Below are positions 1 to 64,000 of a DNA stretch of 64,000 bases, one piece after another. The DNA lies in NCBI GenBank assembly GCA_903970405.1, contig CAJCIT010000032.1, positions 1 through 64,000 on the forward strand, given 5' to 3'. Made by a program: the position numbers and the translations under genes. Position 1 is the stretch's first letter, and each line of letters opens with the position of its first letter. The notes below the pieces were generated by a model, which was not told the origin of the DNA, did not search any database, and saw nothing but the letters and a program-made list of their open reading frames with translations. The stretch comes from Acidobacteriaceae bacterium. Its GTDB lineage: Bacteria > Acidobacteriota > Terriglobia > Bryobacterales > Bryobacteraceae.

Positions 1-812
<812 letters not shown>

Positions 813-881
813 CGTTCTAACTCCCGTTCGAAAACTTGTCTGATTCCCTAAGTTCCTGTCCGCGAGGGGCGGGCCCAACCG

Positions 882-2975
882 CTAGTTGGTTGCCACGCCG
901 CCCTTCCCGCGGTTGATAATCTCTTCCGCAATATTGCGCGGCACTTCTTCGTACTGGCCGAAGTGCATGGTAAAGCTGCCGCGGCCCTGCGTCTTCGAAC
1001 GCAGATCCGTGGCGTAGCCGAACATTTCCGAGAGCGGCACCATGGCCTTAACAATGTTGGTGCTGCCGAAGACATCGGTGCCTTCCAGGCGCCCGCGTCT
1101 TGAAACCAGGTCGCCATTGACGGGCCCCATGTAGTCCTCCGGAACCGTCACTTCAATCCGCATCACCGGCTCCAGGATCACCGGCTTGGCCTTCCCAAAG
1201 GCTTCTTTGAGGCACTTGGAGGCGCATATCTTGAACGCCATTTCGGACGAATCCACATCGTGATAGTCGCCGTCGTAGACAGTCACTTTCACATTGTTCA
1301 CCGGGTAGCCGGCAAGCACGCCGCGCTCCAGCGTTTCGATGACGCCCTTTTCGATGGCCGGAATGAATTCCTTGGGGATGTTGCCGCCCGTCACTTCGTT
1401 CTCAAATTCGAAGTCCGCTTCCGGATTCGGTTCAACCCGAAGCTTTACGCGGGCATACTGACCCTTGCCGCCAGTCTGCTTCTTATAGATTTCGTCATGC
1501 TGTGCGGCCACGCGAATGGTTTCGCGGTAGGCCACCTGGGGCTTACCCACGTTCGCTTCCACGTTAAACTCGCGCCGCATCCGGTCGACGATGATTTCGA
1601 GGTGCAGTTCGCCCATCCCGGCAAGAATCGTCTGGCCGGTTTCGATGTCCGTGTTTACCTTTAGCGTAGGGTCTTCGGTGGCGAGCTTATTGATCGCCAT
1701 ACCCATCTTTTCCTGGTCGGCCTTGGTTTTCGGCTCGATGGCCAGTTGAATGACGGGGGCCGGAAAGTCAATGGATTCAAGCAACACCGGGTGCTTATCG
1801 TCGCAAATCGTGTCGCCGGTGGATACCTGCTTCAGGCCCACGGCGGCGCAAATGTCACCGGCGAAAATCTCGCTGATTTCTTCGCGCTTGTTCGCGTGCA
1901 TCTTCACCAGGCGGCCGACGCGTTCCTTTTTGTCCTTACTCGCGTTGAGGATGGTTTCGCCCGCGTTGAGCTTGCCGGAGTACACGCGCAGGAAGCAAAG
2001 CTGCCCGACAAACGGGTCGGTCATGATCTTGAAAATCAGGCCCGAGAAAGGCTCATCGTCAGCGGCGCGGCGCGCGATCTTCACAGTGGGATCGTCCACC
2101 GAATGCGCTTCGATCGGCGGGACATCGAGGGGCGAAGGCAGGTAGTCGCAAACCGCGTCCAACAGGTTCTGAACGCCCTTGTTCTTGAAGGAAGAGCCGC
2201 AAATAACCGGGAAAATCTTCTGCGCGATGGTCGCCTTGCGAATGCCGGCCCTCAGTTCGGCCTCAGTGATCGCCTGCCCTTCGACGAACTTCTCAAAGAG
2301 AACATCGTCGCTTTCAGAGACAGCTTCGATCAGGGCCTCGCGATACTCTTTGGCTTTTTCAAGCAGACCGGCTGGAATGTCGACGTCGTCGAACTGGGCG
2401 CCCAGCGTTTCGTCGCGCCAGATGCGCGCCTTCATCGTGACCAGATCCACGATGCCCTTGAATTGATCTTCCGCTCCGACCGGGATTTGAATGGGCACCG
2501 GACGGGCTTTGAGACGATCGACAATCGTCTGCACTGAGAAAAAGAAGTCCGCACCCGCGCGGTCCATCTTATTGATGAAGCAAATCCGCGGGACTTTGTA
2601 CTTGTCGGCCTGACGCCAAACCGTTTCCGACTGGGGCTGCACGCCGGCGACGGCGTCGAATACGGCGCAGGCACCGTCCAGAACACGCAGGCTGCGCTCC
2701 ACCTCAGCCGTGAAGTCGACGTGGCCTGGCGTGTCGATGATGTTGATTGTAATGTCGTTCCACTGGCAGGTGGTTGCCGCCGACGTGATGGTGATGCCGC
2801 GCTCCTGCTCCTGCGCCATCCAATCCATGGTGGCCGTGCCCTCATGCACCTCGCCGATCTTATGAGTCCGGCCGGTGTAATAAAGGATGCGTTCAGTCGT
2901 GGTGGTCTTACCGGCATCGATGTGGGCCATGATGCCGATATTTCTCATCTTCTGAAGCGGTACGGTGCGGGGCAT
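882..2975 (-). CDS. fusA: Elongation factor G
   Basis: EF-G is the GTPase that drives ribosomal translocation and, with RRF, ribosome recycling. The 697-residue length is normal for the family. Motifs seen are AHIDAGKT at residues 17-24, ITIT at 61-64, DTPGHVDF at 81-88 and NKMD at 135-138, followed by the domain II-V region through the C-terminus. The ATG at 2975 begins [15 protein letters not shown], a normal EF-G N-terminus. It lies between rpsG (39 bp upstream) and tuf in the str operon, so co-transcription is expected. No paralogue is visible in the window. Confidence 0.98.
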
Positions 2976-3014
2976 AAATTTAACTCAACAAAAGTCGGGA
3001 AACAAGTTTCGAAC

Positions 3015-3485
3015 CTACCAGCGGTAGTGAGCGAAAGCCTTGTTGGCTTCAGCCATCCGGTGGACATCATCCTTTTTCTTCACAGCGCCGCCGCGCATAT
3101 TGGCGGCGTCGTTCAACTCATTGGCCAGCTTGTCGGACATGCCCTTTTCAGGACGAGTCCGCGCGTTGCCGATCAGCCAGCGCAGCGCCAGACTGATGCG
3201 GCGATTGTTCGTCACCTCCACTGGCACCTGATAGTTCGCGCCACCCACGCGGCGGGTTTTCACTTCCAGCACCGGCTTCACGTTCTCGACCGCTTTTTTG
3301 AACAGTTTCAGCGGGTCGTCGCCAGTGCGCTCACGGATCACATCCATGGCGCCATAGAAAATCTGCTGCGAAGTGTTCTTCTTGCCATCCCACATCATCG
3401 AATTGACGAACTTCTCAACCAGGGTCGAGTTGTACACGGGATCGGGCAGGATTTCGCGAGGCTCTGGACGTCTACGGCGGGGCAT
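3015..3485 (-). CDS. rpsG: 30S ribosomal protein S7
   Basis: S7 is a primary 16S rRNA-binding protein of the 30S head and in many bacteria the autoregulator of the str operon. The 156-residue length is typical. The N-terminus [16 protein letters not shown] and the segment [15 protein letters not shown] are characteristic, as is the basic GGANYQVP region that contacts rRNA. The gene is the second cistron of the operon, 26 bp after the rpsL stop codon and 39 bp before fusA. Confidence 0.98.
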
Positions 3486-3511
3486 TCGTTTTTCTCCCTA
3501 GATTCCTTCTT

Positions 3512-3907
3512 TTACTTCTTGGCCGGCGCTGCGCCGCCCTTGGGACGCTTTGCTCCGTACTTCGACCGGCTTTGCTTGCGGTTCGCGACACCAGCGGTAT
3601 CGAGCGTTCCGCGCACAATGTGGTACCGCACGCCTGGCAGATCCTTCACACGGCCGCCGCGGATCAGGACAATCGAGTGCTCCTGCAGGTTGTGGCCCAC
3701 CCCTGGAATATAAGTGGTTACCTCAATGCCGTTGGTTAAACGGACGCGGGCCACTTTGCGGAGCGCCGAGTTCGGCTTCTTCGGGGTGGTGGTATACACG
3801 CGGGTACAAACGCCACGGCGCTGCGGGCAGGCCTGCAGGGCAGGGCTGGCAGTCTTATACCGGGTCGGCTTGCGGCCCTTGCGCACGAGTTGGTTAAACG
3901 TCGGCAC
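3512..3907 (-). CDS. rpsL: 30S ribosomal protein S12 (GTG start)
   Basis: S12 sits at the 30S decoding centre and controls translational accuracy. The frame is open further upstream to an ATG at 4000, but the extra 31 residues have no S12 counterpart. The GTG at 3907 gives the family N-terminus (V/M)[11 protein letters not shown] and has a strong AGAGAGGAAA ribosome-binding site just upstream, so 3907 is chosen, giving 131 residues. The decoding-centre loop [11 protein letters not shown] (residues 41-51) keeps both lysines, the form usually associated with streptomycin sensitivity; the PGVRYH loop is also intact. It is the first gene of the str operon. Confidence 0.95.
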
Positions 3908-4413
3908 GAATTTCCTCTCTGAAGGCTTTCTCACCCGTCCCATCCGCGCGATTCCGCGCAGACGCGACGAATCCGCCCGTTCGGGGGCGGTTTCAATCAA
4001 AAACTAACTTGTATGCCCAGCGGGCAAAATCACAGGACCTGCCTGCTCGCGCCAAGTTTAGGACAAGGTTTGAACCGATCAGGCTGCTTTCAGGGTTACT
4101 GCCAGAAAGCCGGTATATTTTGGTCACCGGCTCTAATCTGCGAGGGTAAAACCTTCAGGTAGAGCCCTTACCAGATCGTGGAGTGGCCATCCAGAGGATG
4201 GGTTACCAGACCCGACAGCGGGGCCTGACTCCCGAGTCTCCGCCGTGAGCGGACGTACGGGAGCAGAAGAATCGACTCGCCAAACTCTCCGAGTATACGA
4301 GAACTGGCGAGCGAGTGTCAACTCGTCGGAGGAAGGTGTCTTGTCGACAAGATTTATAGGATTAATTTGATTCAGATGGTTAAGCGGATTGGGCCCGAGA
4401 CTGCGGAAGGCCA
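3908..4413. other. Leader and intergenic region upstream of rpsL
   Basis: About 500 bases separate the rpsL start from the end of the acyltransferase gene; both genes read on the minus strand. No convincing coding sequence is seen, and frames that stay open here lack family features. The region should contain the str operon promoter. A weak minus-strand match (TTGGCG, 17-base spacer, TGATTT) lies near 4025-4060 but is not strong enough to call. A stem-loop at 4129-4166 is listed separately, and a 12-base palindrome CTTGTCGACAAG is at 4340-4351. Confidence 0.4.
4129..4166. other. Stem-loop upstream of the str operon
   Basis: GGCTCTA at 4129-4135 pairs with TAGAGCC at 4160-4166, and an inner CTG/CAG plus AGG/CCT extends the stem, leaving a short A-rich loop. 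It lies about 220 bases upstream of the rpsL GTG. Neither strand has a following T-run, so it is not a standard terminator. It may be a leader-RNA structure or a processing site; that is inference. Confidence 0.3.
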
Positions 4414-5574
4414 TTATCGCCCAGCGTCTGGATCTCGCGCGGGTCGCGTCGTCAAGCGATTCCAAAGCTTCGAAGGCCAATTCGGATCCATACAGGGCCG
4501 CTCCACAAGCAGGAAAAAGACGATGCACATTGCCGCCGCCGGAATACCCGTCACCATCAACTGGATCGCATAGTTTGCCGGGAAGCTGAAGCTTGGTACG
4601 ATGGCCCCGCGGGTTACCTTGAACAGCACGGCAATGAAAATGAAGTGCAGCAGGTAGATCGAGTAGCACATGCCTCCGGTAACCGCGATAGCAGGATAGG
4701 CGAGTACGCGGCGAAGTGCCACACTCCGCATCGCTGCGATGCAGAGGAGTCCGATTAACACGGGAAGAACAATATGCGTCCGGGCGTCGTTGTGACGCAC
4801 CCAGAAAATCGCGGCGAGCGAGACAAGGCCGAGGATGTCCCAGATCGCGCTCGATCGTATGCCCTCAAGATCGAGCACGAAAAAATCGGCAACCAGCAGC
4901 CCCGCAAGAAAGTACTGCATGTAAAACAGGATGCTTGCCGTAAGGCGGAAGGATGATCCAGTGAACGGCATCTGTAAGAAACCCATCCCGATGATTGCGA
5001 CTATCATCAACCCTCGCCGCAGCGCCGTGGGCCGAATCCGGAAGAGCTGCATCGCGAGCGGTGCGAGAAGGTAGAATTGGATCTCAACTTCAAGGCTCCA
5101 GGTCACAGGGTTAACACTGCTCATCTGGCCGTAGATTAATGTGTGTTGGTAGAAAAGGGTTGCCAGCGCATGGGCTCCATAGTCTGCGCCAAGTCCGTGC
5201 CGGTAGATTCCTGTCAGCAGCACAACCACCGCCAGGGAAACAATGTACGGCGGTTCCAATCGGGTTAACCGCCTCAGATAGTACTTGGGCAGCGAGACCG
5301 GCGAGGCGCCGCGCAGGAATTGCCGTGCGAACGGCATAGCCAGGATCATGCCACTGATGACGAAGAAGACATCCACGCCACTCTTTCCGTTCCCCAGAAA
5401 CCGTTCGAAGATCCAGAACTTCGATTCAATCGGAATAAAGCGCCCCGATCGAACCTCTAGTTCGGCGGCCAGGTGAAATAGGAAAACCGAGGCGATGGCC
5501 ACGAAACGCAGCCCGTCAATCTCGGGAATCCATCGTCCATCTGTGGTAATCCTGCGAAGGCGGTTCAGCAACAT
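4414..5574 (-). CDS. Acyltransferase 3 family membrane protein
   Basis: This 386-residue protein belongs to the acyltransferase 3 (OafA/NodX-like) family of multi-pass inner-membrane enzymes that usually O-acylate surface polysaccharides, lipids or antibiotics. The N-terminal signature is present: EIDGLRFVAIASVFLFHL with the family histidine, then GKSGVDVFFVISGMIL and the arginine-rich YYLRRLTRLEPPY loop. About ten hydrophobic helices follow. It stands alone on the minus strand, 506 bases upstream of rpsL. The acceptor cannot be told from sequence. A second family member lies at 53437-54504, consistent with modification of a secreted polysaccharide. Confidence 0.9.
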   Translation of the reverse strand: MLLNRLRRITTDGRWIPEIDGLRFVAIASVFLFHLAAELEVRSGRFIPIESKFWIFERFLGNGKSGVDVFFVISGMILAMPFARQFLRGASPVSLPKYYLRRLTRLEPPYIVSLAVVVLLTGIYRHGLGADYGAHALATLFYQHTLIYGQMSSVNPVTWSLEVEIQFYLLAPLAMQLFRIRPTALRRGLMIVAIIGMGFLQMPFTGSSFRLTASILFYMQYFLAGLLVADFFVLDLEGIRSSAIWDILGLVSLAAIFWVRHNDARTHIVLPVLIGLLCIAAMRSVALRRVLAYPAIAVTGGMCYSIYLLHFIFIAVLFKVTRGAIVPSFSFPANYAIQLMVTGIPAAAMCIVFFLLVERPCMDPNWPSKLWNRLTTRPARDPDAGR

Positions 5575-6209
5575 CGGGAATCAGGTCAACGATTTTCGCG
5601 ATTCTGTTTACTGTTCAAGGACAGGCTTGTTCCATCGTTTACTTTACGGCCCTCTCCCGGGAGAAGGTGCGGCGGCGGGTAGGGCTTACGTGGTTGTACC
5701 GGTTCTTCCCATTTTCGAATGTGGTCGGGAGACCGCTCCGGGCGGTGCACAGGGCGGGGCGTGGGCCGACGGAGGGGCGACGGTCCCGGGCCACGCCGAC
5801 AGTCGCGCTTGCCGTCGTTCACATCTGCCAAAGATAGTCACTGGGGAACCGCTCCCGCACCTTCTTGTCCTCCCGGTCGAGGCTCTGATCGGGCTGTTCT
5901 TCGTCCAGCGCGTGCGTTTGTCGAAACGAGTCCTGAACCTGCTTGGACGCGCCCAGATTTTCCGCATGCAGGTGTTCTCGCCTGATCCTTGTGATGACCG
6001 CTTCCACCTGGCTGAACAACAAACCGTAGATGGCGTGCAAAGCGTTGAATCGCTTTTCCTGAGCTGCAAACTTTGTGAGCGGGGCCAACCCGGTGCGACT
6101 CAATCTGTTGCGCCATCATCGACCCTAGTGTATCCCGCCCGGCGGACGTTTCGACGCCAAGACTCCGCCAGCGGGTTCAACCGATCAAGCCGAATCGCAG
6201 CCAAGACCG
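5575..6209. other. Gene-poor interval between acyltransferase and HIT genes
   Basis: The 635-base interval has no confident gene. Around 5650-5668 is a short palindromic CCCTCTCCCGGGAGAAGG-type motif of the kind common in intergenic repeats of high-GC bacteria. The only coding-like stretch is the short frame at 5819-6103, listed separately. Confidence 0.4.
5819..6103 (-). CDS. Possible small hypothetical protein or decayed gene
   Basis: The 94-codon frame starts at a TTG and encodes a mixed charged, helix-like sequence such as RFNALHAIYGLLFSQVEAV, which looks more protein-like than the surrounding frames. No family is recognised. A neighbouring frame has a tandem ATG at 6119 (MMAQQIESH), so an original start may now be separated by a frameshift. 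It lies 106 bases downstream of the HIT gene on the same strand. It could be chance; confidence is low. Confidence 0.25.
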   Translation of the reverse strand: MSRTGLAPLTKFAAQEKRFNALHAIYGLLFSQVEAVITRIRREHLHAENLGASKQVQDSFRQTHALDEEQPDQSLDREDKKVRERFPSDYLWQM

Positions 6210-6644
6210 CTACAGCAGCTTCGCTAACTCACGTTCAATCGCGTCCCGGACGGCTTCGCGGGCCTCATCGTCCTGGTAGTCATGACGGGGCCAAAAGAAG
6301 CCCTTCAGTCCGTCTCGGCGGCGGCGGGGAACCACGTGAACGTGGAGATGGGGAACCGTCTGCCCGATGCGGTTGTTGATCGCAACAAAGGTCCCATCCG
6401 CTTCGACGGCCGATTCAACCGCTTTTGCCAGCAACTGAACCTTCTCAAACAAGGGCCCAACGGCGCTCGGCGGAAGATCCGTCAACGTGACAGCATGCGA
6501 TTTCGGCGCGACCAAAACGTGTCCGGGAAACAGCGGGTGTATGTCCAGGAAAGCGATTGTCTCTTCGTCTTCAAAAACGCCGTAACGAGGAATGTCGCCT
6601 TGGACAATTTTGCAAAAGAGGCAAGAAGGATCGAAGGTGCTCAC
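6210..6644 (-). CDS. HIT family nucleotide-binding protein
   Basis: HIT proteins are small hydrolases or transferases acting on nucleotide phosphoramidates or dinucleoside polyphosphates. The active-site triad HLHVHVVPR fits the HxHxHxx signature near the C-terminus, and the N-terminal CLFCKIVQGDIP is the common start of bacterial Hint-like members. The frame continues upstream to 6839, but that extension lacks family features. GTG at 6644 gives VSTFDPSCLFCK and a normal 144-residue protein; GTG at 6656 is an alternative. The gene is divergent from trpD. Confidence 0.88.
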   Translation of the reverse strand: MSTFDPSCLFCKIVQGDIPRYGVFEDEETIAFLDIHPLFPGHVLVAPKSHAVTLTDLPPSAVGPLFEKVQLLAKAVESAVEADGTFVAINNRIGQTVPHLHVHVVPRRRRDGLKGFFWPRHDYQDDEAREAVRDAIERELAKLL

Positions 6645-6895
6645 GCGCGGGCTCACTTTCCCAACACCCAGAGTAGACGACGCTGGAAAGGCAATGTTCG
6701 ACAATAGGAGTGGCGCTTGACGGCGGCTAGTAGCCCTCCGAAAGCACCTGGCGGAAATGCCGGCCGAAACGAGATGCCCCCCGCCCGTTTGCCCTGACCT
6801 TGAGGATGGCTTTCGAAAACAACATAACGGCGAGCACAACGGTCCCGCAAGACTTTGCGGAAGAACCGCGCCAGGGTCGAACGCAGGACGGAAGC

Positions 6896-7927
6896 ATGCA
6901 TCACCTCCCCTTCCGGAATTCAGTTCACCTGACGACGGACGAAGCCCACGCGGTGATGAGCCGAATGCTCTCCGGAGAGATGGACACGGCGGGCATCATG
7001 GAGTTGCTCCGGTATCTGCAGCGAAAGGGCGAAACCGTTGCGGAACTGGTTGGCTTTGCGCAAGCCATGCGAGAGAAGGCGCAACCGGTGGATTTGAACC
7101 AGGATGAGAGTCCGGTGCTCGATACGTGCGGCACGGGGGGCGACGGCGCAAATACTTTTAATGTGTCCACCGCCACTGCCTTTGTTGTAGCCGGGGCGGG
7201 TCTGCGGGTGGCCAAGCACGGAAACCGCCGCATCTCGAGCCAGTGCGGAAGCGCCGACGTTCTGGAGGCGCTAGGCGTCGACGTGAGCGTTTCGGCAATG
7301 GACGCGGCGGAGTGCGTGAGGGAAATCGGCATCGGCTTCCTCTATGCGCCGCTGCTGCATCCGGCGGTGATGCACGCGCGGGAAGCGCGGCTCCAGTTGA
7401 AAGGGCGAACGGTCTTTAATATGTTGGGCCCGCTGACAAACCCGGTTCGGGCGAGAGTTCAATTGATAGGCGCCTTTTCTGTACGGGCGGCGGAAATGCT
7501 GGCTCAGGCCAGCGCGCGGCTGGGCACCGATCGGGCGTTTGTGGTGCACGGCGCCGACGGCCTGGATGAGGTCAGCACCACCGGTCCCAGTACGGTTTTC
7601 CAAGTGGAAGAGGGCCGCGTCCAGAAGGGGCAGTGGTCGCCACAGGATTTCGGTGTCGAGGTGGCGTCGATTGAGATGCTAAAAGGAGGAGACCCGCAAA
7701 CCAATGCGGGAATCGTCAAGGGAGTTCTCGAAGGAGAGCACGGCCCCGCCCGCGACATCGTGCTGGTGAACGCCGCCGCTGCGCTGCTGATTGGCGGACG
7801 CGTTCCCGATATCCGGACTGGCGTTGCCTTGGCCGGCGAAACCATCGACACGGGCGCGGCTCTTGAGAAACTGGCGCGCCTGGCTGAGCTGACCACCGCG
7901 CGTGGACCGCAAGTCGTGCAAGTGTAG
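6896..7927 (+). CDS. trpD: Anthranilate phosphoribosyltransferase
   Basis: TrpD transfers phosphoribose from PRPP to anthranilate, the second step of tryptophan synthesis. The glycine-rich DTCGTGGDGANTFNVSTA binds PRPP, KHGNRRISSQCGSADVLEALG is the anthranilate/PRPP site, and the NMLGPLTNP segment is conserved. The frame extends upstream to 6800, but ATG 6896 has AGGACGGA just upstream and gives 343 residues, the usual length; the 32-residue extension does not resemble TrpD. No other trp gene is adjacent, so the pathway is dispersed. A copy of the intergenic palindromic repeat follows at 7945. Confidence 0.96.
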   Translation: MHHLPFRNSVHLTTDEAHAVMSRMLSGEMDTAGIMELLRYLQRKGETVAELVGFAQAMREKAQPVDLNQDESPVLDTCGTGGDGANTFNVSTATAFVVAGAGLRVAKHGNRRISSQCGSADVLEALGVDVSVSAMDAAECVREIGIGFLYAPLLHPAVMHAREARLQLKGRTVFNMLGPLTNPVRARVQLIGAFSVRAAEMLAQASARLGTDRAFVVHGADGLDEVSTTGPSTVFQVEEGRVQKGQWSPQDFGVEVASIEMLKGGDPQTNAGIVKGVLEGEHGPARDIVLVNAAAALLIGGRVPDIRTGVALAGETIDTGAALEKLARLAELTTARGPQVVQV

Positions 7928-7944
7928 CGGGCAGGGTCGCCGCC

Positions 7945-7983
7945 AACTGAGCCGCAACCGTCAGGGAGCGACGGTTGGTCCCC
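7945..7983. repeat. Dispersed intergenic palindrome, short (half) copy
   Basis: This copy contains the family core (CTGAGCCGC, then TCAGGGAGCGAC) also found at 12066, 41700 and 47431. It is short but self-complementary: AACCGTC pairs with GACGGTT around a CAGGGAGC-type loop. It lies between trpD and the oxidoreductase gene. Confidence 0.6.
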
Positions 7984-8008
7984 CACGTTTAAGTCCAAGA
8001 AAATCGCC

Positions 8009-9019
8009 ATGCAACGTTATGAGATTCACCAATTTGGTTTCGACGGCCTGAAGCTGGTAGAAGCCGAGAAACCGCGCGCCGGGATCAGGCAGGTGCTGGT
8101 GCGTATTAGTGCCGCGTCGTTGAACTATCGTGACTTGATGGTTTTGCGAGGACACTACAACCCCAAGCTGAAAATGCCCATCGCGCCGCTCTCCGACGCA
8201 GCCGGTGTGGTGGAAGCGGTGGGTGAAGGCGTGACGAAGTTCGCCGCCGGAGACCGCGTCACCGGCACGTTTTTTCAGGGTTGGACGGATGGACGAATCG
8301 ATAGGAAGGCGTCAGCAACGGCGCTAGGCGGCGCCATCCCCGGCATACTCAGTGAATACGTCGTCTTCGAAGAGGAGGGACTGGTAAGGACGCCGGGGCG
8401 CCTCACCGATATTGAGGCCGCGACGCTCCCCTGTGCGGCGGTAACTGCCTGGCACGCCTTGTTCGAAGACGGCCCGTGCTTCCCCGGCGAAACGGTGTTG
8501 GTACAAGGAACCGGGGGCGTCTCCCTCTTTGCCCTTCAATTTGCGAAACAAGCAGGTCTGCGGGTCATCGTCACCTCGAGCAGCGATGAGAAGCTGGAAC
8601 GCGCCCGGAGTCTGGGGGCGGACGAAACCATCAACTACAAAGCGGCGCCCGATTGGGACGTCGCGGCGCGCAAGTTGACCGGAGGCGCCGGCGTCGACCG
8701 CGTCATTGAAGTTGGCGGATCGGACACGTTGCCGCGGTCTCTGAAAGCCGTTTGCATGGGAGGCACTGTGTGCGTGATCGGCGTGCTGAGCGGCGCCGGC
8801 GACACCGTAGGACCGCGGATGCTATTGATGAACAGCGTGCACCTACAGGGCATCTATGTGGGCTCCCGGGCAATGTTCGAACGCATGAACCTCGCCATCG
8901 GCGCCGGAAACATGCGTCCGGTTGTTGACGGTGTCTTTCCGTTCGCCGAGGCGCCCGGCGCCTACCGGCACATGGAAAGCCAGAAGCATTTCGGCAAGAT
9001 CTGCATTTCGGTCCCGTAG
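8009..9019 (+). CDS. Zinc-independent MDR oxidoreductase (quinone oxidoreductase-like)
   Basis: The 336-residue protein is a medium-chain dehydrogenase/reductase that uses NAD(P)H to reduce quinones, enones or related carbonyls. It has the GroES-like N-terminal domain (LNYRDLMVLRGHY) and a Rossmann segment VQGTGGVSLFALQFAKQAG near residue 168. The cysteine set that binds structural and catalytic zinc in alcohol dehydrogenases is absent, which places it with the zinc-free quinone oxidoreductase group. Start ATG 8009 follows directly after the repeat at 7945-7983. Substrate is unknown; it appears to be a single-gene unit. Confidence 0.88.
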   Translation: MQRYEIHQFGFDGLKLVEAEKPRAGIRQVLVRISAASLNYRDLMVLRGHYNPKLKMPIAPLSDAAGVVEAVGEGVTKFAAGDRVTGTFFQGWTDGRIDRKASATALGGAIPGILSEYVVFEEEGLVRTPGRLTDIEAATLPCAAVTAWHALFEDGPCFPGETVLVQGTGGVSLFALQFAKQAGLRVIVTSSSDEKLERARSLGADETINYKAAPDWDVAARKLTGGAGVDRVIEVGGSDTLPRSLKAVCMGGTVCVIGVLSGAGDTVGPRMLLMNSVHLQGIYVGSRAMFERMNLAIGAGNMRPVVDGVFPFAEAPGAYRHMESQKHFGKICISVP

Positions 9020-9098
9020 GAATGCGTAGTCCCTTACCGTCCTGGCAGTAAGGAAGTTGAATCCGGCCCAAACGGCAGTCCTCTGCCACAATGGTTAA

Positions 9099-11975
9099 GT
9101 GAAGGCAGAACCGCCCTCCGCGGAGGAGCGCCGGCTCAGCATGTTGTCGAAATACCGGCTGCTCGATAGGGCGCCGGAAGAACGTTTCAACTGGCTTACG
9201 TACTTGGCCGCCCGGCATTTCCAGGCGCCGATGGCGCTGATCGCGCTGGTGGACCAAGGGCGTCAATGGTGCAAGTCGTGCATTGGCGTGGCCGTCAGCG
9301 AAGTCGAACGCGACGTGGAATTCTGCCGCTGCGTCATTCAGGCTGACGAGGTCTTCGTTGTCAACGACGCGATTGACGATCCGCGCTTTCATGAGAATCC
9401 GTTAGTGACAGCCGGCCCCTTCATTCGGTTTTATGCGGGCGCGCCGCTGATTGTGGAGGAGGGCTTGCGCCTGGGCGCCTTCGCAATCATGGATCGCCGG
9501 CCGCGCGCGTTCTCAGCCGAAGACCGGCAGGCCTTGCGGGGGTTTGCGAGCCTGGCGGCCGATTTCATCCGGCAGCAACGGGCCGGATTCAATCTCAGCG
9601 ATGCCGAACGGGCGCTGGTCCGGAGCGAATCGCTGTACGGCGAACTGGTGGAGAACAGCGTCACCGGCATTTATCGCTCGTCCGCGCAGGGCGAGGTCCT
9701 GATGGCGAACCGGGCTGTCCTCGACATGCTCGGGTATGCCTCGCTCGAGGAACTGCAACAAAGAAACATAGAGCGCGACCACTTGACCGAGGCCCGGGCT
9801 CAGTTTAAGAGGGCGATGGAAGAGCAGCGGCGCGTCGAAAGCTTCGAAAACGTGTGGTACCGGAAGGACGGCACGCCCGTTTTAGTGTCGGAGACCGCAC
9901 GGATGGTGCGTAATGCAGCCGGTGAGGTCCTCTATTACGAAGGGACCGTGGAGAACGTTACGACCCGGCGCAACGCGGAGTTGCACATCCGAAAATCGGA
10001 GGAGCGGTACCGGCTGCTATTCGACAGCAATCCGTTGGCGGCCTTGGTCTATTCAACCGACAGCAACTTCAACATCCTGGCGGCAAACGCCGCCGCCGTG
10101 AAGGTCTATGGATACACTCCCGAGGAGTTTCGAAGCCTGACCATGCTCGATCTTGCCTCCGAGGACAAGCGCGGGGCGATGCTCGAGCGAATTCAGGGAA
10201 TCCTCCGGAATCATCCCGATAGCGTGGCGCGGTCAGCGGCCTTCCCCCACCGCACTAAGATCGGGCAAAGGATTGAAGTAGAGATCACATCTCACCCGCT
10301 GGAATTTGACAACCGGCCGGCACGGCTGGTGATGATCAACGATGTCACGGAGCTTGTGGAAACGCAGACAAGAATGCGGGAGGCACTGGACTTGGCGCAG
10401 TCGGCAACCATAGCGAAGTCCGATTTCCTGGCCACGATGAGTCACGAGATCCGAACCCCGATCCATGGCGTCATCGGAATGACCGGTCTCCTGTGCGAAA
10501 CCGAGCTCTCGCCCGAGCAGCGCGAATATGCCGAGCTGATCAGGAGTTCGGGCCAGGCGCTGCTGACGCTGGTGAATGACATTCTGGACTTCTCAAAGAT
10601 TGAATCAGGCAACCTTAAAATCGAGGCGGTGACGTTTGACCTGTGGACCATGGCGGAAGAGTGCGTCGACATGGTGGCCGAAACGGCGCACCGGAAGAAT
10701 CTTGAGCTAGTGGCCGACATCGGCTCTTCCGTTCCGATGGCGGTGACCGGCGATCCGCAGCGCATTCGTCAGATTCTCCTCAATCTGCTCAGCAACGCCA
10801 TCAAGTTCACGCCGGAAGGAGAGGTGCGGCTCCACTTGACGGAAAGGGAGAATGCGGTGGACGCTCCGCCGGCGGCCGGAAGGGTGATCCGTTTCGAAGT
10901 GATTGACACGGGAATTGGAATCGCACCCGAGGCAAAGGAAAGGCTGTTCCAGTCATTCAGCCAGGGCGATCCCTCCACAAGCCGGCGCTTTGGCGGCACC
11001 GGCCTTGGGCTGGCGATCTCGAAAAGGCTGGCGCAAATCATGGGCGGGGTCATCGGCTTTGAAAGCGAACCTGGGGAGGGAGCCCGCTTCTGGGTGGAAC
11101 TGCCGTTGCAACTGGCGCCGAGGGAGCCCACCCAGGCGGCCTCGCCTCTGATTGGAAAGCACGTGCTGATTGTGGACGATCATTCTTGTACGCTGCGCGT
11201 CCTGCGCCAACAACTGGAGCGGTTGGGCGCCTCGGTGACCACCGCTTCGAGCGGGGCGACGGCGGCGGATGTGTTGCGCCACGGAGCAGCGAGTATGGAC
11301 GCCTGCCTGATCGATTCGGATCTGGCTGGCGTCAGTGGCATCGAGACAGCGCGGCAGTTACGGACGTTGAAGGGCAGGGCCCGCCTGCCCGTGGCGCTGC
11401 TGACCCGCGTCACGGAACGGAACGTGATGGCTGATGCGTCAACCCGGCGGTGCGTGGATATCGCCTGCGCCAAGCCGCTGAAGCGGGCTCAATTGATCTC
11501 CACCGTGACGCGGCTGATGGAGCACGTTGAGGCCAAGTCCGGGCCGGCCGCTGGCCCGGTTTCGCGGCAGGCCCCTCCGCTGGGGGAAGGGATTCGCATT
11601 CTGCTGGCGGAAGATAACCTTGTGAATCAAAAATTGGCCGTTCAATTGGTCCGGAAGTTGGGACATAACGTCGATGTCGCGTCCAACGGCCGGCAAGCGA
11701 CGGAGATGTTCCAGAGCGCCCCCTACCAGATGATCTTGATGGATGCGCAGATGCCGGAGATGGATGGCTACGAAGCAACGCGGTTCATTCGCGCCATGGA
11801 GAAGGATGGCCATCACGCCGTGATCATTGGATTGACGGCGAATGTCATGCCCGGCGACCTGGAAAAATGTCTGGGGGCGGGCATGGATGACTACGTTCCA
11901 AAGCCGATTCAGGTTGCGGCGTTTCAGCAGACCCTCTCAGCGTGGATGGAACGCATTCGCAAGCAGAGGGTTTGA
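9099..11975 (+). CDS. Hybrid sensor histidine kinase, GAF-PAS-PAS-HisKA-HATPase-REC-REC
   Basis: The 958-residue protein has no evident transmembrane segment and looks cytoplasmic. Order: GAF domain (about 20-165), two PAS domains (about 170-290 and 300-420), HisKA with SHEIRTP and phosphorylatable His449, HATPase_c with the N-box LLNLLSNAIKFTP and G-boxes DTGIGI and GGTGLGLAIS, then two receiver domains. REC1 (from about 688) has phosphoacceptor Asp739 but the divergent LIDSDLAGVSG. REC2 (from about 834) has a canonical LMDAQMPEMDG with Asp882. The GTG at 9099 is the first start in frame. No partner response regulator is adjacent, so a separate output protein is expected. Confidence 0.94.
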   Translation: MKAEPPSAEERRLSMLSKYRLLDRAPEERFNWLTYLAARHFQAPMALIALVDQGRQWCKSCIGVAVSEVERDVEFCRCVIQADEVFVVNDAIDDPRFHENPLVTAGPFIRFYAGAPLIVEEGLRLGAFAIMDRRPRAFSAEDRQALRGFASLAADFIRQQRAGFNLSDAERALVRSESLYGELVENSVTGIYRSSAQGEVLMANRAVLDMLGYASLEELQQRNIERDHLTEARAQFKRAMEEQRRVESFENVWYRKDGTPVLVSETARMVRNAAGEVLYYEGTVENVTTRRNAELHIRKSEERYRLLFDSNPLAALVYSTDSNFNILAANAAAVKVYGYTPEEFRSLTMLDLASEDKRGAMLERIQGILRNHPDSVARSAAFPHRTKIGQRIEVEITSHPLEFDNRPARLVMINDVTELVETQTRMREALDLAQSATIAKSDFLATMSHEIRTPIHGVIGMTGLLCETELSPEQREYAELIRSSGQALLTLVNDILDFSKIESGNLKIEAVTFDLWTMAEECVDMVAETAHRKNLELVADIGSSVPMAVTGDPQRIRQILLNLLSNAIKFTPEGEVRLHLTERENAVDAPPAAGRVIRFEVIDTGIGIAPEAKERLFQSFSQGDPSTSRRFGGTGLGLAISKRLAQIMGGVIGFESEPGEGARFWVELPLQLAPREPTQAASPLIGKHVLIVDDHSCTLRVLRQQLERLGASVTTASSGATAADVLRHGAASMDACLIDSDLAGVSGIETARQLRTLKGRARLPVALLTRVTERNVMADASTRRCVDIACAKPLKRAQLISTVTRLMEHVEAKSGPAAGPVSRQAPPLGEGIRILLAEDNLVNQKLAVQLVRKLGHNVDVASNGRQATEMFQSAPYQMILMDAQMPEMDGYEATRFIRAMEKDGHHAVIIGLTANVMPGDLEKCLGAGMDDYVPKPIQVAAFQQTLSAWMERIRKQRV

Positions 11976-12048
11976 GACAGGCGCGTCGTTTCAAACCAGG
12001 CGCCGCCGACCGAGCCGCGGCCATCAGAATGGGTGAAAAATCCTTGAG

Positions 12049-12160
12049 ACAAACAGATGCACCCGCGCCTGCTGAGCCGCGAACGTCAGGGAGCGACCGG
12101 TTGGCAGGACAAGAACACCGCGGTCACTCCCTGACGGTCGCGGCTCGGAACGCGCAGGCG
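12049..12160. repeat. Dispersed intergenic palindrome with outer tail
   Basis: Bases 12066-12099 are inverted at 12121-12160, with a few mismatches and a short insertion in the right arm. The core is GTCAGGGAGCGACCGGTT. A left tail (ACAAACAGATGCACCCGCGCC at 12049-12069) is shared with the copies at 41667 and, inverted, 47515-47535. A degraded related stretch (CCGACCGAGCCGCGGCC) lies just upstream near 12007. Together these occupy most of the 305-base gap between the histidine kinase and the gene at 12281. Confidence 0.8.
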
Positions 12161-12280
12161 AGTCTGGGTGGCTCCAAATTTTTAACACCAACTCGAATTA
12201 CGCGCGGTTCAGTAGCGGGCAACAGGCGGCGCGTGCGCCGCGATAGACCCAGGTATTTCAGCGGCTTCCCTTGGCTCTCT

Positions 12281-12739
12281 TTAACCGCGGAATGCCCGCA
12301 AACGAGCCAGATCGTCCACCAGGATGCGGCGCGCGTTCGAATCCAGCGGGTTGTGGTCCACCACATGCTGAACGTCGTGAATGGCGTCGTCGAGACGGCC
12401 CCGGTCGAAGTGTCCTCGCTCATAACGGGCCTCGAACTCCGAAAGATGCCGCATCGCGTGATCTAAGCGCTCGCGTTCGTGACCGCTGGCCCATCTGGAT
12501 TCATAAGAGGCGATCCGCTCCAGATGGCGAATCGTCTGGTCGACAGGCGAGCGGTACTGCTGTCCCCGATCCCAGTCACCGTTGGGACCGCCCTGATAAC
12601 CGGGGGCCTGCGGCGGATAACCGTAAGGCGGAGGCTGAGGCGCTGCGGCGGCCGAGAGTGCCAGTGGGCCGGCCAGCGCGGCGATGGCCAGCCAGCGTGA
12701 CCAATCGTTTGATTTTCTGACTTGATATTGTTTTGCCAT
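12281..12739 (-). CDS. Secreted small helical protein of unknown function
   Basis: The 152-residue protein starts at ATG 12739 (MAKQYQVRKSNDWSRW), followed by a hydrophobic stretch LAIAALAGPLALSAAAA that looks like a Sec signal peptide. A Pro/Gly/Tyr-rich linker (PPPYGYPPQAPGYQGGP) leads to a highly charged, histidine-rich helical region of about 90 residues (ETIRHLERI-type repeats, HAMRHLSEFEARYERGHFD). An ATG-less extension upstream to 12805 is less likely because it places the signal peptide internally. No family is recognised. It may be a periplasmic charged helical protein; function is unknown. Confidence 0.65.
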   Translation of the reverse strand: MAKQYQVRKSNDWSRWLAIAALAGPLALSAAAAPQPPPYGYPPQAPGYQGGPNGDWDRGQQYRSPVDQTIRHLERIASYESRWASGHERERLDHAMRHLSEFEARYERGHFDRGRLDDAIHDVQHVVDHNPLDSNARRILVDDLARLRAFRG

Positions 12740-12903
12740 GTGTACGTCCGTCCCTTCAACGGTTGAGACGTGAACACCGGGGCAATGGGATACGAACCGC
12801 CCCACTGATGAGGGGAATTTAACGGTGGATCGCCTCCATGCGGGAGTCCTTCGCGCACCGGATGGAGGGCAGGCAGCCTGCTGCGAAACTGGAATCTAAC
12901 CAT

Positions 12904-13680
12904 ATGTCATTAGAACTTTTCAATCTGACCGGCCGCACGGCTGTGGTGATGGGCGGCACGTCGGGCATTGGCCGCGAACTGGCTTTGGGACTGGCGCGGG
13001 CCGGAGCCGATGTGGTGGCCACCGGCCGTCGCGAGGAACTGGTCGATCGGGTGGCTGGCGAAATTGAAGCCTTTGGCAAGCGCTCACTACGCCAGCCGGC
13101 GAACGCGTCGAGCCGCGATTCGATTGACGCTTTGCGTGACGCGGTGGAAAAGGAGTTCGGCCGCGTCGACATCCTGGTGAATGCCGCCGGGCAAACCTTT
13201 CGAAAGCCCACCCACACCGTTACCGAATCGGAATGGGGAACATTGATGGACGTCAATGTCACGGGGATGTTGCGCGCCTGCCAGAGCTTCTATGAGCCCT
13301 TGCGCGCCAGCGGCCGGGGACGCGTAATCAACATTGCGTCGCTTTCATCCTATGTGGGCTTGCTGGAAGTAACAGCCTACGCCACCTCGAAATCGGCGGT
13401 GCTGGGGCTCACCAGATCGCTGGCGGTGGAGTGGGCGCCGCGAGGCATCAACGTGAACGCCATCGCGCCCGGCGTCTTCAAAACGGACCTGAACGCCAAG
13501 TTGCTGGAAGGAACTGAGCGGGGCCGCGAGTTTCTGACTCGCACGCCAATGAAGCGTTTCGGTCAGATCCCCGAGTTGGTGGGCGCGGCGATTCTACTGG
13601 CGTCGGATGCGTCGAGTTTTATCACCGGGCAATGTCTGGCGGTGGATGGAGGCTTCCTGGCATCCGGGGTAAACTCGTGA
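12904..13680 (+). CDS. SDR family oxidoreductase
   Basis: This 258-residue protein is a classical short-chain dehydrogenase/reductase. The cofactor motif GGTSGIG, the structural NAAG, the catalytic IASLSS serine region and YATSK (YxxxK) are all present, and the C-terminal AVDGGF is typical of FabG-like members. ATG 12904 starts MSLELFNLTGRTAVV, the normal beginning of the fold. The frame is open 22 codons further upstream without family features. The closest functional analogues are gluconate 5-dehydrogenase or 3-oxoacyl-ACP reductase-like SDRs; the substrate cannot be assigned. Confidence 0.9.
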   Translation: MSLELFNLTGRTAVVMGGTSGIGRELALGLARAGADVVATGRREELVDRVAGEIEAFGKRSLRQPANASSRDSIDALRDAVEKEFGRVDILVNAAGQTFRKPTHTVTESEWGTLMDVNVTGMLRACQSFYEPLRASGRGRVINIASLSSYVGLLEVTAYATSKSAVLGLTRSLAVEWAPRGINVNAIAPGVFKTDLNAKLLEGTERGREFLTRTPMKRFGQIPELVGAAILLASDASSFITGQCLAVDGGFLASGVNS

Positions 13681-14037
13681 GCGGTTCGGTGGACAACCGC
13701 TCCCATCTCTGGAAATCCTCTCCCGCCGCCCATGCGAGACAGTTGTACTGACGAGTGCATGGACTTGTCACATCACAAGTCGTGTCGTCGAGTCGAGGGA
13801 AGTCTGGGGCGCGCCGGCTACCCGGCATACCGTCCACGAGCGCTCCCGCGGGCGGCATCGGTACTTTTACCTTTTGCTCCAAAGTGGCATCCTTCTTGAA
13901 GAGTAACGCTATTCGAGTTCAAAGCACAGCGCAGGTCCGCGCACCTCGCACTGCCGGCGGCATTGTCTCGCCCGGTCCAAAGCGGGTAAACTGGAAACGA
14001 GGAGCCTTTCGGCGCCAAGCCGCGTTGAATGACAGTA
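13681..14037. other. Non-coding interval upstream of glycosyltransferase
   Basis: No gene, RNA or repeat copy is recognised in these 357 bases. Short open frames exist but look like composition effects. A hairpin at its downstream end (14038-14065) is listed separately. Confidence 0.4.
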
Positions 14038-14065
14038 GACTGAAGCCGGTTTTTAGACTTCAGTC
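14038..14065 (+). other. Perfect 8-bp hairpin just before the glycosyltransferase start
   Basis: GACTGAAG at 14038-14045 pairs exactly with CTTCAGTC at 14058-14065, leaving a 12-base T-rich loop. It ends at the base before an in-frame GTG (14066) and 30 bases before the ATG at 14096, so it would fold in the leader of the glycosyltransferase mRNA. Confidence 0.4.
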
Positions 14066-14095
14066 GTGGTTCGGCTTCTCGTGGACCGGACGAAC

Positions 14096-15697
14096 ATGTC
14101 TTTCATGCCCTCTTCACTGTTGTTCGCGGCGCAGCCGCTATCGGCGCGAATCGCCGACCGGTTGTTCGACAACACCTTTGAGGGCATCTACCGTCTGACC
14201 TTTTTCGACTGGGCCTTGCTAATCCCCTATTTCGGGATTCTCATCATTCTCTCGGTCTATGGTTTGCACCGTTATGAAACGATGCGGACCTATCTGAAAT
14301 TCCGCAAGAAGCTTCAGCAGGAGCCCGCGGTCCTCTTCACCCAACTGCCCAAAGTCACCATTCAGTTGCCGCTCTATAACGAACGGTACGTGGTGGCCCG
14401 GCTGCTTGAGCGGGTGAGCAAGATTCAGTATCCGGCGGGACTGTTACAGATCCAGGTTCTGGACGACTCGACCGACGAAACTCACCCCTACGCGGAGCGC
14501 CTTTGTAACGAGTATCTGGCCAAAGGAGTGCCCATCGAGTACCGGCACCGCACCAACCGCCACGGTTACAAAGCAGGAGCGCTGCAGGAGGGCCTCAAAA
14601 CCGCGACCGGCGAACTGCTGGCCGTCTTCGACGCCGATTTCGTTCCTCCCGTTGACTTCTTAACTCGCAGCGTGCATTACTTCACCGACCCCACTGTTGG
14701 CGTGGTGCAGACCCGGTGGAGTTATCTGAATCGCGACTACAACATTCTGACGAACGTGCAGGCGATGCTGCTGGATGGCCACTTTGTTCTCGAGCACGGC
14801 GCGCGGTGTGGCGCTGGACTGTTCTTTAACTTCAATGGCACAGCGGGCATCTTGCGCCGCGGCATGATCGACGACGCCGGCGGATGGGAGCATGACACGC
14901 TAACGGAAGATTCCGATCTCAGCTATCGGGCTCAATTGAAGGGCTGGCGATTCGTCTATCTGCCTGCGCTCGATTGCCCCTCCGAGTTGCCGGTTGACAC
15001 GTACGGTTTCCAGGTCCAGCAGTCGCGCTGGGCCAAGGGCTTGACGCAGGTGGCGAAAAAGCTGCTGCCCCGGATTATGAAGGCCGACATCCCGTTGCGC
15101 GTCAAGCTGGAAGCAATTCTGCATCTGACCCCTAACATCACTTACCCCTTGATGGTTGTGGTTTCGGCACTGATGCTGCCGGTGATGATTGTGCGCTTTT
15201 ACATGGGCTGGCTGCAGATGCTGTTGATTGACTTCCCGCTCATCATTGCGTCGTTCATTTCCATTTCGGCTTTCTATCTGCTGGCACAGAAGGAACTATA
15301 CCCAAAATCCTGGTGGAAGAGCATCGTTTTTCTTCCCATGCTGATGGCCGCCGGCGTGGCGCTGACCATCAGCAATACCAAGGCCGTTATGGAAGCCATC
15401 CTCGGCGTGCAGACCAGCTTCGCCCGCACTCCGAAATTCGGCAATGAAGGGAGCAAGGCGGCCGCCGCTACGGCCTACAGAAGCCGCAGCGGTTGGCTTC
15501 CGTATATTGAGCTGGCTCTCGGTTCCTATTTCCTGTTCATGGTGGTCTTTGCGGTTGCGACTTACAACCTGTTTTCCATCCCTTTCCTGCTGCTGTTTGT
15601 GAGCGGCTACTATTGGGCCGGCTTCACCACGCTTTACCAGGAATATCTCGATCGGATGAGGTGGCAACGGGCGCGGCGTCTCGCGGAAGCATCGTAG
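14096..15697 (+). CDS. Processive-type family 2 glycosyltransferase, membrane protein
   Basis: The protein resembles cellulose-synthase/glucomannan-synthase-like GT2 enzymes that polymerise sugars at the inner membrane. After an N-terminal helix it shows VTIQLPLYNE, the nucleotide-sugar aspartates in LDDSTDET, the metal-binding FDADF, the catalytic EDSDLSYR and QQSRWAKG (QxxRW), the mark of processive family members. Several C-terminal transmembrane helices follow. ATG 14096 gives MSFMPSSLLF, 533 residues; GTG 14066 is an in-frame alternative ten codons upstream, immediately after a hairpin. The gene stands alone, and its product is unknown. Confidence 0.9.
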   Translation: MSFMPSSLLFAAQPLSARIADRLFDNTFEGIYRLTFFDWALLIPYFGILIILSVYGLHRYETMRTYLKFRKKLQQEPAVLFTQLPKVTIQLPLYNERYVVARLLERVSKIQYPAGLLQIQVLDDSTDETHPYAERLCNEYLAKGVPIEYRHRTNRHGYKAGALQEGLKTATGELLAVFDADFVPPVDFLTRSVHYFTDPTVGVVQTRWSYLNRDYNILTNVQAMLLDGHFVLEHGARCGAGLFFNFNGTAGILRRGMIDDAGGWEHDTLTEDSDLSYRAQLKGWRFVYLPALDCPSELPVDTYGFQVQQSRWAKGLTQVAKKLLPRIMKADIPLRVKLEAILHLTPNITYPLMVVVSALMLPVMIVRFYMGWLQMLLIDFPLIIASFISISAFYLLAQKELYPKSWWKSIVFLPMLMAAGVALTISNTKAVMEAILGVQTSFARTPKFGNEGSKAAAATAYRSRSGWLPYIELALGSYFLFMVVFAVATYNLFSIPFLLLFVSGYYWAGFTTLYQEYLDRMRWQRARRLAEAS

Positions 15698-15861
15698 GCA
15701 ACGTTACTCGCGTAGCCGCCGCGCTGTGCGCCATCAGGACCCCGTCGCCCCTACCGAGCTATTCCGTACGGGCCTAAGTGGTTTGAAGCCAGTACCTTAG
15801 ACCCATTGGCGTAGTCAGTCTTTTCTGAGCATACTGGGGCCTGACAGCCGAAGAGATAATC

Positions 15862-16983
15862 ATGGGCCTTCGTGCGCTGAGCGTCCCCGCGTTCCTCTTG
15901 GCCATCGCTTTTTGTGTGACGGACACGGCCGGGGCGGGTCCGATTTATAACGTCACCAGCCTGGGCAACCTCGGCGGAACCGGGGCAATCGCTACTGCCA
16001 TCGATTCATCCGGCACCGAGATTGTCGGCTACGGAAGCACAAGCTCTTCGACAACCGCCGCCTCAAGCACGGGGAGCCTGTTCTCAAGCCTCGGCTATTC
16101 GGGTCAGGCGAACGGCGTGAACAACAGCGGAGAAATGGTAGGCTCAGCGTACACGTCCTTCGGTTCACAGGCCATGGTCACTCAAGGGAGCGCCACCCTC
16201 AGTCTGACCGGTCTTGTCAGCGGTCAAAGCAGTTGGGCGACGGCTGTTAACAACTCAGGCCTTATCGTGGGCGCCGCCGTCAACGGGAACAATCAGACGG
16301 TAGCCGTTTCTTGGAACGGCAGCACCATGCATGTCCTGGGAACGCTGGGCGGTCAGTACAGCACAGCCATCGGCGTCAATAATTCGGGACAGGTTGCCGG
16401 CACCAGTCAAACGCCAAGCGGATCCATGGCCGCTTTCCTCGATTCCGGCGGCACAATGCGGAATCTGGGTACGCTGGGCGGTTCCAATAGCTACGGTCAG
16501 GCGGTGAACTCCACTGGCGAAGTGGTTGGCAATGCGCAAACGGCCGCGGGCTACACGCATGCGTTTCTTTGGAACGGCAGCCAGATGGTGGACCTGGGAA
16601 CGCTGGGCGGAAACAACAGTTACGCCTATGGCATTAATGACCAGGGACAGGTGGTCGGCTATTCGCAAACCGCCAGCGGCGGCACGGACGCCTTTCTTTA
16701 CTCCGGCGGCGTCCTGTATGACCTGAACTCGTTACTCTCCTTCGGTAGCGGTTGGACCATCACCGAAGCCTTCGGGATCGACGCGGCGGGCGACATCGTG
16801 GGAACGGGTCTCTACCAGGGCGCGGACTACGCCGTGAAATTGGTTGATCCTCCCAGCCCCGTACCGGAGCCCCTCTCGCTTCTGATGGCGGGTTCCGGTC
16901 TGGTGGCCATCGGCCTGCTCGCGCGGCGCCGGCCGGCGTTAGCCCCAAAAAAAGGCGATAGACCAACGGTAGACCAGCCGTAG
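15862..16983 (+). CDS. HAF-repeat protein with PEP-CTERM sorting signal
   Basis: The 373-residue protein has a signal peptide (MGLRALSVPAFLLAIAFC), then a chain of about 45-residue repeats of the type NLGTLGG...A.GIN..G.VVG, known as extracellular HAF repeats, which probably form a beta-propeller-like fold. It ends with VPEPLSLLMAGSGLVAIGLLARRR: a PEP motif, a transmembrane helix and a basic tail. That is a PEP-CTERM signal, recognised by an exosortase and linked to exopolysaccharide-producing bacteria. No exosortase gene is seen in this window. The start ATG 15862 follows GAAGAGA at a suitable distance. Confidence 0.9.
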   Translation: MGLRALSVPAFLLAIAFCVTDTAGAGPIYNVTSLGNLGGTGAIATAIDSSGTEIVGYGSTSSSTTAASSTGSLFSSLGYSGQANGVNNSGEMVGSAYTSFGSQAMVTQGSATLSLTGLVSGQSSWATAVNNSGLIVGAAVNGNNQTVAVSWNGSTMHVLGTLGGQYSTAIGVNNSGQVAGTSQTPSGSMAAFLDSGGTMRNLGTLGGSNSYGQAVNSTGEVVGNAQTAAGYTHAFLWNGSQMVDLGTLGGNNSYAYGINDQGQVVGYSQTASGGTDAFLYSGGVLYDLNSLLSFGSGWTITEAFGIDAAGDIVGTGLYQGADYAVKLVDPPSPVPEPLSLLMAGSGLVAIGLLARRRPALAPKKGDRPTVDQP

Positions 16984-17028
16984 CCCCGCGAAGGCCTGCC
17001 GCCCCTGCTTGGTTTAATGGGAGTTTCC

Positions 17029-18702
17029 ATGAAACTCCAGAGCTATACCATCACCCAAGGCAAAGATCGCGCGGCCGCCCGTTCCTATCTCAAGGCCATC
17101 GGCTTTACCGACGATGACTTGAAGAAACCCATCATCGGCATTGCCAATACTTGGATCGGCACAATGCCGTGTAACTACAATCTGCGCGAGCTGGCCGTGG
17201 ATGTCGCGCGCGGCATCCGCGAAGCGGGCGGCACGCCGATGGAGTTCAACACCATCGCCATCAGCGACGGCATCACTATGGGCACCGAAGGCATGAAAAC
17301 TTCGCTGATCAGCCGCGAAGTGATTGCCGATTCCATTGAGCTTGTCGCCCGCGGCCACATGTTCGACGGCATCGTCGCGCTGGTAGCATGCGACAAGACC
17401 GTTCCCGGTGCGGCGATGGCCCTGCTGCGGCTGAACGTCCCGGGAGTCATTCTCTATGGCGGAACCATGTTGCCCGGCAGGTACAAAGGTGTCGACATTA
17501 CCATTCAGGATGTGTTCGAGGCCATTGGCGCGAATGGCGCCGGCCGCATTACCGACCGCGAGTTGCTCGACATCGAAAACGCAGCGTGTCCGGGGGCGGG
17601 GGCGTGCGGCGGCCAATACACCGCCAACACCATGGCCACGGTGATGGAGATCATCGGTCTCTCGCCCATGGGCGCGAACGCCGTGCCCCAAGTGGATGAA
17701 CGCAAGCATGACGTCGCGCGGCGCTGCGGCGAAGTGGTGTTGAACGCTGTCAGGAAAGACATTAAGCCGCGCGACATCGTTACTCGCGAGGCCATCGATA
17801 ACGCCATCGCGAGCGTCGCCGCTTCCGGTGGTTCCACCAACGCCGTTCTGCACCTGCTGGCCATGGCGCGCGAAGCCGGCATTCCACTTACCATTGACGA
17901 TTTTCAGGGCGTCAGCAACCGGACGCCGCTGCTGTGCGATCTCAAGCCCGCCGGAAAGTATGTGGCGTCTGACGTCGACAAAGCGGGCGGCATTCCGGTG
18001 ATCGCCAAGCGTTTGGCGGACGGTGGCTATGCGCACGCCGGCGCGCTGACGGTGACTGGCCGGACGTTCGCCGAAGAGGCTGCCGGCGCCGTGGAGACGC
18101 CGGGACAGGAAGTGATTCGCTCCTTGAGTAACCCTATTAAGAAGTCGGGTGGCATCGTCATTCTGAAGGGCTCGCTTGCTCCGGAAGGAGCGGTGATCAA
18201 GGTGACGGGGCTCCACCGCCAGACGCAAACGGGTCCGGCGCGCGTCTTCGATAGTGAAGAGGCCGCGATGGCCGCCGTGATGGGCGGACAGATCGAAGCG
18301 GGCGATATTCTGGTGATTCGTTACGAAGGGCCGAAGGGCGGTCCGGGCATGCGTGAGATGTTGGGCGTCACCAGCGCCATCGTCGGCGTGGGCCTCTCTG
18401 AAAGCGTTGCGCTCATCACCGATGGACGCTTCAGCGGCGCCACGCGTGGCTTCATGGCGGGACACGTGTCGCCGGAGGCTTACGCCGGAGGCCCGATTGC
18501 CGCTGTCCATGAAGGCGATCCCATCACTATCGACATCGCGGCCCGCGAGATCAACCTCAATATTCCGGCGGCTGAACTGGCTTCACGTTTAGATGCCTTC
18601 ACCACCCCGCCACCGAAGTACACAAGCGGCGTCTTCGCGAAGTATGTGGCGCTGGTGGGCTCGGCGTCTGACGGTGCGTTGACCTCGCAGCCCAAGCTGT
18701 AG
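17029..18702 (+). CDS. ilvD: Dihydroxy-acid dehydratase
   Basis: IlvD dehydrates 2,3-dihydroxy-3-methyl acids to 2-oxo acids in valine, isoleucine and leucine synthesis and carries an Fe-S cluster. The cysteine motifs CDKTVPG and [16 protein letters not shown] supply cluster ligands, and the C-terminal [11 protein letters not shown] is conserved. The length of about 557 residues is normal. Two ATGs are possible; 17029 is preferred over 17017 because GGGAG lies 5 bases before it. The gene is followed 60 bases later by the cytochrome b gene. No other ilv gene is adjacent. Confidence 0.96.
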
Positions 18703-18762
18703 GCGCGCGGAGTGCTTGGCCAGTCGAGCACCATAGCCTGCCTGATTTGGTAAAATCGCGCA

Positions 18763-19515
18763 ATGGCCGATTCCGCTTGGGCGCCCACTTCTGCCTCCGC
18801 CATACCAACAACGGCAGTTCCTGCCAGGCATTCCGGCGTCGTCCGTGTCACCCACTGGGTCACCGCACTCAGCTTTTTGGTTCTGCTCGTCACTGGAGTC
18901 GAAATTCTCATCTCTCACCCGCGGTTCTATTGGGGCGAAACCGGTAACGTGCTGACTCCCGCATTGTTCAAACTGCCCATCCCGGCGTCGAGACATACCT
19001 TCCCCACCGGCTACGGCTACGTGCTGCCAGACCAGAACGGATGGAGCCGTTATCTCCATTTCCAAGCCGCCTGGGTCGCCGTATTAACCGGCTTGTTTTA
19101 CGTAATCTTCGGAGTGCTTACAGGGCATTTCCGCCGGAACTTACTTCCGGCTCGCGCCGACCTCTCATGGCGGAAGCTTTCGACGCTGCTGGCGGAACAT
19201 TTACGCTTCACCCGGGCGGACGAGGCTGGAGCCTGGTCATATAACGTCCTTCAGCGGCTCACGTATCTGTTCGTTATCTTCGTTCTGTTCCCCTTAGTAA
19301 TCTGGACGGGGTTGGCCATGTCCCCCGCGATAGCGGCCGCGTTTCCAATCGTTGTCACCGTCTTGGGTGGTCAGCAATCCGCGCGCACCATTCATTTCTT
19401 TGTCTCCGTATTCCTTTTTATCTTCCTCTTGGTTCACGTCGGCATGGTATGGCGCGCCGGCTTCCGAAACCGCATGCGAGCAATGATCGGGGGCCGCCCC
19501 GCTTCACGGAGGTAA
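18763..19515 (+). CDS. Cytochrome b561-type diheme membrane subunit
   Basis: The 250-residue protein has four hydrophobic helices with histidines placed as in cytochrome b561/NiFe-hydrogenase b-type cytochromes: VVRVTHWVTALSFLV, RYLHFQAAWVAVLTG and HFFVSVFLFIFLLVHVGMVW. Such proteins pass electrons between quinones and a periplasmic oxidoreductase. Its stop codon (19513-19515) lies within the leader of the next gene, a Tat-exported molybdoprotein, so the two almost certainly form one enzyme system. The N-terminal 25 residues are Ala/Thr/Ser-rich and probably cytoplasmic. Confidence 0.88.
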   Translation: MADSAWAPTSASAIPTTAVPARHSGVVRVTHWVTALSFLVLLVTGVEILISHPRFYWGETGNVLTPALFKLPIPASRHTFPTGYGYVLPDQNGWSRYLHFQAAWVAVLTGLFYVIFGVLTGHFRRNLLPARADLSWRKLSTLLAEHLRFTRADEAGAWSYNVLQRLTYLFVIFVLFPLVIWTGLAMSPAIAAAFPIVVTVLGGQQSARTIHFFVSVFLFIFLLVHVGMVWRAGFRNRMRAMIGGRPASRR

Positions 19516-19520
19516 TGACC

Positions 19521-20276
19521 ATGAATCACTTTTCACGACGTAAACTCATAACTGCCGCCGCGGTAGCCGGGGGCGCGTCCGGGCTCGCCGCGGCCGCCGG
19601 CCTGGCGCGGCGTTATGGACTCATCCCGCCCGATGGCAAAGGCATTTATGGCCCGGGCGAGACGCTGACCTATGCCGCCCAGCGGTTGCTGACTCGCCAC
19701 GCCTTGGCTCGCGAGTTCGCTCCTAGCCAGATTTCAAAAACTCCTTTTGCCAACGAAGTCGACCCATTAGGCGACGAGTTTCAGCGCCTCCAGGAGGCCG
19801 GCTTCGCGGATTGGCGCCTCGCCGTGGATGGGTTAGTGGCCCGCCCGGCATCGTTCTCAATCCCGGAAATTAAGAGCTTTCCCCGGCGCAGCCAGATCAC
19901 CCACTTGGCGTGCGAAGAAGGCTGGTCTTACATTGCCGAATGGATTGGGACGCCTCTCTTTCACATATTGGACGCGGTGGGCACTTTGCCCCAAGCCCGA
20001 TACGTTATCTACCGTTCCATACAACCCGATGTGTGGGAAAGCATCGACATGGCCGATGCGTTGCACCCTCAAACTCTGATAGCCCACGGCATGAATGGCG
20101 ATGAGCTGCCCGTCAAATTCGGCGGACCTCTCCGGCTGCGTGTTCCGCGGCAACTCGGCTACAAGAGCGTCAAATACATCAACCGCCTCACGATCGCCGA
20201 TGACCTGAAACGGTTCGGCAAGGGCTTGGGCTCGTCGTCTCCGGAAGCCGGCTACGCCTGGTACGCCGGAATTTAG
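19521..20276 (+). CDS. Tat-exported molybdopterin-dependent oxidoreductase (sulfite oxidase/MsrP-like)
   Basis: The protein carries a twin-arginine signal (SRRKLITAAAVAGG) and a sulfite-oxidase-family molybdopterin domain. The Mo-ligand cysteine is Cys131 in HLACEEGWSYIAEW, and the C-terminal LRLRVPRQLGYKSVKYI is typical of the fold. The family includes YedY/MsrP (methionine sulfoxide reductase) and sulfite dehydrogenases. ATG 19521 is chosen because GGAGG lies 8 bases upstream; an overlapping ATG at 19515 is too close to it. The preceding cytochrome b replaces the usual MsrQ partner, so the physiological reaction is uncertain. Confidence 0.9.
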   Translation: MNHFSRRKLITAAAVAGGASGLAAAAGLARRYGLIPPDGKGIYGPGETLTYAAQRLLTRHALAREFAPSQISKTPFANEVDPLGDEFQRLQEAGFADWRLAVDGLVARPASFSIPEIKSFPRRSQITHLACEEGWSYIAEWIGTPLFHILDAVGTLPQARYVIYRSIQPDVWESIDMADALHPQTLIAHGMNGDELPVKFGGPLRLRVPRQLGYKSVKYINRLTIADDLKRFGKGLGSSSPEAGYAWYAGI

Positions 20277-20387
20277 GGAGCGGCCGCAGTGGTACTCCAG
20301 GTCCGGCGGCATCCGCGCTTTGCTAAAATGAGTGTTCACAGTATCAATTTCGGTTTAGATTCTATCCAGGAATAGAACCCCTTATAA

Positions 20388-20810
20388 ATGCCTTTGGGAG
20401 TCGCTGGTTTTTTTCCGGACAGCACCCTCCAGCTTGGTTCGATAGCCGCTTTTGCGGTATTGACCACGGTTGGACTCACGGTATGGCTGCGACGCAAGCA
20501 CCCAACCGAAGACGAACTCGAGCGGAGCCGCCGCCTCAGTGTGAGCCGGCAAGGCCGCATGGCGGATGGCATCGTTATCGAGATCAACGATCACGTCATC
20601 GAATACAGTTACATGGTCCGCGGCATCGAATACAATGCCTCGCAGGACTTGCGCCCCCTGGAGCGATTGCTGCCGGGCGAAGAGCACCGGTTGATTGGCG
20701 CCGTCAACCTTAAGTATCTGAAGGACAACCCCGCCAACTCGATTGTTCTGAGCGAAGAGTGGAGCGGCCTGCGGGTGGTTTCGCGCGCCAGGGAACACGC
20801 CGAAAGCTGA
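20388..20810 (+). CDS. Small membrane-anchored protein, DUF3592-like
   Basis: The 140-residue protein has one N-terminal transmembrane segment (LQLGSIAAFAVLTTVGLTVWL), then a soluble domain with IEINDHVIEYSYMVRGIEYNAS and AVNLKYLKDNPANSIVL. The spaced Y-x-Y-x-(V)-x-G-x-x-Y pattern and the closing 'Y..NP..S..L' resemble DUF3592 proteins, whose role is unknown. It follows the molybdoprotein by 111 bases on the same strand and converges with the Sua5 gene 11 bases downstream. Confidence 0.6.
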   Translation: MPLGVAGFFPDSTLQLGSIAAFAVLTTVGLTVWLRRKHPTEDELERSRRLSVSRQGRMADGIVIEINDHVIEYSYMVRGIEYNASQDLRPLERLLPGEEHRLIGAVNLKYLKDNPANSIVLSEEWSGLRVVSRAREHAES

Positions 20811-20821
20811 GGCGTTCCCGA

Positions 20822-21727
20822 TCAGCCTGACGCGGCGCGCTGGATGCGGTCGCGAATCGCCTGCCAGGCAGGCTCATCGGGCGGTTCGGCCAACCCGATC
20901 CAATCCCAGCCCTCGGCATCCGCCTCGTGCAACGCTGCGTAGAGACGATGGGCATAGGCGGCGGGCTCCTCCGGCATATCGAGCACGCGTCCCCGTCCGG
21001 CAGGCAAAGCTTGCCCCGGCTTCAACAGCAACAGCGGGGTGTTCGGCGCATAATGCCGGGCGTGTAAACCGGGCGAGCGAAAGGCCCCTGCGCTTTCCAG
21101 GTGACCGGCCGAGCCCCACGCCATATCGGTTGCCGCTTCCAGTTCAACCAGACCGATCATGCCCGGCCGCAACACCATCGGCTGCGGGCCGGTAAGCATG
21201 ACTACAGTGGACTCGATACCCACATCTGTAGGCCCGCCATCCAGTACCAGATCGACGTGGCCACCCAGGCTCGCGCGAACGTGCTCCGCGCTGGTGGGCG
21301 AGATTTGCGTGAACCGGTTTGCACTGGGCGCGGCAATCGGCACCCGCGCACGCGTGAGCAGCGCCATCGCCACGGCGTGGGCGGGCATCCGAACCCCGAC
21401 GGTATCCAGACGCGCCGTCACGTTGTCAGGAATGTTTTTCGATTTCCGCAGCACCAGCGTCAAAGGGCCAGGCCAGAACTTCCGGGCGAGCCTCTCCGCC
21501 AAAGCCGGCCACTCGGCTGTGATTTCCCGCGCGGCTTCAGCCGACGCAACGTGGACAATCAATGGACTCGCCGCGGGCCGTCCCTTCACTTCGTAGATGC
21601 GATGGACGGCTGCCGAATCCAGCGCGTTCGCGCCCAACCCATACACCGTCTCCGTGGGGAACGCGACCAGCCTCCCGGCCCGGATCAACCGCGCCGCTTC
21701 AGCCAGTTCGTCCTCGGCGGGAAACAT
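20822..21727 (-). CDS. L-threonylcarbamoyladenylate synthase (Sua5/YwlC type)
   Basis: This enzyme makes threonylcarbamoyl-AMP from threonine, bicarbonate and ATP for the universal t6A37 modification of ANN-decoding tRNAs. The N-terminal YrdC domain shows AFPTETVYGLG, KGRP..PL and PSANRF; the C-terminal SPGLHARHYAP and following region mark the longer Sua5 form rather than the short TsaC form. Length is 301 residues. The ATG at 21727 is 3 bases after the prfB stop codon on the same strand, so the two are probably translationally coupled. Both act in translation fidelity. Confidence 0.94.
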   Translation of the reverse strand: MFPAEDELAEAARLIRAGRLVAFPTETVYGLGANALDSAAVHRIYEVKGRPAASPLIVHVASAEAAREITAEWPALAERLARKFWPGPLTLVLRKSKNIPDNVTARLDTVGVRMPAHAVAMALLTRARVPIAAPSANRFTQISPTSAEHVRASLGGHVDLVLDGGPTDVGIESTVVMLTGPQPMVLRPGMIGLVELEAATDMAWGSAGHLESAGAFRSPGLHARHYAPNTPLLLLKPGQALPAGRGRVLDMPEEPAAYAHRLYAALHEADAEGWDWIGLAEPPDEPAWQAIRDRIQRAASG

Positions 21728-21730
21728 AAC

Positions 21731-22868
21731 TTAGTCCGGTAAGTCGTCTTTGGCGTCGCCTGCCAGCTTGCCAGTCTTACGCCACACGAGGAAGGCATGG
21801 TTGAGTGCATCGATGTCGCCGTCGAGCACTCGATCCACATCGCCGATCGACAACCGCGTCCGAAGGTCCTTCACCATGCGATAAGGCGCCAGCACATAAC
21901 TGCGGATCTGGCTCCCGAAGTTAATCCCCAACTTCGTATCCTCCAAAACGCGGTCCGCCGCTCGCTTCTTGTCCATCTCATATTCATACAGCTTGGCCCG
22001 CATCTGCTTCATAGCACTGGCGCGATTCTTATGCTGAGACCGCTCATTCTGGCACTGCACCACCAGGCCCGTGGGTAGGTGAGTGAAGCGAACGGCGGAC
22101 TCCGTTCGGTTCACATGCTGGCCGCCGGCGCCGCTGGCGCGGAATACGTCGATCTTCAGATCGTCGGGCTTGATGTCGATGACGATGTCGTCGTCAATCT
22201 GAGGGTAAACGAACACGGAGGCGAATGAGGTGTGGCGGCGCGCGTTCGAGTCGAACGGCGAGATGCGGACCAGCCGGTGGACCCCCGCTTCCGATTGCAG
22301 CCTCCCATAAATGTTGTCGCCACCGTTGATCTCAAATGTGACGGACTTGATGCCCGCGCCTTCACCGTCCAGCCGGTCAGTGATCTCAACTTTAAATCCG
22401 TGACGCTCCGCCCAGCGCAGATACATGCGTTCCAGCATCTCGGCCCAATCCTGACTCTCGGTTCCGCCCGCCCCGGGGTGAATAGTGACGATGGCGTCGC
22501 GGAAGTCATTCTCGCCTGAGAGCAGCATGCTCGTTTCAATGTCGTCGAGGCGCTTCGCCAGGGCCTTCATCTCGCGGTCGAGATCGTCGACAACGGCCTC
22601 TCCCTCCCGGGCGAGTTCAAACAGGGTATCGATGTCGGAGGTGGTGGCCGCGATCGACCTTTCGTCAGCAATCCCGTTCTCCAGGCGCTTACGCTCCTGC
22701 ATTACTTTCTGGCTGTGTTCGGGCTTGTCCCAGAAATGGGGCGCCGAAAGTTCGGTTTCTAATCCGTCGAGGCGCGCCTGCTTGCCGGGGGCGTCAAAGA
22801 TAGCTCCGAACAGCGTCAGCCTGCTGTCGGAGCGCAACATACTCTCTTTCCAACTCTTCGAAGGTCAT
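21731..22868 (-). CDS. prfB: Peptide chain release factor 2, with programmed +1 frameshift
   Basis: RF2 terminates translation at UAA and UGA. The main frame (to 21731) holds the stop-codon-reading SPF tripeptide in RISPFDSNARR and the catalytic GGQ in SGAGGQHVNRTES. The true N-terminus is in another frame: ATG 22868 encodes MTFEELEREYVALRQQADAV plus RSYL (24 codons) and then meets an in-frame TGA at 22796-22794. A +1 slip at CTTTGAC moves the ribosome onto the main frame (continuing DAPGKQARLDGLE). This gives about 378 residues, normal for RF2. The feature spans both frames. It is followed by the Sua5 gene. Confidence 0.96.
22793..22808 (-). promoter_or_regulatory. prfB +1 programmed frameshift site
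   Basis: On the minus strand the sequence reads CGGAGCTATCTTTGAC. CTT (22799-22797) is the slippery codon and TGA (22796-22794) the in-frame stop that RF2 itself reads. An SD-like CGGAG sits 4 bases before CTT, close to the E. coli prfB arrangement. Low RF2 favours the slip, so synthesis is autoregulated (known for the family). Confidence 0.93.
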
Positions 22869-22952
22869 CTGAATTCAGTGTAGCGGGTGCGGATCTCCGG
22901 ACCAGGACGCCGAAATCTCCAGCCGGGCTCTCATCAGTTTCGGAGGCCCCTG

Positions 22953-23086
22953 CTGAACCGCGCGTGGAGCAAGCGGACCACGGCTTGTCCTAATTTTCCT
23001 TCGCAAATAGGCCGGCGCCGTGTCGATGGCCGTCCTGCACGACGGTTCCGCTGGGTCACGGTCCGCTTGCCTCACGCGCGGTTCAG
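22953..23086. repeat. Long inverted repeat, 27-base arms, MITE-like
   Basis: The 27-base arm at 22953-22979 is repeated inverted at 23060-23086 with two mismatches, around an 80-base spacer. Its outer end CTGAACCGCG matches the outer part of the shorter palindrome family (47430-47517), but the inner arm (GCAAGCGGACC) differs. It lies in the gap between prfB and the HD-GYP gene and carries no gene. It could be a non-autonomous mobile element; no target duplication was confirmed. Confidence 0.7.
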
Positions 23087-23230
23087 AAGGACCGGCCGGG
23101 CTTGAACAGACTCGGGATTTTTAAGGGAGCAGCCCTTGCTTACATCCCTTGGCTACATTTCGAATTTCCATGTGCACAAAATGCCACTCGAGCGGCATAA
23201 CGCGGCAGCGGCTCCGCCCACCATGGAGAA

Positions 23231-24193
23231 TCAGAACCACTTTCGACGTCGCACGACTTCCGATAGGGCCTGGAGCGAAAAAGAACTGGCGTTGTCAGGA
23301 GGCAGAGTCTTGAAAACCGGAAAAAGATCTTCAATCGCCATAACGAGGCGGGGATCTCGCCACCCGCGTTGCCCTTCCTCCTGAATTATTTCAAGGGCTT
23401 TCTCCGGCAAAAAGGCGGACTTGTACGGACGCTGAGTGGTAAGCGCATCGTAAATGTCCGCAATTTGGGTGATCCGAGCCAGCAGGGGAATCGTCTCACC
23501 GCGAAGACCGTCCGGATAACCTGTTCCATCCCAACGTTCATGGTGACTGCGAATGATGGGCAGAATGCCGCTCAGGCTGGGCAGGTCGCGGCAGATCCTC
23601 TCCCCGATCGCCGGATGCTTCTGCATGATACGCCATTCCCGGTCATCGAGCGGACCCCGTTTGAGCAGGATCGAAGACGGAATTCCGATTTTGCCAATGT
23701 CATGAAGATACGCGCCCCGGCGCAGGGAGAGCATGTCCGCCCTATTGAGGCCCAACTCCACACCGAGCAGCGAAGCCATTAGCGCGAGCCGATGACCGTG
23801 GCTCTCCAATTCATCCCCGTCGGCAACCATCTGAATCAGCTTGCGGGTCAGCCCATCGATGAGCCGGTCCTCTTCCCACTCGACTTCACCTCGAAGAGCG
23901 TTCGCTAGGAGGTTCGGAGGAGCATTCTCCTGAAGATCATCCTTAGGCATAGCGCCCTCACGAAGAACATCCTCCTGAAGAACATCCTCACGAAGAGCAT
24001 CCTCACGAAGAGCATCCTCACGAAGAGCATCCTCACGAAGAGCATCAAGTGCATTGAGGTTCCGCGGCGCCAGTTCTGCGGCGAGGGGCACGGCTCTTTG
24101 GAAACCGGAGACCGTTTCCTGCCGGGCAGCCAGAATGACGCACCCGCCCCCACCCGAAGCGGGCACGACGTTTCGGTGCAAAGAATAACCCAC
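23231..24193 (-). CDS. HD-GYP domain phosphodiesterase-like protein with minisatellite linker
   Basis: HD-GYP proteins typically hydrolyse cyclic di-GMP to GMP. The 320-residue protein has a short N-terminus (1-50), a pentapeptide tandem repeat (ALRED-type, 51-90) and an HD-GYP domain (about 125-305) with His164-Asp165 in HDIGKIG, HH at 217-218 and GTGYP near 223-227. No receiver, PAS or membrane segment is seen, so the N-terminus is of unknown function. The GTG start at 24193 lies inside a perfect inverted repeat and has no strong ribosome-binding site. A later start would remove the repeat. Confidence 0.85.
   Translation of the reverse strand: MGYSLHRNVVPASGGGGCVILAARQETVSGFQRAVPLAAELAPRNLNALDALREDALREDALREDALREDVLQEDVLREGAMPKDDLQENAPPNLLANALRGEVEWEEDRLIDGLTRKLIQMVADGDELESHGHRLALMASLLGVELGLNRADMLSLRRGAYLHDIGKIGIPSSILLKRGPLDDREWRIMQKHPAIGERICRDLPSLSGILPIIRSHHERWDGTGYPDGLRGETIPLLARITQIADIYDALTTQRPYKSAFLPEKALEIIQEEGQRGWRDPRLVMAIEDLFPVFKTLPPDNASSFSLQALSEVVRRRKWF
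23926..24045 (-). repeat. 15-bp in-frame minisatellite inside the HD-GYP gene
   Basis: Eight 15-base units run from 23926 to 24045. The four at 23986-24045 are identical (cctcacgaagagcat on the plus strand), and the others are diverged variants. Each unit is five codons, so copy-number change preserves the frame. The product is four copies of DALRE followed by DVLQE, DVLRE, GAMPK and DDLQE. Confidence 0.93.
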
Positions 24194-24252
24194 GGTGTTC
24201 TATCGGCGATACTTGGATTCCTCTTTAGTTGTTCCGCTTTCTACACCGTGGG
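24189..24252 (-). promoter_or_regulatory. Inverted repeat enclosing the HD-GYP start codon
   Basis: CCCACGGTGT at 24189-24198 and ACACCGTGGG at 24243-24252 are perfect 10-base inverted repeats 44 bases apart. In the minus-strand mRNA the GTG start codon (24193-24191) lies in the downstream arm, so the hairpin could block initiation, or the arms could bind a dimeric regulator. Function is inferred. Confidence 0.5.
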
Positions 24253-24378
24253 GGGTGGGTGCTTTTAAAGGCTGATCCGCCGGCGGATGACGTACATCTC
24301 CAGGTCTAAGACGGTTGTAGGGTAAAGCGCTCGAAGCTACGGTCCGCTGCCGTACGCCCCGTCCGCCCACCACGCGGT

Positions 24379-25008
24379 CTACTTGCTGTGACCGAAGCTA
24401 TAACCAATAACCGCGCCGTACTCAGGGACCCAGTTTTGGCCGAACTGATAGAAGTCATTCACCCAGTGAACGTCCACCTGTGGCCGTATGTAGAGGCCGC
24501 CTATTGTGTAAAGACGCACACCCACGCCAAAATGCGCCTGAAAGTGATGTGAGCTTTCCACATATTGATTAGAAGTAGAGCAGCCAACAAACTGGTCGCA
24601 GTAAGTGCTTGGGTAGTAATAGTTAAGGTTCACGCCACCCAGGCCGGCCTGGATCTCAGGCACAACATGGTGAGAATGGCTCGCCGGAGTCCAAATTCCA
24701 TTGAAATCGTAGAAAACGGGCCGGTAGTTCAGTCCGGCGTATGCTCCCTGGGCGAGCCTGAAGCTGGATTCCGCCCCAATCCCGAAATGTCGTGTGATCA
24801 GGACGTCGGCGCCAACGGTTCCAAAGAGCCCGCCCAGCCGCGACCCACCGTAAATGTTTCCATCGCCGAATGTGTCCGAGGACAGATTCGCGGGGTTGGC
24901 CATCGCTGTTCCCAGCCCAACATAGGCGTCGACGCTCTGTCCCTGGGCGAGACCGGCCAAGGATACCAAAAGGAATCCAGAGAGGATAATCGAATAAATT
25001 GTTTTCAC
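24379..25008 (-). CDS. Outer-membrane beta-barrel-like protein
   Basis: The 209-residue protein starts at GTG 25008 with AAGGAG upstream and has a signal peptide ending near LAQGQS. The mature part alternates aromatic, Gly and small residues (VDAYVGLGTAM, FGVGVRLYTIGGLYIRPQVDVHW) and ends with an aromatic beta-strand (YGAVIGYSFGHSK), as in small OmpA/OmpW-like barrels. Two cysteines in YCDQFVGC may form a disulfide in an extracellular loop. No specific substrate can be named. The gene is on the same strand as the HD-GYP gene but separated from it by a 185-base gap. Confidence 0.7.
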   Translation of the reverse strand: MKTIYSIILSGFLLVSLAGLAQGQSVDAYVGLGTAMANPANLSSDTFGDGNIYGGSRLGGLFGTVGADVLITRHFGIGAESSFRLAQGAYAGLNYRPVFYDFNGIWTPASHSHHVVPEIQAGLGGVNLNYYYPSTYCDQFVGCSTSNQYVESSHHFQAHFGVGVRLYTIGGLYIRPQVDVHWVNDFYQFGQNWVPEYGAVIGYSFGHSK

Positions 25009-25671
25009 CTGAGTGTTCTCCTTGTTAACGACTAAATTTACTGAGGGTGCTACGCTGGCACCGCCATAGCCGAGAGGAGAGACCTCCGCTCAAAAACCGC
25101 CGCCGGCGCATCGCCGGGCACGGACCCTCGAGAAGCTTACTCTCCCTCGCTATTCATCAGACGGGCAGCGGCGCGGTTTTGGTTTCATGCGCAACGCGAA
25201 CGTAGAACGCTTTTAATCCATGGCAAAATAACGAGGCAGTTAAAGAAATGCAAAACACGGCCGCCGGATCGGCCTTTCTTGTTACTGGATCAGGTCATGG
25301 CGCGTCTAACTGGGACGCGTGACTATAAGCTGGCCCGCGGTGCTCATCGGCGATCGAGGTCGCGCGGTCCTGCCGCGCCTGGGCAGACCAGCCGGCCTGC
25401 CGAACCAACGAAAGAAAATGCGATCCACGGAAGGCGCGGTGAGACACGTGTTCCGGGTGATTGTTTTGGTTCCTAACTAATGGCGGGCGAATGCGGGGTC
25501 GGGAACGCGGCCTCGAACATGGCCCCAATTGAGCAACTCACAATCTGGGTCAAAGGTCGAAGGAGGTCGAAGGCAGCAGGTCGAGGAGGTTGAAGCGGTC
25601 GAAGGGGAACGCAGGGTCTGTATTTCGCGGGCTTGCTCTGGTTGCTCTTGGCGAACCTGTTGATTTCTTTA
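25009..25671. other. Gene-free interval
   Basis: No supported gene is seen in these roughly 660 bases. A small hairpin (GGCCG/CGGCC) at about 25258-25274 is flanked by T-rich sequence on one strand and A-rich on the other and could terminate transcription weakly. The interval runs into the gene debris at 25672-26192. Confidence 0.4.
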
Positions 25672-25806
25672 TCAGTCAGCCGTTTCGTCGCCTTCTTCGG
25701 TCGCCAGAAAGCGCGCCAAGCGGTGCAGGAGATCGATGGCCGTCTCGCGATCGATGTCGCGAACGTCCCCCTTGGCCTGGTCGGTCCAGACAATCTTCTT
25801 AGCCAT
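25672..25806 (-). pseudogene. Truncated RelE/ParE-like toxin remnant
   Basis: ATG 25806 begins MAKKIVWTDQAKGDVRDIDR and continues to LLHRLARFLATEEGD, the usual first half of a RelE/ParE-type toxin of the WTDxAKxDVRxID group. The frame then stops after 44 residues. An adjacent frame continues with a KRL-type match for only a few residues, so a frameshift followed by sequence replacement is likely. The C-terminal half, with the catalytic/basic beta-strands, is absent. No intact antitoxin gene is recognised upstream. Confidence 0.55.
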
Positions 25807-26108
25807 CTTGAGATGCTTTATTGGCTGGAACGGCGTGGCGCGGACGGACCTGGCGGAGCGCTTCCACAAGTTGGCTCCGATCGCCAAAGGTTCACGTCAG
25901 GCTGTCCCTTCGGCCAATGGAAGGCCACCAGCCATCGGCCTGGGATCGCCAATCTCCTGATTGGCCCTCGCGGCGCAGCGCGCCGCCCTGGAATCTCGAC
26001 ATTTCAAGCACCGACTCATCCCATGTCTACGCGGGCCCTGGTGGCTCAGACTTTAGCCGGAGTCTGCGTCACGCCACCCGGCTGCGCCCCTGCCCTGCAT
26101 ACCCCGCA

Positions 26109-26192
26109 TAAGAAGTGCTGGTAAGCCTCCACGCTCGCCGCCCCGGCATTGTATTCGTCCACGATCCTCCGGAACGCTTCCAGAAAGTATCG
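26109..26192 (-). pseudogene. Short HsdR-like C-terminal fragment
   Basis: The minus-strand translation RYFLEAFRRIVDEYNAGAAS with following VEAYQHFL resembles the conserved C-terminal helix of type I restriction R subunits, which reads roughly 'FxxxIxxYNxGxxxxExxxxxL'. Only about 28 codons match; the surrounding frame is not HsdR-like. It is interpreted as a relic of a lost restriction system. The match is short, so coincidence is possible. Confidence 0.35.
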
Positions 26193-26311
26193 GCCCGCCG
26201 GTTTGCAGCCCGCCACAGGCGTCAACCTCCCTAACCCGCTCCCAGGAAAGCCTGTCCGCATGTACAATTGAGAGACGTGGAGATTTGCCAGTTCAAGTTC
26301 CCTGCGAAAAA

Positions 26312-26977
26312 ATGACCAGCCTTCAATCTGCATTCCGAGTCTCAGTCATTGCGGGCATCCTCAGTCTGCTGTCTACGGCTGGGGCCGTTCCATGCAAAGG
26401 GCAAACCAGTCAGACGGGGCCGCCCACCACCGAGCCCTTGCAGAAGAACGATGGGAAATTGCCGGAAAAGCCACCGGTTAGTCCCGGTGGGTCGTCTGTC
26501 GATACCCACACATTCAAGGTCGGGCCGGAGGATATCCTCAACATCGTGGTTTGGAAAGAGCCGCAGTTCTCGGGCAACTTTACAGTCCACACCGATGGCA
26601 AGTTCACTATGCCGCTGGTGGGCGATATCCAGGCTGGGGGTCTCACGGCGGTTGAAATTGAGCCGCTGGTCACCCAGGTTCTTTCGAAATTGATTGTGAA
26701 GCCGCTTGTCACGGTGACCGTGGCGGCCGTTTACAGCCGCAAGTACTACCTCGACGGAGAAATTAACCGTCCAGGAGAATATGCGCTGCAAGGACCGACA
26801 ACTGTACTGGACGCAATCAGCAAAGCCGGAGGTCTCCGCGACTTCGCGAACCCAAAAAAAATCTATATCCTCCGCGGCGAAAAAAAGATCCCCTTCAATT
26901 GGAAAGATGTCATTCATGGAAAGAATATGGAACAAAACATTCAGATTGAAGCCGGCGATCACATCTATTTCCCCTAA
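26312..26977 (+). CDS. Polysaccharide export protein (Wza-like, poly_export plus SLBB)
   Basis: Wza-like proteins form the outer-membrane channel through which capsular or exopolysaccharide leaves the cell. After a signal-like N-terminus and a Pro/Gly-rich stretch, the poly_export domain begins at FKVGPEDILNIVVWKEPQFS, and an SLBB domain follows with YLDGEINRPGEYALQGPTTV. ATG 26312 is preferred to a TTG at 26285. No clear lipobox is seen (a Cys lies in AVPCKG). It is the first gene of the export operon and is 11 bases upstream of the chain-length gene. Confidence 0.9.
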   Translation: MTSLQSAFRVSVIAGILSLLSTAGAVPCKGQTSQTGPPTTEPLQKNDGKLPEKPPVSPGGSSVDTHTFKVGPEDILNIVVWKEPQFSGNFTVHTDGKFTMPLVGDIQAGGLTAVEIEPLVTQVLSKLIVKPLVTVTVAAVYSRKYYLDGEINRPGEYALQGPTTVLDAISKAGGLRDFANPKKIYILRGEKKIPFNWKDVIHGKNMEQNIQIEAGDHIYFP

Positions 26978-26988
26978 GGCGCATACTC

Positions 26989-28605
26989 ATGCTTGAACGA
27001 TACTCAATCCCGCGGCGGGCGCTCGATTTCGAAGATTACCTCGATGTTCTGCGAAGGAATGTGCTGTGGGTGGTGGGCCCGGCATTTCTGGGCTTGGTGG
27101 TCACAACGGTAGCGGCGTTCCTGATGAAGGACGCCTTTGTTTCCACCGCCCTCTTGCGCGTCGTACCCCCGCAGATACCCGAGACGATGATCAAGATCGT
27201 CAACGTCACGCCGCTGGTGGACCGCATCAACGCGATGGCGGAACGAATTGAGAGCCGCAACACGCTGGCCCAAATCATCGCCACCAACGGTCTTTATAAG
27301 GACGATCTGAAGCGTGAGCCTTTGGCCGACGTCATTTCCGACATGCAGCACGCGATTCACATTACTGCTTCCGGGTCGATTACGAGCTCGGGCCGGACGG
27401 CGCCCGCCTTTCAGTTGACCTTTACGTATAAGGACCGCCACCTGGCCCAACAGGTCTGCGCCGAGCTTACCAATCGGTTTATCAATTTGAACCTCGAAGA
27501 AAAAGGGGATATTGAGAACAACGTCACGGCCGTGATGAAGGATGAGTTTGATGCGGCTAAAAAGAATCTGGATCAGTTGGAACAGAAGGTGACCGATTTC
27601 CGCATTCGCAACAATGGGCGGCTGCCCGATCAGATGCCCGAAAATGTTCAGCAGATGAATGGCCTGGAGGCGCGGATTACGGCAATCAATTCCTCGCAAA
27701 GCCGCGTTTCGCAGGAGAAGATGATCCTGGACTCTCAGCTCTCGATCGCCAAGGACCGTCTGGCGGCGATTCGGGAGGTCACCCCGGAGACGGTAATCCG
27801 CAGCGAGAAGATCGAGAATCTAGACCGGCAGATCAACACGCTCGAAACCAATATCGCGGTGATGAAGGAACACTGGACCGACAGCTACCCCGATCTTGAA
27901 GCCGCGCGGGCTGAACTTAGCCAGTTGCGCCATCAGCGTGAAGACGCTCTGAAACAGGATAAAGTGCGTCCGGTTGAAACGCGCGCCGCCGGGCCAAGCA
28001 AAGAGAAGATGGAGGCAATCGCCGATGTGGAGCGGCTTCAAGCGGCTTTGCGCGCGAAGGATGCCGAGGCACAGAGTCTGAGCAAGGAAGCGGGACAAGC
28101 CGAATCCGAAATGCGAAGCTACCAGGCCCGCATCGAAGGGCTCCCCGTGGGGGAACGGGAGTACGCCGAGATCACTCGTGACCGGGATTTGGCGAGGGAT
28201 CGTTATCAGGATCTTCAGTCAAAGTTGAGCGCTTCTCAGATGAGTACCCGCGCCGAGGGGCGCAAGCTGGGTGAAACGCTGGAAGTGATTGACCAAGCCT
28301 CGCTTCCTGAGACTCCCACCGAACCCAAGCGCCAGTTCATCATTCCGGCCGGGCTGGGCGCGGGGATCGCCCTGGGCGTTGTTCTGGTGGCCATCCGCGA
28401 GATTAAGGACACATCCCTGAAGAACCTAAAGGATGCCCGGATGTACACGCAACTGTCGATTCTGGGCAGCGTTCCTTTACTTGAAAACGACCTGGTCGTG
28501 CAACGCCGGAAGCAAATGATGTGGGTGGGATGGGCTACCGCCACATTGCTGGGCATTGCGGTGATGGGCGTTTCGGTGGCCCACTATTATCTGAGTAAAG
28601 CCTAG
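26989..28605 (+). CDS. Chain-length determinant/GumC-family protein
   Basis: This 538-residue inner-membrane protein is a polysaccharide co-polymerase that sets chain length and works with the Wza channel. It has an N-terminal Wzz domain with a transmembrane helix (NVLWVVGPAFLGLVVTTVAAF), a long coiled-coil periplasmic section (about residues 170-420, rich in EQKV, QLSIAKDRL and AELSQLRHQR patterns), and a second helix after 430 plus a final one near the end. The cytoplasmic kinase domain found in proteobacterial Wzc is missing and is instead the next gene, the Gram-positive-like split arrangement. It ends 6 bases before that gene. Confidence 0.9.
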   Translation: MLERYSIPRRALDFEDYLDVLRRNVLWVVGPAFLGLVVTTVAAFLMKDAFVSTALLRVVPPQIPETMIKIVNVTPLVDRINAMAERIESRNTLAQIIATNGLYKDDLKREPLADVISDMQHAIHITASGSITSSGRTAPAFQLTFTYKDRHLAQQVCAELTNRFINLNLEEKGDIENNVTAVMKDEFDAAKKNLDQLEQKVTDFRIRNNGRLPDQMPENVQQMNGLEARITAINSSQSRVSQEKMILDSQLSIAKDRLAAIREVTPETVIRSEKIENLDRQINTLETNIAVMKEHWTDSYPDLEAARAELSQLRHQREDALKQDKVRPVETRAAGPSKEKMEAIADVERLQAALRAKDAEAQSLSKEAGQAESEMRSYQARIEGLPVGEREYAEITRDRDLARDRYQDLQSKLSASQMSTRAEGRKLGETLEVIDQASLPETPTEPKRQFIIPAGLGAGIALGVVLVAIREIKDTSLKNLKDARMYTQLSILGSVPLLENDLVVQRRKQMMWVGWATATLLGIAVMGVSVAHYYLSKA

Positions 28606-28611
28606 GAATTT

Positions 28612-29544
28612 ATGAGCCGAGTCCATGACGCATTGCGGCGAGCCGCCCAGGAACCAACACCGGATGCGGAGACGCCCGTCCAAGCTTCACGCCGCCGTCC
28701 CGCCCTGCCCCTCAGCGCGGAGGTCATTCTTCCCGAGGATTTCCACGTTGATTCCCCGGCCGGGGATGGCCTCTTCGACATGGAGGCGATCCTCCAGGAT
28801 GTTGTCGAATTTCCCTATAACCCTCTGCCCGAAGCGCTCTTGGTGAGTTCAATCAAGCCCAGAGAAGCGCCGGGTGAAGAGTTTCGAACGCTGAGAACCC
28901 GCCTCAATCATTTGCAGACCCTGCAGCCGATGCACACGCTGGTGGTGACCAGTGCTTCGCCGGCCGAGGGAAAGTCATTTACGGCTACTAACCTCGCGCT
29001 GACGCAGGCGCAATTAACCGGTAAGCGGGTGATCCTCTGCGACTTCGACTTCCGGCGTCCCACCACCGATAAGACCTTCCAGCTTCCCCCCTCGCCGGGC
29101 ATCACCGACTTCCTGCAAGGCAAGGCGACGCTCTCCTCGGTCATCCGGAAGATCGCCGATACCAACCTCTATTTGATGACGGCGGGCGAATCGGTTTCCA
29201 ATCCGCTTGAACTGCTGAACCTCGCCGAGTGCAGGCAGTTGATCGATTCGCTACGATCTTCCTTCGATTGGGTGATTCTGGATAGCCCGCCCCTGCTGTT
29301 CGCCGCCGACGGCAATCTGCTGGCGACCATGTGCGACGGAACCATCCTGGTGGTCCGCATTGGCTCGACGACGTTCGATGCCGTCACTCGGGCATTGCAA
29401 TCGCTCTGCGAGAATAACGTGCTCGGCATCGTCGTAAACGGAGCGCGCCGCGGTGAACTCTACAGCAAGTACACCTACTATCACGATTACTATGGCCCGA
29501 CGTACGGCAAGACGGACCTGGATGCCGGAGAGGCCGAGGTGTAG
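28612..29544 (+). CDS. CpsD/CapB-family BY-type tyrosine kinase
   Basis: BY-kinases phosphorylate their own C-terminal tyrosines and control polysaccharide polymerisation through the chain-length partner. The 310-residue protein has a Walker A loop (SASPAEGKSFTATNLA, residues about 114-129), Walker A-prime DFDFRRP at 144-150, Walker B VILDSPP and a tyrosine cluster at the end (YSKYTYYHDYYGPTY). The Walker A glycine is replaced by alanine (PAEGK). It starts 6 bases after the chain-length gene and closes the three-gene export unit; a hairpin follows at 29559. Confidence 0.92.
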   Translation: MSRVHDALRRAAQEPTPDAETPVQASRRRPALPLSAEVILPEDFHVDSPAGDGLFDMEAILQDVVEFPYNPLPEALLVSSIKPREAPGEEFRTLRTRLNHLQTLQPMHTLVVTSASPAEGKSFTATNLALTQAQLTGKRVILCDFDFRRPTTDKTFQLPPSPGITDFLQGKATLSSVIRKIADTNLYLMTAGESVSNPLELLNLAECRQLIDSLRSSFDWVILDSPPLLFAADGNLLATMCDGTILVVRIGSTTFDAVTRALQSLCENNVLGIVVNGARRGELYSKYTYYHDYYGPTYGKTDLDAGEAEV

Positions 29545-29558
29545 CTCTCAGCATGAGA

Positions 29559-29583
29559 AGCCCAGGTGTTCGAAAACCGGGCT
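29559..29583 (+). terminator. Hairpin after the export operon
   Basis: AGCCC(A)GGT at 29559-29567 pairs with ACCGGGCT at 29576-29583 with one bulged A. There is no T-run after it, so termination is only possible, not shown. It lies 15 bases after the kinase stop codon. Confidence 0.3.
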
Positions 29584-29779
29584 CCTCCCGCCCGCTTTGA
29601 GTCCGTTAGATTCCTTTCAAGTGCGGTCACCACTGTTTGTCAATTGAGCGTTTCGCTACACTAGGTGCTTTGAGCTAAGGCTCGCCAATGGAGACCCGTG
29701 TCTTGTCTGCAATTGAAACCAGACGATGGTGGACCACGTCAGGGGATTTTCGTGCAGGATGGAAAGGACCGACCGTTAG

Positions 29780-32758
29780 ATGATCTGTTCCAGGCTCTGC
29801 CGCCTGCTATCGCAACGCTTGTGCGCCGTGGCCTTTTGTGGCGTCATTTCAATCGGTTTCAACTCGTCGTTGGCGTCCGGTTTCCCGGTTCAATTGGCTG
29901 ACTCCGCGGTTGCGGACGCGTCTCCTCAGACTCCTCCGCAGAATCCGCCTCCGAAGCCGCAGCAGCCCGCTCCCGCAAACCCATTTGAAACTGTTCCGCA
30001 AGGGCAGGAAGCCCCTAAGCCCCAGAATCCGCCGCAGGGGGTAGAAGAAGCCAAGACGGCGGCGATCGGCGAGAACGTAGTGGAGGAGGTGCAGTTTCGC
30101 GGGCAGAAGCGCGTTCCTCAAGACACGCTTCGGGCATTGATCTACACGAAGAAGGGCGACCCGTTCGACGAGGAGTCGTTGCACCGCGACTTCATGGCCC
30201 TGTGGAACACCGGCCGGTTCGACGATCTGCGCCTCGAAAGGGAACGCGGGCCGCTGGGCGGCATTATCATCCGGTTTGTTGTGGTTGAACGCCGCGTGGT
30301 GCGCAGCATTGACTACGAGGGCAACAAAAGCATCAGCAAGTCGGAAATCCTCGACCGCTTCAAGGAACGCAAAGTCAGTCTGACGCCGGAGTCGCAATTC
30401 GACATGGGCAAAGTCCAGCGGGCGAAGAATGTACTGTTGGAATACGAAGCGGAGCGTGGACGCCAGTATGCCACGGTCACGCCCGACATCAGGCAGGTGC
30501 CCCCGTCTTCGGTGGAAATCATCTTCAAAATTGACGAAGGTCCCAAGGTGAAAGTGGGTAAGATCATCATCCAGGGCAATAAGGCATTCAGCAGCCGCGC
30601 CGTTATCCGCGCCATGAAAAACCTGAAGCCGATCGGCATCCCCCACTCATTGCTGTTCGAGGATCTGTTTGCCCGCACCTATGACTCGACGAAACTGGAA
30701 GAGGATGCCGAGCGCATTCGCCAGGAGTATCAAAAAGCCGGCTACTTCAAGGCCCACGTCGTGAGCCACAGCGAAACGATTCATGATGTGGGCGGCACTG
30801 GTTGGCGCGTCCCCATCCTGAAGACCAACAAAATCGGCAAACAGGCCGACATCACCATGGTGGTGGATGAAGATCAACGCTATTACCTGGGCAAGTTCAC
30901 GTTCAACGGGATGAAGTTATTCCGTACGCCGGACCTGATCGCCCGCAGCGTGTTCGGTATGACTTCCGGCGACGTTTTCTCCACTGAGAAACTTCAGAAG
31001 GGCTTGGAGAACCTCCGCAAGCTCTACGGCAATTTCGGTTACATCGACTTTGTCCCCGAACCCGATCCCGAGCCCGTGCCAGGCACGAACAAGGTCGACC
31101 TTACCATCAACGTGGATGAGGGCAAACAGTTCTTTGTGCGCCGGATCGATTTCCAGGGCAATACCACGACCCGCGACAAAGTCATCCGCCGCGAGTTGCT
31201 GATCGATGAAGGCGATCTCTTCAGCAACCAGTTGTGGGAAACCAGCATTCTGCGCCTCAATCAGCTCGGCTACTTCGAGGCCCTGAAGCCCGAAGACGCG
31301 GCCGATATAAAGAAGGACACCAAGACTAATACGGTGGACCTCACCCTGAAACTGAGGGAGCGCGGCAGAAACTCTATTCAGTTGAACGGCGGCGTGTCCG
31401 GCATCGCCGGCAGCTTCATCGGCGCTTCTTACTCCACGAACAACTTCCTGGGCCTCGGCGAGACATTGAGTTTAAACAGCCAGATCGGCACTCGCCAGAA
31501 GAGCGTCACGTTAGGCTTTACCGAGCCCTATCTTTTCGACAAGCCCTATCAAGCCGGCTTCACCATCTTCGTGCAGCACTACAACTACGACCAAGCGCGT
31601 GAAGCCTCCATTCTGGCCGGCAGCAACCTGATCTCGTACTATGACTCGCTTGGCACAAACAATCTGCTCAACTATTCTTCGAACGGTTACGGCTTTACGG
31701 CTTTCGTTTCACACCAACTGCGCCGCAGCTTTGCCCGCATCGGTATTACCTATGGATGGGATACCCAGAACCTGAAGCCGCTGACGACGGCTGCAACCAA
31801 TTACTTCACGTACCTGGATTACCAGGGCGTCAATGGGCCGAACTCATTGAACGGGATTCGGACCAGCAAGATCATCCCTTCGTTTTCCTACAACACGGTG
31901 GATCATCCCATTACCCCGAGCCGGGGCAAACGCCTGAATGTTTCCATCTCTGTCGCGGGTTTGGGAGGTAATGTGGCAACCCTTGAACCGATCGTCGATG
32001 CCGCTTACTTCCACAAAGGGCTTCGGAAGGGGGACGTGATCGGTATGCACCTTTCGGGCAAATTTATCACCGGCTACAACGGCAAGGTTGCTCCGCCGTA
32101 TAGCCGTTTCTACATGGGCGGCGAAAACGATATCCGCGGCTTCGACACCTGGTCCATCAGCCCGATCGCCTATATTCCAACAACCACTTCACAGGCCGTG
32201 TATAACAATGACGGCTCGCCGCGCAACTTTCAGATCATCTCGGGCGGCGTGCTGACTACGGTCGCCGTTACACAGACAGTGCCTATCTATCAGCCCATCC
32301 TCCCGGGCGGCGATACAGAGGGAGTGTACAATTTTGAGTACCGGATCCCGATCTTCGGTCCCGTGCATCTTGCGCCGTTCTTCGACGTTGGAATCGACAG
32401 ATTATCGCGGCCCGGGCAGTTGGGCCTGAATGCCGACCGGGTCAGCGAGCTGAACGCGTTGTTCCCCCAGGCGAATTTCGATGCCAGGGCGGTTATTTTT
32501 GCCCCCAGCCAGCAATTCAGGGCGTCAACCGGACTGGAACTGCAAGTAATGATGCCGGTGGTCAACGCCCCATTTCGCGTCTACTGGGCGTATAATCCTA
32601 GTAGTTTGAGTACGAACCTGGTGACACCGCAGGCAGTGGACCCCACGTACTTCCCGAACTCGACAACCTATCAGGCTTATTTGTCGAGTTATCCTTTGGT
32701 CACTCCCTACAGCGAGAAGCATTCGATGTTTCGCTTCTCGATCGGCCGCACCTTTTAG
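29780..32758 (+). CDS. bamA: Outer-membrane assembly factor BamA
   Basis: BamA inserts beta-barrel proteins into the outer membrane. The 992-residue length is larger than the usual 800 because of a Pro/Gln/Asn-rich region after the signal peptide (residues about 45-95). Five POTRA-like units follow (VEEVQFRGQKRVPQDTLRAL, VRSIDYEGNKSISKSEI, VGKIIIQGNKAFSSRAV, LGKFTFNGMKLFR, VRRIDFQGNTTTRDKV), then a surface-antigen barrel with TEPYLF and MGGENDIRGFD (the lid/loop 6 RGFD motif). The last residues end in a C-terminal aromatic strand (FRFSIGRTF). It precedes the ompH gene, the common order. Confidence 0.95.
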   Translation: MICSRLCRLLSQRLCAVAFCGVISIGFNSSLASGFPVQLADSAVADASPQTPPQNPPPKPQQPAPANPFETVPQGQEAPKPQNPPQGVEEAKTAAIGENVVEEVQFRGQKRVPQDTLRALIYTKKGDPFDEESLHRDFMALWNTGRFDDLRLERERGPLGGIIIRFVVVERRVVRSIDYEGNKSISKSEILDRFKERKVSLTPESQFDMGKVQRAKNVLLEYEAERGRQYATVTPDIRQVPPSSVEIIFKIDEGPKVKVGKIIIQGNKAFSSRAVIRAMKNLKPIGIPHSLLFEDLFARTYDSTKLEEDAERIRQEYQKAGYFKAHVVSHSETIHDVGGTGWRVPILKTNKIGKQADITMVVDEDQRYYLGKFTFNGMKLFRTPDLIARSVFGMTSGDVFSTEKLQKGLENLRKLYGNFGYIDFVPEPDPEPVPGTNKVDLTINVDEGKQFFVRRIDFQGNTTTRDKVIRRELLIDEGDLFSNQLWETSILRLNQLGYFEALKPEDAADIKKDTKTNTVDLTLKLRERGRNSIQLNGGVSGIAGSFIGASYSTNNFLGLGETLSLNSQIGTRQKSVTLGFTEPYLFDKPYQAGFTIFVQHYNYDQAREASILAGSNLISYYDSLGTNNLLNYSSNGYGFTAFVSHQLRRSFARIGITYGWDTQNLKPLTTAATNYFTYLDYQGVNGPNSLNGIRTSKIIPSFSYNTVDHPITPSRGKRLNVSISVAGLGGNVATLEPIVDAAYFHKGLRKGDVIGMHLSGKFITGYNGKVAPPYSRFYMGGENDIRGFDTWSISPIAYIPTTTSQAVYNNDGSPRNFQIISGGVLTTVAVTQTVPIYQPILPGGDTEGVYNFEYRIPIFGPVHLAPFFDVGIDRLSRPGQLGLNADRVSELNALFPQANFDARAVIFAPSQQFRASTGLELQVMMPVVNAPFRVYWAYNPSSLSTNLVTPQAVDPTYFPNSTTYQAYLSSYPLVTPYSEKHSMFRFSIGRTF

Positions 32759-32824
32759 CGGCGGCTGAAGGAGCCAAAGGCGGAGAGAAACAATCATCTG
32801 ACTTTAGGAAGGAATTTGTGAGTA

Positions 32825-33436
32825 ATGGTTAAGAGAAGTTTGTTGACGGCGGCAATCGCCGTCCTGGGTGTCGCCGGCGCGTTGACGGCACAGACGCCCG
32901 GCAAGGTTGGCGTGATCAGCGTCCAAGGCGCCATTGTGGGCACGAAAGACGGGCAGAAGGCGGCCAGTGAACTGGAGGTCAAGTTCGCTCCGAAGCGCAA
33001 GGATATTGAAGGACGTCAGAATGAGGTCAATCAACTGGAAGAGCAGATGCGGAAGAGCGGCAACCTGCTGTCCGAGGAGAAGCGCGCGCAGTTGGCGCGT
33101 GACATCGACGAAAAAAAGAAGCGCCTGAATCGCGATATGCAAGATGCCCAGGAGGAGTTTGAGGGAGAGCAGCAGCGGCTTCTGCAGGGCCTCGGCCAGC
33201 GTATAATGGCCGTGATTGAGAAGTATGCCAAGGACAACAGCTACACAATGGTGCTGGACGTCAGCAATCCTCAAACGCCGGTGCTGTATGCAAGCAGCGC
33301 AATCGATATCACGCAAGACGTGATTTCGCTTTATGACAAGAGTTCAGCCAGCGGCGCGCCCAGTACGCAGCCCGGTGCGCCGGCTCCAGTGAAGCCTACC
33401 GCCGCCGTTAAGCCGGCGCCGGGGGCTCCGAAGTAG
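32825..33436 (+). CDS. OmpH/Skp-family periplasmic chaperone
   Basis: Skp/OmpH holdases carry unfolded outer-membrane proteins to BamA. The 203-residue protein has a signal peptide ending near LTAQTP, the conserved start VGVISVQGAIVGTKDGQKA and a long charged coiled-coil (EGRQNEVNQLEEQMRK through QRLLQGLGQRIM), then the YTMVLDVSNPQTPVLYA strand that closes the fold. The C-terminal 30 residues are a Pro/Ala/Lys-rich tail (PAPVKPTAAVKPAPG) not found in the short E. coli Skp. The start is ATG 32825. It follows bamA by 66 bases. Confidence 0.9.
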   Translation: MVKRSLLTAAIAVLGVAGALTAQTPGKVGVISVQGAIVGTKDGQKAASELEVKFAPKRKDIEGRQNEVNQLEEQMRKSGNLLSEEKRAQLARDIDEKKKRLNRDMQDAQEEFEGEQQRLLQGLGQRIMAVIEKYAKDNSYTMVLDVSNPQTPVLYASSAIDITQDVISLYDKSSASGAPSTQPGAPAPVKPTAAVKPAPGAPK

Positions 33437-33510
33437 AGTGAAACGATCCTGAAAGAATGCCCGGGGAGCATCCGGGCGTTCGCTATGGCGGATACTCTTG
33501 TGGCCGCTCC

Positions 33511-34284
33511 ATGCTGAATTCAAAGCGAATCGTAGTTGTCTTGCCGGCGTACAACGCAGCCCGGACAATCGAAGCCACCGTCGCTGAGCTGCCGGAGTGC
33601 ATTGACGAATCGATTCTGGTGGACGATTGCAGCAGCGATGACACGGTAGCCCTGGCTCGGCGCTTGGGCTTGACCGTGATTCAACATGAGCGAAACCGCG
33701 GGTATGGCGGAAACCAGAAAACGTGCTATGCGGCGGCTCTGGAGCGCGACGCCGATGTTGTCATCATGATTCACCCGGATTATCAGTACTCGCCGCTGCT
33801 CGCCACCGCCATGGCGAGCATGGTCGCCTACGGCATGTACGATCTGGCCCTGGGCTCGCGTATTCTGGGCGGGCAGGCCATGCGCGGCGGGATGCCGGTT
33901 TACAAGTACATTTCGAATCGTTTTTTGACCATGTTTGAGAATCTGATGCTCGGCGCGCACCTCTCCGAATATCACACCGGCTATCGAGCTTACAGCGGAG
34001 ACCTCCTGCGAACTCTGCCGCTGGAAGAGAACTCGGAGGATTTCGTTTTCGATAATCAGCTTCTTGCGCAGGCCATAGTGCTCGGGGCCCGCATCGGCGA
34101 GGTGTCCTGTCCGTCCCGCTATTTCCCTGAAGCCTCGTCCATCGGCTTAAGGCGCAGCGTCAGCTATGGATTGGGCGTCGTCAAAACCTCATTTGAAGGC
34201 CGCTTGGCCAAGATGGGCATTTCCCGCTCGCCCCTTTTCCGGTTTCGCGAGGGCGGACTGAAGGCTCTCCGCGCTTCCGCCTAG
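33511..34284 (+). CDS. Family 2 glycosyltransferase (dolichyl-phosphate mannosyltransferase-like)
   Basis: The 257-residue cytoplasmic or peripheral enzyme has the GT2 start VVVLPAYNAARTIEATV, VDDCSSDDT, the HERNRGYGGNQKTC segment and an IHPDYQYSP metal-binding region. This HPDYQY form is common in bacterial polyprenyl-phosphate-type GT2 proteins. There is no membrane-spanning C-terminus. ATG 33511 is chosen; an open extension to 33457 has no family features. It lies 74 bases after ompH and ends just before the perfect hairpin at 34302. It probably serves the surface polysaccharide of this block; the sugar is unknown. Confidence 0.9.
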   Translation: MLNSKRIVVVLPAYNAARTIEATVAELPECIDESILVDDCSSDDTVALARRLGLTVIQHERNRGYGGNQKTCYAAALERDADVVIMIHPDYQYSPLLATAMASMVAYGMYDLALGSRILGGQAMRGGMPVYKYISNRFLTMFENLMLGAHLSEYHTGYRAYSGDLLRTLPLEENSEDFVFDNQLLAQAIVLGARIGEVSCPSRYFPEASSIGLRRSVSYGLGVVKTSFEGRLAKMGISRSPLFRFREGGLKALRASA

Positions 34285-34301
34285 GGAACCGCCTGAAGTA
34301 A

Positions 34302-34333
34302 GGCGAGACGCCCGCCGAAACAGGCGTCTCGCC
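34302..34333. terminator. Perfect 11-bp hairpin between convergent genes
   Basis: GGCGAGACGCC at 34302-34312 pairs exactly with GGCGTCTCGCC at 34323-34333 around a 10-base loop. It sits between the 3' ends of the plus-strand glycosyltransferase and the minus-strand giant gene, so it could act as a bidirectional terminator. No T-run follows on either strand. Confidence 0.6.
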
Positions 34334-34358
34334 AACGCGACGGGACCGCGCGCCCGTT

Positions 34359-37300
34359 TTAAGGCGCCGCCGAGATACGCATCTCCGAGGTGCTGACCTG
34401 CCCCGAAGACGAGTTCCTGCGATCGACGACGTAGTAGAGCACTCGGCCGGGAATTGACGGGACGGTGATTGTGCACCCGCTCGAACAACTCGCCCACGCC
34501 GCTCCCTCGCTGACAAATGCGAACGGCGATACGGCGCTGCTTGTCATGCAGGCGTCCGCCCGCTGCGTGCAGTAGAAGTTTGACGGGTTGCCGCCATCTT
34601 CGACGTAGCCGAACCGGACGCGCGCTTGATCGTAGGCGGCGCTCGGCCCAAGATTCACGCTGACGGGGACGAAGTTATTGGAAGAAACAGGCTGTCCCGA
34701 AGGAAACGGCGGCAGCTTTGCCATGAATATATCTGAGCGGTATCCATTACACCAGTTGCAGCTAAACAGCGTCCATTGTCCCGCAGGTTCCATGGTTGCG
34801 GCAGAGAAGCTGAATTCGATTCCCGGCCCCATGAACCCGGTGCTGATTTTCCGGAAGTTCTGCCCGTTTGGATCGGGACGGTCCACGGCGCCTTGCACGA
34901 TCGACGCGCCGTGATACTGCAAGTTGACGGCACAGGGATCGTTTTCATCGAACCAGTTCGTATAACAAAGCCCCAGGCTGTAGTTCGTTTGACCTCCCGC
35001 TTGAGGCACTGACATGTAAACGTCGCCGGAGGCGGAGCCGGATCGGCATTCACCGGCAGTGTAGGCATAGCAAAACTGCCACGGCGTACTGTCGGTGATG
35101 ACGTTGCCCGTGGCCGGCGAAGACACGTCCTGAAGAAGGGTGTGGCCCGCGTAGGCGGTCACCGGCATCGCCTTGTATGGCGCCGTGCTGCCGTTAAACT
35201 TCCAAACCGTCGTCGTGCCGGTTACCTGAGTTCCCCGCGAAAAGTTCGAACCGGCCGCGTTACCGGAATCCTGCGATGTACCACTACCCGGATTCATCGC
35301 GTGCAGATCCACCACCCATCGGGCATTGAGGGGGTCCGAATCGGAGAACTGAAGTTGAGACGGATAAGACTGCCAAGGATACTCCGGGGAAGAACCGGCA
35401 AACGGAACGTTTGACGGCACCGTATAGGTGGAGTTCTCCAAAAACGGATTGTTAGGACTCATGATCGGGCTCTGGTACCAGACCGTATAAGGATCGTAGG
35501 CATCGCTCGATGAAACGGCGGTCCCGTAAGCCGCCGATCCGCTGAAACCGAATGCTGTGTGGCCTCCGCCGACATAGTTGTAAGACCACCCCGCGCCCAG
35601 GTTCGTGGTGTTGACAAAGTTGAATGCATCGCACAACGGATACGTATAGCCAGACCAGCCGGACGGCCAGGGCTGTGGCGAATAAGTGCCGGGCTGAACG
35701 CAATAGTTGCTTTCGGAAGTCGGGAACCGCGAGGCGACGAATTGATAGTTGGCGCCGCCAAGGGGCGTAACGCTGACAATCTGCCAGTCTTCCCACTCCC
35801 CAAAAGTGTTCAATTGACCCCAATAGTTGAACAAATCTCCGGGCTGAAGCGGAGAGGGCTCTCCCCAGACGGGATTACCTGCAATATCGTTCGGACCATG
35901 ATCGCAGGGATAGTCCCGCGCTTCCGGCGAAATTGAGCCGCTCTGAATGCTGACATTGGCGCCGGAGAGTAGCGCGGTCGATACTCCATTCACCGATCTC
36001 TGCACTGTAAGAGATGTGCCGCTCACCCCGCTTACATAAACCAGCTCCAGGCCAGGGTATGTCGTGCTGTTGGCGGTCGTAATGTAAAGATAGCTACCCG
36101 TCGAGATGCCGGACGCAGAGGCCACGGAGAGAGTGGTGGCCGCGGCGGTGGCGGCGCCCGTCAGCGTAGTGCCGCCGGACGACTGCCACCAGGGCGCGGC
36201 GCTGCAGGCCATCTGGCTTTGAAATGTAATGCAGTTATTCCCCACCGCGCCTTGGTGCACAAGGTTGCTGGCTATGCCCGTTGGGCATGCCCCGAGAATT
36301 GAGCTATCGGTTGGAAGGGACGTATCGGATGAAAACGAACCGGACTTCAAAACAGCGTAAGGGGTGAATCGGAACGGCCCGCGGCCGTAACTGTTCGGCG
36401 AAGGATTGCCGTTGCTTTCATTGCCCGTCGGATTCTGGTTATTGATGCCGAACGTGTTCTGCGGGGTTCCAATGTTAGTCGTATGGTTGACCCCCCATCG
36501 CTGCGGGAACGTTCCATTCAGGGATGCGCTTGAGAACTGCAATGCTCCGGTGGCAAGATCGAGAACCCACAGGCCCGTGGCCGTATTCTGTCCGCCGGGG
36601 TTGCTGCCGACAAACACCTTGCCCCACCGGATAGAGGGAATTTGAATACCCGTTCCGGCGTCCGATTGCATGCTCGGTTTCCAGGTGGGGGAGCCGGTCA
36701 CAACCCTGTAGTCGACGTCCGTGTTGGCGGAGACCAGGAAGTTGCTGTTGTTGTAAGTCATGCACGAGTTTGACCACTGGGGCCCCTGGAACCAGTACTG
36801 CGTGGTATCCTGCCCCGGTTTCCAACTGCTCGGCGGATATAGCGAGTGCGCGTAAGCCTGGTAGTTGCAGCCGCTGGTTGTGTTGCTATAGGCTGCCGTC
36901 ACCACGACATTCGGCGCCTGATTCACATACGTTCCCACCGTCCGGGCGTAATTGCTGTACCGGTACCCGATGTAGAACTGATTCGGGTTCGAGGGGTTAA
37001 ATGAGCCGGCCGACCAGAATCCATTCCCCGTGCCATTGGCCATCAAATCCATGGAAGTCGGCGCGGTCGAGTGAGTGTCGATGTAGACAGGGGAAAGGTA
37101 CCGCGTTTCGCCGGTAGACGGGATGAGAAGATACAGAACCGGGTTCCCGGCGACAAACGGAGTGCAAAACTCCCCCGATACCGGAGCGATTGGCGTCACG
37201 CCGTCAGCCGCGTAGGAAACTGTCACCGAGGTCAGGGAGCAAAGGTCGCTATCGCCCCCGTTGGGCCCGATCAGCGCCGCCGACTGAGTGTAAGCGGAGG

Positions 37301-39665
37301 ACACGCTGACTTTGACCGTGCCTGTGCCCGTGGTCTTCCTGACGATGGCGCCTGAGGTCAGAGAATAGTAGCTCCCGCTGATCGGCGATGGCAGCGTTTG
37401 GACGATAAGGAGCGTGTTCCCGTTCGTCACTGAAGAAATTGTGCAGACGTTGTTCGCGCAGGTGGGCGACGAGCCTTGTAAGAAAATCTTTCCGCCGCTC
37501 TTCCAGTTCAGGTTGAACTCGCCCAGGTACGTTGTGTTAGTGACCGTGCTGCCGGTTGCCGAAAAAGTGCCTGAGTAGACACTGATATCGTTTCGCCTTG
37601 CCGTGGTTCCCCAGCCCTGCCAGGCGCCTCCATCGGGAAAGACGGAAGATGCCGGATAGACGGCGGACGCGGTACTCGATGAAGCGGGGGCCGATGCCGG
37701 CAGCACTACCGTGTAATAAGGCGTGTTGCAGGTATTTCCCGAGTCATAAAAGCTCAGGCAAAACTCCACCGTTCGATTTGCGGCCGAGCTATCCGTAGCC
37801 GTTCCAAAAAACGACAACTGGACGTTATCGAGCGAGTTCACCAGTCCGCCCGCGTTCTCTGGAGAAAACCCAAAGAACCCTTCCGGCATGCCGCTGGAGC
37901 CCCAAGCGACAAAGATTGGATCGCTGTTTGCGCCAGAGTATGTGGCGTAAACCGTCTGGGAAGGAGCGGATCCATTGCCGGTGATGTTTTGCGGACTAGT
38001 CCAGGCGCCGTTGAAGTCAGTGTAGTAACTGAATACGCCCTCTGAATCGTAGCCGGCGCCGTTGGCGCGTCCGTAGACCTCGCCAGGGCCCGTCATGCGC
38101 TTAATCTGAATCCCGGTCGTTGGATCGATATACCCAACCGTCTTGTCAGCCCAGTTGATGGTGGGCCACCCATAATTTCCCCAGCCTGCGGCGTTGAATG
38201 GCGGCGGTTCCGGAAACGTGTTGCCGAGCGCCGGATTTGCGGTCGTAAACTGGCCTGTCGAGATCGTTCCCGAGCAATTCACGCTGTAATACTGCGTGGT
38301 GTTCGCTTGGAGCGCTCGCGAGTAAAGATTTCCGTCGCTTGCCTGGTCGCTGCGCCGGGTGCCCACCACGAAGGAACGGCGTAAGCCCATCGCCGTGTTG
38401 CCCGTCCGGCCGTCCGAGTTGGAGCCGGAGAACAGCGCGGGATCAACATCATGGACCAGGGGCGAGAGCGTGGGCGACTCGCTCACTTGGAGCGAGCACG
38501 CCGCTGCCGATGGAGCCATATATGTCAGAATCGCCTGCGTAGCAGTAACCTGAGAAGCATCCACGGTGAACGGGAATACCACCGGGAGCAGGGCGTTTGC
38601 CCAGAGAGTATAGCCCGAGACATTGGGATGCACTCCATCATACATATACGGGGCGTTATAGGTCCCGCCAAGCAGGCCGTAAATGTCGACAAGCGGAATG
38701 GCGTTTGAGGAGGCAAGTGACTGAAGAAGCGGATAGTAAAGCGCCTCATAAGTAGAATACGAAGAACTCTGACTCGGTGGAAACGTGGACAGAATCACAT
38801 CGGCGCCGGCGGCATGCGCCGTGTTAATGAGAATCGTCATGTTGGCGATGTACGTAGTTGGAGAGAGCGACGCGAACGCATCGTTGATGCCAAGATCGAT
38901 GACCACCAAGTCGGGAGTCGCCGCCGCGATGAAAGCCAATGACTCGGCGGTGTAGGGATTGGTCCATTCTGTCGTGTTGGTCCCAGGATTTCCCGCGTTG
39001 CCAATGAGAATCTGGGCTTTCGTCGAAAGGAACGGCTCGACGCCAACGATGACAGCGGTGTTTCCCGTTGCGACGGAGATTGAGACACTATTGCCAGTGC
39101 CGGCCGAACCAGCCGTCACCAGCGCCCTGTAGATGTTCCCGGACAGGGAAGAATTATAGGGGACTGAGGTCGGCGATCCCCCGGTCGCCTGAGCCGTAAA
39201 CGTGCCAAGGGGCTGATAGGCTGGCGTCGCTCCCGATCCGCCCACGTAATATACATAAAAGGAGTCTGCGTTAACGCCGGGCGTGAAAGTGATACTTCCG
39301 CCCCCGCCCGTCGAATAGTAGGCGGAGCTGATACCCGCTGCTCCCGCGTTAGCTGACGCCCAACCCGCGCCGATGGTCCACCGCGAATCGCCAGGGCTGG
39401 TGTATGGCGTCGAAAGGCCATAAACGCTCGGCGTTCTTGAATTATTGGCGAGGGTGGCGAGTTGAGCGCAGAAGCTATCCGGATTCGGCCCGTAAGGCAG
39501 GCCCCAGGTGGTGCTGTCTCCGATGCACAGGACCCTGGCATTCGCCGTTCCCGCTCTCGCGCCCGCCAGCTTAGCGCTCCAATGAACAAGGCCGGGAGTT
39601 TGTGTTTGCGCGAAACAGAGAGGAGATAGTAATAAGGCTACACAAATCGTGTTAATGCTTCGCAC
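34359..39665 (-). CDS. Giant secreted SGNH-hydrolase protein, 1,768 residues
   Basis: The GTG at 39665 shares its G with the TAG stop of the upstream gene and gives a signal peptide (RSINTICVALLLSPLCFAQT). The frame is open to 39836, but those 57 codons overlap the upstream gene and look like a shadow. An SGNH/GDSL hydrolase domain (about 40-355) has GDST near 49, GIND at 259-262 and DGVHPN at 343-348, the Ser, Gly/Asn and Asp/His blocks. About 1,400 beta-rich Ser/Thr/Gly/Asn residues follow. One segment, AAATTLSVASASGISTGSYL, resembles a phage structural-protein motif. SGNH domains often remove acyl groups from glycans; the rest is unrecognised. Confidence 0.8.
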   Translation of the reverse strand: MRSINTICVALLLSPLCFAQTQTPGLVHWSAKLAGARAGTANARVLCIGDSTTWGLPYGPNPDSFCAQLATLANNSRTPSVYGLSTPYTSPGDSRWTIGAGWASANAGAAGISSAYYSTGGGGSITFTPGVNADSFYVYYVGGSGATPAYQPLGTFTAQATGGSPTSVPYNSSLSGNIYRALVTAGSAGTGNSVSISVATGNTAVIVGVEPFLSTKAQILIGNAGNPGTNTTEWTNPYTAESLAFIAAATPDLVVIDLGINDAFASLSPTTYIANMTILINTAHAAGADVILSTFPPSQSSSYSTYEALYYPLLQSLASSNAIPLVDIYGLLGGTYNAPYMYDGVHPNVSGYTLWANALLPVVFPFTVDASQVTATQAILTYMAPSAAACSLQVSESPTLSPLVHDVDPALFSGSNSDGRTGNTAMGLRRSFVVGTRRSDQASDGNLYSRALQANTTQYYSVNCSGTISTGQFTTANPALGNTFPEPPPFNAAGWGNYGWPTINWADKTVGYIDPTTGIQIKRMTGPGEVYGRANGAGYDSEGVFSYYTDFNGAWTSPQNITGNGSAPSQTVYATYSGANSDPIFVAWGSSGMPEGFFGFSPENAGGLVNSLDNVQLSFFGTATDSSAANRTVEFCLSFYDSGNTCNTPYYTVVLPASAPASSSTASAVYPASSVFPDGGAWQGWGTTARRNDISVYSGTFSATGSTVTNTTYLGEFNLNWKSGGKIFLQGSSPTCANNVCTISSVTNGNTLLIVQTLPSPISGSYYSLTSGAIVRKTTGTGTVKVSVSSAYTQSAALIGPNGGDSDLCSLTSVTVSYAADGVTPIAPVSGEFCTPFVAGNPVLYLLIPSTGETRYLSPVYIDTHSTAPTSMDLMANGTGNGFWSAGSFNPSNPNQFYIGYRYSNYARTVGTYVNQAPNVVVTAAYSNTTSGCNYQAYAHSLYPPSSWKPGQDTTQYWFQGPQWSNSCMTYNNSNFLVSANTDVDYRVVTGSPTWKPSMQSDAGTGIQIPSIRWGKVFVGSNPGGQNTATGLWVLDLATGALQFSSASLNGTFPQRWGVNHTTNIGTPQNTFGINNQNPTGNESNGNPSPNSYGRGPFRFTPYAVLKSGSFSSDTSLPTDSSILGACPTGIASNLVHQGAVGNNCITFQSQMACSAAPWWQSSGGTTLTGAATAAATTLSVASASGISTGSYLYITTANSTTYPGLELVYVSGVSGTSLTVQRSVNGVSTALLSGANVSIQSGSISPEARDYPCDHGPNDIAGNPVWGEPSPLQPGDLFNYWGQLNTFGEWEDWQIVSVTPLGGANYQFVASRFPTSESNYCVQPGTYSPQPWPSGWSGYTYPLCDAFNFVNTTNLGAGWSYNYVGGGHTAFGFSGSAAYGTAVSSSDAYDPYTVWYQSPIMSPNNPFLENSTYTVPSNVPFAGSSPEYPWQSYPSQLQFSDSDPLNARWVVDLHAMNPGSGTSQDSGNAAGSNFSRGTQVTGTTTVWKFNGSTAPYKAMPVTAYAGHTLLQDVSSPATGNVITDSTPWQFCYAYTAGECRSGSASGDVYMSVPQAGGQTNYSLGLCYTNWFDENDPCAVNLQYHGASIVQGAVDRPDPNGQNFRKISTGFMGPGIEFSFSAATMEPAGQWTLFSCNWCNGYRSDIFMAKLPPFPSGQPVSSNNFVPVSVNLGPSAAYDQARVRFGYVEDGGNPSNFYCTQRADACMTSSAVSPFAFVSEGAAWASCSSGCTITVPSIPGRVLYYVVDRRNSSSGQVSTSEMRISAAP

Positions 39666-41455
39666 TATTGCACCCCATAGACGACAGCGGAAATGCTGAA
39701 CGTTCCTGTGACGCCGGAGTAGGCGCCCCAAATCGCCCCGGTCTGGTTCGCCAGGCACACGCCGACGGAGGTAAGCGCCGAGGAATAGGCGCTTGTCCAG
39801 TGCGTGGTGTTCGACACGGTGGTCACATTGCTCCAAGTCACGCCATCCGCGCTTGTCGCCAGCTGGTCATAGGGTGCCGTGCTTGGTGTGTGGACCCACC
39901 GCAAATACATGCCCGTGTTCGTGGTAATCAACGTCAACGGAAGAGACATTTCAAACCCAGTGGAAGCGACGCCGCCGGACACCGAAGCGGAAGAGAGATT
40001 GAACTGGGCTCCGCCCGAATATCCGGCGGAGCCGACGTTCCCGAGGAAGGCGAAGTTGTTTCCACCGGAAGTCGTCCCAGCCCAACCGCATAGGCCCGTA
40101 AAGGCGTTCGAGATGATATGTCCGTTGAATTTCAAGTAGAAGGTCTTGGTAAACGATGAGGCGCCCGTGACGGCTGTTCCCCAATAAGCCCAATCTTGCG
40201 TCGATCCGGTGTCGCTTTGCGTCAGCGTTACCGACCCGTCTGAATTTGTTGTAATCGAGCCCTTTGAGTTGTTATTAACCAGTAGCGAAAATCCCGAAGG
40301 CGCCGAGTAAACGGTGGTTGGTGCGCCAAAGGAGACGCCGCCCCCTCCGCCGCCTCCTCCGCTCGCCGAAATGACGCCGCTTCCGTTGATGGTGACGGAG
40401 GTGCCGTCCACCTTCACCGCTCCGGCTGTGGTCGTGCTCGCGGTCGGCAGGTTTGCTGAGGGAACTTGCGAGGATGAATTTAGAGGCGCGTAGCCGTTGG
40501 CCGTACCCTTGTTGGCGCTGTTTTCGGGTGTAAATCCGAGAGATGCTTCAATGTCCGTTGCCCCGGCAATTCCGGTTGCATCGAGCGCGGTTCGTTTGAT
40601 GACGCCATTGCTGCCGGGATCGCCTAGTCCGCCACCGCCACCACCTCCGCCACCGCTGGCGCACCCCGCTGTTGTGGCGTTTCCGTTCGAATCGGTACAG
40701 AGCGTGGCGCTGGTTCCACTAATCGCTCCCCTCTCCAGCACCACGGAAGGGTCGACATTGAACTGCGTCGAGTTTGCTCCGATCGTGGTCTGCAGGCCGG
40801 TACCGGCCGTGTAGGTATCGATCGAGAGCATGGCCCGGACATCGGCGCCGCTGCCCCACGTTCCGCTTGACGCTGTCCAGGATGACAAGGGAATTGCGCC
40901 GGCCGGAAACTGGACGATGCCTGAAACGGCGCTGCAACCGGAAGTGCACGTCAGCGTCAGGTTATGGCCGACGGTCAGATTGCCTGACGGCGAGATATAC
41001 ACGTAAGCGGTGCCGGTGCCCGCGGTAAGATTCGCTGTCGCACCCGCGGTGAACGCAAAGACCGTGCCGCCCACCCGGACATTACAAGGAGAACTGGCCG
41101 AGCAACTCGAACCGATGGTGAGATTCGGGCCGCTGACGGTAGAAGACAGGAGATTGGGAGTCCCCGTGGATCCACCACCACCGCCGCCGCCGCTGGAACC
41201 CCCTTGCAGCGTCCATTGGTTCGGCGCGAGACACAGATAGAAATTGGAACCCGCCGGTCCGCTCGATAAGATATAGGCTTCAGCGGCGGCGCATGTGCCC
41301 GGCAGCGACGCGCCAATGCGCACCGGCTTCGTATAAGTAGCGCCTGTGAAATCGATGCCTCGCGCTTGATGCTGAAGATCGAGCTTCGTCTGGGCGCCGG
41401 CAAGAGCGACTGTCGTGAACACGAGCAGTAACTTGAGAACAAAATTCCTAACCAT
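39665..41455 (-). CDS. Secreted glycine-linker protein with phage-tail-fibre-like segment
   Basis: The 596-residue protein has a signal peptide (MVRNFVLKLLLVFTTVALAG). A first domain (about 23-85) with two cysteines ends in NQWTLQGG. Three poly-glycine linkers (near 89-95, 268-276 and 366-373) separate beta-rich domains. Residues 306-337 read LGFTPENSANKGTANGYAPL then NSSSQVPSANLP, which closely resembles the 'LGYTPENxANKxxxNGYAxLD..G.VP...LP' stretch of phage tail fibres. A final domain (375-596) looks like a lectin-like beta-sandwich. It is coupled by a 1-base overlap to the giant SGNH gene. It may be a surface fibre or adhesin; this is inference. Confidence 0.75.
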   Translation of the reverse strand: MVRNFVLKLLLVFTTVALAGAQTKLDLQHQARGIDFTGATYTKPVRIGASLPGTCAAAEAYILSSGPAGSNFYLCLAPNQWTLQGGSSGGGGGGGSTGTPNLLSSTVSGPNLTIGSSCSASSPCNVRVGGTVFAFTAGATANLTAGTGTAYVYISPSGNLTVGHNLTLTCTSGCSAVSGIVQFPAGAIPLSSWTASSGTWGSGADVRAMLSIDTYTAGTGLQTTIGANSTQFNVDPSVVLERGAISGTSATLCTDSNGNATTAGCASGGGGGGGGGLGDPGSNGVIKRTALDATGIAGATDIEASLGFTPENSANKGTANGYAPLNSSSQVPSANLPTASTTTAGAVKVDGTSVTINGSGVISASGGGGGGGGVSFGAPTTVYSAPSGFSLLVNNNSKGSITTNSDGSVTLTQSDTGSTQDWAYWGTAVTGASSFTKTFYLKFNGHIISNAFTGLCGWAGTTSGGNNFAFLGNVGSAGYSGGAQFNLSSASVSGGVASTGFEMSLPLTLITTNTGMYLRWVHTPSTAPYDQLATSADGVTWSNVTTVSNTTHWTSAYSSALTSVGVCLANQTGAIWGAYSGVTGTFSISAVVYGVQ

Positions 41456-41666
41456 TTTTCTCCTGTAGACCAGGGCGTGGGAACGCCCTTCCGCCCATGA
41501 GGGTCGCCGCAGGTGCTTCCCTTACGGCCAAAACAAGCGTCCGCAAGTCTCTCAAAACAAGTGAGAAATAAATTGCGGGCCTTTTGTCACTCGCGCCGCG
41601 AGAGTCAGGAAATGCTGGCCGCGGGCCATGCCCGTCTTAACGGCGCCTCAATGCAAGAGTCAGGAG
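41456..41666. other. Upstream region of the fibre/SGNH pair
   Basis: The first 211 bases of the gap upstream of the pair hold no recognised gene. The minus-strand gene at 41455 has GGAGAAAAATGG-type sequence directly at its start (AGGAGAAAA before the ATG), a good ribosome-binding site. The rest of the gap is the repeat at 41667-41769. Confidence 0.5.
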
Positions 41667-41769
41667 ACAAACAGACGACGTACCCACGCCGGCTGGGCCC
41701 CCACAGTCAGTCTCAGGGAGCGACCGGCGGCTGGTCCCGACGGTCGCGGCTCGGAAGGTTTGTAGGCGC
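41667..41769. repeat. Dispersed intergenic palindrome with outer tail (degraded copy)
   Basis: The tail ACAAACAGACG and TACCCACGCC at the left, the core CTCAGGGAGCGACCGG, then CGACGGTCGCGGCTCGG and GTAGGCGC at the right match the copies at 12049-12160 and 47428-47535. The left arm has substitutions and an insertion. It lies between the divergent fibre gene and the ydcF-like gene. Confidence 0.7.
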
Positions 41770-41841
41770 TTCAGTCACACACCCAAATCCGGGGCATTGC
41801 CCCCTTTGCGGTCTTGAGCGCGATCTGGTGGAATCAAAGCA

Positions 41842-42486
41842 GTGTCGCATCCCCACCCTCTTCTGAACCGACTGTTCCGCGCCTACCGGCTTTGCGCTTG
41901 CGTTTTCCTTGCTCTGTACCTCGCGGTGTCTCTTTCGCCCATGGCCGTGGATCTGTGGATTGGCCAACTCTCGAAGGTGGGATGGACGGAGAGTGACGGC
42001 GACATCCTCATCGCTCTTACCGCTGATGTTCAGCCTGACGGGCTGTTGGGATTTACTTCCTATTGGAGAGCCGTGTACACGGTGCGCGCCTGGCGATCCG
42101 GCCATTTCAAGAAGATCGTTGTCAGCGGCGGCTATATGGGAATGAATCGATCCCTGGCCTCTGTCTTCGCCGAGTATCTGATTCGCTCCGGCGTTCCCGC
42201 GGACGTCATCGTCCTGGAAGAGCGGTCCGCCAGCACCCATGAGAACGCCATATTTACAACTCAACTCCTGCGCAATGTGCCTGGCAAGAAGGTCCTCTTG
42301 ACAAGCGATCTCCACATCCTTCGCGCCACTAAGGCGTTTCTCCATGAGGGGCTGGACGTGACTCCCCGCACTTTTCCGGATGTCAGCAAAGCCGCCAGTA
42401 ATCCGCTCAATCGTTTTAACCTCATGATCGCTTTGGCCATCGAGACCCTGAAGTTAGGCTATTACTACATACGAGGTTGGATCTAA
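41842..42486 (+). CDS. YdcF/SanA-like DUF218 membrane protein
   Basis: The 214-residue protein has an N-terminal transmembrane helix (LCACVFLALYLAVSLSP) and a DUF218 domain with the IVVSGGYMGMN, VIVLEERSASTHENA and VLLTSDLHILRA segments that define the YdcF/ElyC/SanA family. The family is linked to envelope and polysaccharide metabolism, with no single biochemical activity known for all members. The GTG start at 41842 has no good ribosome-binding site, so a slightly different start is possible. The gene converges with selA. Confidence 0.85.
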   Translation: MSHPHPLLNRLFRAYRLCACVFLALYLAVSLSPMAVDLWIGQLSKVGWTESDGDILIALTADVQPDGLLGFTSYWRAVYTVRAWRSGHFKKIVVSGGYMGMNRSLASVFAEYLIRSGVPADVIVLEERSASTHENAIFTTQLLRNVPGKKVLLTSDLHILRATKAFLHEGLDVTPRTFPDVSKAASNPLNRFNLMIALAIETLKLGYYYIRGWI

Positions 42487-42504
42487 GCGGATGGCGAGGG
42501 CTTC

Positions 42505-42520
42505 ACAGGCTAGAGCCTGT
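42505..42520. other. Short hairpin between convergent ydcF-like gene and selA
   Basis: ACAGGC at 42505-42510 pairs with GCCTGT at 42515-42520 around TAGA. It is short and not followed by a T-run, so a terminator role is only possible. Confidence 0.25.
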
Positions 42521-42620
42521 ACCAGGCACAAGCGAGCTATTGGTGGCACAGACTTCAGTCAGTGTTTGGAGAATTGGGCACGTTGCCTACCCGCCGCAAG
42601 CTGCCAGCCAGCCCTACATG

Positions 42621-43958
42621 TCACAGGGCGTAGCGGATGGATGCGATCAGAGAGCCCTCTTCCGCCGGCGCTACCGTTCGCAGATCGAGCGTCAGCAGGT
42701 CTCGCTCAATCCGCGCGATGACGGGAACCGGCGCTTGCCGGAGCCGCTGTTCCATGCCATTGACCGACGGCACGGCGATTTGCACCAGCCATGTGGGTAG
42801 CGTCTGATCGGGCGTGGAACCGCCGCCGGCCGCCGATTCACCCGCTGTCACGCACACATCCAAGGGAGAGAGCCGCGCCGCCAGCCTCTCGGCGCGCTCG
42901 CGGAGTTCCTCACTCGAAGAGGCAATCATCCGGAGCGCCGGCACGGCCTCCCAATCTTCAAGCAGCAGATGCCGAAGTGTGGATTCCAAAGCCTCAATCG
43001 CCAATTTGTCCACGCGAAAGGCCCGGTACATGGGATTGCGGCGCATACGCCCGATCAACCCTGCGTCGCCGGCGATGATCCCGCTTTGGGGACCGCCCAA
43101 CAGTTTGTCGCAACTGAAGCTCACCAGCGGAACGCCTGCCTCAAAACTTTCGGAGACCAGCGGCTCAGTAATGCCAAAGCGCCGCAAATCGATCAAGCAT
43201 CCGCTGCCCAGATCCTCATAAACCGGGATTCCTTTCTCTTTTCCGAGTTGCGCCAGTTCCTGGAGCGAAGGGCGCCCCGCAAAGCCGCTAATCTGAAAAT
43301 TTGAGGGATGCACGCGCATGATCAACCGCGTCCGCTCATTAATCGCATCCCGGTAGTCGTCAAGGCGGGTTCGGTTGGTTGTGCCAACTTCGCGCAGAAT
43401 TGCTCCCGAACGCTGCATGATTTCCGGAATGCGAAAGCCGTCGCCAATCTCAATCAGCTCGCCCCGGGAAACAATTGCTTCTCCGCCCCGCGCTAACTCA
43501 TGTAAAACCAGATAGACGGCGGCCGCATTGTTATTGACGACAATCGCCTCCTGTCCCAACAGCCGCCGCAGAAGGGGCTGATAGTGCGCGTCGCGCCTGC
43601 CGCGCTTGCCGGACGCCAGGTCATACTCCAGATTCGAATAGCCGGCGATGGGCTCAAAGTGAGTCAAGGGCGCGCGGCCCAGATTCGTATGCAGTATCAC
43701 GCCAGTGGCGTTAATCACGCGCCGCAACGATGGCCGGAGTAAGCTGTGAAGCCGGTCTTCAACCTCGTGGGCCACGGTGTGCTCCGGCAGGGGCTGGCCG
43801 GATGAAATGCATCCACGCCGCGCGGCAAGCACGCTGCGCACTTCACCGGTGACCAACGCACGCGGCAGGTGGTTCAGATGCGTAAGCTGGCCGAGCACCT
43901 GATCCACGGAGGGCAGGGTGCGAAAGAGCGCGGTTTGGGTTGAGGGCTCCAAACTCAC
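42621..43958 (-). CDS. selA: L-seryl-tRNA(Sec) selenium transferase
   Basis: SelA converts seryl-tRNA(Sec) to selenocysteinyl-tRNA with selenophosphate, using PLP. The 445-residue length is normal. The N-terminal LPSVDQVL domain, the INATGVILHTNLGRAPL segment and the PLP lysine in SFSCDKLLGGPQSGII are all present. ATG 43958 gives MSLEPSTQTALF. No selB, selD or tRNA-Sec is seen within the window, and no in-frame TGA selenoprotein was recognised here, so the rest of the pathway must lie elsewhere if it is functional. Confidence 0.95.
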   Translation of the reverse strand: MSLEPSTQTALFRTLPSVDQVLGQLTHLNHLPRALVTGEVRSVLAARRGCISSGQPLPEHTVAHEVEDRLHSLLRPSLRRVINATGVILHTNLGRAPLTHFEPIAGYSNLEYDLASGKRGRRDAHYQPLLRRLLGQEAIVVNNNAAAVYLVLHELARGGEAIVSRGELIEIGDGFRIPEIMQRSGAILREVGTTNRTRLDDYRDAINERTRLIMRVHPSNFQISGFAGRPSLQELAQLGKEKGIPVYEDLGSGCLIDLRRFGITEPLVSESFEAGVPLVSFSCDKLLGGPQSGIIAGDAGLIGRMRRNPMYRAFRVDKLAIEALESTLRHLLLEDWEAVPALRMIASSSEELRERAERLAARLSPLDVCVTAGESAAGGGSTPDQTLPTWLVQIAVPSVNGMEQRLRQAPVPVIARIERDLLTLDLRTVAPAEEGSLIASIRYAL

Positions 43959-44050
43959 CTTTCCACCGCACAGCGCGATGTTTCAACGCCCGCGGCCGAT
44001 TCTCATTCGGCCCCACGGACTAAAGTCCTTGCCGCCAAATCGACCGCGGG

Positions 44051-45559
44051 TCAGGGCTTTGGCCCGGAGTAAGCTACGCTCTTCGTGACGGTTTCAGTCC
44101 CCTGCACTGCCGTGATGCGCAACTCGCACTCACCCGGCTTAACGGGCGCGGCAATGGTGATGGGAATCACGCCTGTCGGATCGGGCGGCGGTAACGGCGA
44201 CGACTGATGAGCAACCGGCTGCCCGCCGACCAGAAAGTCGACTTTGATCGTTGGATTGTCAGGGTGCGCTTTGTTGGGATAGATGACGAAATATACCTGC
44301 TGATTCGCTCCCTGCTTCAGATCCTTGGCAAGCTGCGGAATCAAGCGGGCGCCCTGATAAATGAGGGGGTCCTTCGGATCGGGCGCGCCGTTCACCGGCT
44401 GGATGCGCTGAATCAGAACCGGGCTGCTGAGGTTGAGGCCATCCAGCATGATGGCATTGCGATCCACGTCGACGATCGCCGCGCTAGTGGCCTTGGCATT
44501 TCGGTCCACCACCACCGTTTCAAAGGTATATTGGCCCTGCTCAAGCGTGATGGGGCGCGTAAAGGCCAATGAGGTGGTGCGAAAGGCCGCGAACTGGGCA
44601 TCCGGAATGGGGGCGGTCCGTTCCAAACTGAATCTCTGGACAATGCGTCCCGCCACGTCTTTCACCACCACAAATACGAAGACGTTGATCTGATGGTTCT
44701 GGGTCTTAGGGTCGATAGCGTCTTTCAGATTTGCAACCGGCAGCTCAAACGCGTAGGCGCTTTGCGATTTGCCATCGACATTCCGGAAGCTGAAGGCGGC
44801 TGTTCTTAATTCAAAGTCGTGCGGCAGCGGCTTCTGGGCAAGCGTCTTGAGGGCCGCGCGTTCGTCGGGTGTGCTGACCTCCTGTACCTGGTGCTGCAGA
44901 CGGTCCTGGTCGTCCATCTTTTTCAGGGCAGCGGCATCGGCATCGCTCCATTTCTCCGTTCCTTCGGGTGGAAGGAAATCATTCATGTTGAAGATTTTCA
45001 TCTTCTCGCCGGGCGGGGCGATCGCGAGCACCAGGGCCAGCTCATATTTCGGACCCTGGTAGTACTTGATGTGGATACGGTGAAGTCCCGCAGCGAGCGT
45101 GAAAGGCACTGTATCCGGGTTGGAAGCGTCATGAGTGCCGTCCTGATCGATCACCAGCGTGTCGTCGATAAATAGTTGAGCGCCATCGTCGGACGCCATC
45201 ATGAATCTGTACTTGCCGGGTTTGGTGACATAAAAGCGGCCCCAATAGTCGATGCCAAACCACTCGACAATTCCGCCCAAGCCTGGGAATCCCGCCGAAA
45301 ACTGACGGCGCGTGACGTTCAACTGATTCGTGTAGATATAGCCCAGCGGCTTCAACTTATCGAAATTGGGAAGGCGGAGCGTTCCCTCTTCGAGCCTGTA
45401 AACAGCGCCCCGGAGGCCAGTGGAGATGACCACCGTGCTACCGAATACGGCCACCTTGCCCTCGTTCCCGGAAGAGCTTTGATCCTGGGCAGATAGCGAG
45501 CAGACCATCAGAAGTGCGGCAAGTCTATGGAGGGCAGGCATTCGACTGGGAATCGGCAT
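44051..45559 (-). CDS. Secreted PA14-domain protein
   Basis: The 502-residue protein has a signal peptide (RLAALLMVCSLSAQ) and a PA14 domain (about residues 50-180) recognisable from FYVTKPGKYRFMMASDDGAQ, LFIDDTLVIDQDG and the calcium/sugar-type IHIKYYQGPKYELAL end. PA14 domains bind carbohydrate. The remaining 300 residues form beta-rich regions without a recognised family; the last part (PVKPGECELRITAVQGTETV) looks like an Ig-like closing domain. The ATG at 45559 is the first; an ATG six codons later is an alternative. It is followed upstream by a secreted esterase on the same strand. Confidence 0.8.
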   Translation of the reverse strand: MPIPSRMPALHRLAALLMVCSLSAQDQSSSGNEGKVAVFGSTVVISTGLRGAVYRLEEGTLRLPNFDKLKPLGYIYTNQLNVTRRQFSAGFPGLGGIVEWFGIDYWGRFYVTKPGKYRFMMASDDGAQLFIDDTLVIDQDGTHDASNPDTVPFTLAAGLHRIHIKYYQGPKYELALVLAIAPPGEKMKIFNMNDFLPPEGTEKWSDADAAALKKMDDQDRLQHQVQEVSTPDERAALKTLAQKPLPHDFELRTAAFSFRNVDGKSQSAYAFELPVANLKDAIDPKTQNHQINVFVFVVVKDVAGRIVQRFSLERTAPIPDAQFAAFRTTSLAFTRPITLEQGQYTFETVVVDRNAKATSAAIVDVDRNAIMLDGLNLSSPVLIQRIQPVNGAPDPKDPLIYQGARLIPQLAKDLKQGANQQVYFVIYPNKAHPDNPTIKVDFLVGGQPVAHQSSPLPPPDPTGVIPITIAAPVKPGECELRITAVQGTETVTKSVAYSGPKP

Positions 45560-45641
45560 GATTCATGCGAGTATAACGAACTCCCCTGAGTGGCTGCTCG
45601 AAAACTTGGCCGTTTCACCGCAACAGGCGCGGGAACGATTT

Positions 45642-47375
45642 TCAGTATCTCCAGGACTTTGTGTCCGCGCCCGCCGGGGCGGTGGAAAGCATGTGCTCCG
45701 CCATCAACGGCAGAACGCGCTGGGCCCAGGTCGCGTTGTTCTGCTGCATTGAGTACTCGGCCGGCCCGCCGGTGTAACAATGCGGCATCCCTGGCCCGTA
45801 CTGGAACGCGGCGTCGGAATGCGGATTGCGGGTCGCGTCCAACTCTTTCTCTAGAAGGTGGACCGCATTGTTCAGAAAATAGGTGTCGCCGTCGCCCACT
45901 GCAACGTGAATCTTGCCTTCGAGCTTCGGACCGAGCGTGGCCCAGTCGCGCTTCAGGATGGCCGTCAGATCGTAATGATCGTGCCAGTAGGCGAGGACCG
46001 ATTTGTCGATGCTACCGGTGATCGAGTCGATGATCTGGGCAGGATAGCCGTCGTCGCCGGCGGGCGAGAACACAGCCTGCCAGATGCCCCACTGCTCGGT
46101 GGACCTTCCATGCGTGCCGAGCACATATTCATAGGCGTACTCTCCGCCCGTGACGGCGATGATGGAGCCGTCCGGCTTGCGGTCGGCGGCGATCGGAATC
46201 TCCGCGAAGTCACCCTTGCGGACGAAGGCGTTCGTGTCGTTGTACAGGTCGATGTTCTGGTAGGCGTGGAAGTCGACCGGGTCAGGACAGGCCGCGTACG
46301 TGCCGTTGTAAAGGTCGGGGTAGAAGACCTGTGTCGCAAGCGCCTCCCAGCCCCCGGTGGAGCCGCCGAAAGTGGCGCGCGCCCACCCCTGGCCGATGGC
46401 GCGATACTTCTGCTCAATGGCCAGAATCAGCTCTTCGTTGATGGCCGAACCGTACGGGCCGACGTTCGCGGAGTCCACCACATATGAGTCGTCGTAGTAA
46501 GGGTTGGCGTTCTGAACGTAGATCATGATGACGCGCGGGAGGCGGCCCGAGGTCCAGTCTTGAAAGAAGCGGTAGCCGTTCTGCTCACGCCGGCCGCCGC
46601 CGGTCGACTTCGCCTCAGGAGCCTTGGTGACAAAAGGCACGGGTCCGAAGCCCGCGTGATAGTGGTCCTGATAGACAACCAGGGGATACTTGGCGTCCGG
46701 GTGCCCGTCGAAGCCGTCCGGCAGCAGAATCCAAGCGGCCAGATACATCTCTCGGCCCCAGAATTTACTCAGCTTCTCGCTGCGGAAGCGCATGTACTTC
46801 AGCCACTTCGCGCCGGGGTCTTGGGCTGCCATTACCAACGGGTCCTGATCCGTGCCTTCAATCGGTGGAATGACCTGATCGAGGGTCAGTTTGACGGTCT
46901 CCTGTGATTTTGGATCCAGGTGGAGCTTTACTGGCTTGTTGTACGGATTGCCGGGTTTGCGGTTCCAGTGTTGACCTTCGCCCTTATCGGGCGGAAGCCA
47001 CACGTTCTTGCCCGAAGCCAGATGAAACAGCTCATACACATTGAATACGGCCTGGAGGTAATAATCGCCGGGCTTCAGGTCAGTGAGAGAGCGGATGGGG
47101 TAGCCGAAGGTCTTTGCGTCCACAACGATTGACTGACCGGGCTTCAGATCTTCGACATCGACGCCAAAAGCCTGCGCCGAGAGGTAATCCTCAGTCAGTT
47201 GATTGCGCGGTTCGGACTCGCCTTTCTTCGCGATCGCCAGAATCAGATGGCCGTGGAGCGGAGTAGTGGTTGGCACGGTGACCTCGATCCGCTGCGCGAG
47301 ACCGAGGGATGCGGAGGCGAGGAGAGGAACAAGCCTCATGGCGCGGATGAGGGCGGGGAAGTCTCTCATTGTCAT
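45642..47375 (-). CDS. Secreted esterase-like alpha/beta hydrolase
   Basis: The 577-residue protein has a signal-like N-terminus (MRLVPLLASASLGLAQ at residues 13-28) and an N-terminal beta domain of about 180 residues. The C-terminal half resembles enterochelin-esterase/feruloyl-esterase D-like hydrolases: YPLVVYQDHYHAGFGP, then ARATFGGSTGGWEALATQ as the nucleophile elbow (Ser in GGSTGG) and a late histidine in MPHCYTGG. It lies 82 bases upstream of the PA14 gene on the same strand and may be co-transcribed with it. A substrate such as an esterified polysaccharide is possible but not shown. Confidence 0.75.
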   Translation of the reverse strand: MTMRDFPALIRAMRLVPLLASASLGLAQRIEVTVPTTTPLHGHLILAIAKKGESEPRNQLTEDYLSAQAFGVDVEDLKPGQSIVVDAKTFGYPIRSLTDLKPGDYYLQAVFNVYELFHLASGKNVWLPPDKGEGQHWNRKPGNPYNKPVKLHLDPKSQETVKLTLDQVIPPIEGTDQDPLVMAAQDPGAKWLKYMRFRSEKLSKFWGREMYLAAWILLPDGFDGHPDAKYPLVVYQDHYHAGFGPVPFVTKAPEAKSTGGGRREQNGYRFFQDWTSGRLPRVIMIYVQNANPYYDDSYVVDSANVGPYGSAINEELILAIEQKYRAIGQGWARATFGGSTGGWEALATQVFYPDLYNGTYAACPDPVDFHAYQNIDLYNDTNAFVRKGDFAEIPIAADRKPDGSIIAVTGGEYAYEYVLGTHGRSTEQWGIWQAVFSPAGDDGYPAQIIDSITGSIDKSVLAYWHDHYDLTAILKRDWATLGPKLEGKIHVAVGDGDTYFLNNAVHLLEKELDATRNPHSDAAFQYGPGMPHCYTGGPAEYSMQQNNATWAQRVLPLMAEHMLSTAPAGADTKSWRY

Positions 47376-47427
47376 TTTGAAGTAGCGTCAGTCTAGCACT
47401 GTGTTGGCCGCTGGCGGCCGCACCGAT

Positions 47428-47535
47428 GCCTACTGAGCCGCGACCGTCAGGGAGCGACCGGTTAACTGGTCCCGTCATGCCAACCGGTCGCTCCCTTACG
47501 GTCGCGGTTCAGTAGGCGCGGGTACGTCCGTTTGT
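47428..47535. repeat. Dispersed intergenic palindrome, best-preserved copy
   Basis: The 36-base arm at 47428-47463 is repeated inverted at 47482-47517 with two mismatches, around an 18-base loop. The core includes GGGAGCGACCGGTT. A tail at 47515-47535 (GGCGCGGGTACGTCCGTTTGT on the plus strand) matches, inverted, the left tails of the copies at 12049 and 41667, so this copy is in the opposite orientation. It separates the esterase from the metallophosphoesterase gene. Confidence 0.9.
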
Positions 47536-47590
47536 ATCGAGGATTTTCACACGTTCTGACGCTTCGCGGCTCGGAAGGCGCGAGCCTAAG

Positions 47591-48244
47591 TCAGGCGCCA
47601 TCGGGCCGCGTTCCCAAATCGAGATCGATCGTCACCGGTCCATAGGCAGGCGCATACTGTTCGTTGACGACGGCGGCGTTGACGAACTGAGTTCCGCCGA
47701 TGTTCTGAGAGCCATGCCCGGCGTGGATGTGCCCAAAGATATGGAGCGCGGGCTTGACGCGCCTAACGGCCAACAGAAGCTGCTCACATCCGCAGTTCGT
47801 GCCGCCGCTTCGGTCCAGAATGCCGTGGGGAGGCCCATGCGTAATCAGCACGTCCGTATCCAAGGGAATCAGATCCCAGTGCCGCTTGATGTCGTCCCCC
47901 CGATCTCGATTGAAGGCCCAGTCATAGAAACGCGGCTGCACCGGACTGCCCCAGATGCGCAAGCCGTTCACCGTGACGCCTGAATCCTGAAGGTATATGG
48001 CATTCGTGATCGACCCGCGGGCGGCCTGAGGCTTCTTCTCAAAGGCCACCTCGTGATTGCCGGCCACGACAATGGCCTGCCTGCACGGAAGGCGCCCGAG
48101 CCACTCATTGAAACTCACGATCTCCTGAAGTTTCTCCCCTAGAGCCATGAAGTCGCCTGAATGGATCAGCAAGTCGCATTCAGGAATGGCCTTCGTGAAC
48201 GCCTCATGTTGGCCATGCGTGTCGGAAATTGCAACAATTCGCAT
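47591..48244 (-). CDS. Calcineurin-like metallophosphoesterase
   Basis: The 217-residue cytoplasmic enzyme has the full metallophosphoesterase set: ISDTHGQ (residues 6-12), HSGDF, VVAGNHE, THGPPHG and FGHIHAGHG, which bind two metal ions. The fold matches small YfcE/Rv0805-like phosphatases or phosphodiesterases; the substrate is unknown. ATG 48244 starts directly with MRIVAISDTHG. It is followed 19 bases upstream (in the coding direction, downstream of) by the TPR gene on the same strand, so the two may form an operon. Confidence 0.9.
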   Translation of the reverse strand: MRIVAISDTHGQHEAFTKAIPECDLLIHSGDFMALGEKLQEIVSFNEWLGRLPCRQAIVVAGNHEVAFEKKPQAARGSITNAIYLQDSGVTVNGLRIWGSPVQPRFYDWAFNRDRGDDIKRHWDLIPLDTDVLITHGPPHGILDRSGGTNCGCEQLLLAVRRVKPALHIFGHIHAGHGSQNIGGTQFVNAAVVNEQYAPAYGPVTIDLDLGTRPDGA

Positions 48245-48263
48245 ATGGGGACAGACTCGGTCC

Positions 48264-49445
48264 CTACTTCGGCTGCAACTCGGGATCGCGATAGCCGCCT
48301 TTCAGTTCCAACTCCAAACGGCTCGCGGTCTCCTGTTCCAGGCGCTCGACGGCGGCCCGTTCGATTTCGGCTTCCTTGGCGCGGCCCATTTGCCGCAGCA
48401 CCTGTGCCCGCAGGTAATGGACGTTCGTGCTTCTGGCATCCACCGCCGCGGCGCTGTCCAGGGCTTTCAATGCCGCATCAAGTTCGTGGGCCTTCAAATG
48501 AATCTTCGCGAGGTAGAACCAAGCCGTTCCCAGGTGCGGGTCCAGGCGGACCGCCTCTTCGAGATGCCGTTGCGCCGCCGCGGACTCGCCCAGATCGAAC
48601 TCTACCTCTCCTAGCTGATCATTCGCATACGCCCCCCGCGGCTCACTGGCGAGATCGGTGAGGAACTCGGCCTTCGCATTCGGAAGCTGATTCTGGTGAC
48701 GGTAGACGAGGCCCAGATGGTAATGCAGCATGGGCAGGCGGGGATTGAGCGTAAGCGCCTTCTGAAGCTCAATCAGCGCGTCCGGATAGTCGTCGCGCTG
48801 CAAATAGGCTTTGCCGATCAGCAGATGCACCAGCGGCTCAGCGCGGCTGTCTCCGGTTCCACCGTCGCCATTTGACATTGCTAACAACCGTGCCAAGGCG
48901 TTCTCCTCCGTTGGCTTGTCACCGGCCTGGCCTGCCGCCACTGCCAGCGCATACAGGTAGCTGGGATCGCTTTGGGACTCCTTCCAAACGGCGCCAAGTA
49001 GAGCGGCGCTCTCCTTGTATCTCTCGACGAACAGATAGCAGAGGCCGAGGAGCCGGCGAGCCTGCACCGAACCGGGCTCATCGCGGACTACCGATTCGAA
49101 GGGGACAATCGCGCCTCTATACAAGCCTTGCCGGTAAAACAGCAGACCTATGTTTAAACGAATACCCGCAACGTTCGGCGCCAGACGTTCGGCAGCCTCC
49201 AATTGAGTCTGCGCCTGCTTCCAATCGGAGCGCCTCATGTAGACGACGCCGAGGTTGACCCTTGCCTCGACGTTCGACGGCTGCCGGGTGACGGCCAAGC
49301 GCAGTTCACGCTCTGCTTCGTCCAGGTTACCCTGCTGCATGGCCCGCAAGCCCTGTTCATAGTATTGATTGGACGGGACTTCCTGTGTTACCGATTCAAA
49401 GCAAACCGCAAGTAGGCAAAAGCCAGCCGCCGCGATCGGCGCCAT
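48264..49445 (-). CDS. Secreted tetratricopeptide repeat protein
   Basis: About 393 residues. ATG 49445 has AAGGA six bases upstream and gives a signal peptide (MAPIAAAGFCLLAVCFES); the frame is open 23 codons further upstream without support. At least eight TPR units follow, for example YYEQGLRAMQQGNLDEAERE, ARVNLGVVYMRRSDWKQAQT and AWFYLAKIHLKAHELDAALK. A helical charged end (AKEAEIERAAVERLEQET) closes it. TPR proteins form binding scaffolds; the partner is unknown. It is divergent from the TonB-dependent receptor gene, with a 165-base shared upstream region. Confidence 0.85.
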   Translation of the reverse strand: MAPIAAAGFCLLAVCFESVTQEVPSNQYYEQGLRAMQQGNLDEAERELRLAVTRQPSNVEARVNLGVVYMRRSDWKQAQTQLEAAERLAPNVAGIRLNIGLLFYRQGLYRGAIVPFESVVRDEPGSVQARRLLGLCYLFVERYKESAALLGAVWKESQSDPSYLYALAVAAGQAGDKPTEENALARLLAMSNGDGGTGDSRAEPLVHLLIGKAYLQRDDYPDALIELQKALTLNPRLPMLHYHLGLVYRHQNQLPNAKAEFLTDLASEPRGAYANDQLGEVEFDLGESAAAQRHLEEAVRLDPHLGTAWFYLAKIHLKAHELDAALKALDSAAAVDARSTNVHYLRAQVLRQMGRAKEAEIERAAVERLEQETASRLELELKGGYRDPELQPK

Positions 49446-49539
49446 CCGGGTCCTTTTTCCGATAGCCAGACCTGGCACTCCTTCTACAACCCCAAGATAG
49501 CCGTTCCGGAACAAGGACCAAAAAGCCGGTTCTTAGGTA

Positions 49540-49570
49540 TTGCTTTCGTATTCTTTCAGCGCAATACTAT
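49540..49570 (+). promoter_or_regulatory. Possible promoter of the TonB-dependent receptor gene
   Basis: TTGCTT at 49540-49545 and TACTAT at 49565-49570 are fair -35 and -10 matches, but the 19-base spacer is longer than the usual 17, so the call is weak. It would start transcription about 35 bases before ATG 49611. Confidence 0.25.
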
Positions 49571-49610
49571 TGGAACTTTGCTCTTTTGGTTGCCGATTAG
49601 GGGGAGCATC

Positions 49611-52600
49611 ATGCTAAAGGTCTGTCGTAATCTTTCACTTGCTTTGTTTTTGACCGCCGCTTTCAGCTTCGGTCAAAACAGCGCGTCCATCACAGGAACC
49701 GTTCGCGATGCTTCAGGCGCTGCTGTGGCGGGCGCCAAGGTGCTGGTTACGAACCCTGACAAGGCGATCGTGCTGAACACCACCACGAACTCCGACGGCG
49801 ACTACCTGGTCCCCGGTCTCTCCGCCGGAAAGTACACAGTCACCATCGCTTCCCCAGGCTTCAAGAAGTATGACGCCAAGGATATCGTTCTTGAGGTGTC
49901 GCAAAAGGCCCGCGTTGACGCCAACCTTCAGCTCGGTGAGGTGACCGTGGAGGTGTCGGTCCAGGGCGCGGGCGTTGCGCAGGTGGAAACGCAGTCCGCT
50001 GAAATGTCCGGCACCGTTACCCAGAAGGAGATCAGCCAGTTGGTTCTCAACGGCCGGAACTTCTCGCAGCTAGTGACGCTGGTGCCCGGTGTCAGCAACC
50101 AGACCGGCCAGGATGAAGGGACGGTCGGCGTCGCCGGTAACGTCAGCATGAGTATCAATGGAGGCCGCACCGAAAACAACGCCTGGGAAATCGACGGCGG
50201 CGACTCGATGGATAACGGCAGCAACCAGACTCTCAACGTTTATCCCAACGTCGACGCGATTGCCGAGGTGAAGGTGATGACCTCCAATTATGGCGCTCAA
50301 TACGGCCGCAACGGATCGGGCACCATCGAGGTGGTAACGAAGTCCGGCACGAAAGATTTCCACGGCGACGTGTTTGAGTTTGTGCGGAACGACGATTTTA
50401 ACGCCCGCAACTACTTCCAGACCTCCGTCCCGGAATACAAGAAGAACGATTTCGGATATACCGTCGGCGGGCCGGTTTTCATTCCGGGTCTCTATAACAA
50501 GGAAAAGAACAAGACCTTTTTCTTCTTCTCGGAGGAATGGCGCAAAGAAGTGGTTCCGGGCCAGACCTTCTCGACGCAGTTGCCCTCGATCCAGGAGCAG
50601 CAGGGGAATTTCTCGGATGTATGTGCGCCAAGCATTGCCGGAACACCTTTCGTCTCGGGTAGCGCAGTCAATCTGGCTTATCCCGATTGTCCCCACAACA
50701 ATCTCACCGGCGCGTACTATCCGAACAACACCGTACCCATCGACCCAAACGCACAGGCCATTCTGAAGCTGTTACCGCAACCCACCAGCGGCACAGGCAC
50801 AAGTTCTTATTATCAGTCCGCGCCGGCTCAGGACACGAACTGGCGTGAAGAACTGATTCGGGTGGACCATAACTTCTCAGACAAGATTCGGCTCTTCGGG
50901 CGGTTCATCCACGATTCCTGGTCAACAGAATCCGCCACGCCGCTGTGGGGCAACGGCGCCAGCTTCCCGACCATTGGAACCAACTTTGTCGGCCCCGGGG
51001 TGAGCCTGGTGGCCAACCTCACAGCGAATATCACGCCAACACTGCTGAACGAATTTACGTTCAGCTATACCACTGACCATATCTTTCTGAACGCCGTGGG
51101 TCCCGCCCAGCGGCCGGCCGGCATGACCATGACCGGCCTATTCGATAACGGCTTTGGTGGATTGTTGCCGGCTGTTAGCGTGAGCGGCGGGGTGAACTAC
51201 GACCTTGGCGGGTTTGCGCTCGATACGGGGTATTTCCCGTGGAACAACGCCAACCCCACTTATACATACAAAGACCAGGTCAGCAAGATCGTCGGCAACC
51301 ATAACATCTTCGCGGGCGCCTACTTTGTCGCTGCGCAGAAGAATGAAGAAAACAGTCCGTATGTGCAGGGTATTCTCAGCTTCAACAATACAGGTCCTTT
51401 AAGCTCCGGCAATGCATTTGCCGATCTCCTGCTGGGGAACATCGCATCGTATACGCAAACCAACAACAAGATCAAATACTATAACCGTTTCAAGTACGTG
51501 GAACCATACATCCAGGACGACTGGCACGTGACGCGCCGCCTGACCTTGAATCTGGGTCTTCGGATCAGCGTCTTCGGCACGTATTACGAGAAATATAATC
51601 AGGCTTATAACTTCGATCCCGCCGCCTATAACGCCGCAGCCGCTCCGCAGATCGATGTCAGCGGAAACATCACGGGACAGCCGGGAGCACTGGTGCCTGG
51701 CGTGGGCAATCCTTACACCGGTTTGGTGGATTGCGGCAAAGGCGGAGTGCCGCGCAGTTGCATGAACGGCCATTTGTTTAACGCGGCGCCGCGACTGGGC
51801 TTCGCCTTCGATCCGTTCGGGGACGGCAAGTCATCTATTCGCGGGGGCTACGGCATCTTCTTTGAGCACACAAACGGCAACGAGGGGAATACAGAGGGTC
51901 TGGAAGGCAGTCCGCCGCTGGTGCTTACAGAGAGCCAAGTCAACATCCAAGGCTACACGGCCATCGGCGGCGGCGCTCAGTTCCCACTCAACGTCAGGGC
52001 AATTCCGACGCAAGTCCGTTGGCCCTACGTCCAGCAATGGAATTTGAGCATTCAGCGCGAATTACTCACCGGGACCGTGCTGACCGTCGCTTATGTTGGC
52101 AGTAAGGGCACGCACTTAGCCCAGCAACTGGATATTAACCAGCTTCACGCGATTTCTCCGTCACAGAATCCTTACTTGCCGGGGCAAGCCATGACCTCCG
52201 CGGATTGCAACAGCGGGTTAGTGAATGGGGTCGCGCCCACGGGAGCGGCGGCCATCCAGTTCGCCGTCGCCTGCGGAGCCAACCCCAACCCTTACGTCCA
52301 ATATGTGGGGTACGGCAACGTCACGTCCATCCAGTATGGCGCGAATTCGAGCTACAACTCGCTGCAGGTGGCTCTCAAGCGCCACGTCGGCAAGCTCACC
52401 GTAGACTTCGCCTACACTTGGTCGCATTCGCTCGACGATTCATCCGATTATGGCGATTCCAATTTCCTCGATTCTTACAACGTTCGTCTGACGCGCGCCA
52501 GTTCGAATTTCGATCAGCGGCAGATCGCCAATCTTGGTTATGTCTATGATTTGCCCCTGTTCACAAAAACCGGGCTCGTGCACTCGCTTCTGGGCGGCTG

Positions 52601-53114
52601 GCAGTATTCAGGCCTGATGACGTTCCAGACCGGCGAGCCTTTTAGCGTCACTGACAGCCTATACGGACCCGGCGTCGCTAATGGAGCGGGCGCGGGATCG
52701 TATCTCGATCTTGTTGCCAATGCGAATCCGTACAGCTCCACGGCCGGGATCGACAATCAGCCCGGCGTGCAAGGTCCGTTGCTCTATAATCCGGCCGCTT
52801 TCACGGCGCCGCAAGGCCTGACGTTTGGCACGGCCCAGCGCAATGTATTGAATTTGCCGGCCAGGACAAATTTCGACATGGGCTTGTTCAAACACTTTGC
52901 GATCAAGGAACGCTACAACCTGGAGTTCCGCGCGGAAGCCTATAACGTCTTCAACCACACACAATTTAACGGAGTGAATAACACGACGAGTTGTTTTGCC
53001 GGTCCGGCCTTCTCGGCCGGCGATCCGAGTTGCCTGGCCGACAGCAACTTCCTCCGTCCCAGCGGCGCCCACAATCCGCGGATTCTTCAGTTTGGAATGA
53101 AGATGATTTTCTAA
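49611..53114 (+). CDS. TonB-dependent receptor with N-terminal carboxypeptidase-like domain
   Basis: This 1,167-residue outer-membrane protein has a signal peptide (LSLALFLTAAFSFGQ), then a carboxypeptidase-regulatory-like beta domain (SITGTVRDASGAAVAGAKV, about 25-110), a plug domain (about 130-260, with ELVLNGRNFSQL-like and IEVVTKSGTKDFHGDVFEF) and a 22-stranded barrel. This 'Oar-like' architecture is very common in Acidobacteriota and is thought to import plant polymers, oligosaccharides or other large substrates; the actual substrate is unknown. ATG 49611 follows AGGGGGA. It ends with the C-terminal aromatic strand QFGMKMIF. Confidence 0.93.
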   Translation: MLKVCRNLSLALFLTAAFSFGQNSASITGTVRDASGAAVAGAKVLVTNPDKAIVLNTTTNSDGDYLVPGLSAGKYTVTIASPGFKKYDAKDIVLEVSQKARVDANLQLGEVTVEVSVQGAGVAQVETQSAEMSGTVTQKEISQLVLNGRNFSQLVTLVPGVSNQTGQDEGTVGVAGNVSMSINGGRTENNAWEIDGGDSMDNGSNQTLNVYPNVDAIAEVKVMTSNYGAQYGRNGSGTIEVVTKSGTKDFHGDVFEFVRNDDFNARNYFQTSVPEYKKNDFGYTVGGPVFIPGLYNKEKNKTFFFFSEEWRKEVVPGQTFSTQLPSIQEQQGNFSDVCAPSIAGTPFVSGSAVNLAYPDCPHNNLTGAYYPNNTVPIDPNAQAILKLLPQPTSGTGTSSYYQSAPAQDTNWREELIRVDHNFSDKIRLFGRFIHDSWSTESATPLWGNGASFPTIGTNFVGPGVSLVANLTANITPTLLNEFTFSYTTDHIFLNAVGPAQRPAGMTMTGLFDNGFGGLLPAVSVSGGVNYDLGGFALDTGYFPWNNANPTYTYKDQVSKIVGNHNIFAGAYFVAAQKNEENSPYVQGILSFNNTGPLSSGNAFADLLLGNIASYTQTNNKIKYYNRFKYVEPYIQDDWHVTRRLTLNLGLRISVFGTYYEKYNQAYNFDPAAYNAAAAPQIDVSGNITGQPGALVPGVGNPYTGLVDCGKGGVPRSCMNGHLFNAAPRLGFAFDPFGDGKSSIRGGYGIFFEHTNGNEGNTEGLEGSPPLVLTESQVNIQGYTAIGGGAQFPLNVRAIPTQVRWPYVQQWNLSIQRELLTGTVLTVAYVGSKGTHLAQQLDINQLHAISPSQNPYLPGQAMTSADCNSGLVNGVAPTGAAAIQFAVACGANPNPYVQYVGYGNVTSIQYGANSSYNSLQVALKRHVGKLTVDFAYTWSHSLDDSSDYGDSNFLDSYNVRLTRASSNFDQRQIANLGYVYDLPLFTKTGLVHSLLGGWQYSGLMTFQTGEPFSVTDSLYGPGVANGAGAGSYLDLVANANPYSSTAGIDNQPGVQGPLLYNPAAFTAPQGLTFGTAQRNVLNLPARTNFDMGLFKHFAIKERYNLEFRAEAYNVFNHTQFNGVNNTTSCFAGPAFSAGDPSCLADSNFLRPSGAHNPRILQFGMKMIF

Positions 53115-53163
53115 TCATAAGAAGTCGTGTATCGAGCGGCGGCGCAGGCGAAGGCGTGTGTGC

Positions 53164-53232
53164 GCGCTCCCGCGCGTATACCTGCGGGACCAAGTCGAGC
53201 GCCTCTTGCCAGACGCGAAGGTCCTTATACTT
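53164..53232 (-). pseudogene. Four-helix-bundle (23S rRNA intervening-sequence-type) protein remnant
   Basis: The minus-strand translation KYKDLRVWQEALDLVPQVY matches the well-known N-terminal helix of four-helix-bundle proteins. The sequence loses resemblance after about 23 codons, and upstream the likely start (ATG AAG GTG) lies in another frame. It is therefore read as a degenerate fragment. The rest of the 322-base gap (53115-53436) holds no recognised gene. Confidence 0.5.
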
Positions 53233-53436
53233 TGTACCTTCTTCACCTTCATCAAAGGTTAGTGCTAGTTTCAATGCGTTTCTATCACTGCCACCGGGCG
53301 ACGCGGGCCTTGGGAGAACTGCGCACCACCAGCGCGGCTGGGCCGCGCGTCCCCACCAGGGCGCGCAAGCGCCCGTCGCCACCTGCACGGCTAAACATCC
53401 CGAGAACACCGCGCCTGTCAGTTATTCTGAACAGGA

Positions 53437-54504
53437 GTGGGAACGGTCAGCATTAACAAAGCGCCGGTCAGATTCGATCTGCTCGATGGCCTGAGAGGGA
53501 TTGCCGCGATCGCGGTGATGACCTATCACTATACCGAAAACAATGGCTTGCATTGGCTCGAAGGTGCATGGGTCGCCGTGGACCTGTTCTTCATTCTTTC
53601 TGGATTCGTGATCGCCCACAGTTATGGCAGCAAGATTCTTGACGGAATGAAGTTTTGGCAATTTGCCCGCGCTCGATTAGTGAGACTCGGCCCGCTCTAC
53701 TGGCTCGGTCTGACCATCGGACTCATCGCTGCTTTGTTGCCCGGCTCCTACGTCAGAACAGCTCACATGACAACCGCTGAAATATTTAGCGCTTTTGGGA
53801 GCGGAATCGTATTTCTCCCGTACTTCAGTCATCTCTCCAGCCCGCTAGGTTGGCCTGTCTTCCCGCTAAATGTCTCGGCATGGTCGTTATTCTTCGAGCT
53901 GTTTGTGAATGTGGTGTTTTTTGTATTTGTCTTCTACGGCCGGACATTGGCTACCTTTAAGTTTGCTTTGCTCTGGATCGGGATATATTTCCTATGCATT
54001 GTCGGCTTCCGGCCGATAAATCCCGGCTGGAGCACAGCCGGCTTCGCCTTTGGATTTCCGCGAGTCATTGCTGAATTCTTCGCGGGCGTATTGATTTATA
54101 CCCTTCGCGGCAGGATGAAGCGGCCTTCAAGATTGCTGACGGTATTTGCCGCCACGGTTTCAATCCTGGGATTCACGGTCAGCAGCCTCAAACTTGCTTT
54201 TCTGAACTCGATAACCTTCATGCCCCTAACGATACTGTTAATGGCGTCATTCTCTGTTGAGGGAGTTGCTAAGGCGGCATGCAAGTATTTCGGGCGGCTA
54301 TCGTATCCTCTCTACATTATTCATATGCCGTTCTATTGGTTGATTGTCGAGCTTTTCGACGTCAAATCGCTTCCGCCGATCGGCCAAACGCTATGTCTCG
54401 GCATGTCCTGCATCGGTGCGGCTTCCGCGCTGGCCATCCTGGATCAGAGGATTGGAGGAATACTCAACGCCGCGCTCAACAGACCGAAGATCTCTGTTGC
54501 GTAA
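53437..54504 (+). CDS. Acyltransferase 3 family membrane protein
   Basis: The 355-residue protein is an OafA-like acyltransferase. It has FDLLDGLRGIAAIAVMTYHY with the family histidine, WVAVDLFFILSGFVIAHSYG, the RARLVRLGPLYWLG loop and about ten transmembrane helices. Only GTG 53437 can start this frame, since a stop lies 9 bases upstream; CAGGA lies directly before it with almost no spacing, so initiation may be weak. It faces a convergent flippase gene 10 bases downstream, suggesting a shared role in surface glycan modification. It has only family-level similarity to the protein at 4414-5574. Confidence 0.9.
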   Translation: MGTVSINKAPVRFDLLDGLRGIAAIAVMTYHYTENNGLHWLEGAWVAVDLFFILSGFVIAHSYGSKILDGMKFWQFARARLVRLGPLYWLGLTIGLIAALLPGSYVRTAHMTTAEIFSAFGSGIVFLPYFSHLSSPLGWPVFPLNVSAWSLFFELFVNVVFFVFVFYGRTLATFKFALLWIGIYFLCIVGFRPINPGWSTAGFAFGFPRVIAEFFAGVLIYTLRGRMKRPSRLLTVFAATVSILGFTVSSLKLAFLNSITFMPLTILLMASFSVEGVAKAACKYFGRLSYPLYIIHMPFYWLIVELFDVKSLPPIGQTLCLGMSCIGAASALAILDQRIGGILNAALNRPKISVA

Positions 54505-54514
54505 GCCGGACCGG

Positions 54515-56059
54515 TCAGGCCCGCAAGCGCGCAAGGCTGGTTCGGGCCTTCTCGATTACCAGCCGCCGATGTTCTCGGGAGAGACACACCGCAAAGGTTG
54601 CGGCCAGGTACGGAATGCCGAGAGCCAACCCGGCCAAGATCAGTTCACGCCATGAGTTACCAGGCAACAACGTTCGTTTCAAGAGGATAAGTAAGGCCCA
54701 TCCCGCGGCGCCCAACAGCAGGGGCCGTGCGTAGATTCGTACGGCATACCGCCAAACGCTGACATCCAACTCCCGGCACAGAAGGATACCGGCGATGACG
54801 CCGCGATTTGCCGCCATCAGTAGGTTGGTGAGCCAGGCCGCGCCCAGCAGGCCGAATCTCGGCAATACGATAATCAAGCCGACGAAACTTAAGATGGCCT
54901 CAGCCAGTAAGAAGCGCGAGTAGGCCTGATGGCGGCCGATTCCAAACAGGATCGAAACCGAGTTCAGTTGCGATGAGACGATGGCGTGGCCGAACAGGAA
55001 AGCCGGCAGCAGGTAAGCGCTTTTATCGGCGAAGTCAGGCTTAATCCAAAGACGGTAAAGCTGCGATCCATAGACCAAGAGCATTAAGACGACCGGGAGA
55101 AAAAAAGTAAGTGAGTACCGGTTCGCATAGACGCCCAGATCTTCCAGGCGATCCTTCTTGCCGGTCGCCATCAGTTCCGTCGCATTCGGCGTTGTCACAT
55201 TACCGACGCGCCCCACGCCATCCATCGCATAGTCCAGAATCCGCAGCGGCATCCCGTAGTAAGTGAAGGCTTCCGGGCCCAGATAGCGGGAGATCAAAGA
55301 AGGTGTGGTTTGCCTCAACAATCGGTCGGAAACCAGCACGCGCAGCGTGTGAACGCCGAAGCCGGCCATCTCTTTGAACTTTTTCCACGACGCCAGCGAC
55401 AGGTTGATCCTCGCGTCCGGGGCTAGACGGCGAAAGAAAATGTAATTGAGCAGGTATACAAGAAACTGTGTCGCCAGCAGCACGAAGCCCATCTGCACCA
55501 GGCCATACCCCATGGACAGGACAATCACCACGGCGATGGTGCGAAGAGCGGTGGTCGAGATCCAGATCCGGCTGAAGATATCGAAGCGTTGAAACCCCTC
55601 GATACAGGCGCCGAAGATATTGAAGACTAATCCGACGGCCCAACTGATTCCGACGATCCGCGCCAATTGAGGGAAGACAGGATCGTAAATGCGGACCACC
55701 TTCCCCACCAGCGGCGCGCCGAAGATAGTAAATATGGCCACCAGTCCGCCGGCAAAAAGCGAGTAGACCAGACCCGTGTTGACTAAATGGTCTAACTCGT
55801 CTTTCTTACCAAGGACATAGTATTCCGCGGAGAATTTCAGCGTCGCCGACCGGAGGCCAATATCGATCAGCCAGTAGTACTCCACCAGCGAAAGAGTGAC
55901 GCCCCAGATGCCGACATGCTCGTAGCCGATCTTTCGCATGGTGTACGGCGTCACCAGGAACGCCGCAACCACCCCCGTTAACATCCCCGTCCACGTCCAC
56001 AAGACGTTCGAAACGTATCGGCGCGAGCCGTGCGCCGGCGGAGCCGTCTCCGTGCTCAA
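54515..56059 (-). CDS. Oligosaccharide flippase family protein (Wzx-like)
   Basis: The 514-residue protein has about 12-14 hydrophobic helices in a polysaccharide-synthesis (MOP) fold: YVSNVLWTWTGMLTGVVAAFLV, the early arginine and FLVTPYTMRKIGYEHVG segment, and SLISRYLGPEAFTYYGMPLR in the middle. Such flippases move lipid-linked sugar units across the inner membrane. ATG 56059 is used. No polymerase gene is adjacent. It lies opposite an acyltransferase, and the nearest glycosyltransferase-like gene is the GT39-like protein at 57573. Its substrate could be the same polymer exported by the block at 26312-29544, but it is 25 kb away. Confidence 0.88.
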   Translation of the reverse strand: MSTETAPPAHGSRRYVSNVLWTWTGMLTGVVAAFLVTPYTMRKIGYEHVGIWGVTLSLVEYYWLIDIGLRSATLKFSAEYYVLGKKDELDHLVNTGLVYSLFAGGLVAIFTIFGAPLVGKVVRIYDPVFPQLARIVGISWAVGLVFNIFGACIEGFQRFDIFSRIWISTTALRTIAVVIVLSMGYGLVQMGFVLLATQFLVYLLNYIFFRRLAPDARINLSLASWKKFKEMAGFGVHTLRVLVSDRLLRQTTPSLISRYLGPEAFTYYGMPLRILDYAMDGVGRVGNVTTPNATELMATGKKDRLEDLGVYANRYSLTFFLPVVLMLLVYGSQLYRLWIKPDFADKSAYLLPAFLFGHAIVSSQLNSVSILFGIGRHQAYSRFLLAEAILSFVGLIIVLPRFGLLGAAWLTNLLMAANRGVIAGILLCRELDVSVWRYAVRIYARPLLLGAAGWALLILLKRTLLPGNSWRELILAGLALGIPYLAATFAVCLSREHRRLVIEKARTSLARLRA

Positions 56060-56428
56060 AGACGGCTACCTCGGGTCGATTTCCAACCACGGCCGGATTG
56101 CAACAGCCCGTCCTTCTGATCTCGGCATGAGGCGCCGGAGCGCCCACCCCCTAACGATGAAAACTCGTTCCGGCCACCGCCTTGCCCGTGGCGCGGGCTT
56201 TCAGATCGTGTCGGCTGTTGTTCGGTTTCGACAGTAACCAGGCACAGCCGAGATGCCTCTCGGGCGGCGTCTAACTCCCGTGCTCTCAACGCCGGTGTTT
56301 TCTGAGCAACCGCGCGCGTTAGCAAGCGGGTGAATATGATCGGCACGAACCCATTATTGCAGCGCGGGATCGTCATGCACCCCAAGAATAGCCCTTGACT
56401 TGAAGCGAATAAAAGGCGAACATGGAGT
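56060..56428. other. Gap between divergent flippase and radical SAM genes
   Basis: No recognised gene, RNA or repeat is seen in these 369 bases. The interval must carry promoters for two divergent genes, but no motif pair was convincing. Confidence 0.4.
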
Positions 56429-57445
56429 TTGACCGCTTCGCAGGCTGTTGACAAGCCGCTGTTGGGAATCGCCCGCCAGGCGGCCGCCGGTGAACTGCTC
56501 GCCGAAAAGCGCCGCGTCGAGTACCGCAGTCTCCCTACGAAGTCATGGCTGAATCGCTGTCACTCCAGCCGCGTTCCCTTCGATTGGACAATCAATCCTT
56601 ATCGCGGCTGCGAATTCGCCTGTCAATACTGCTATGCGCGTTATACGCATACCTATCTGGAACGTGACGATCCGGGTTCGTTTGAGACTGAGATTTTCGC
56701 GAAGTCATGGAATGCCGCCTCGTTTCGTAAGGAGCTCTGCCAGATTCGTTCCGGGCAGACGGTGGCTATCGGCACCGCCACCGATCCATACCAGCCGTCG
56801 GAACGCCGCTTCCATTTGACACGGAATGTCCTGGAGTGCCTGACGATGGTGCGCGGCATCCGGCTGTGTATCACCACCAAGTCCGATCTGGTCGGCCGAG
56901 ATGCCGATCTCATTGCGAAGATCGGCCGCCAGAATCGCGTGCACGTTTCGATCACCATCACCACAGCCGACCCGGCGGTCGCGCGACTTACGGAGCCACT
57001 GGCTCCGCATCCGCACCTACGCTTCGGCGCTGTGCAGACGCTGCGCCGTCACGGCGTGGTTGCTGGAGTAACGGCAAGTCCCATCCTGCCTTACATCACC
57101 GATGGACGTGCCAGTCTGGAGGCAGTCGCCCGCGCGGCCAAGGAGGCCGGCGCCTGTCACTTTGGCGCGCAGGTTCTCTTTCTTCGCGACATCACGCGCA
57201 CCACCTATTTCAACTTCCTCAAGCGATGCTTTCCGGCGCTGGTGCCGTGGTATGAGGCGAGCTTCCGTCAATCCTCGAGCCCGCAAGCCTCGTACTCGGC
57301 GCGAATAAAGAAACTGGTTTCCGAAGTTCGGGAACATTCCGGAATCGGTCGAATTGACTTGGAGTTCCCAAGGGGGGCGGCCGCGGTTTTTTTCGGCGAT
57401 GCGCAATTGAGGCTGTTCGATGAGGGAAGTGGTGTCGGCCCTTGA
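56429..57445 (+). CDS. SPL-like radical SAM protein (PA0069/Rv2578c type)
   Basis: The 338-residue protein has a radical-SAM cluster motif in YRGCEFACQYCYARYTHTYL (CxxxCxxC), preceded by NRCHSSRVPFDWTINPY, the arrangement typical of the PA0069/Rv2578c and spore-photoproduct-lyase-like family. The substrate is unknown, though DNA repair is often suggested. VAIGTATDPYQPSERRFHLT is a conserved follow-on segment. TTG 56429 is the only early in-frame start; ATG 56422 leads to a stop within 10 codons, so the start is uncertain. The gene converges with the GT39-like gene. Confidence 0.85.
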   Translation: MTASQAVDKPLLGIARQAAAGELLAEKRRVEYRSLPTKSWLNRCHSSRVPFDWTINPYRGCEFACQYCYARYTHTYLERDDPGSFETEIFAKSWNAASFRKELCQIRSGQTVAIGTATDPYQPSERRFHLTRNVLECLTMVRGIRLCITTKSDLVGRDADLIAKIGRQNRVHVSITITTADPAVARLTEPLAPHPHLRFGAVQTLRRHGVVAGVTASPILPYITDGRASLEAVARAAKEAGACHFGAQVLFLRDITRTTYFNFLKRCFPALVPWYEASFRQSSSPQASYSARIKKLVSEVREHSGIGRIDLEFPRGAAAVFFGDAQLRLFDEGSGVGP

Positions 57446-57572
57446 CGCGGTCTTCAGAGGCGAAGACCATCATAATTTACACGGTTCCGGTGGCGCGCGC
57501 TTTAGCCTGCGGCCCATTGGCGAATCGGCCTTGCGCGCACTGAATTGGCGCGAGCCGGGGCCGGCGGCCGCT

Positions 57573-59114
57573 TCAATGACGGACGGAGTCGAGGAACATG
57601 TGGTTCCCAGCATCGAAGCTTACTATTACGTTGATATCCGGCGGCGGCGGAGCTCCCGCGGGAAGGCTCTTGCCGGGTTCGTAAATCTGCAACGGCCTTA
57701 CGTTCGCCCACAGCATCGTGATAAACGAGACGTCGTAGCCGCTGAAGGGGCTGTTTGAGATATAGACCTTGTCGTTCGGTCTAATCGGCGGACGAACTCT
57801 GTTGAAATCCTGAATAATCTGCCATGTCAGAGCGCCGTTCCTGAGCATGGGCTCCATTTCAAAGGATTGGGCGCGAAGGTTTCGCTGGATCAGCGGAACC
57901 GCCAGGCTCATGGCAAACGCGGCTTGCACACCAGCGCGAAAGTATCCTCCACCGTAGGGGATGACGTTGCCGATGAATCCGGCAAGGCAGATGGTTAGTT
58001 GCGCGGCGAACAGGCACCAACCAAGAAGGGGTATGTACAGGCATCCGCCGCCGCGATTGAGGAAAACGATAGGTAAGGGCGTCACTAACATGTACACCAA
58101 TGCCAGGCCCAGCGAGCGGGAACGAAACATCGCCGCGAGCAAGGCAGCGGCCAGGATCAAGCAGGCGACATGAATCGGCTTTAAGTAGAACTGCCCGATC
58201 AGAAACTGATCGATGTAACCGCTCTGCGAGGCGAGGAAATGATTTACCGAGACCCCATGCAGCCTGTAGGTATCGATCTCGGTCAGCGCACCCGGCCCGT
58301 GACTCCAGGCCTGGTTGACGGGCGTCACTTCGACGTCCTTCAGCAGGTAGGGGTAAATTCCGCGCTCTTCGCCGGGCTGCCTCTTGCCATAGATATAAGC
58401 CACGGTCATCAATGTCAGCAGCAGAATTGGCCGCCAATTCTTCATTAGCGATCTGGTGGGGTGGTACAGAAGCTCATAGGCAAGCAGCAGCGGCGGCAGC
58501 GAGACAGCCATCTCCTTTGAACCTAGCGAGAGAGCGTATAACATTGCGACGACTGCGGCAGACCGTGGGTTGAGCCGTTCACCGTTGGAGCGCCGCCGGA
58601 TATAAAGAAGAAGAGCCGCGGCGAAGAACGTGAAGCAGAGACGGTCATAAACGTACGCGCCGTTGTAATCCAGCCAGACCATCACCTTCTCCTGATAGCT
58701 GAAGAAAAAGGCGGATAAGTAGGCGACAACCAGCGAACCGGAAAGGCGGCGGAACAGGCAGAAGGCCAGCCAAAGGTTCAGCAAAAGGATGCACAGGTCA
58801 ACGATGCGGAACGGAACATAGTGGAGCCCGAACAAGTTATAAAGGATCCAATAGTAGAGCTGGCCCACTGGCCGATAAAAACTGGTGAAAAAGGCGGCGG
58901 CCGAGCCGAGGATTTTCGGCAAGCCCGCTTCCCAGGCCCAGCCCATGTTCATCATTTCATCCGGCGCGAAGGGGGATTGCGGCACTTTCCAGTTGAACCA
59001 GGCGAAGTTCGCCAAAATGACGATCCATGCGCCGGCCTGAAGGAGCCAGCCGTTCCGCTTGGTTTCCTTCTCAAGCTGTGTTCCCGGTGGGCTTGTGTCC
59101 CTCAGCGCCTGCAT
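57573..59114 (-). CDS. Multi-pass GT39/ArnT-like membrane protein
   Basis: The protein (513 residues from ATG 59114) has about 10-12 transmembrane helices and an early extracytoplasmic SPFAPDEMMNMGWAWE loop with an acidic residue, as in protein O-mannosyltransferase/ArnT-type GT-C glycosyltransferases. A second short luminal-type loop has SFYRPVGQLYYWILYN. The upstream frame reaches a TTG at 59174, but that part lies in a segment duplicated from elsewhere (59166-59219), so it is unlikely to be native. The acceptor is unknown; lipid A or glycolipid modification are options. Confidence 0.75.
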   Translation of the reverse strand: MQALRDTSPPGTQLEKETKRNGWLLQAGAWIVILANFAWFNWKVPQSPFAPDEMMNMGWAWEAGLPKILGSAAAFFTSFYRPVGQLYYWILYNLFGLHYVPFRIVDLCILLLNLWLAFCLFRRLSGSLVVAYLSAFFFSYQEKVMVWLDYNGAYVYDRLCFTFFAAALLLYIRRRSNGERLNPRSAAVVAMLYALSLGSKEMAVSLPPLLLAYELLYHPTRSLMKNWRPILLLTLMTVAYIYGKRQPGEERGIYPYLLKDVEVTPVNQAWSHGPGALTEIDTYRLHGVSVNHFLASQSGYIDQFLIGQFYLKPIHVACLILAAALLAAMFRSRSLGLALVYMLVTPLPIVFLNRGGGCLYIPLLGWCLFAAQLTICLAGFIGNVIPYGGGYFRAGVQAAFAMSLAVPLIQRNLRAQSFEMEPMLRNGALTWQIIQDFNRVRPPIRPNDKVYISNSPFSGYDVSFITMLWANVRPLQIYEPGKSLPAGAPPPPDINVIVSFDAGNHMFLDSVRH

Positions 59115-59165
59115 ATTTTGAAATTGTCGCAGACGAAGAGCCCGCCCCTCGGCGGCCGCCACGCT

Positions 59166-59288
59166 GCTTGACAAGCTGCCCTACGGGTCCATGATAAGAA
59201 TCATGCGCCGTTGCCGGCTACTACCGGGGCACGCTGTTCGATTGGGCGGGCGTCTTCGTCGGCCTACAACTACTTTGGCCCCATAAGT
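59166..59288 (+). pseudogene. Decayed partial duplicate of the mutarotase-like gene
   Basis: The segment 59166-59219 matches 59678-59731 (leader and first codons of the intact gene at 59703). It then jumps to sequence matching 59849-59930 of that gene (TACTACCGGGG, TTCGATTGGGCGGGCGTCTT, TTTGGCCC). The missing stretch is bounded in the intact gene by GCCGGTT repeats at 59725 and 59850, so the deletion probably arose by recombination between them. A second small deletion lies near 59257. The frame is broken after this and no functional product is expected. Confidence 0.75.
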
Positions 59289-59677
59289 ATGCTCCTGTCC
59301 CCTTTAAGTGGATTGAGAACAGTGAAAACAGCGCGGTCGCGGCGTTCACGGTCGATGAGGGCATTGACTACACAGTGAGCTTTATGCGAGAGAAAAACTG
59401 CGCGGCAATATCCGGTGTGGGAACTCTCTTTCGAACCCACCACCGAGACACTGGTGCATTTGAACGTTCCATTCGATAAATTGTATGAGCCTATTCCCCA
59501 GGCGTCGCAGAAGCGCGTCCAGCCATACTTGGTGTCCTCATCCACGCGATTGGGATGGGGGCGAGTAAGCAAAAGCTCTACCCGCGGTTGCTGGACGTCA
59601 AGGTTAGAGCATTGCTTCCCGACTATAACCATAGCAGTCCTGGGGCCATGTGACCTCAAGCACACCCGGCCGGCGCG
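59289..59677. pseudogene. Degenerate coding debris between the two copies
   Basis: Between the decayed copy and the intact leader the sequence has protein-like fragments in several frames, such as VPFDKLYEPIPQASQKRVQP (plus) and KQKLYPRLLDVKVRALLPDY (plus, another frame), none extending to a full domain. They look like pieces of a broken gene of unknown family inserted along with the duplication. Confidence 0.4.
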
Positions 59678-59702
59678 GCTTGACAAGCTGCCCAACAGGT
59701 TC

Positions 59703-60722
59703 ATGATAAGAGTGATGCTGAGTTGCCGGTTGATCGCGGGCGTTCTTTTAACGGGCGCCGTTATCGTTGCCGCGGACGCTCCAGTTCCGCCCCAGGCCGC
59801 CATCTCTAACGGCGTGATTGAGGCCAAGCTCTACTTGCCTGATGCCGAAGCCGGTTACTACCGGGGCACACGCTTCGATTGGGCGGGCGTCTTCGCCAGC
59901 CTCACCTACAAAAGCCACAACTATTTTGGCCCATGGTTCGAACACTATGATCCGAAAATCCATGACGCCATCAGCGGCCCGGTGGAGGAGTTCCTTTCCG
60001 GCGCCTCCGCCATCGGTTACGAAGAAGCCAAACCTGGCGGAACTTTCATCCGTATTGGGGTGGGCCTCCTCCGCAAGCCCGCGGAAGAGAAGTTCGATCG
60101 CTTCAAGACGTACGAAATTGCCGGCAACGGCGCGTGGAAAGTGGAGCGAGAGACTGACCGTATCGTTTTTCATCACCGCGTTGAAGATCCAACCTCCGGC
60201 TACGCCTACTCCTACACCAAGACAGCGCGCCTTGAGCCCGGCAGGCCTGTGCTGATCCTGGACCATACGCTTCAGAACACTGGCACAAAGACCATATCCA
60301 CCGAGGTCTACGATCACAACTTCCTGGTGATCGATGGCACGCCGACCGGCCGAGACTTCACCCTCACATTCCCTTTCACAGTGACAGCCACAGGAGAGCT
60401 GAACGGCTTCGTCGAAACGCAGGGCCGGCAGCTCGTCTATATCAAGGACATCGGCCCCAGAGAAGCCGAAGGCCAGTTCGTAATGGCTGAGCTCAAGGGC
60501 TACGGCGCTTCAAAGGCCGACTACGACATTCGCGTAGAGAACCACAAGACCGGCGCGGGCGTCCACATTACGGGTGACCAGCCCCTCTTTAAGGTCCTCT
60601 TCTGGTCAGTGAACACGGTGCTTTCGCCCGAACCGTATCTCCATTTCGAGATCAAGCCCGGTGAGACGGCGAAGTACCGGATCCGCTATGAGTTTTATGA
60701 AACCGGCCCAGGGAACAGATAG
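59703..60722 (+). CDS. Secreted galactose-mutarotase-fold protein
   Basis: The 339-residue protein begins MIRVMLSCRLIAGVLLTGAV with a signal peptide ending near AADAP. The mature part is a large beta-sandwich with regular aromatic strands (YYRGTRFDWAGVFASLTYKS, HNYFGPWFEHYDPKIHDAI) and a late HFEIKPGETAKYRIRYEFYE, resembling aldose 1-epimerase-type mutarotase folds; the catalytic His/Glu set was not verified. It faces a GH27 alpha-galactosidase 20 bases downstream on the other strand, so a sugar-related role is plausible. The start ATG 59703 is preferred to an open extension to 59415, which lies in gene debris. Confidence 0.65.
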   Translation: MIRVMLSCRLIAGVLLTGAVIVAADAPVPPQAAISNGVIEAKLYLPDAEAGYYRGTRFDWAGVFASLTYKSHNYFGPWFEHYDPKIHDAISGPVEEFLSGASAIGYEEAKPGGTFIRIGVGLLRKPAEEKFDRFKTYEIAGNGAWKVERETDRIVFHHRVEDPTSGYAYSYTKTARLEPGRPVLILDHTLQNTGTKTISTEVYDHNFLVIDGTPTGRDFTLTFPFTVTATGELNGFVETQGRQLVYIKDIGPREAEGQFVMAELKGYGASKADYDIRVENHKTGAGVHITGDQPLFKVLFWSVNTVLSPEPYLHFEIKPGETAKYRIRYEFYETGPGNR

Positions 60723-60742
60723 CTTTCCAGGCGGCCGGCGCC

Positions 60743-62092
60743 TTACATCGCGGGTGCAATCCGGTAGAAGCCGGAGGCATGCGGCTTCACGCTGAATTCC
60801 TGGCCATTTTCCACGGCGCCCATATCATGCTTCGCCCACAGGTCCCGCACTGCGCATTTCGCCGGCAACCCTAAGCTGGACCAATCCACTCGAATCGATT
60901 CATCGCCCGAATCTCCGATATTGAAAACGGCTAGGTACTTCGCCTTGGGGCCAGGCAGTTCGGCTACCCATGCGACTTGGTTACCCTTGGCAAATAATTG
61001 CTTGCTGGCCGTCGCGCGCTGATTCACCGCCAGCACCTCGTCGTTGTTTATCAAGGAGAGGGTGAAATCGTCATTGTCCGGCAAATTTCCCCCGAACATG
61101 AGGGGAGATCGGGCAATAGACCACAGCGTGATGAGCATGGTTTGCTCGTCGTGAGTCAGCAAAGACATGCGCGGGTCGCCGCGCTCGGCGCGAATCCCAA
61201 TGTGGCCCAGAGGCAGCATGTCGCCATCGGGCCAGCGTCCTGGTTTGACGTACGGATTCCAAACGTCAAAGCGCTTGAATTGAGCCTTCAAGTCAGTCCA
61301 CTTATCCCAGAAATCGTTCGAGATGCGCCACATCTGGGCGTGCTCCTGCAGGAACGCCGCTTTGCTCGCATCGCGCGTTCCGGGAGACAAACTCAAGACG
61401 ATAGGGCGTCCGCTTTTCTTGATGGAATCGCTCAACGCGGTGATCTCAGTGCTGTGGTCGCCTTTGGGAGGAAAACCGAACATATCGTCGGCCTTGATGA
61501 AGTCGAGGCCCCATGACTCATATAGCTGAACGATAGAGTAATAATAGGCCTGCCCACCCTTGCCGATGTCAACGCCATACATGTCGCTGTTCCAGGGACA
61601 GATCGAGTCTTTGTTGGCGATCTCGGCCGCTGTCAACTTGCTGTTCAAAATGGGAAGATTGGCGTCCACGGCTTTGCGCGGGATACCGCGCATAATGTGG
61701 ATGCCGAACAGCAGCCCTTTCGAGTGGACGTAATCTGCCAGGGGTTTGAAACCGTTTCCGTTCGCCGAGGAAGGGAAGCGATTGGGCGCGGGAATCAGGC
61801 GTCCGTACCGGTCCATGGCCAGATCCGCATTGGGACGGTAGCCGTGCGTTTTGGGATTCTGTTCTGACCATTGAATGTCCACCACAATGTACTGCCAGCC
61901 GTGGCTCTTAAGGTTATGAGCCATGTAATCGGCGTTGGCCTTAACTTCGTCCTCTGTCACAGTGGTGCCAAAGGAATCCCAACTGTTCCAGCCCATAGGC
62001 GGCGTGGGCGCAAGCGGCGCCTGCGCATCCGCCAAGCCTGAAAAAGCCGCGAGCAGAAACATCGTTGTAACAAGTTGTTTAATGAGGCGCAT
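60743..62092 (-). CDS. Secreted GH27 alpha-galactosidase
   Basis: GH27 enzymes hydrolyse terminal alpha-galactosides with retention. The 449-residue protein has a signal peptide (QLVTTMFLLAAFSGLADAQ), the family start PPMGWNSWDSFG, the catalytic nucleophile region WGLDFIKADDM and the acid/base-side segment MWRISNDFWDKW, then the late beta-sandwich domain. ATG 62092 is chosen over an ATG 12 codons upstream because GAGAG lies directly before it and the signal peptide then starts at the N-terminus. It converges with the mutarotase-like gene, and both may process galactose-containing oligosaccharides in the periplasm or outside. Confidence 0.92.
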   Translation of the reverse strand: MRLIKQLVTTMFLLAAFSGLADAQAPLAPTPPMGWNSWDSFGTTVTEDEVKANADYMAHNLKSHGWQYIVVDIQWSEQNPKTHGYRPNADLAMDRYGRLIPAPNRFPSSANGNGFKPLADYVHSKGLLFGIHIMRGIPRKAVDANLPILNSKLTAAEIANKDSICPWNSDMYGVDIGKGGQAYYYSIVQLYESWGLDFIKADDMFGFPPKGDHSTEITALSDSIKKSGRPIVLSLSPGTRDASKAAFLQEHAQMWRISNDFWDKWTDLKAQFKRFDVWNPYVKPGRWPDGDMLPLGHIGIRAERGDPRMSLLTHDEQTMLITLWSIARSPLMFGGNLPDNDDFTLSLINNDEVLAVNQRATASKQLFAKGNQVAWVAELPGPKAKYLAVFNIGDSGDESIRVDWSSLGLPAKCAVRDLWAKHDMGAVENGQEFSVKPHASGFYRIAPAM

Positions 62093-62156
62093 TTTCTCTC
62101 GATATTGTTTAACACATTTTGTAAGCACGAAACAGTCCTCGTTGGCATCGACCTTC

Positions 62157-62365
62157 GCCAGATTCGCGAAGTGAGATAGGGCAGCGCGGATCGGGTCCGG
62201 CGATGGCGCTCAAGAAGAGCGCGGCGTCTTCCACGTTTCTCGCCATGGGACCGGAAACAGCGATGGTTTGCCAGCCTGAAGAAGCAACGCGCCCGGGCGA
62301 AACGCGAAACCCGACCACGTTCGAAAAACCAGCAGGATGGCGAAGCGAGCCGCCGGCAGGCGCCG
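62157..62365 (-). pseudogene. Amidase-signature fragment
   Basis: A minus-strand frame reads APAGGSLRHPAGFSNVVGFR, then VSPGRV, GWQTIAVSGPMARNVEDAAL and FLSAIAGPDPRCPISL. This is the GGSLR catalytic-serine neighbourhood of amidase-signature enzymes and the sequence following it. Only about 70 codons remain; the upstream part is replaced by sequence that now carries the start of bshB1 on the other strand, and the downstream part is missing. It is clearly a broken gene. Confidence 0.75.
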
Positions 62366-62386
62366 GGTGAGAAGCTAGGAGTTTGC

Positions 62387-63130
62387 ATGCGCGATCCGAA
62401 CGAGCCGTTTGCGAATCTTCGAGCCTTGGACATTCTGGCCATTGCCGCGCATCCCGATGATGTGGAACAGACCTGCGGCGGCACCATGATCCGGATGGCG
62501 GAACAGGGGTATCGCACGGGCGTGCTGGATTTGACGGCGGGCGATATGGGCACGCGGGGCACCTCTGAGCTCCGGATTGAAGAATCGCAAGCCGCGGCAG
62601 GGCACCTGCTGCTTTCGTGGCGGCAGAATCTGAAGTGGCCGGATGCGCGGCTCGAAAATACAATCACGACGCGAATGACCATGGCCGGCGTGATCCGACG
62701 GATTCGTCCGCGCACCGTGATTCTGCCCTATTGGACAGGGCGCCATCCGGACCACTATCGCGCGGCCGAGATCGGCTATGAAGCGTGCTTCCTGGCCGGA
62801 CTGCGTAAGCTCGAGGAAGAGACCGAACCGCACCGGCCGTTCAAGATCTTGTATTCGTCTCTCTATGCAAATGTGACGCCGTCGTTTGTGGTGGATATTA
62901 CGCGGCAGTTTGAGCGGAGAATGGCGGCACTGCTTAGCTATAAGAGCCAGTACGGTGATTCGGCGGAAGGCTCGGACTTATTTCCGGCACAGGCCGAGGT
63001 GGAAGAACGCCTGGCATCGGTGGCGCGTTTTTACGGCAACCTGATCGGCGTGAAGTATGGCGAGCCATTTGTGGTGAAAGAATCGATGCAAGTGGATGAT
63101 GTTGTGAATATGGCCGTGCGGAGTATCTAA
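62387..63130 (+). CDS. bshB1: PIG-L family deacetylase, BshB1 type
   Basis: BshB1-type enzymes deacetylate N-acetylglucosaminyl malate, the second step of bacillithiol synthesis. The 247-residue protein has the metal-binding AIAAHPDDVEQTCGGT and the later GRHPDHYRA, which supply the zinc ligands, and the GDMGTRGTSELR loop seen in BshB1. AGGAG lies 5-6 bases before ATG 62387. Neither bshA nor bshC is in the window, so bacillithiol production depends on distant genes; another PIG-L substrate is possible. The next gene starts 4 bases after the stop codon. Confidence 0.88.
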   Translation: MRDPNEPFANLRALDILAIAAHPDDVEQTCGGTMIRMAEQGYRTGVLDLTAGDMGTRGTSELRIEESQAAAGHLLLSWRQNLKWPDARLENTITTRMTMAGVIRRIRPRTVILPYWTGRHPDHYRAAEIGYEACFLAGLRKLEEETEPHRPFKILYSSLYANVTPSFVVDITRQFERRMAALLSYKSQYGDSAEGSDLFPAQAEVEERLASVARFYGNLIGVKYGEPFVVKESMQVDDVVNMAVRSI

Positions 63131-63133
63131 CCT

Positions 63134-64000
63134 ATGAAGTCAGGCAGAGTGGCTTGGGTTGTTGGGTGCGTAATCGCCGCCGGTTGTTCGGCGATCGCAG
63201 GCCGCGCGGCCGACGTTCCGCAAAAGGCCGCGGCCATCCAATCGGATGTGTTGACGAATCTGCCTGCCGGCAAGTATCCGAGACCGCTGAAGTGCGATTC
63301 GCAGGGCAACATGTATGTGCTGGGCCCGGTACCCAATTCGGGGGAAGCCACCGGGCTGGCGGGGATTCAGGTGACCCGGCTGGACGCCACCGGCAAACTG
63401 GTTGCCACCTTTCCGCCTCAGTTGCCGAGCGGCATAGAAGGTCCGGCCCGCTTCGTCGACTTCGCCGGCGATGGGACGGGCGGCGCCTTCGGGCTCATCG
63501 ATTCAATGCAGGAAACAGGTGGCGTCCCGAAGAAACGAAGCGGTCCTTACCTCGCGAAGTTCAGTTCCGACGGGAATGTGGATTCGGTCAGCACGATGGA
63601 TATCGGCGACCGGCTGATTCCCAGGCGCCTTGAGGCAATGGCGGCGGGGCAACTGTTTGTGGCGGGCGTCGACCGCATAGACCGGTCGATGTCGGCGGCG
63701 ATCTTCGATTCGAATGGCCGCAACCCAACGAAGGTGGAGGGCACGGCAAGGCTGGAAAAGACGCTGACCGGAGATGCCCTGTCGGCGCTTCGCGAGTCCC
63801 TGCGGGAGGGCAGTGTGGCGGCGGGGACCGATGGCTACGTGTATGTGGTAGGCCGTTCCCCGCGTCCGGTGGTGCTGGTGATCTCGTCGAACGGGCAGTT
63901 GATCCGCTACTTTTTCGTTCGACCGCCCGATCCCAATTTCACGGCGGTTGGCGCGTTGCAGAACGGCACCCGATTAGCGATCGCGTTTGCGGCGAAGGGC
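63134..64000 (+). CDS. Secreted lipoprotein-like protein (cut by window edge)
   Basis: ATG 63134 lies 4 bases after the bshB1 stop, suggesting co-transcription. The frame stays open to the window end (289 codons). It has a signal peptide with a possible lipobox (VIAAGC) and then regular repeats of short aspartate/glycine beta-strand segments (FVDFAGDGTGGAFGLIDSM, KFSSDGNVDSVSTMD, GTDGYVYVVGRSPR), which resemble a beta-propeller. No catalytic family is recognised. The C-terminal part is outside the window. Confidence 0.6.
   Translation, partial: MKSGRVAWVVGCVIAAGCSAIAGRAADVPQKAAAIQSDVLTNLPAGKYPRPLKCDSQGNMYVLGPVPNSGEATGLAGIQVTRLDATGKLVATFPPQLPSGIEGPARFVDFAGDGTGGAFGLIDSMQETGGVPKKRSGPYLAKFSSDGNVDSVSTMDIGDRLIPRRLEAMAAGQLFVAGVDRIDRSMSAAIFDSNGRNPTKVEGTARLEKTLTGDALSALRESLREGSVAAGTDGYVYVVGRSPRPVVLVISSNGQLIRYFFVRPPDPNFTAVGALQNGTRLAIAFAAKG

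Follow-up and report, generated by a model that had tools for sequence, protein, structure and literature searches.

A conserved pair of predicted exported, phage-fibre-related proteins in Bryobacteraceae chromosomes and phage contigs, with a proposed role at the surface polysaccharide

Background

Tailed phages normally produce their fibres in the cytoplasm and assemble them there. SGNH hydrolases are among the enzymes found on phage receptor-binding proteins; the SGNH tail fibres carried by Klebsiella prophages have acetyl esterase activity, and gp63.1 of coliphage G7C de-O-acetylates lipopolysaccharide (PMC13123978). Phage-carried genes may also change the host surface through lysogenic conversion, as exemplified by gtr of P22 and by the O-acetylation encoded by D3 and Shigella phages (cited in PMC13123978, PMC10883804). 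The nearest precedent for an exported tail fibre is pneumococcal PblB, one of which carries a predicted signal peptide, and the surface display of S. mitis PblB depends on phage-induced permeabilisation (PMC4508584). The literature searched, which held few subscription papers, yielded no account of a class of Sec-exported tail fibres, so their novelty is provisional.

Here we report on two genes, P1 and P2, from a 64,000-nucleotide stretch of a genome assigned to Bryobacteraceae ("the window"), both of which are predicted to encode exported proteins and both of which have relatives in phage contigs.

Results

The gene pair and its surroundings

Both genes are on the minus strand. P1 (39665..41455) encodes a fibre-like, predicted exported protein of 596 aa and is the conserved partner found 5' of P2 (34359..39665), which encodes a predicted exported protein of 1,768 aa. 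The two ORFs lie where the sequence-only reading had placed them and overlap by 1 nt within a TAGTG stop/start (39663..39667, minus strand; ...CAATAGTGCGA...), at which the G of TAG, at 39665, is the first base of the GTG start. A convergent glycosyltransferase family 2 (GT2) gene (33457..34284, plus strand; PF00535, 3e-17) stands 75 bp from P2. The hairpin between them (34302..34333, minus strand) had been called terminator-like; its 14-bp stem is present (z = -2.8), but a clear T-run is absent.

The polysaccharide export/BamA block said to adjoin the pair was recovered through matches to Poly_export, Wzz/GNVR, AAA, BamA, OmpH and GT2, with the Poly_export/SLBB and Wzz/GNVR proteins encoded at 26285..28605 (plus strand; profile matches). 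On the P1 side are a divergent DUF218 gene (41842..42486, plus strand; 6e-20) and SelA, and the window neighbours of the pair comprise polysaccharide export, SelA, PA14 and esterase genes. As had been remarked from the letters, no phage structural genes are encoded with the pair among the window neighbours examined, and the flank genes of the window have no similarity to the viral ORFs compared. A nearby prophage was seen neither in the window nor beside most chromosomal sisters of the phage P2 proteins.

P1, a fibre-like protein of several domains

P1 begins with a predicted Sec-type signal peptide, MVRNFVLKLLLVFTTVALAGAQ (41390..41455, minus strand), read from the sequence, and was split into domains by iterated profiles. 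On the same strand there follow P1N (residues 23-86, 41198..41389; profile 6.7e-25), a domain of ~65 aa with two conserved cysteines which also occurs in phage proteins with predicted export signals; the beta-rich P1M of ~130 aa (residues 111-239, 40739..41125; profile 1.6e-48); a phage tail-fibre segment, GFTPENSANKGTANGYAPL (residues 301-339, 40439..40555), recognised by identity to IMG/VR proteins; and a C-terminal domain (residues 373-596, 39668..40339) which is found at the window locus only and for which no relatives were detected by profile among the loci compared. The predicted signal peptide and the three poly-Gly linkers (residues 89-95, 268-276 and 366-373) noticed earlier are all present. 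In the P1 model, confidence lies mainly in P1M, residues ~100-208 being mostly of high confidence (pLDDT about 79-96 by block) and the C-terminal domain being without a confident model.

The TPENSANK motif begins at residue 309, and residues 301-341 share 51-70% identity with tail-fibre-like proteins of most matched IMG/VR contigs. The likeness is therefore more than one of composition, and the phage tail-fibre resemblance first seen by eye is real; for the pair as a whole, a chance or low-complexity resemblance to phage proteins is ruled out by the identity and profile matches. Among chromosomal P1 proteins, the TPEN segment was seen in the window P1 only. No profile match to P1 was obtained in Pfam or NCBIfam, nor any match among the isolated phages of INPHARED, and a BFVD match to an uncharacterised Caudovirales protein (4e-4) was not relied on, its TM-score being about 0.1. 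Of the features that mark tailed-phage fibres, the window pair thus shows the shared fibre segments, and neither signal-less cytoplasmic synthesis nor phage neighbours.

P2, a conserved core with an SGNH add-on

P2 likewise starts with a predicted Sec-type signal peptide read from the sequence, MRSINTICVALLLSPLCFAQ (39606..39665, minus strand). It is followed on that strand by an SGNH/GDSL hydrolase module (residues 26-366, 38568..39590) with a ~150-aa insert and by a conserved, Cys-rich and uncharacterised core defined by a family profile (residues 361-1768, 34362..38585). The hydrolase had been recognised correctly: P2 matches PF13472 (9e-17) and PF00657 (8e-11), and the catalytic blocks GDS (49-51), GxND (GIND, 259-262) and DxxH (DGVH, 343-346) are all intact. 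The closest phage relatives found for this module are SGNH proteins of Gordonia phages, and gp31 of phage DumpsterDude, whose gene comes directly after that of a minor tail protein and whose product has no signal peptide, is 35% identical (2e-44) over the whole module, the ~150-aa insert included. Matches of P2 in INPHARED ran through the SGNH part only, and the core of the phage P2 had none.

The ~1,400 remaining residues had been thought to include a phage-structural-like stretch; their phage kinship holds, as they belong to a conserved family that includes phage proteins, and no Pfam match accompanies it. No Pfam or NCBIfam family was found in P2 outside the SGNH region and no PDB relative was found for the core. 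A short phage member (from L091), modelled with AlphaFold2, reached a pLDDT of 60 and a pTM of 0.60, gave local FN3-like matches only and returned nothing below E = 0.001 against the PDB. A likeness of this model to the phi11 receptor-binding protein was weak (E 0.05, probability 0.3) and not relied on. Structure prediction, which the sequence-only reading had advised for the pair, was confident mainly within P1M and poor for the phage P2.

A long N-terminal domain is present in 4 of the 57 P2 genes listed, the window P2 included. Because the other 53 are without one, and because one phage homologue carries a beta-helix, we consider the SGNH domain an add-on and the P2 scaffold to have another, general role; the hydrolase, although intact, does not define the second gene as had been assumed. 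Deacylation cannot be the general function of P2, since only three P2 genes besides the window copy have a long N-terminal domain.

Distribution of the pair

Of 200 Bryobacteraceae genomes sampled, 47, from 26 of 76 genera, carry the P2 core (at most 5 matches per genome), against 0 of 198 other genomes of a phylum-wide sample. Named relatives are mostly from Bryobacteraceae, Bryobacterales, Terriglobia and Candidatus Solibacter MAGs. The source genome has three full-length P2 cores, and P1 and the SGNH domain are found with the window copy only.

A P1N/P1M gene lies directly upstream of P2, on the same strand, in 27 of the 53 distinct P2 genes that have upstream sequence, often at a spacing within -10..+10 bp, so that the adjacency, whose survey the earlier reading had proposed, is conserved. 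The window locus has the arrangement by which we define an exported pair, namely P1N/P1M directly 5' of the P2 core with predicted signal peptides on both proteins. Moreover, P1M is inserted within the P2 core at three loci (L051, L078 and L081), which speaks independently for a connection between the parts. As judged from gene order, P1-P2 is a conserved unit. It is not the chromosomal oddity it had seemed: P2 occurs in about one quarter of the sampled Bryobacteraceae genomes and the pair also occurs in phages.

Polysaccharide genes beside P2

A Pfam scan of 123 genes flanking 20 P2 loci recorded glycosyltransferase group 1 in 7, asparagine synthase in 4, DegT, GT2 and O-antigen ligase in 3 each, and UDP-sugar dehydrogenase and polysaccharide deacetylase in 2 each, whereas no polysaccharide family appeared at least twice in the list for 100 control genes of those genomes. 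In a second count, polysaccharide homologues were found in 14 of 28 P2 loci against 0 of 18 control loci, to be read with the control DNA amounting to 192 kb against 486 kb of test DNA and with the 16 polysaccharide query genes coming from the test loci themselves, own-locus matches being excluded. Half of the chromosomal P2 loci thus had no polysaccharide homologue in the tested flank. At L047 and L050, the next gene after P2, in the same orientation and within 15-25 bp, encodes a glycosyltransferase. That glycosyltransferase, asparagine-synthase-like and UDP-sugar dehydrogenase genes recur as neighbours suggests that the pair is connected with the cell's own polysaccharide.

Phage copies and an exported class of P1N proteins

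The pair, again with predicted signal peptides, was found in metagenomic phage contigs. The gene order of L095 runs from a terminase large subunit (phrog_979, 6e-40) through a 715-aa gene to P1 and P2; the 715-aa product, without a PHROG match, was read as a putative portal, and P2 has a pectate-lyase beta-helix (PF12708) N-terminal to the core in place of the SGNH domain of the window. In a single 67.8-kb record (L091-L093), tail sheath (5e-78) and baseplate (7e-45) genes precede P1-P2, which end a run of signal-peptide genes, and putative signal-less fibre genes and a putative integrase also flank this run. L118 carries a P1M protein and P2 near RecT (3e-45), and in L107, a contig with a minor tail match, a P1N protein is encoded about 1 kb upstream of P2, so that there the two genes are not neighbours. 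A search of four phage records for TerL found none.

A scan for P1N alone returned 29 viral loci. The signal-peptide test, a simple heuristic as are all signal-peptide calls in this work, was passed by 27 of the 29 distinct viral P1N proteins in this modest sample, against 0 of 12 ordinary viral fibres with the TPEN segment. Both failures can be accounted for, so that all 29 are apparently exported by Sec: one protein is cut at a contig end, its gene being positive in L114, and the other reads MARSLKLLLLLAGLLALPLAAQQ. Other signal-peptide genes in the P1N contigs mostly adjoin a P1N gene (33 of 44). Cysteine makes up 1.9% of P1N proteins, 1.2% of signal-less proteins from the same contigs and 0-0.84% of ordinary TPEN fibres. 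The one match of a phage P1N protein in INPHARED, to an uncultured record, was weak and lay in the C-terminal half of the protein.

Exchange between phages and chromosomes

In a tree of 46 P2 sequences (quick search, SH-aLRT support), the phage proteins are scattered: L118 groups with L159/L160 (99), L107, a long branch, with L155 (98), and L090 with L058 (99), while the window P2 pairs with the paralogues of its own genome (100). Such intermixing is the pattern given by repeated phage-chromosome exchange, in either direction. The chromosomal loci L155, L159, L160, L161 and L166 are surrounded by polysaccharide and housekeeping genes, and no phage genes were seen around them. At the other chromosomal loci, L053 excepted, the flank genes are almost without similarity to the viral ORFs compared. 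Some flank genes of L053 resemble ORFs of viral contigs.

Discussion

As far as sequence can tell, the pair forms a unit with export signals, phage kinship, a polysaccharide neighbourhood and, on some P2 proteins, an enzymatic add-on. Its presence in a family of soil bacteria, often near sugar-coat genes, and in phages as well, suggests an exported machine that would act on the sugar coat and is traded between phages and their hosts. The reading we prefer, with a probability of roughly 0.5, is that P1-P2 is a two-gene, Sec-exported module, related to phage fibres, which acts on surface polysaccharide outside the cytoplasmic membrane.

Under this proposal, Sec would carry both proteins out of the cytoplasm, and disulfides would form as they fold in the periplasm. 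P1 may serve as a stalk, with conserved N-terminal modules, Gly hinges and a variable tip, that binds polysaccharide and positions P2, whose core may be a multidomain glycan-binding scaffold. The SGNH domain of the window copy would strip acyl groups, most likely acetyl, from the polysaccharide that the neighbouring genes make or export. A phage-borne cassette could alter or mask the surface of the infected cell or lysogen, leading to lysogenic conversion and superinfection exclusion, and a chromosomal cassette could be a retained cell-surface function. It is by inference that we assign binding, deacylation, a surface location and a benefit for phage or host to the pair.

The main rival is that the phage copies are receptor-binding proteins of the virion, which acquire disulfides in the periplasm via Sec and join virions at lysis, the chromosomal pairs being domesticated descendants. 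The place of the cassettes at tail or structural positions (in L121 within the structural region), the higher cysteine content of their proteins compared with signal-less phage proteins and ordinary TPEN fibres, and the tailspike-like domains among them would all agree with virion parts. Nonetheless, signal-less fibre- or tailspike-like genes are also present in some of these phages (L092 17775-19803; L116 2532-5030), chromosomal copies sit in polysaccharide loci where no phage genes were detected, and a Sec-periplasm route of virion assembly was not found in the literature searched; we thus regard this explanation as unlikely. It is equally conceivable in principle that a secreted adhesin or matrix pair binds the polysaccharide of other organisms or soil particles, for which the variable tips and lengths of P1 (279 to over 1,000 aa) and the similar logic of prophage PblB-type adhesins (PMC4508584) may be cited, yet the recurrent polysaccharide-gene neighbours point to the cell's own polysaccharide and make us doubt it. 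Clear phage relatives and a patchy spread (47 of 200 genomes) would also be expected of a functionless prophage relic or of decaying genes. This we find very improbable in view of the long intact ORFs, the intact catalytic motifs, the three full-length P2 cores of the source genome, the conserved gene order and the lack of detected phage genes nearby.

Beyond the preferred reading of a Sec-exported module acting on surface polysaccharide, a more far-reaching idea may be put forward tentatively: some phages of Acidobacteriota, and probably of other hosts, might make Sec-exported, disulfide-bonded receptor-recognition fibres from tandem cassettes in or near the tail module, and Bryobacteraceae might exchange these and use them to remodel their own coat. 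If true, an exported class of phage fibre-like proteins, shared with hosts and associated with their polysaccharide loci, would indicate an unrecognised phage route to the cell surface from inside. In addition, two large unannotated families, P1N/P1M and the P2 core, are now linked, and the pair gives testable access to the surface biology of Bryobacteraceae, an abundant family in soil.

Compared with known systems, the window protein resembles the SGNH receptor-binding proteins of phages (G7C gp63.1, the Klebsiella fibres and gp31) in its intact SGNH domain and its phage-tail kinship, and for the characterised members polysaccharide de-O-acylation is known or proposed. Unlike gp31, its SGNH domain follows a predicted Sec signal, is fused to a P2 core and is encoded on a chromosome with no phage genes detected. 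A pectate-lyase beta-helix domain like that of tailspike depolymerases lies N-terminal to the core in the phage P2 of L095, which differs from them by its predicted signal peptide and the P2 core itself. Streptococcal PblA and PblB, compared here by mode of action only, are phage tail-like surface adhesins as the proposed pair would be, but they are single proteins from prophages of Gram-positive hosts and have no paired P2. Finally, lysogenic conversion of the O-antigen shares with our proposal the alteration of the host surface polysaccharide by phage-carried genes; those systems act enzymatically during or after synthesis, whereas P1-P2 is proposed to act as an exported, fibre-like pair.

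Upstream of the gene for P1, the phage-fibre-like exported protein, and past SelA, the window encodes two proteins at 44051-47375, one with a PA14 domain and the other with an esterase domain (PF00756); these may or may not be part of the surface function. At another chromosomal locus (L177:6741-16182), a polysaccharide cluster includes an asparagine-synthase-like gene that has a P2 gene on each side. The third P2 paralogue of the window's own genome (G000:C64; L042:6233-12001) carries an N-terminal region of about 470 aa without a Pfam match, part of which has, by eye only, a transglutaminase-like appearance.

A P2 core is also present on a contig assigned to Nevskia soli (L080), where it clusters with those of Bryobacteraceae (100% SH-aLRT); this contig is probably misbinned, the alternative being a transfer.

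Among the viral contigs, the phage cassette at L091:4379-8340 encodes, as judged by eye, a phosphoesterase-like protein with a signal peptide and a 975-aa beta-helix-like protein. In phage contig L121, two genes (11659-12336 and 12759-13415) start with Tat-like signal sequences, MLRREFIKSAAAG... and MLDRRTFLLG..., and adjoin the exported cassette; the two are flanked by structural genes.
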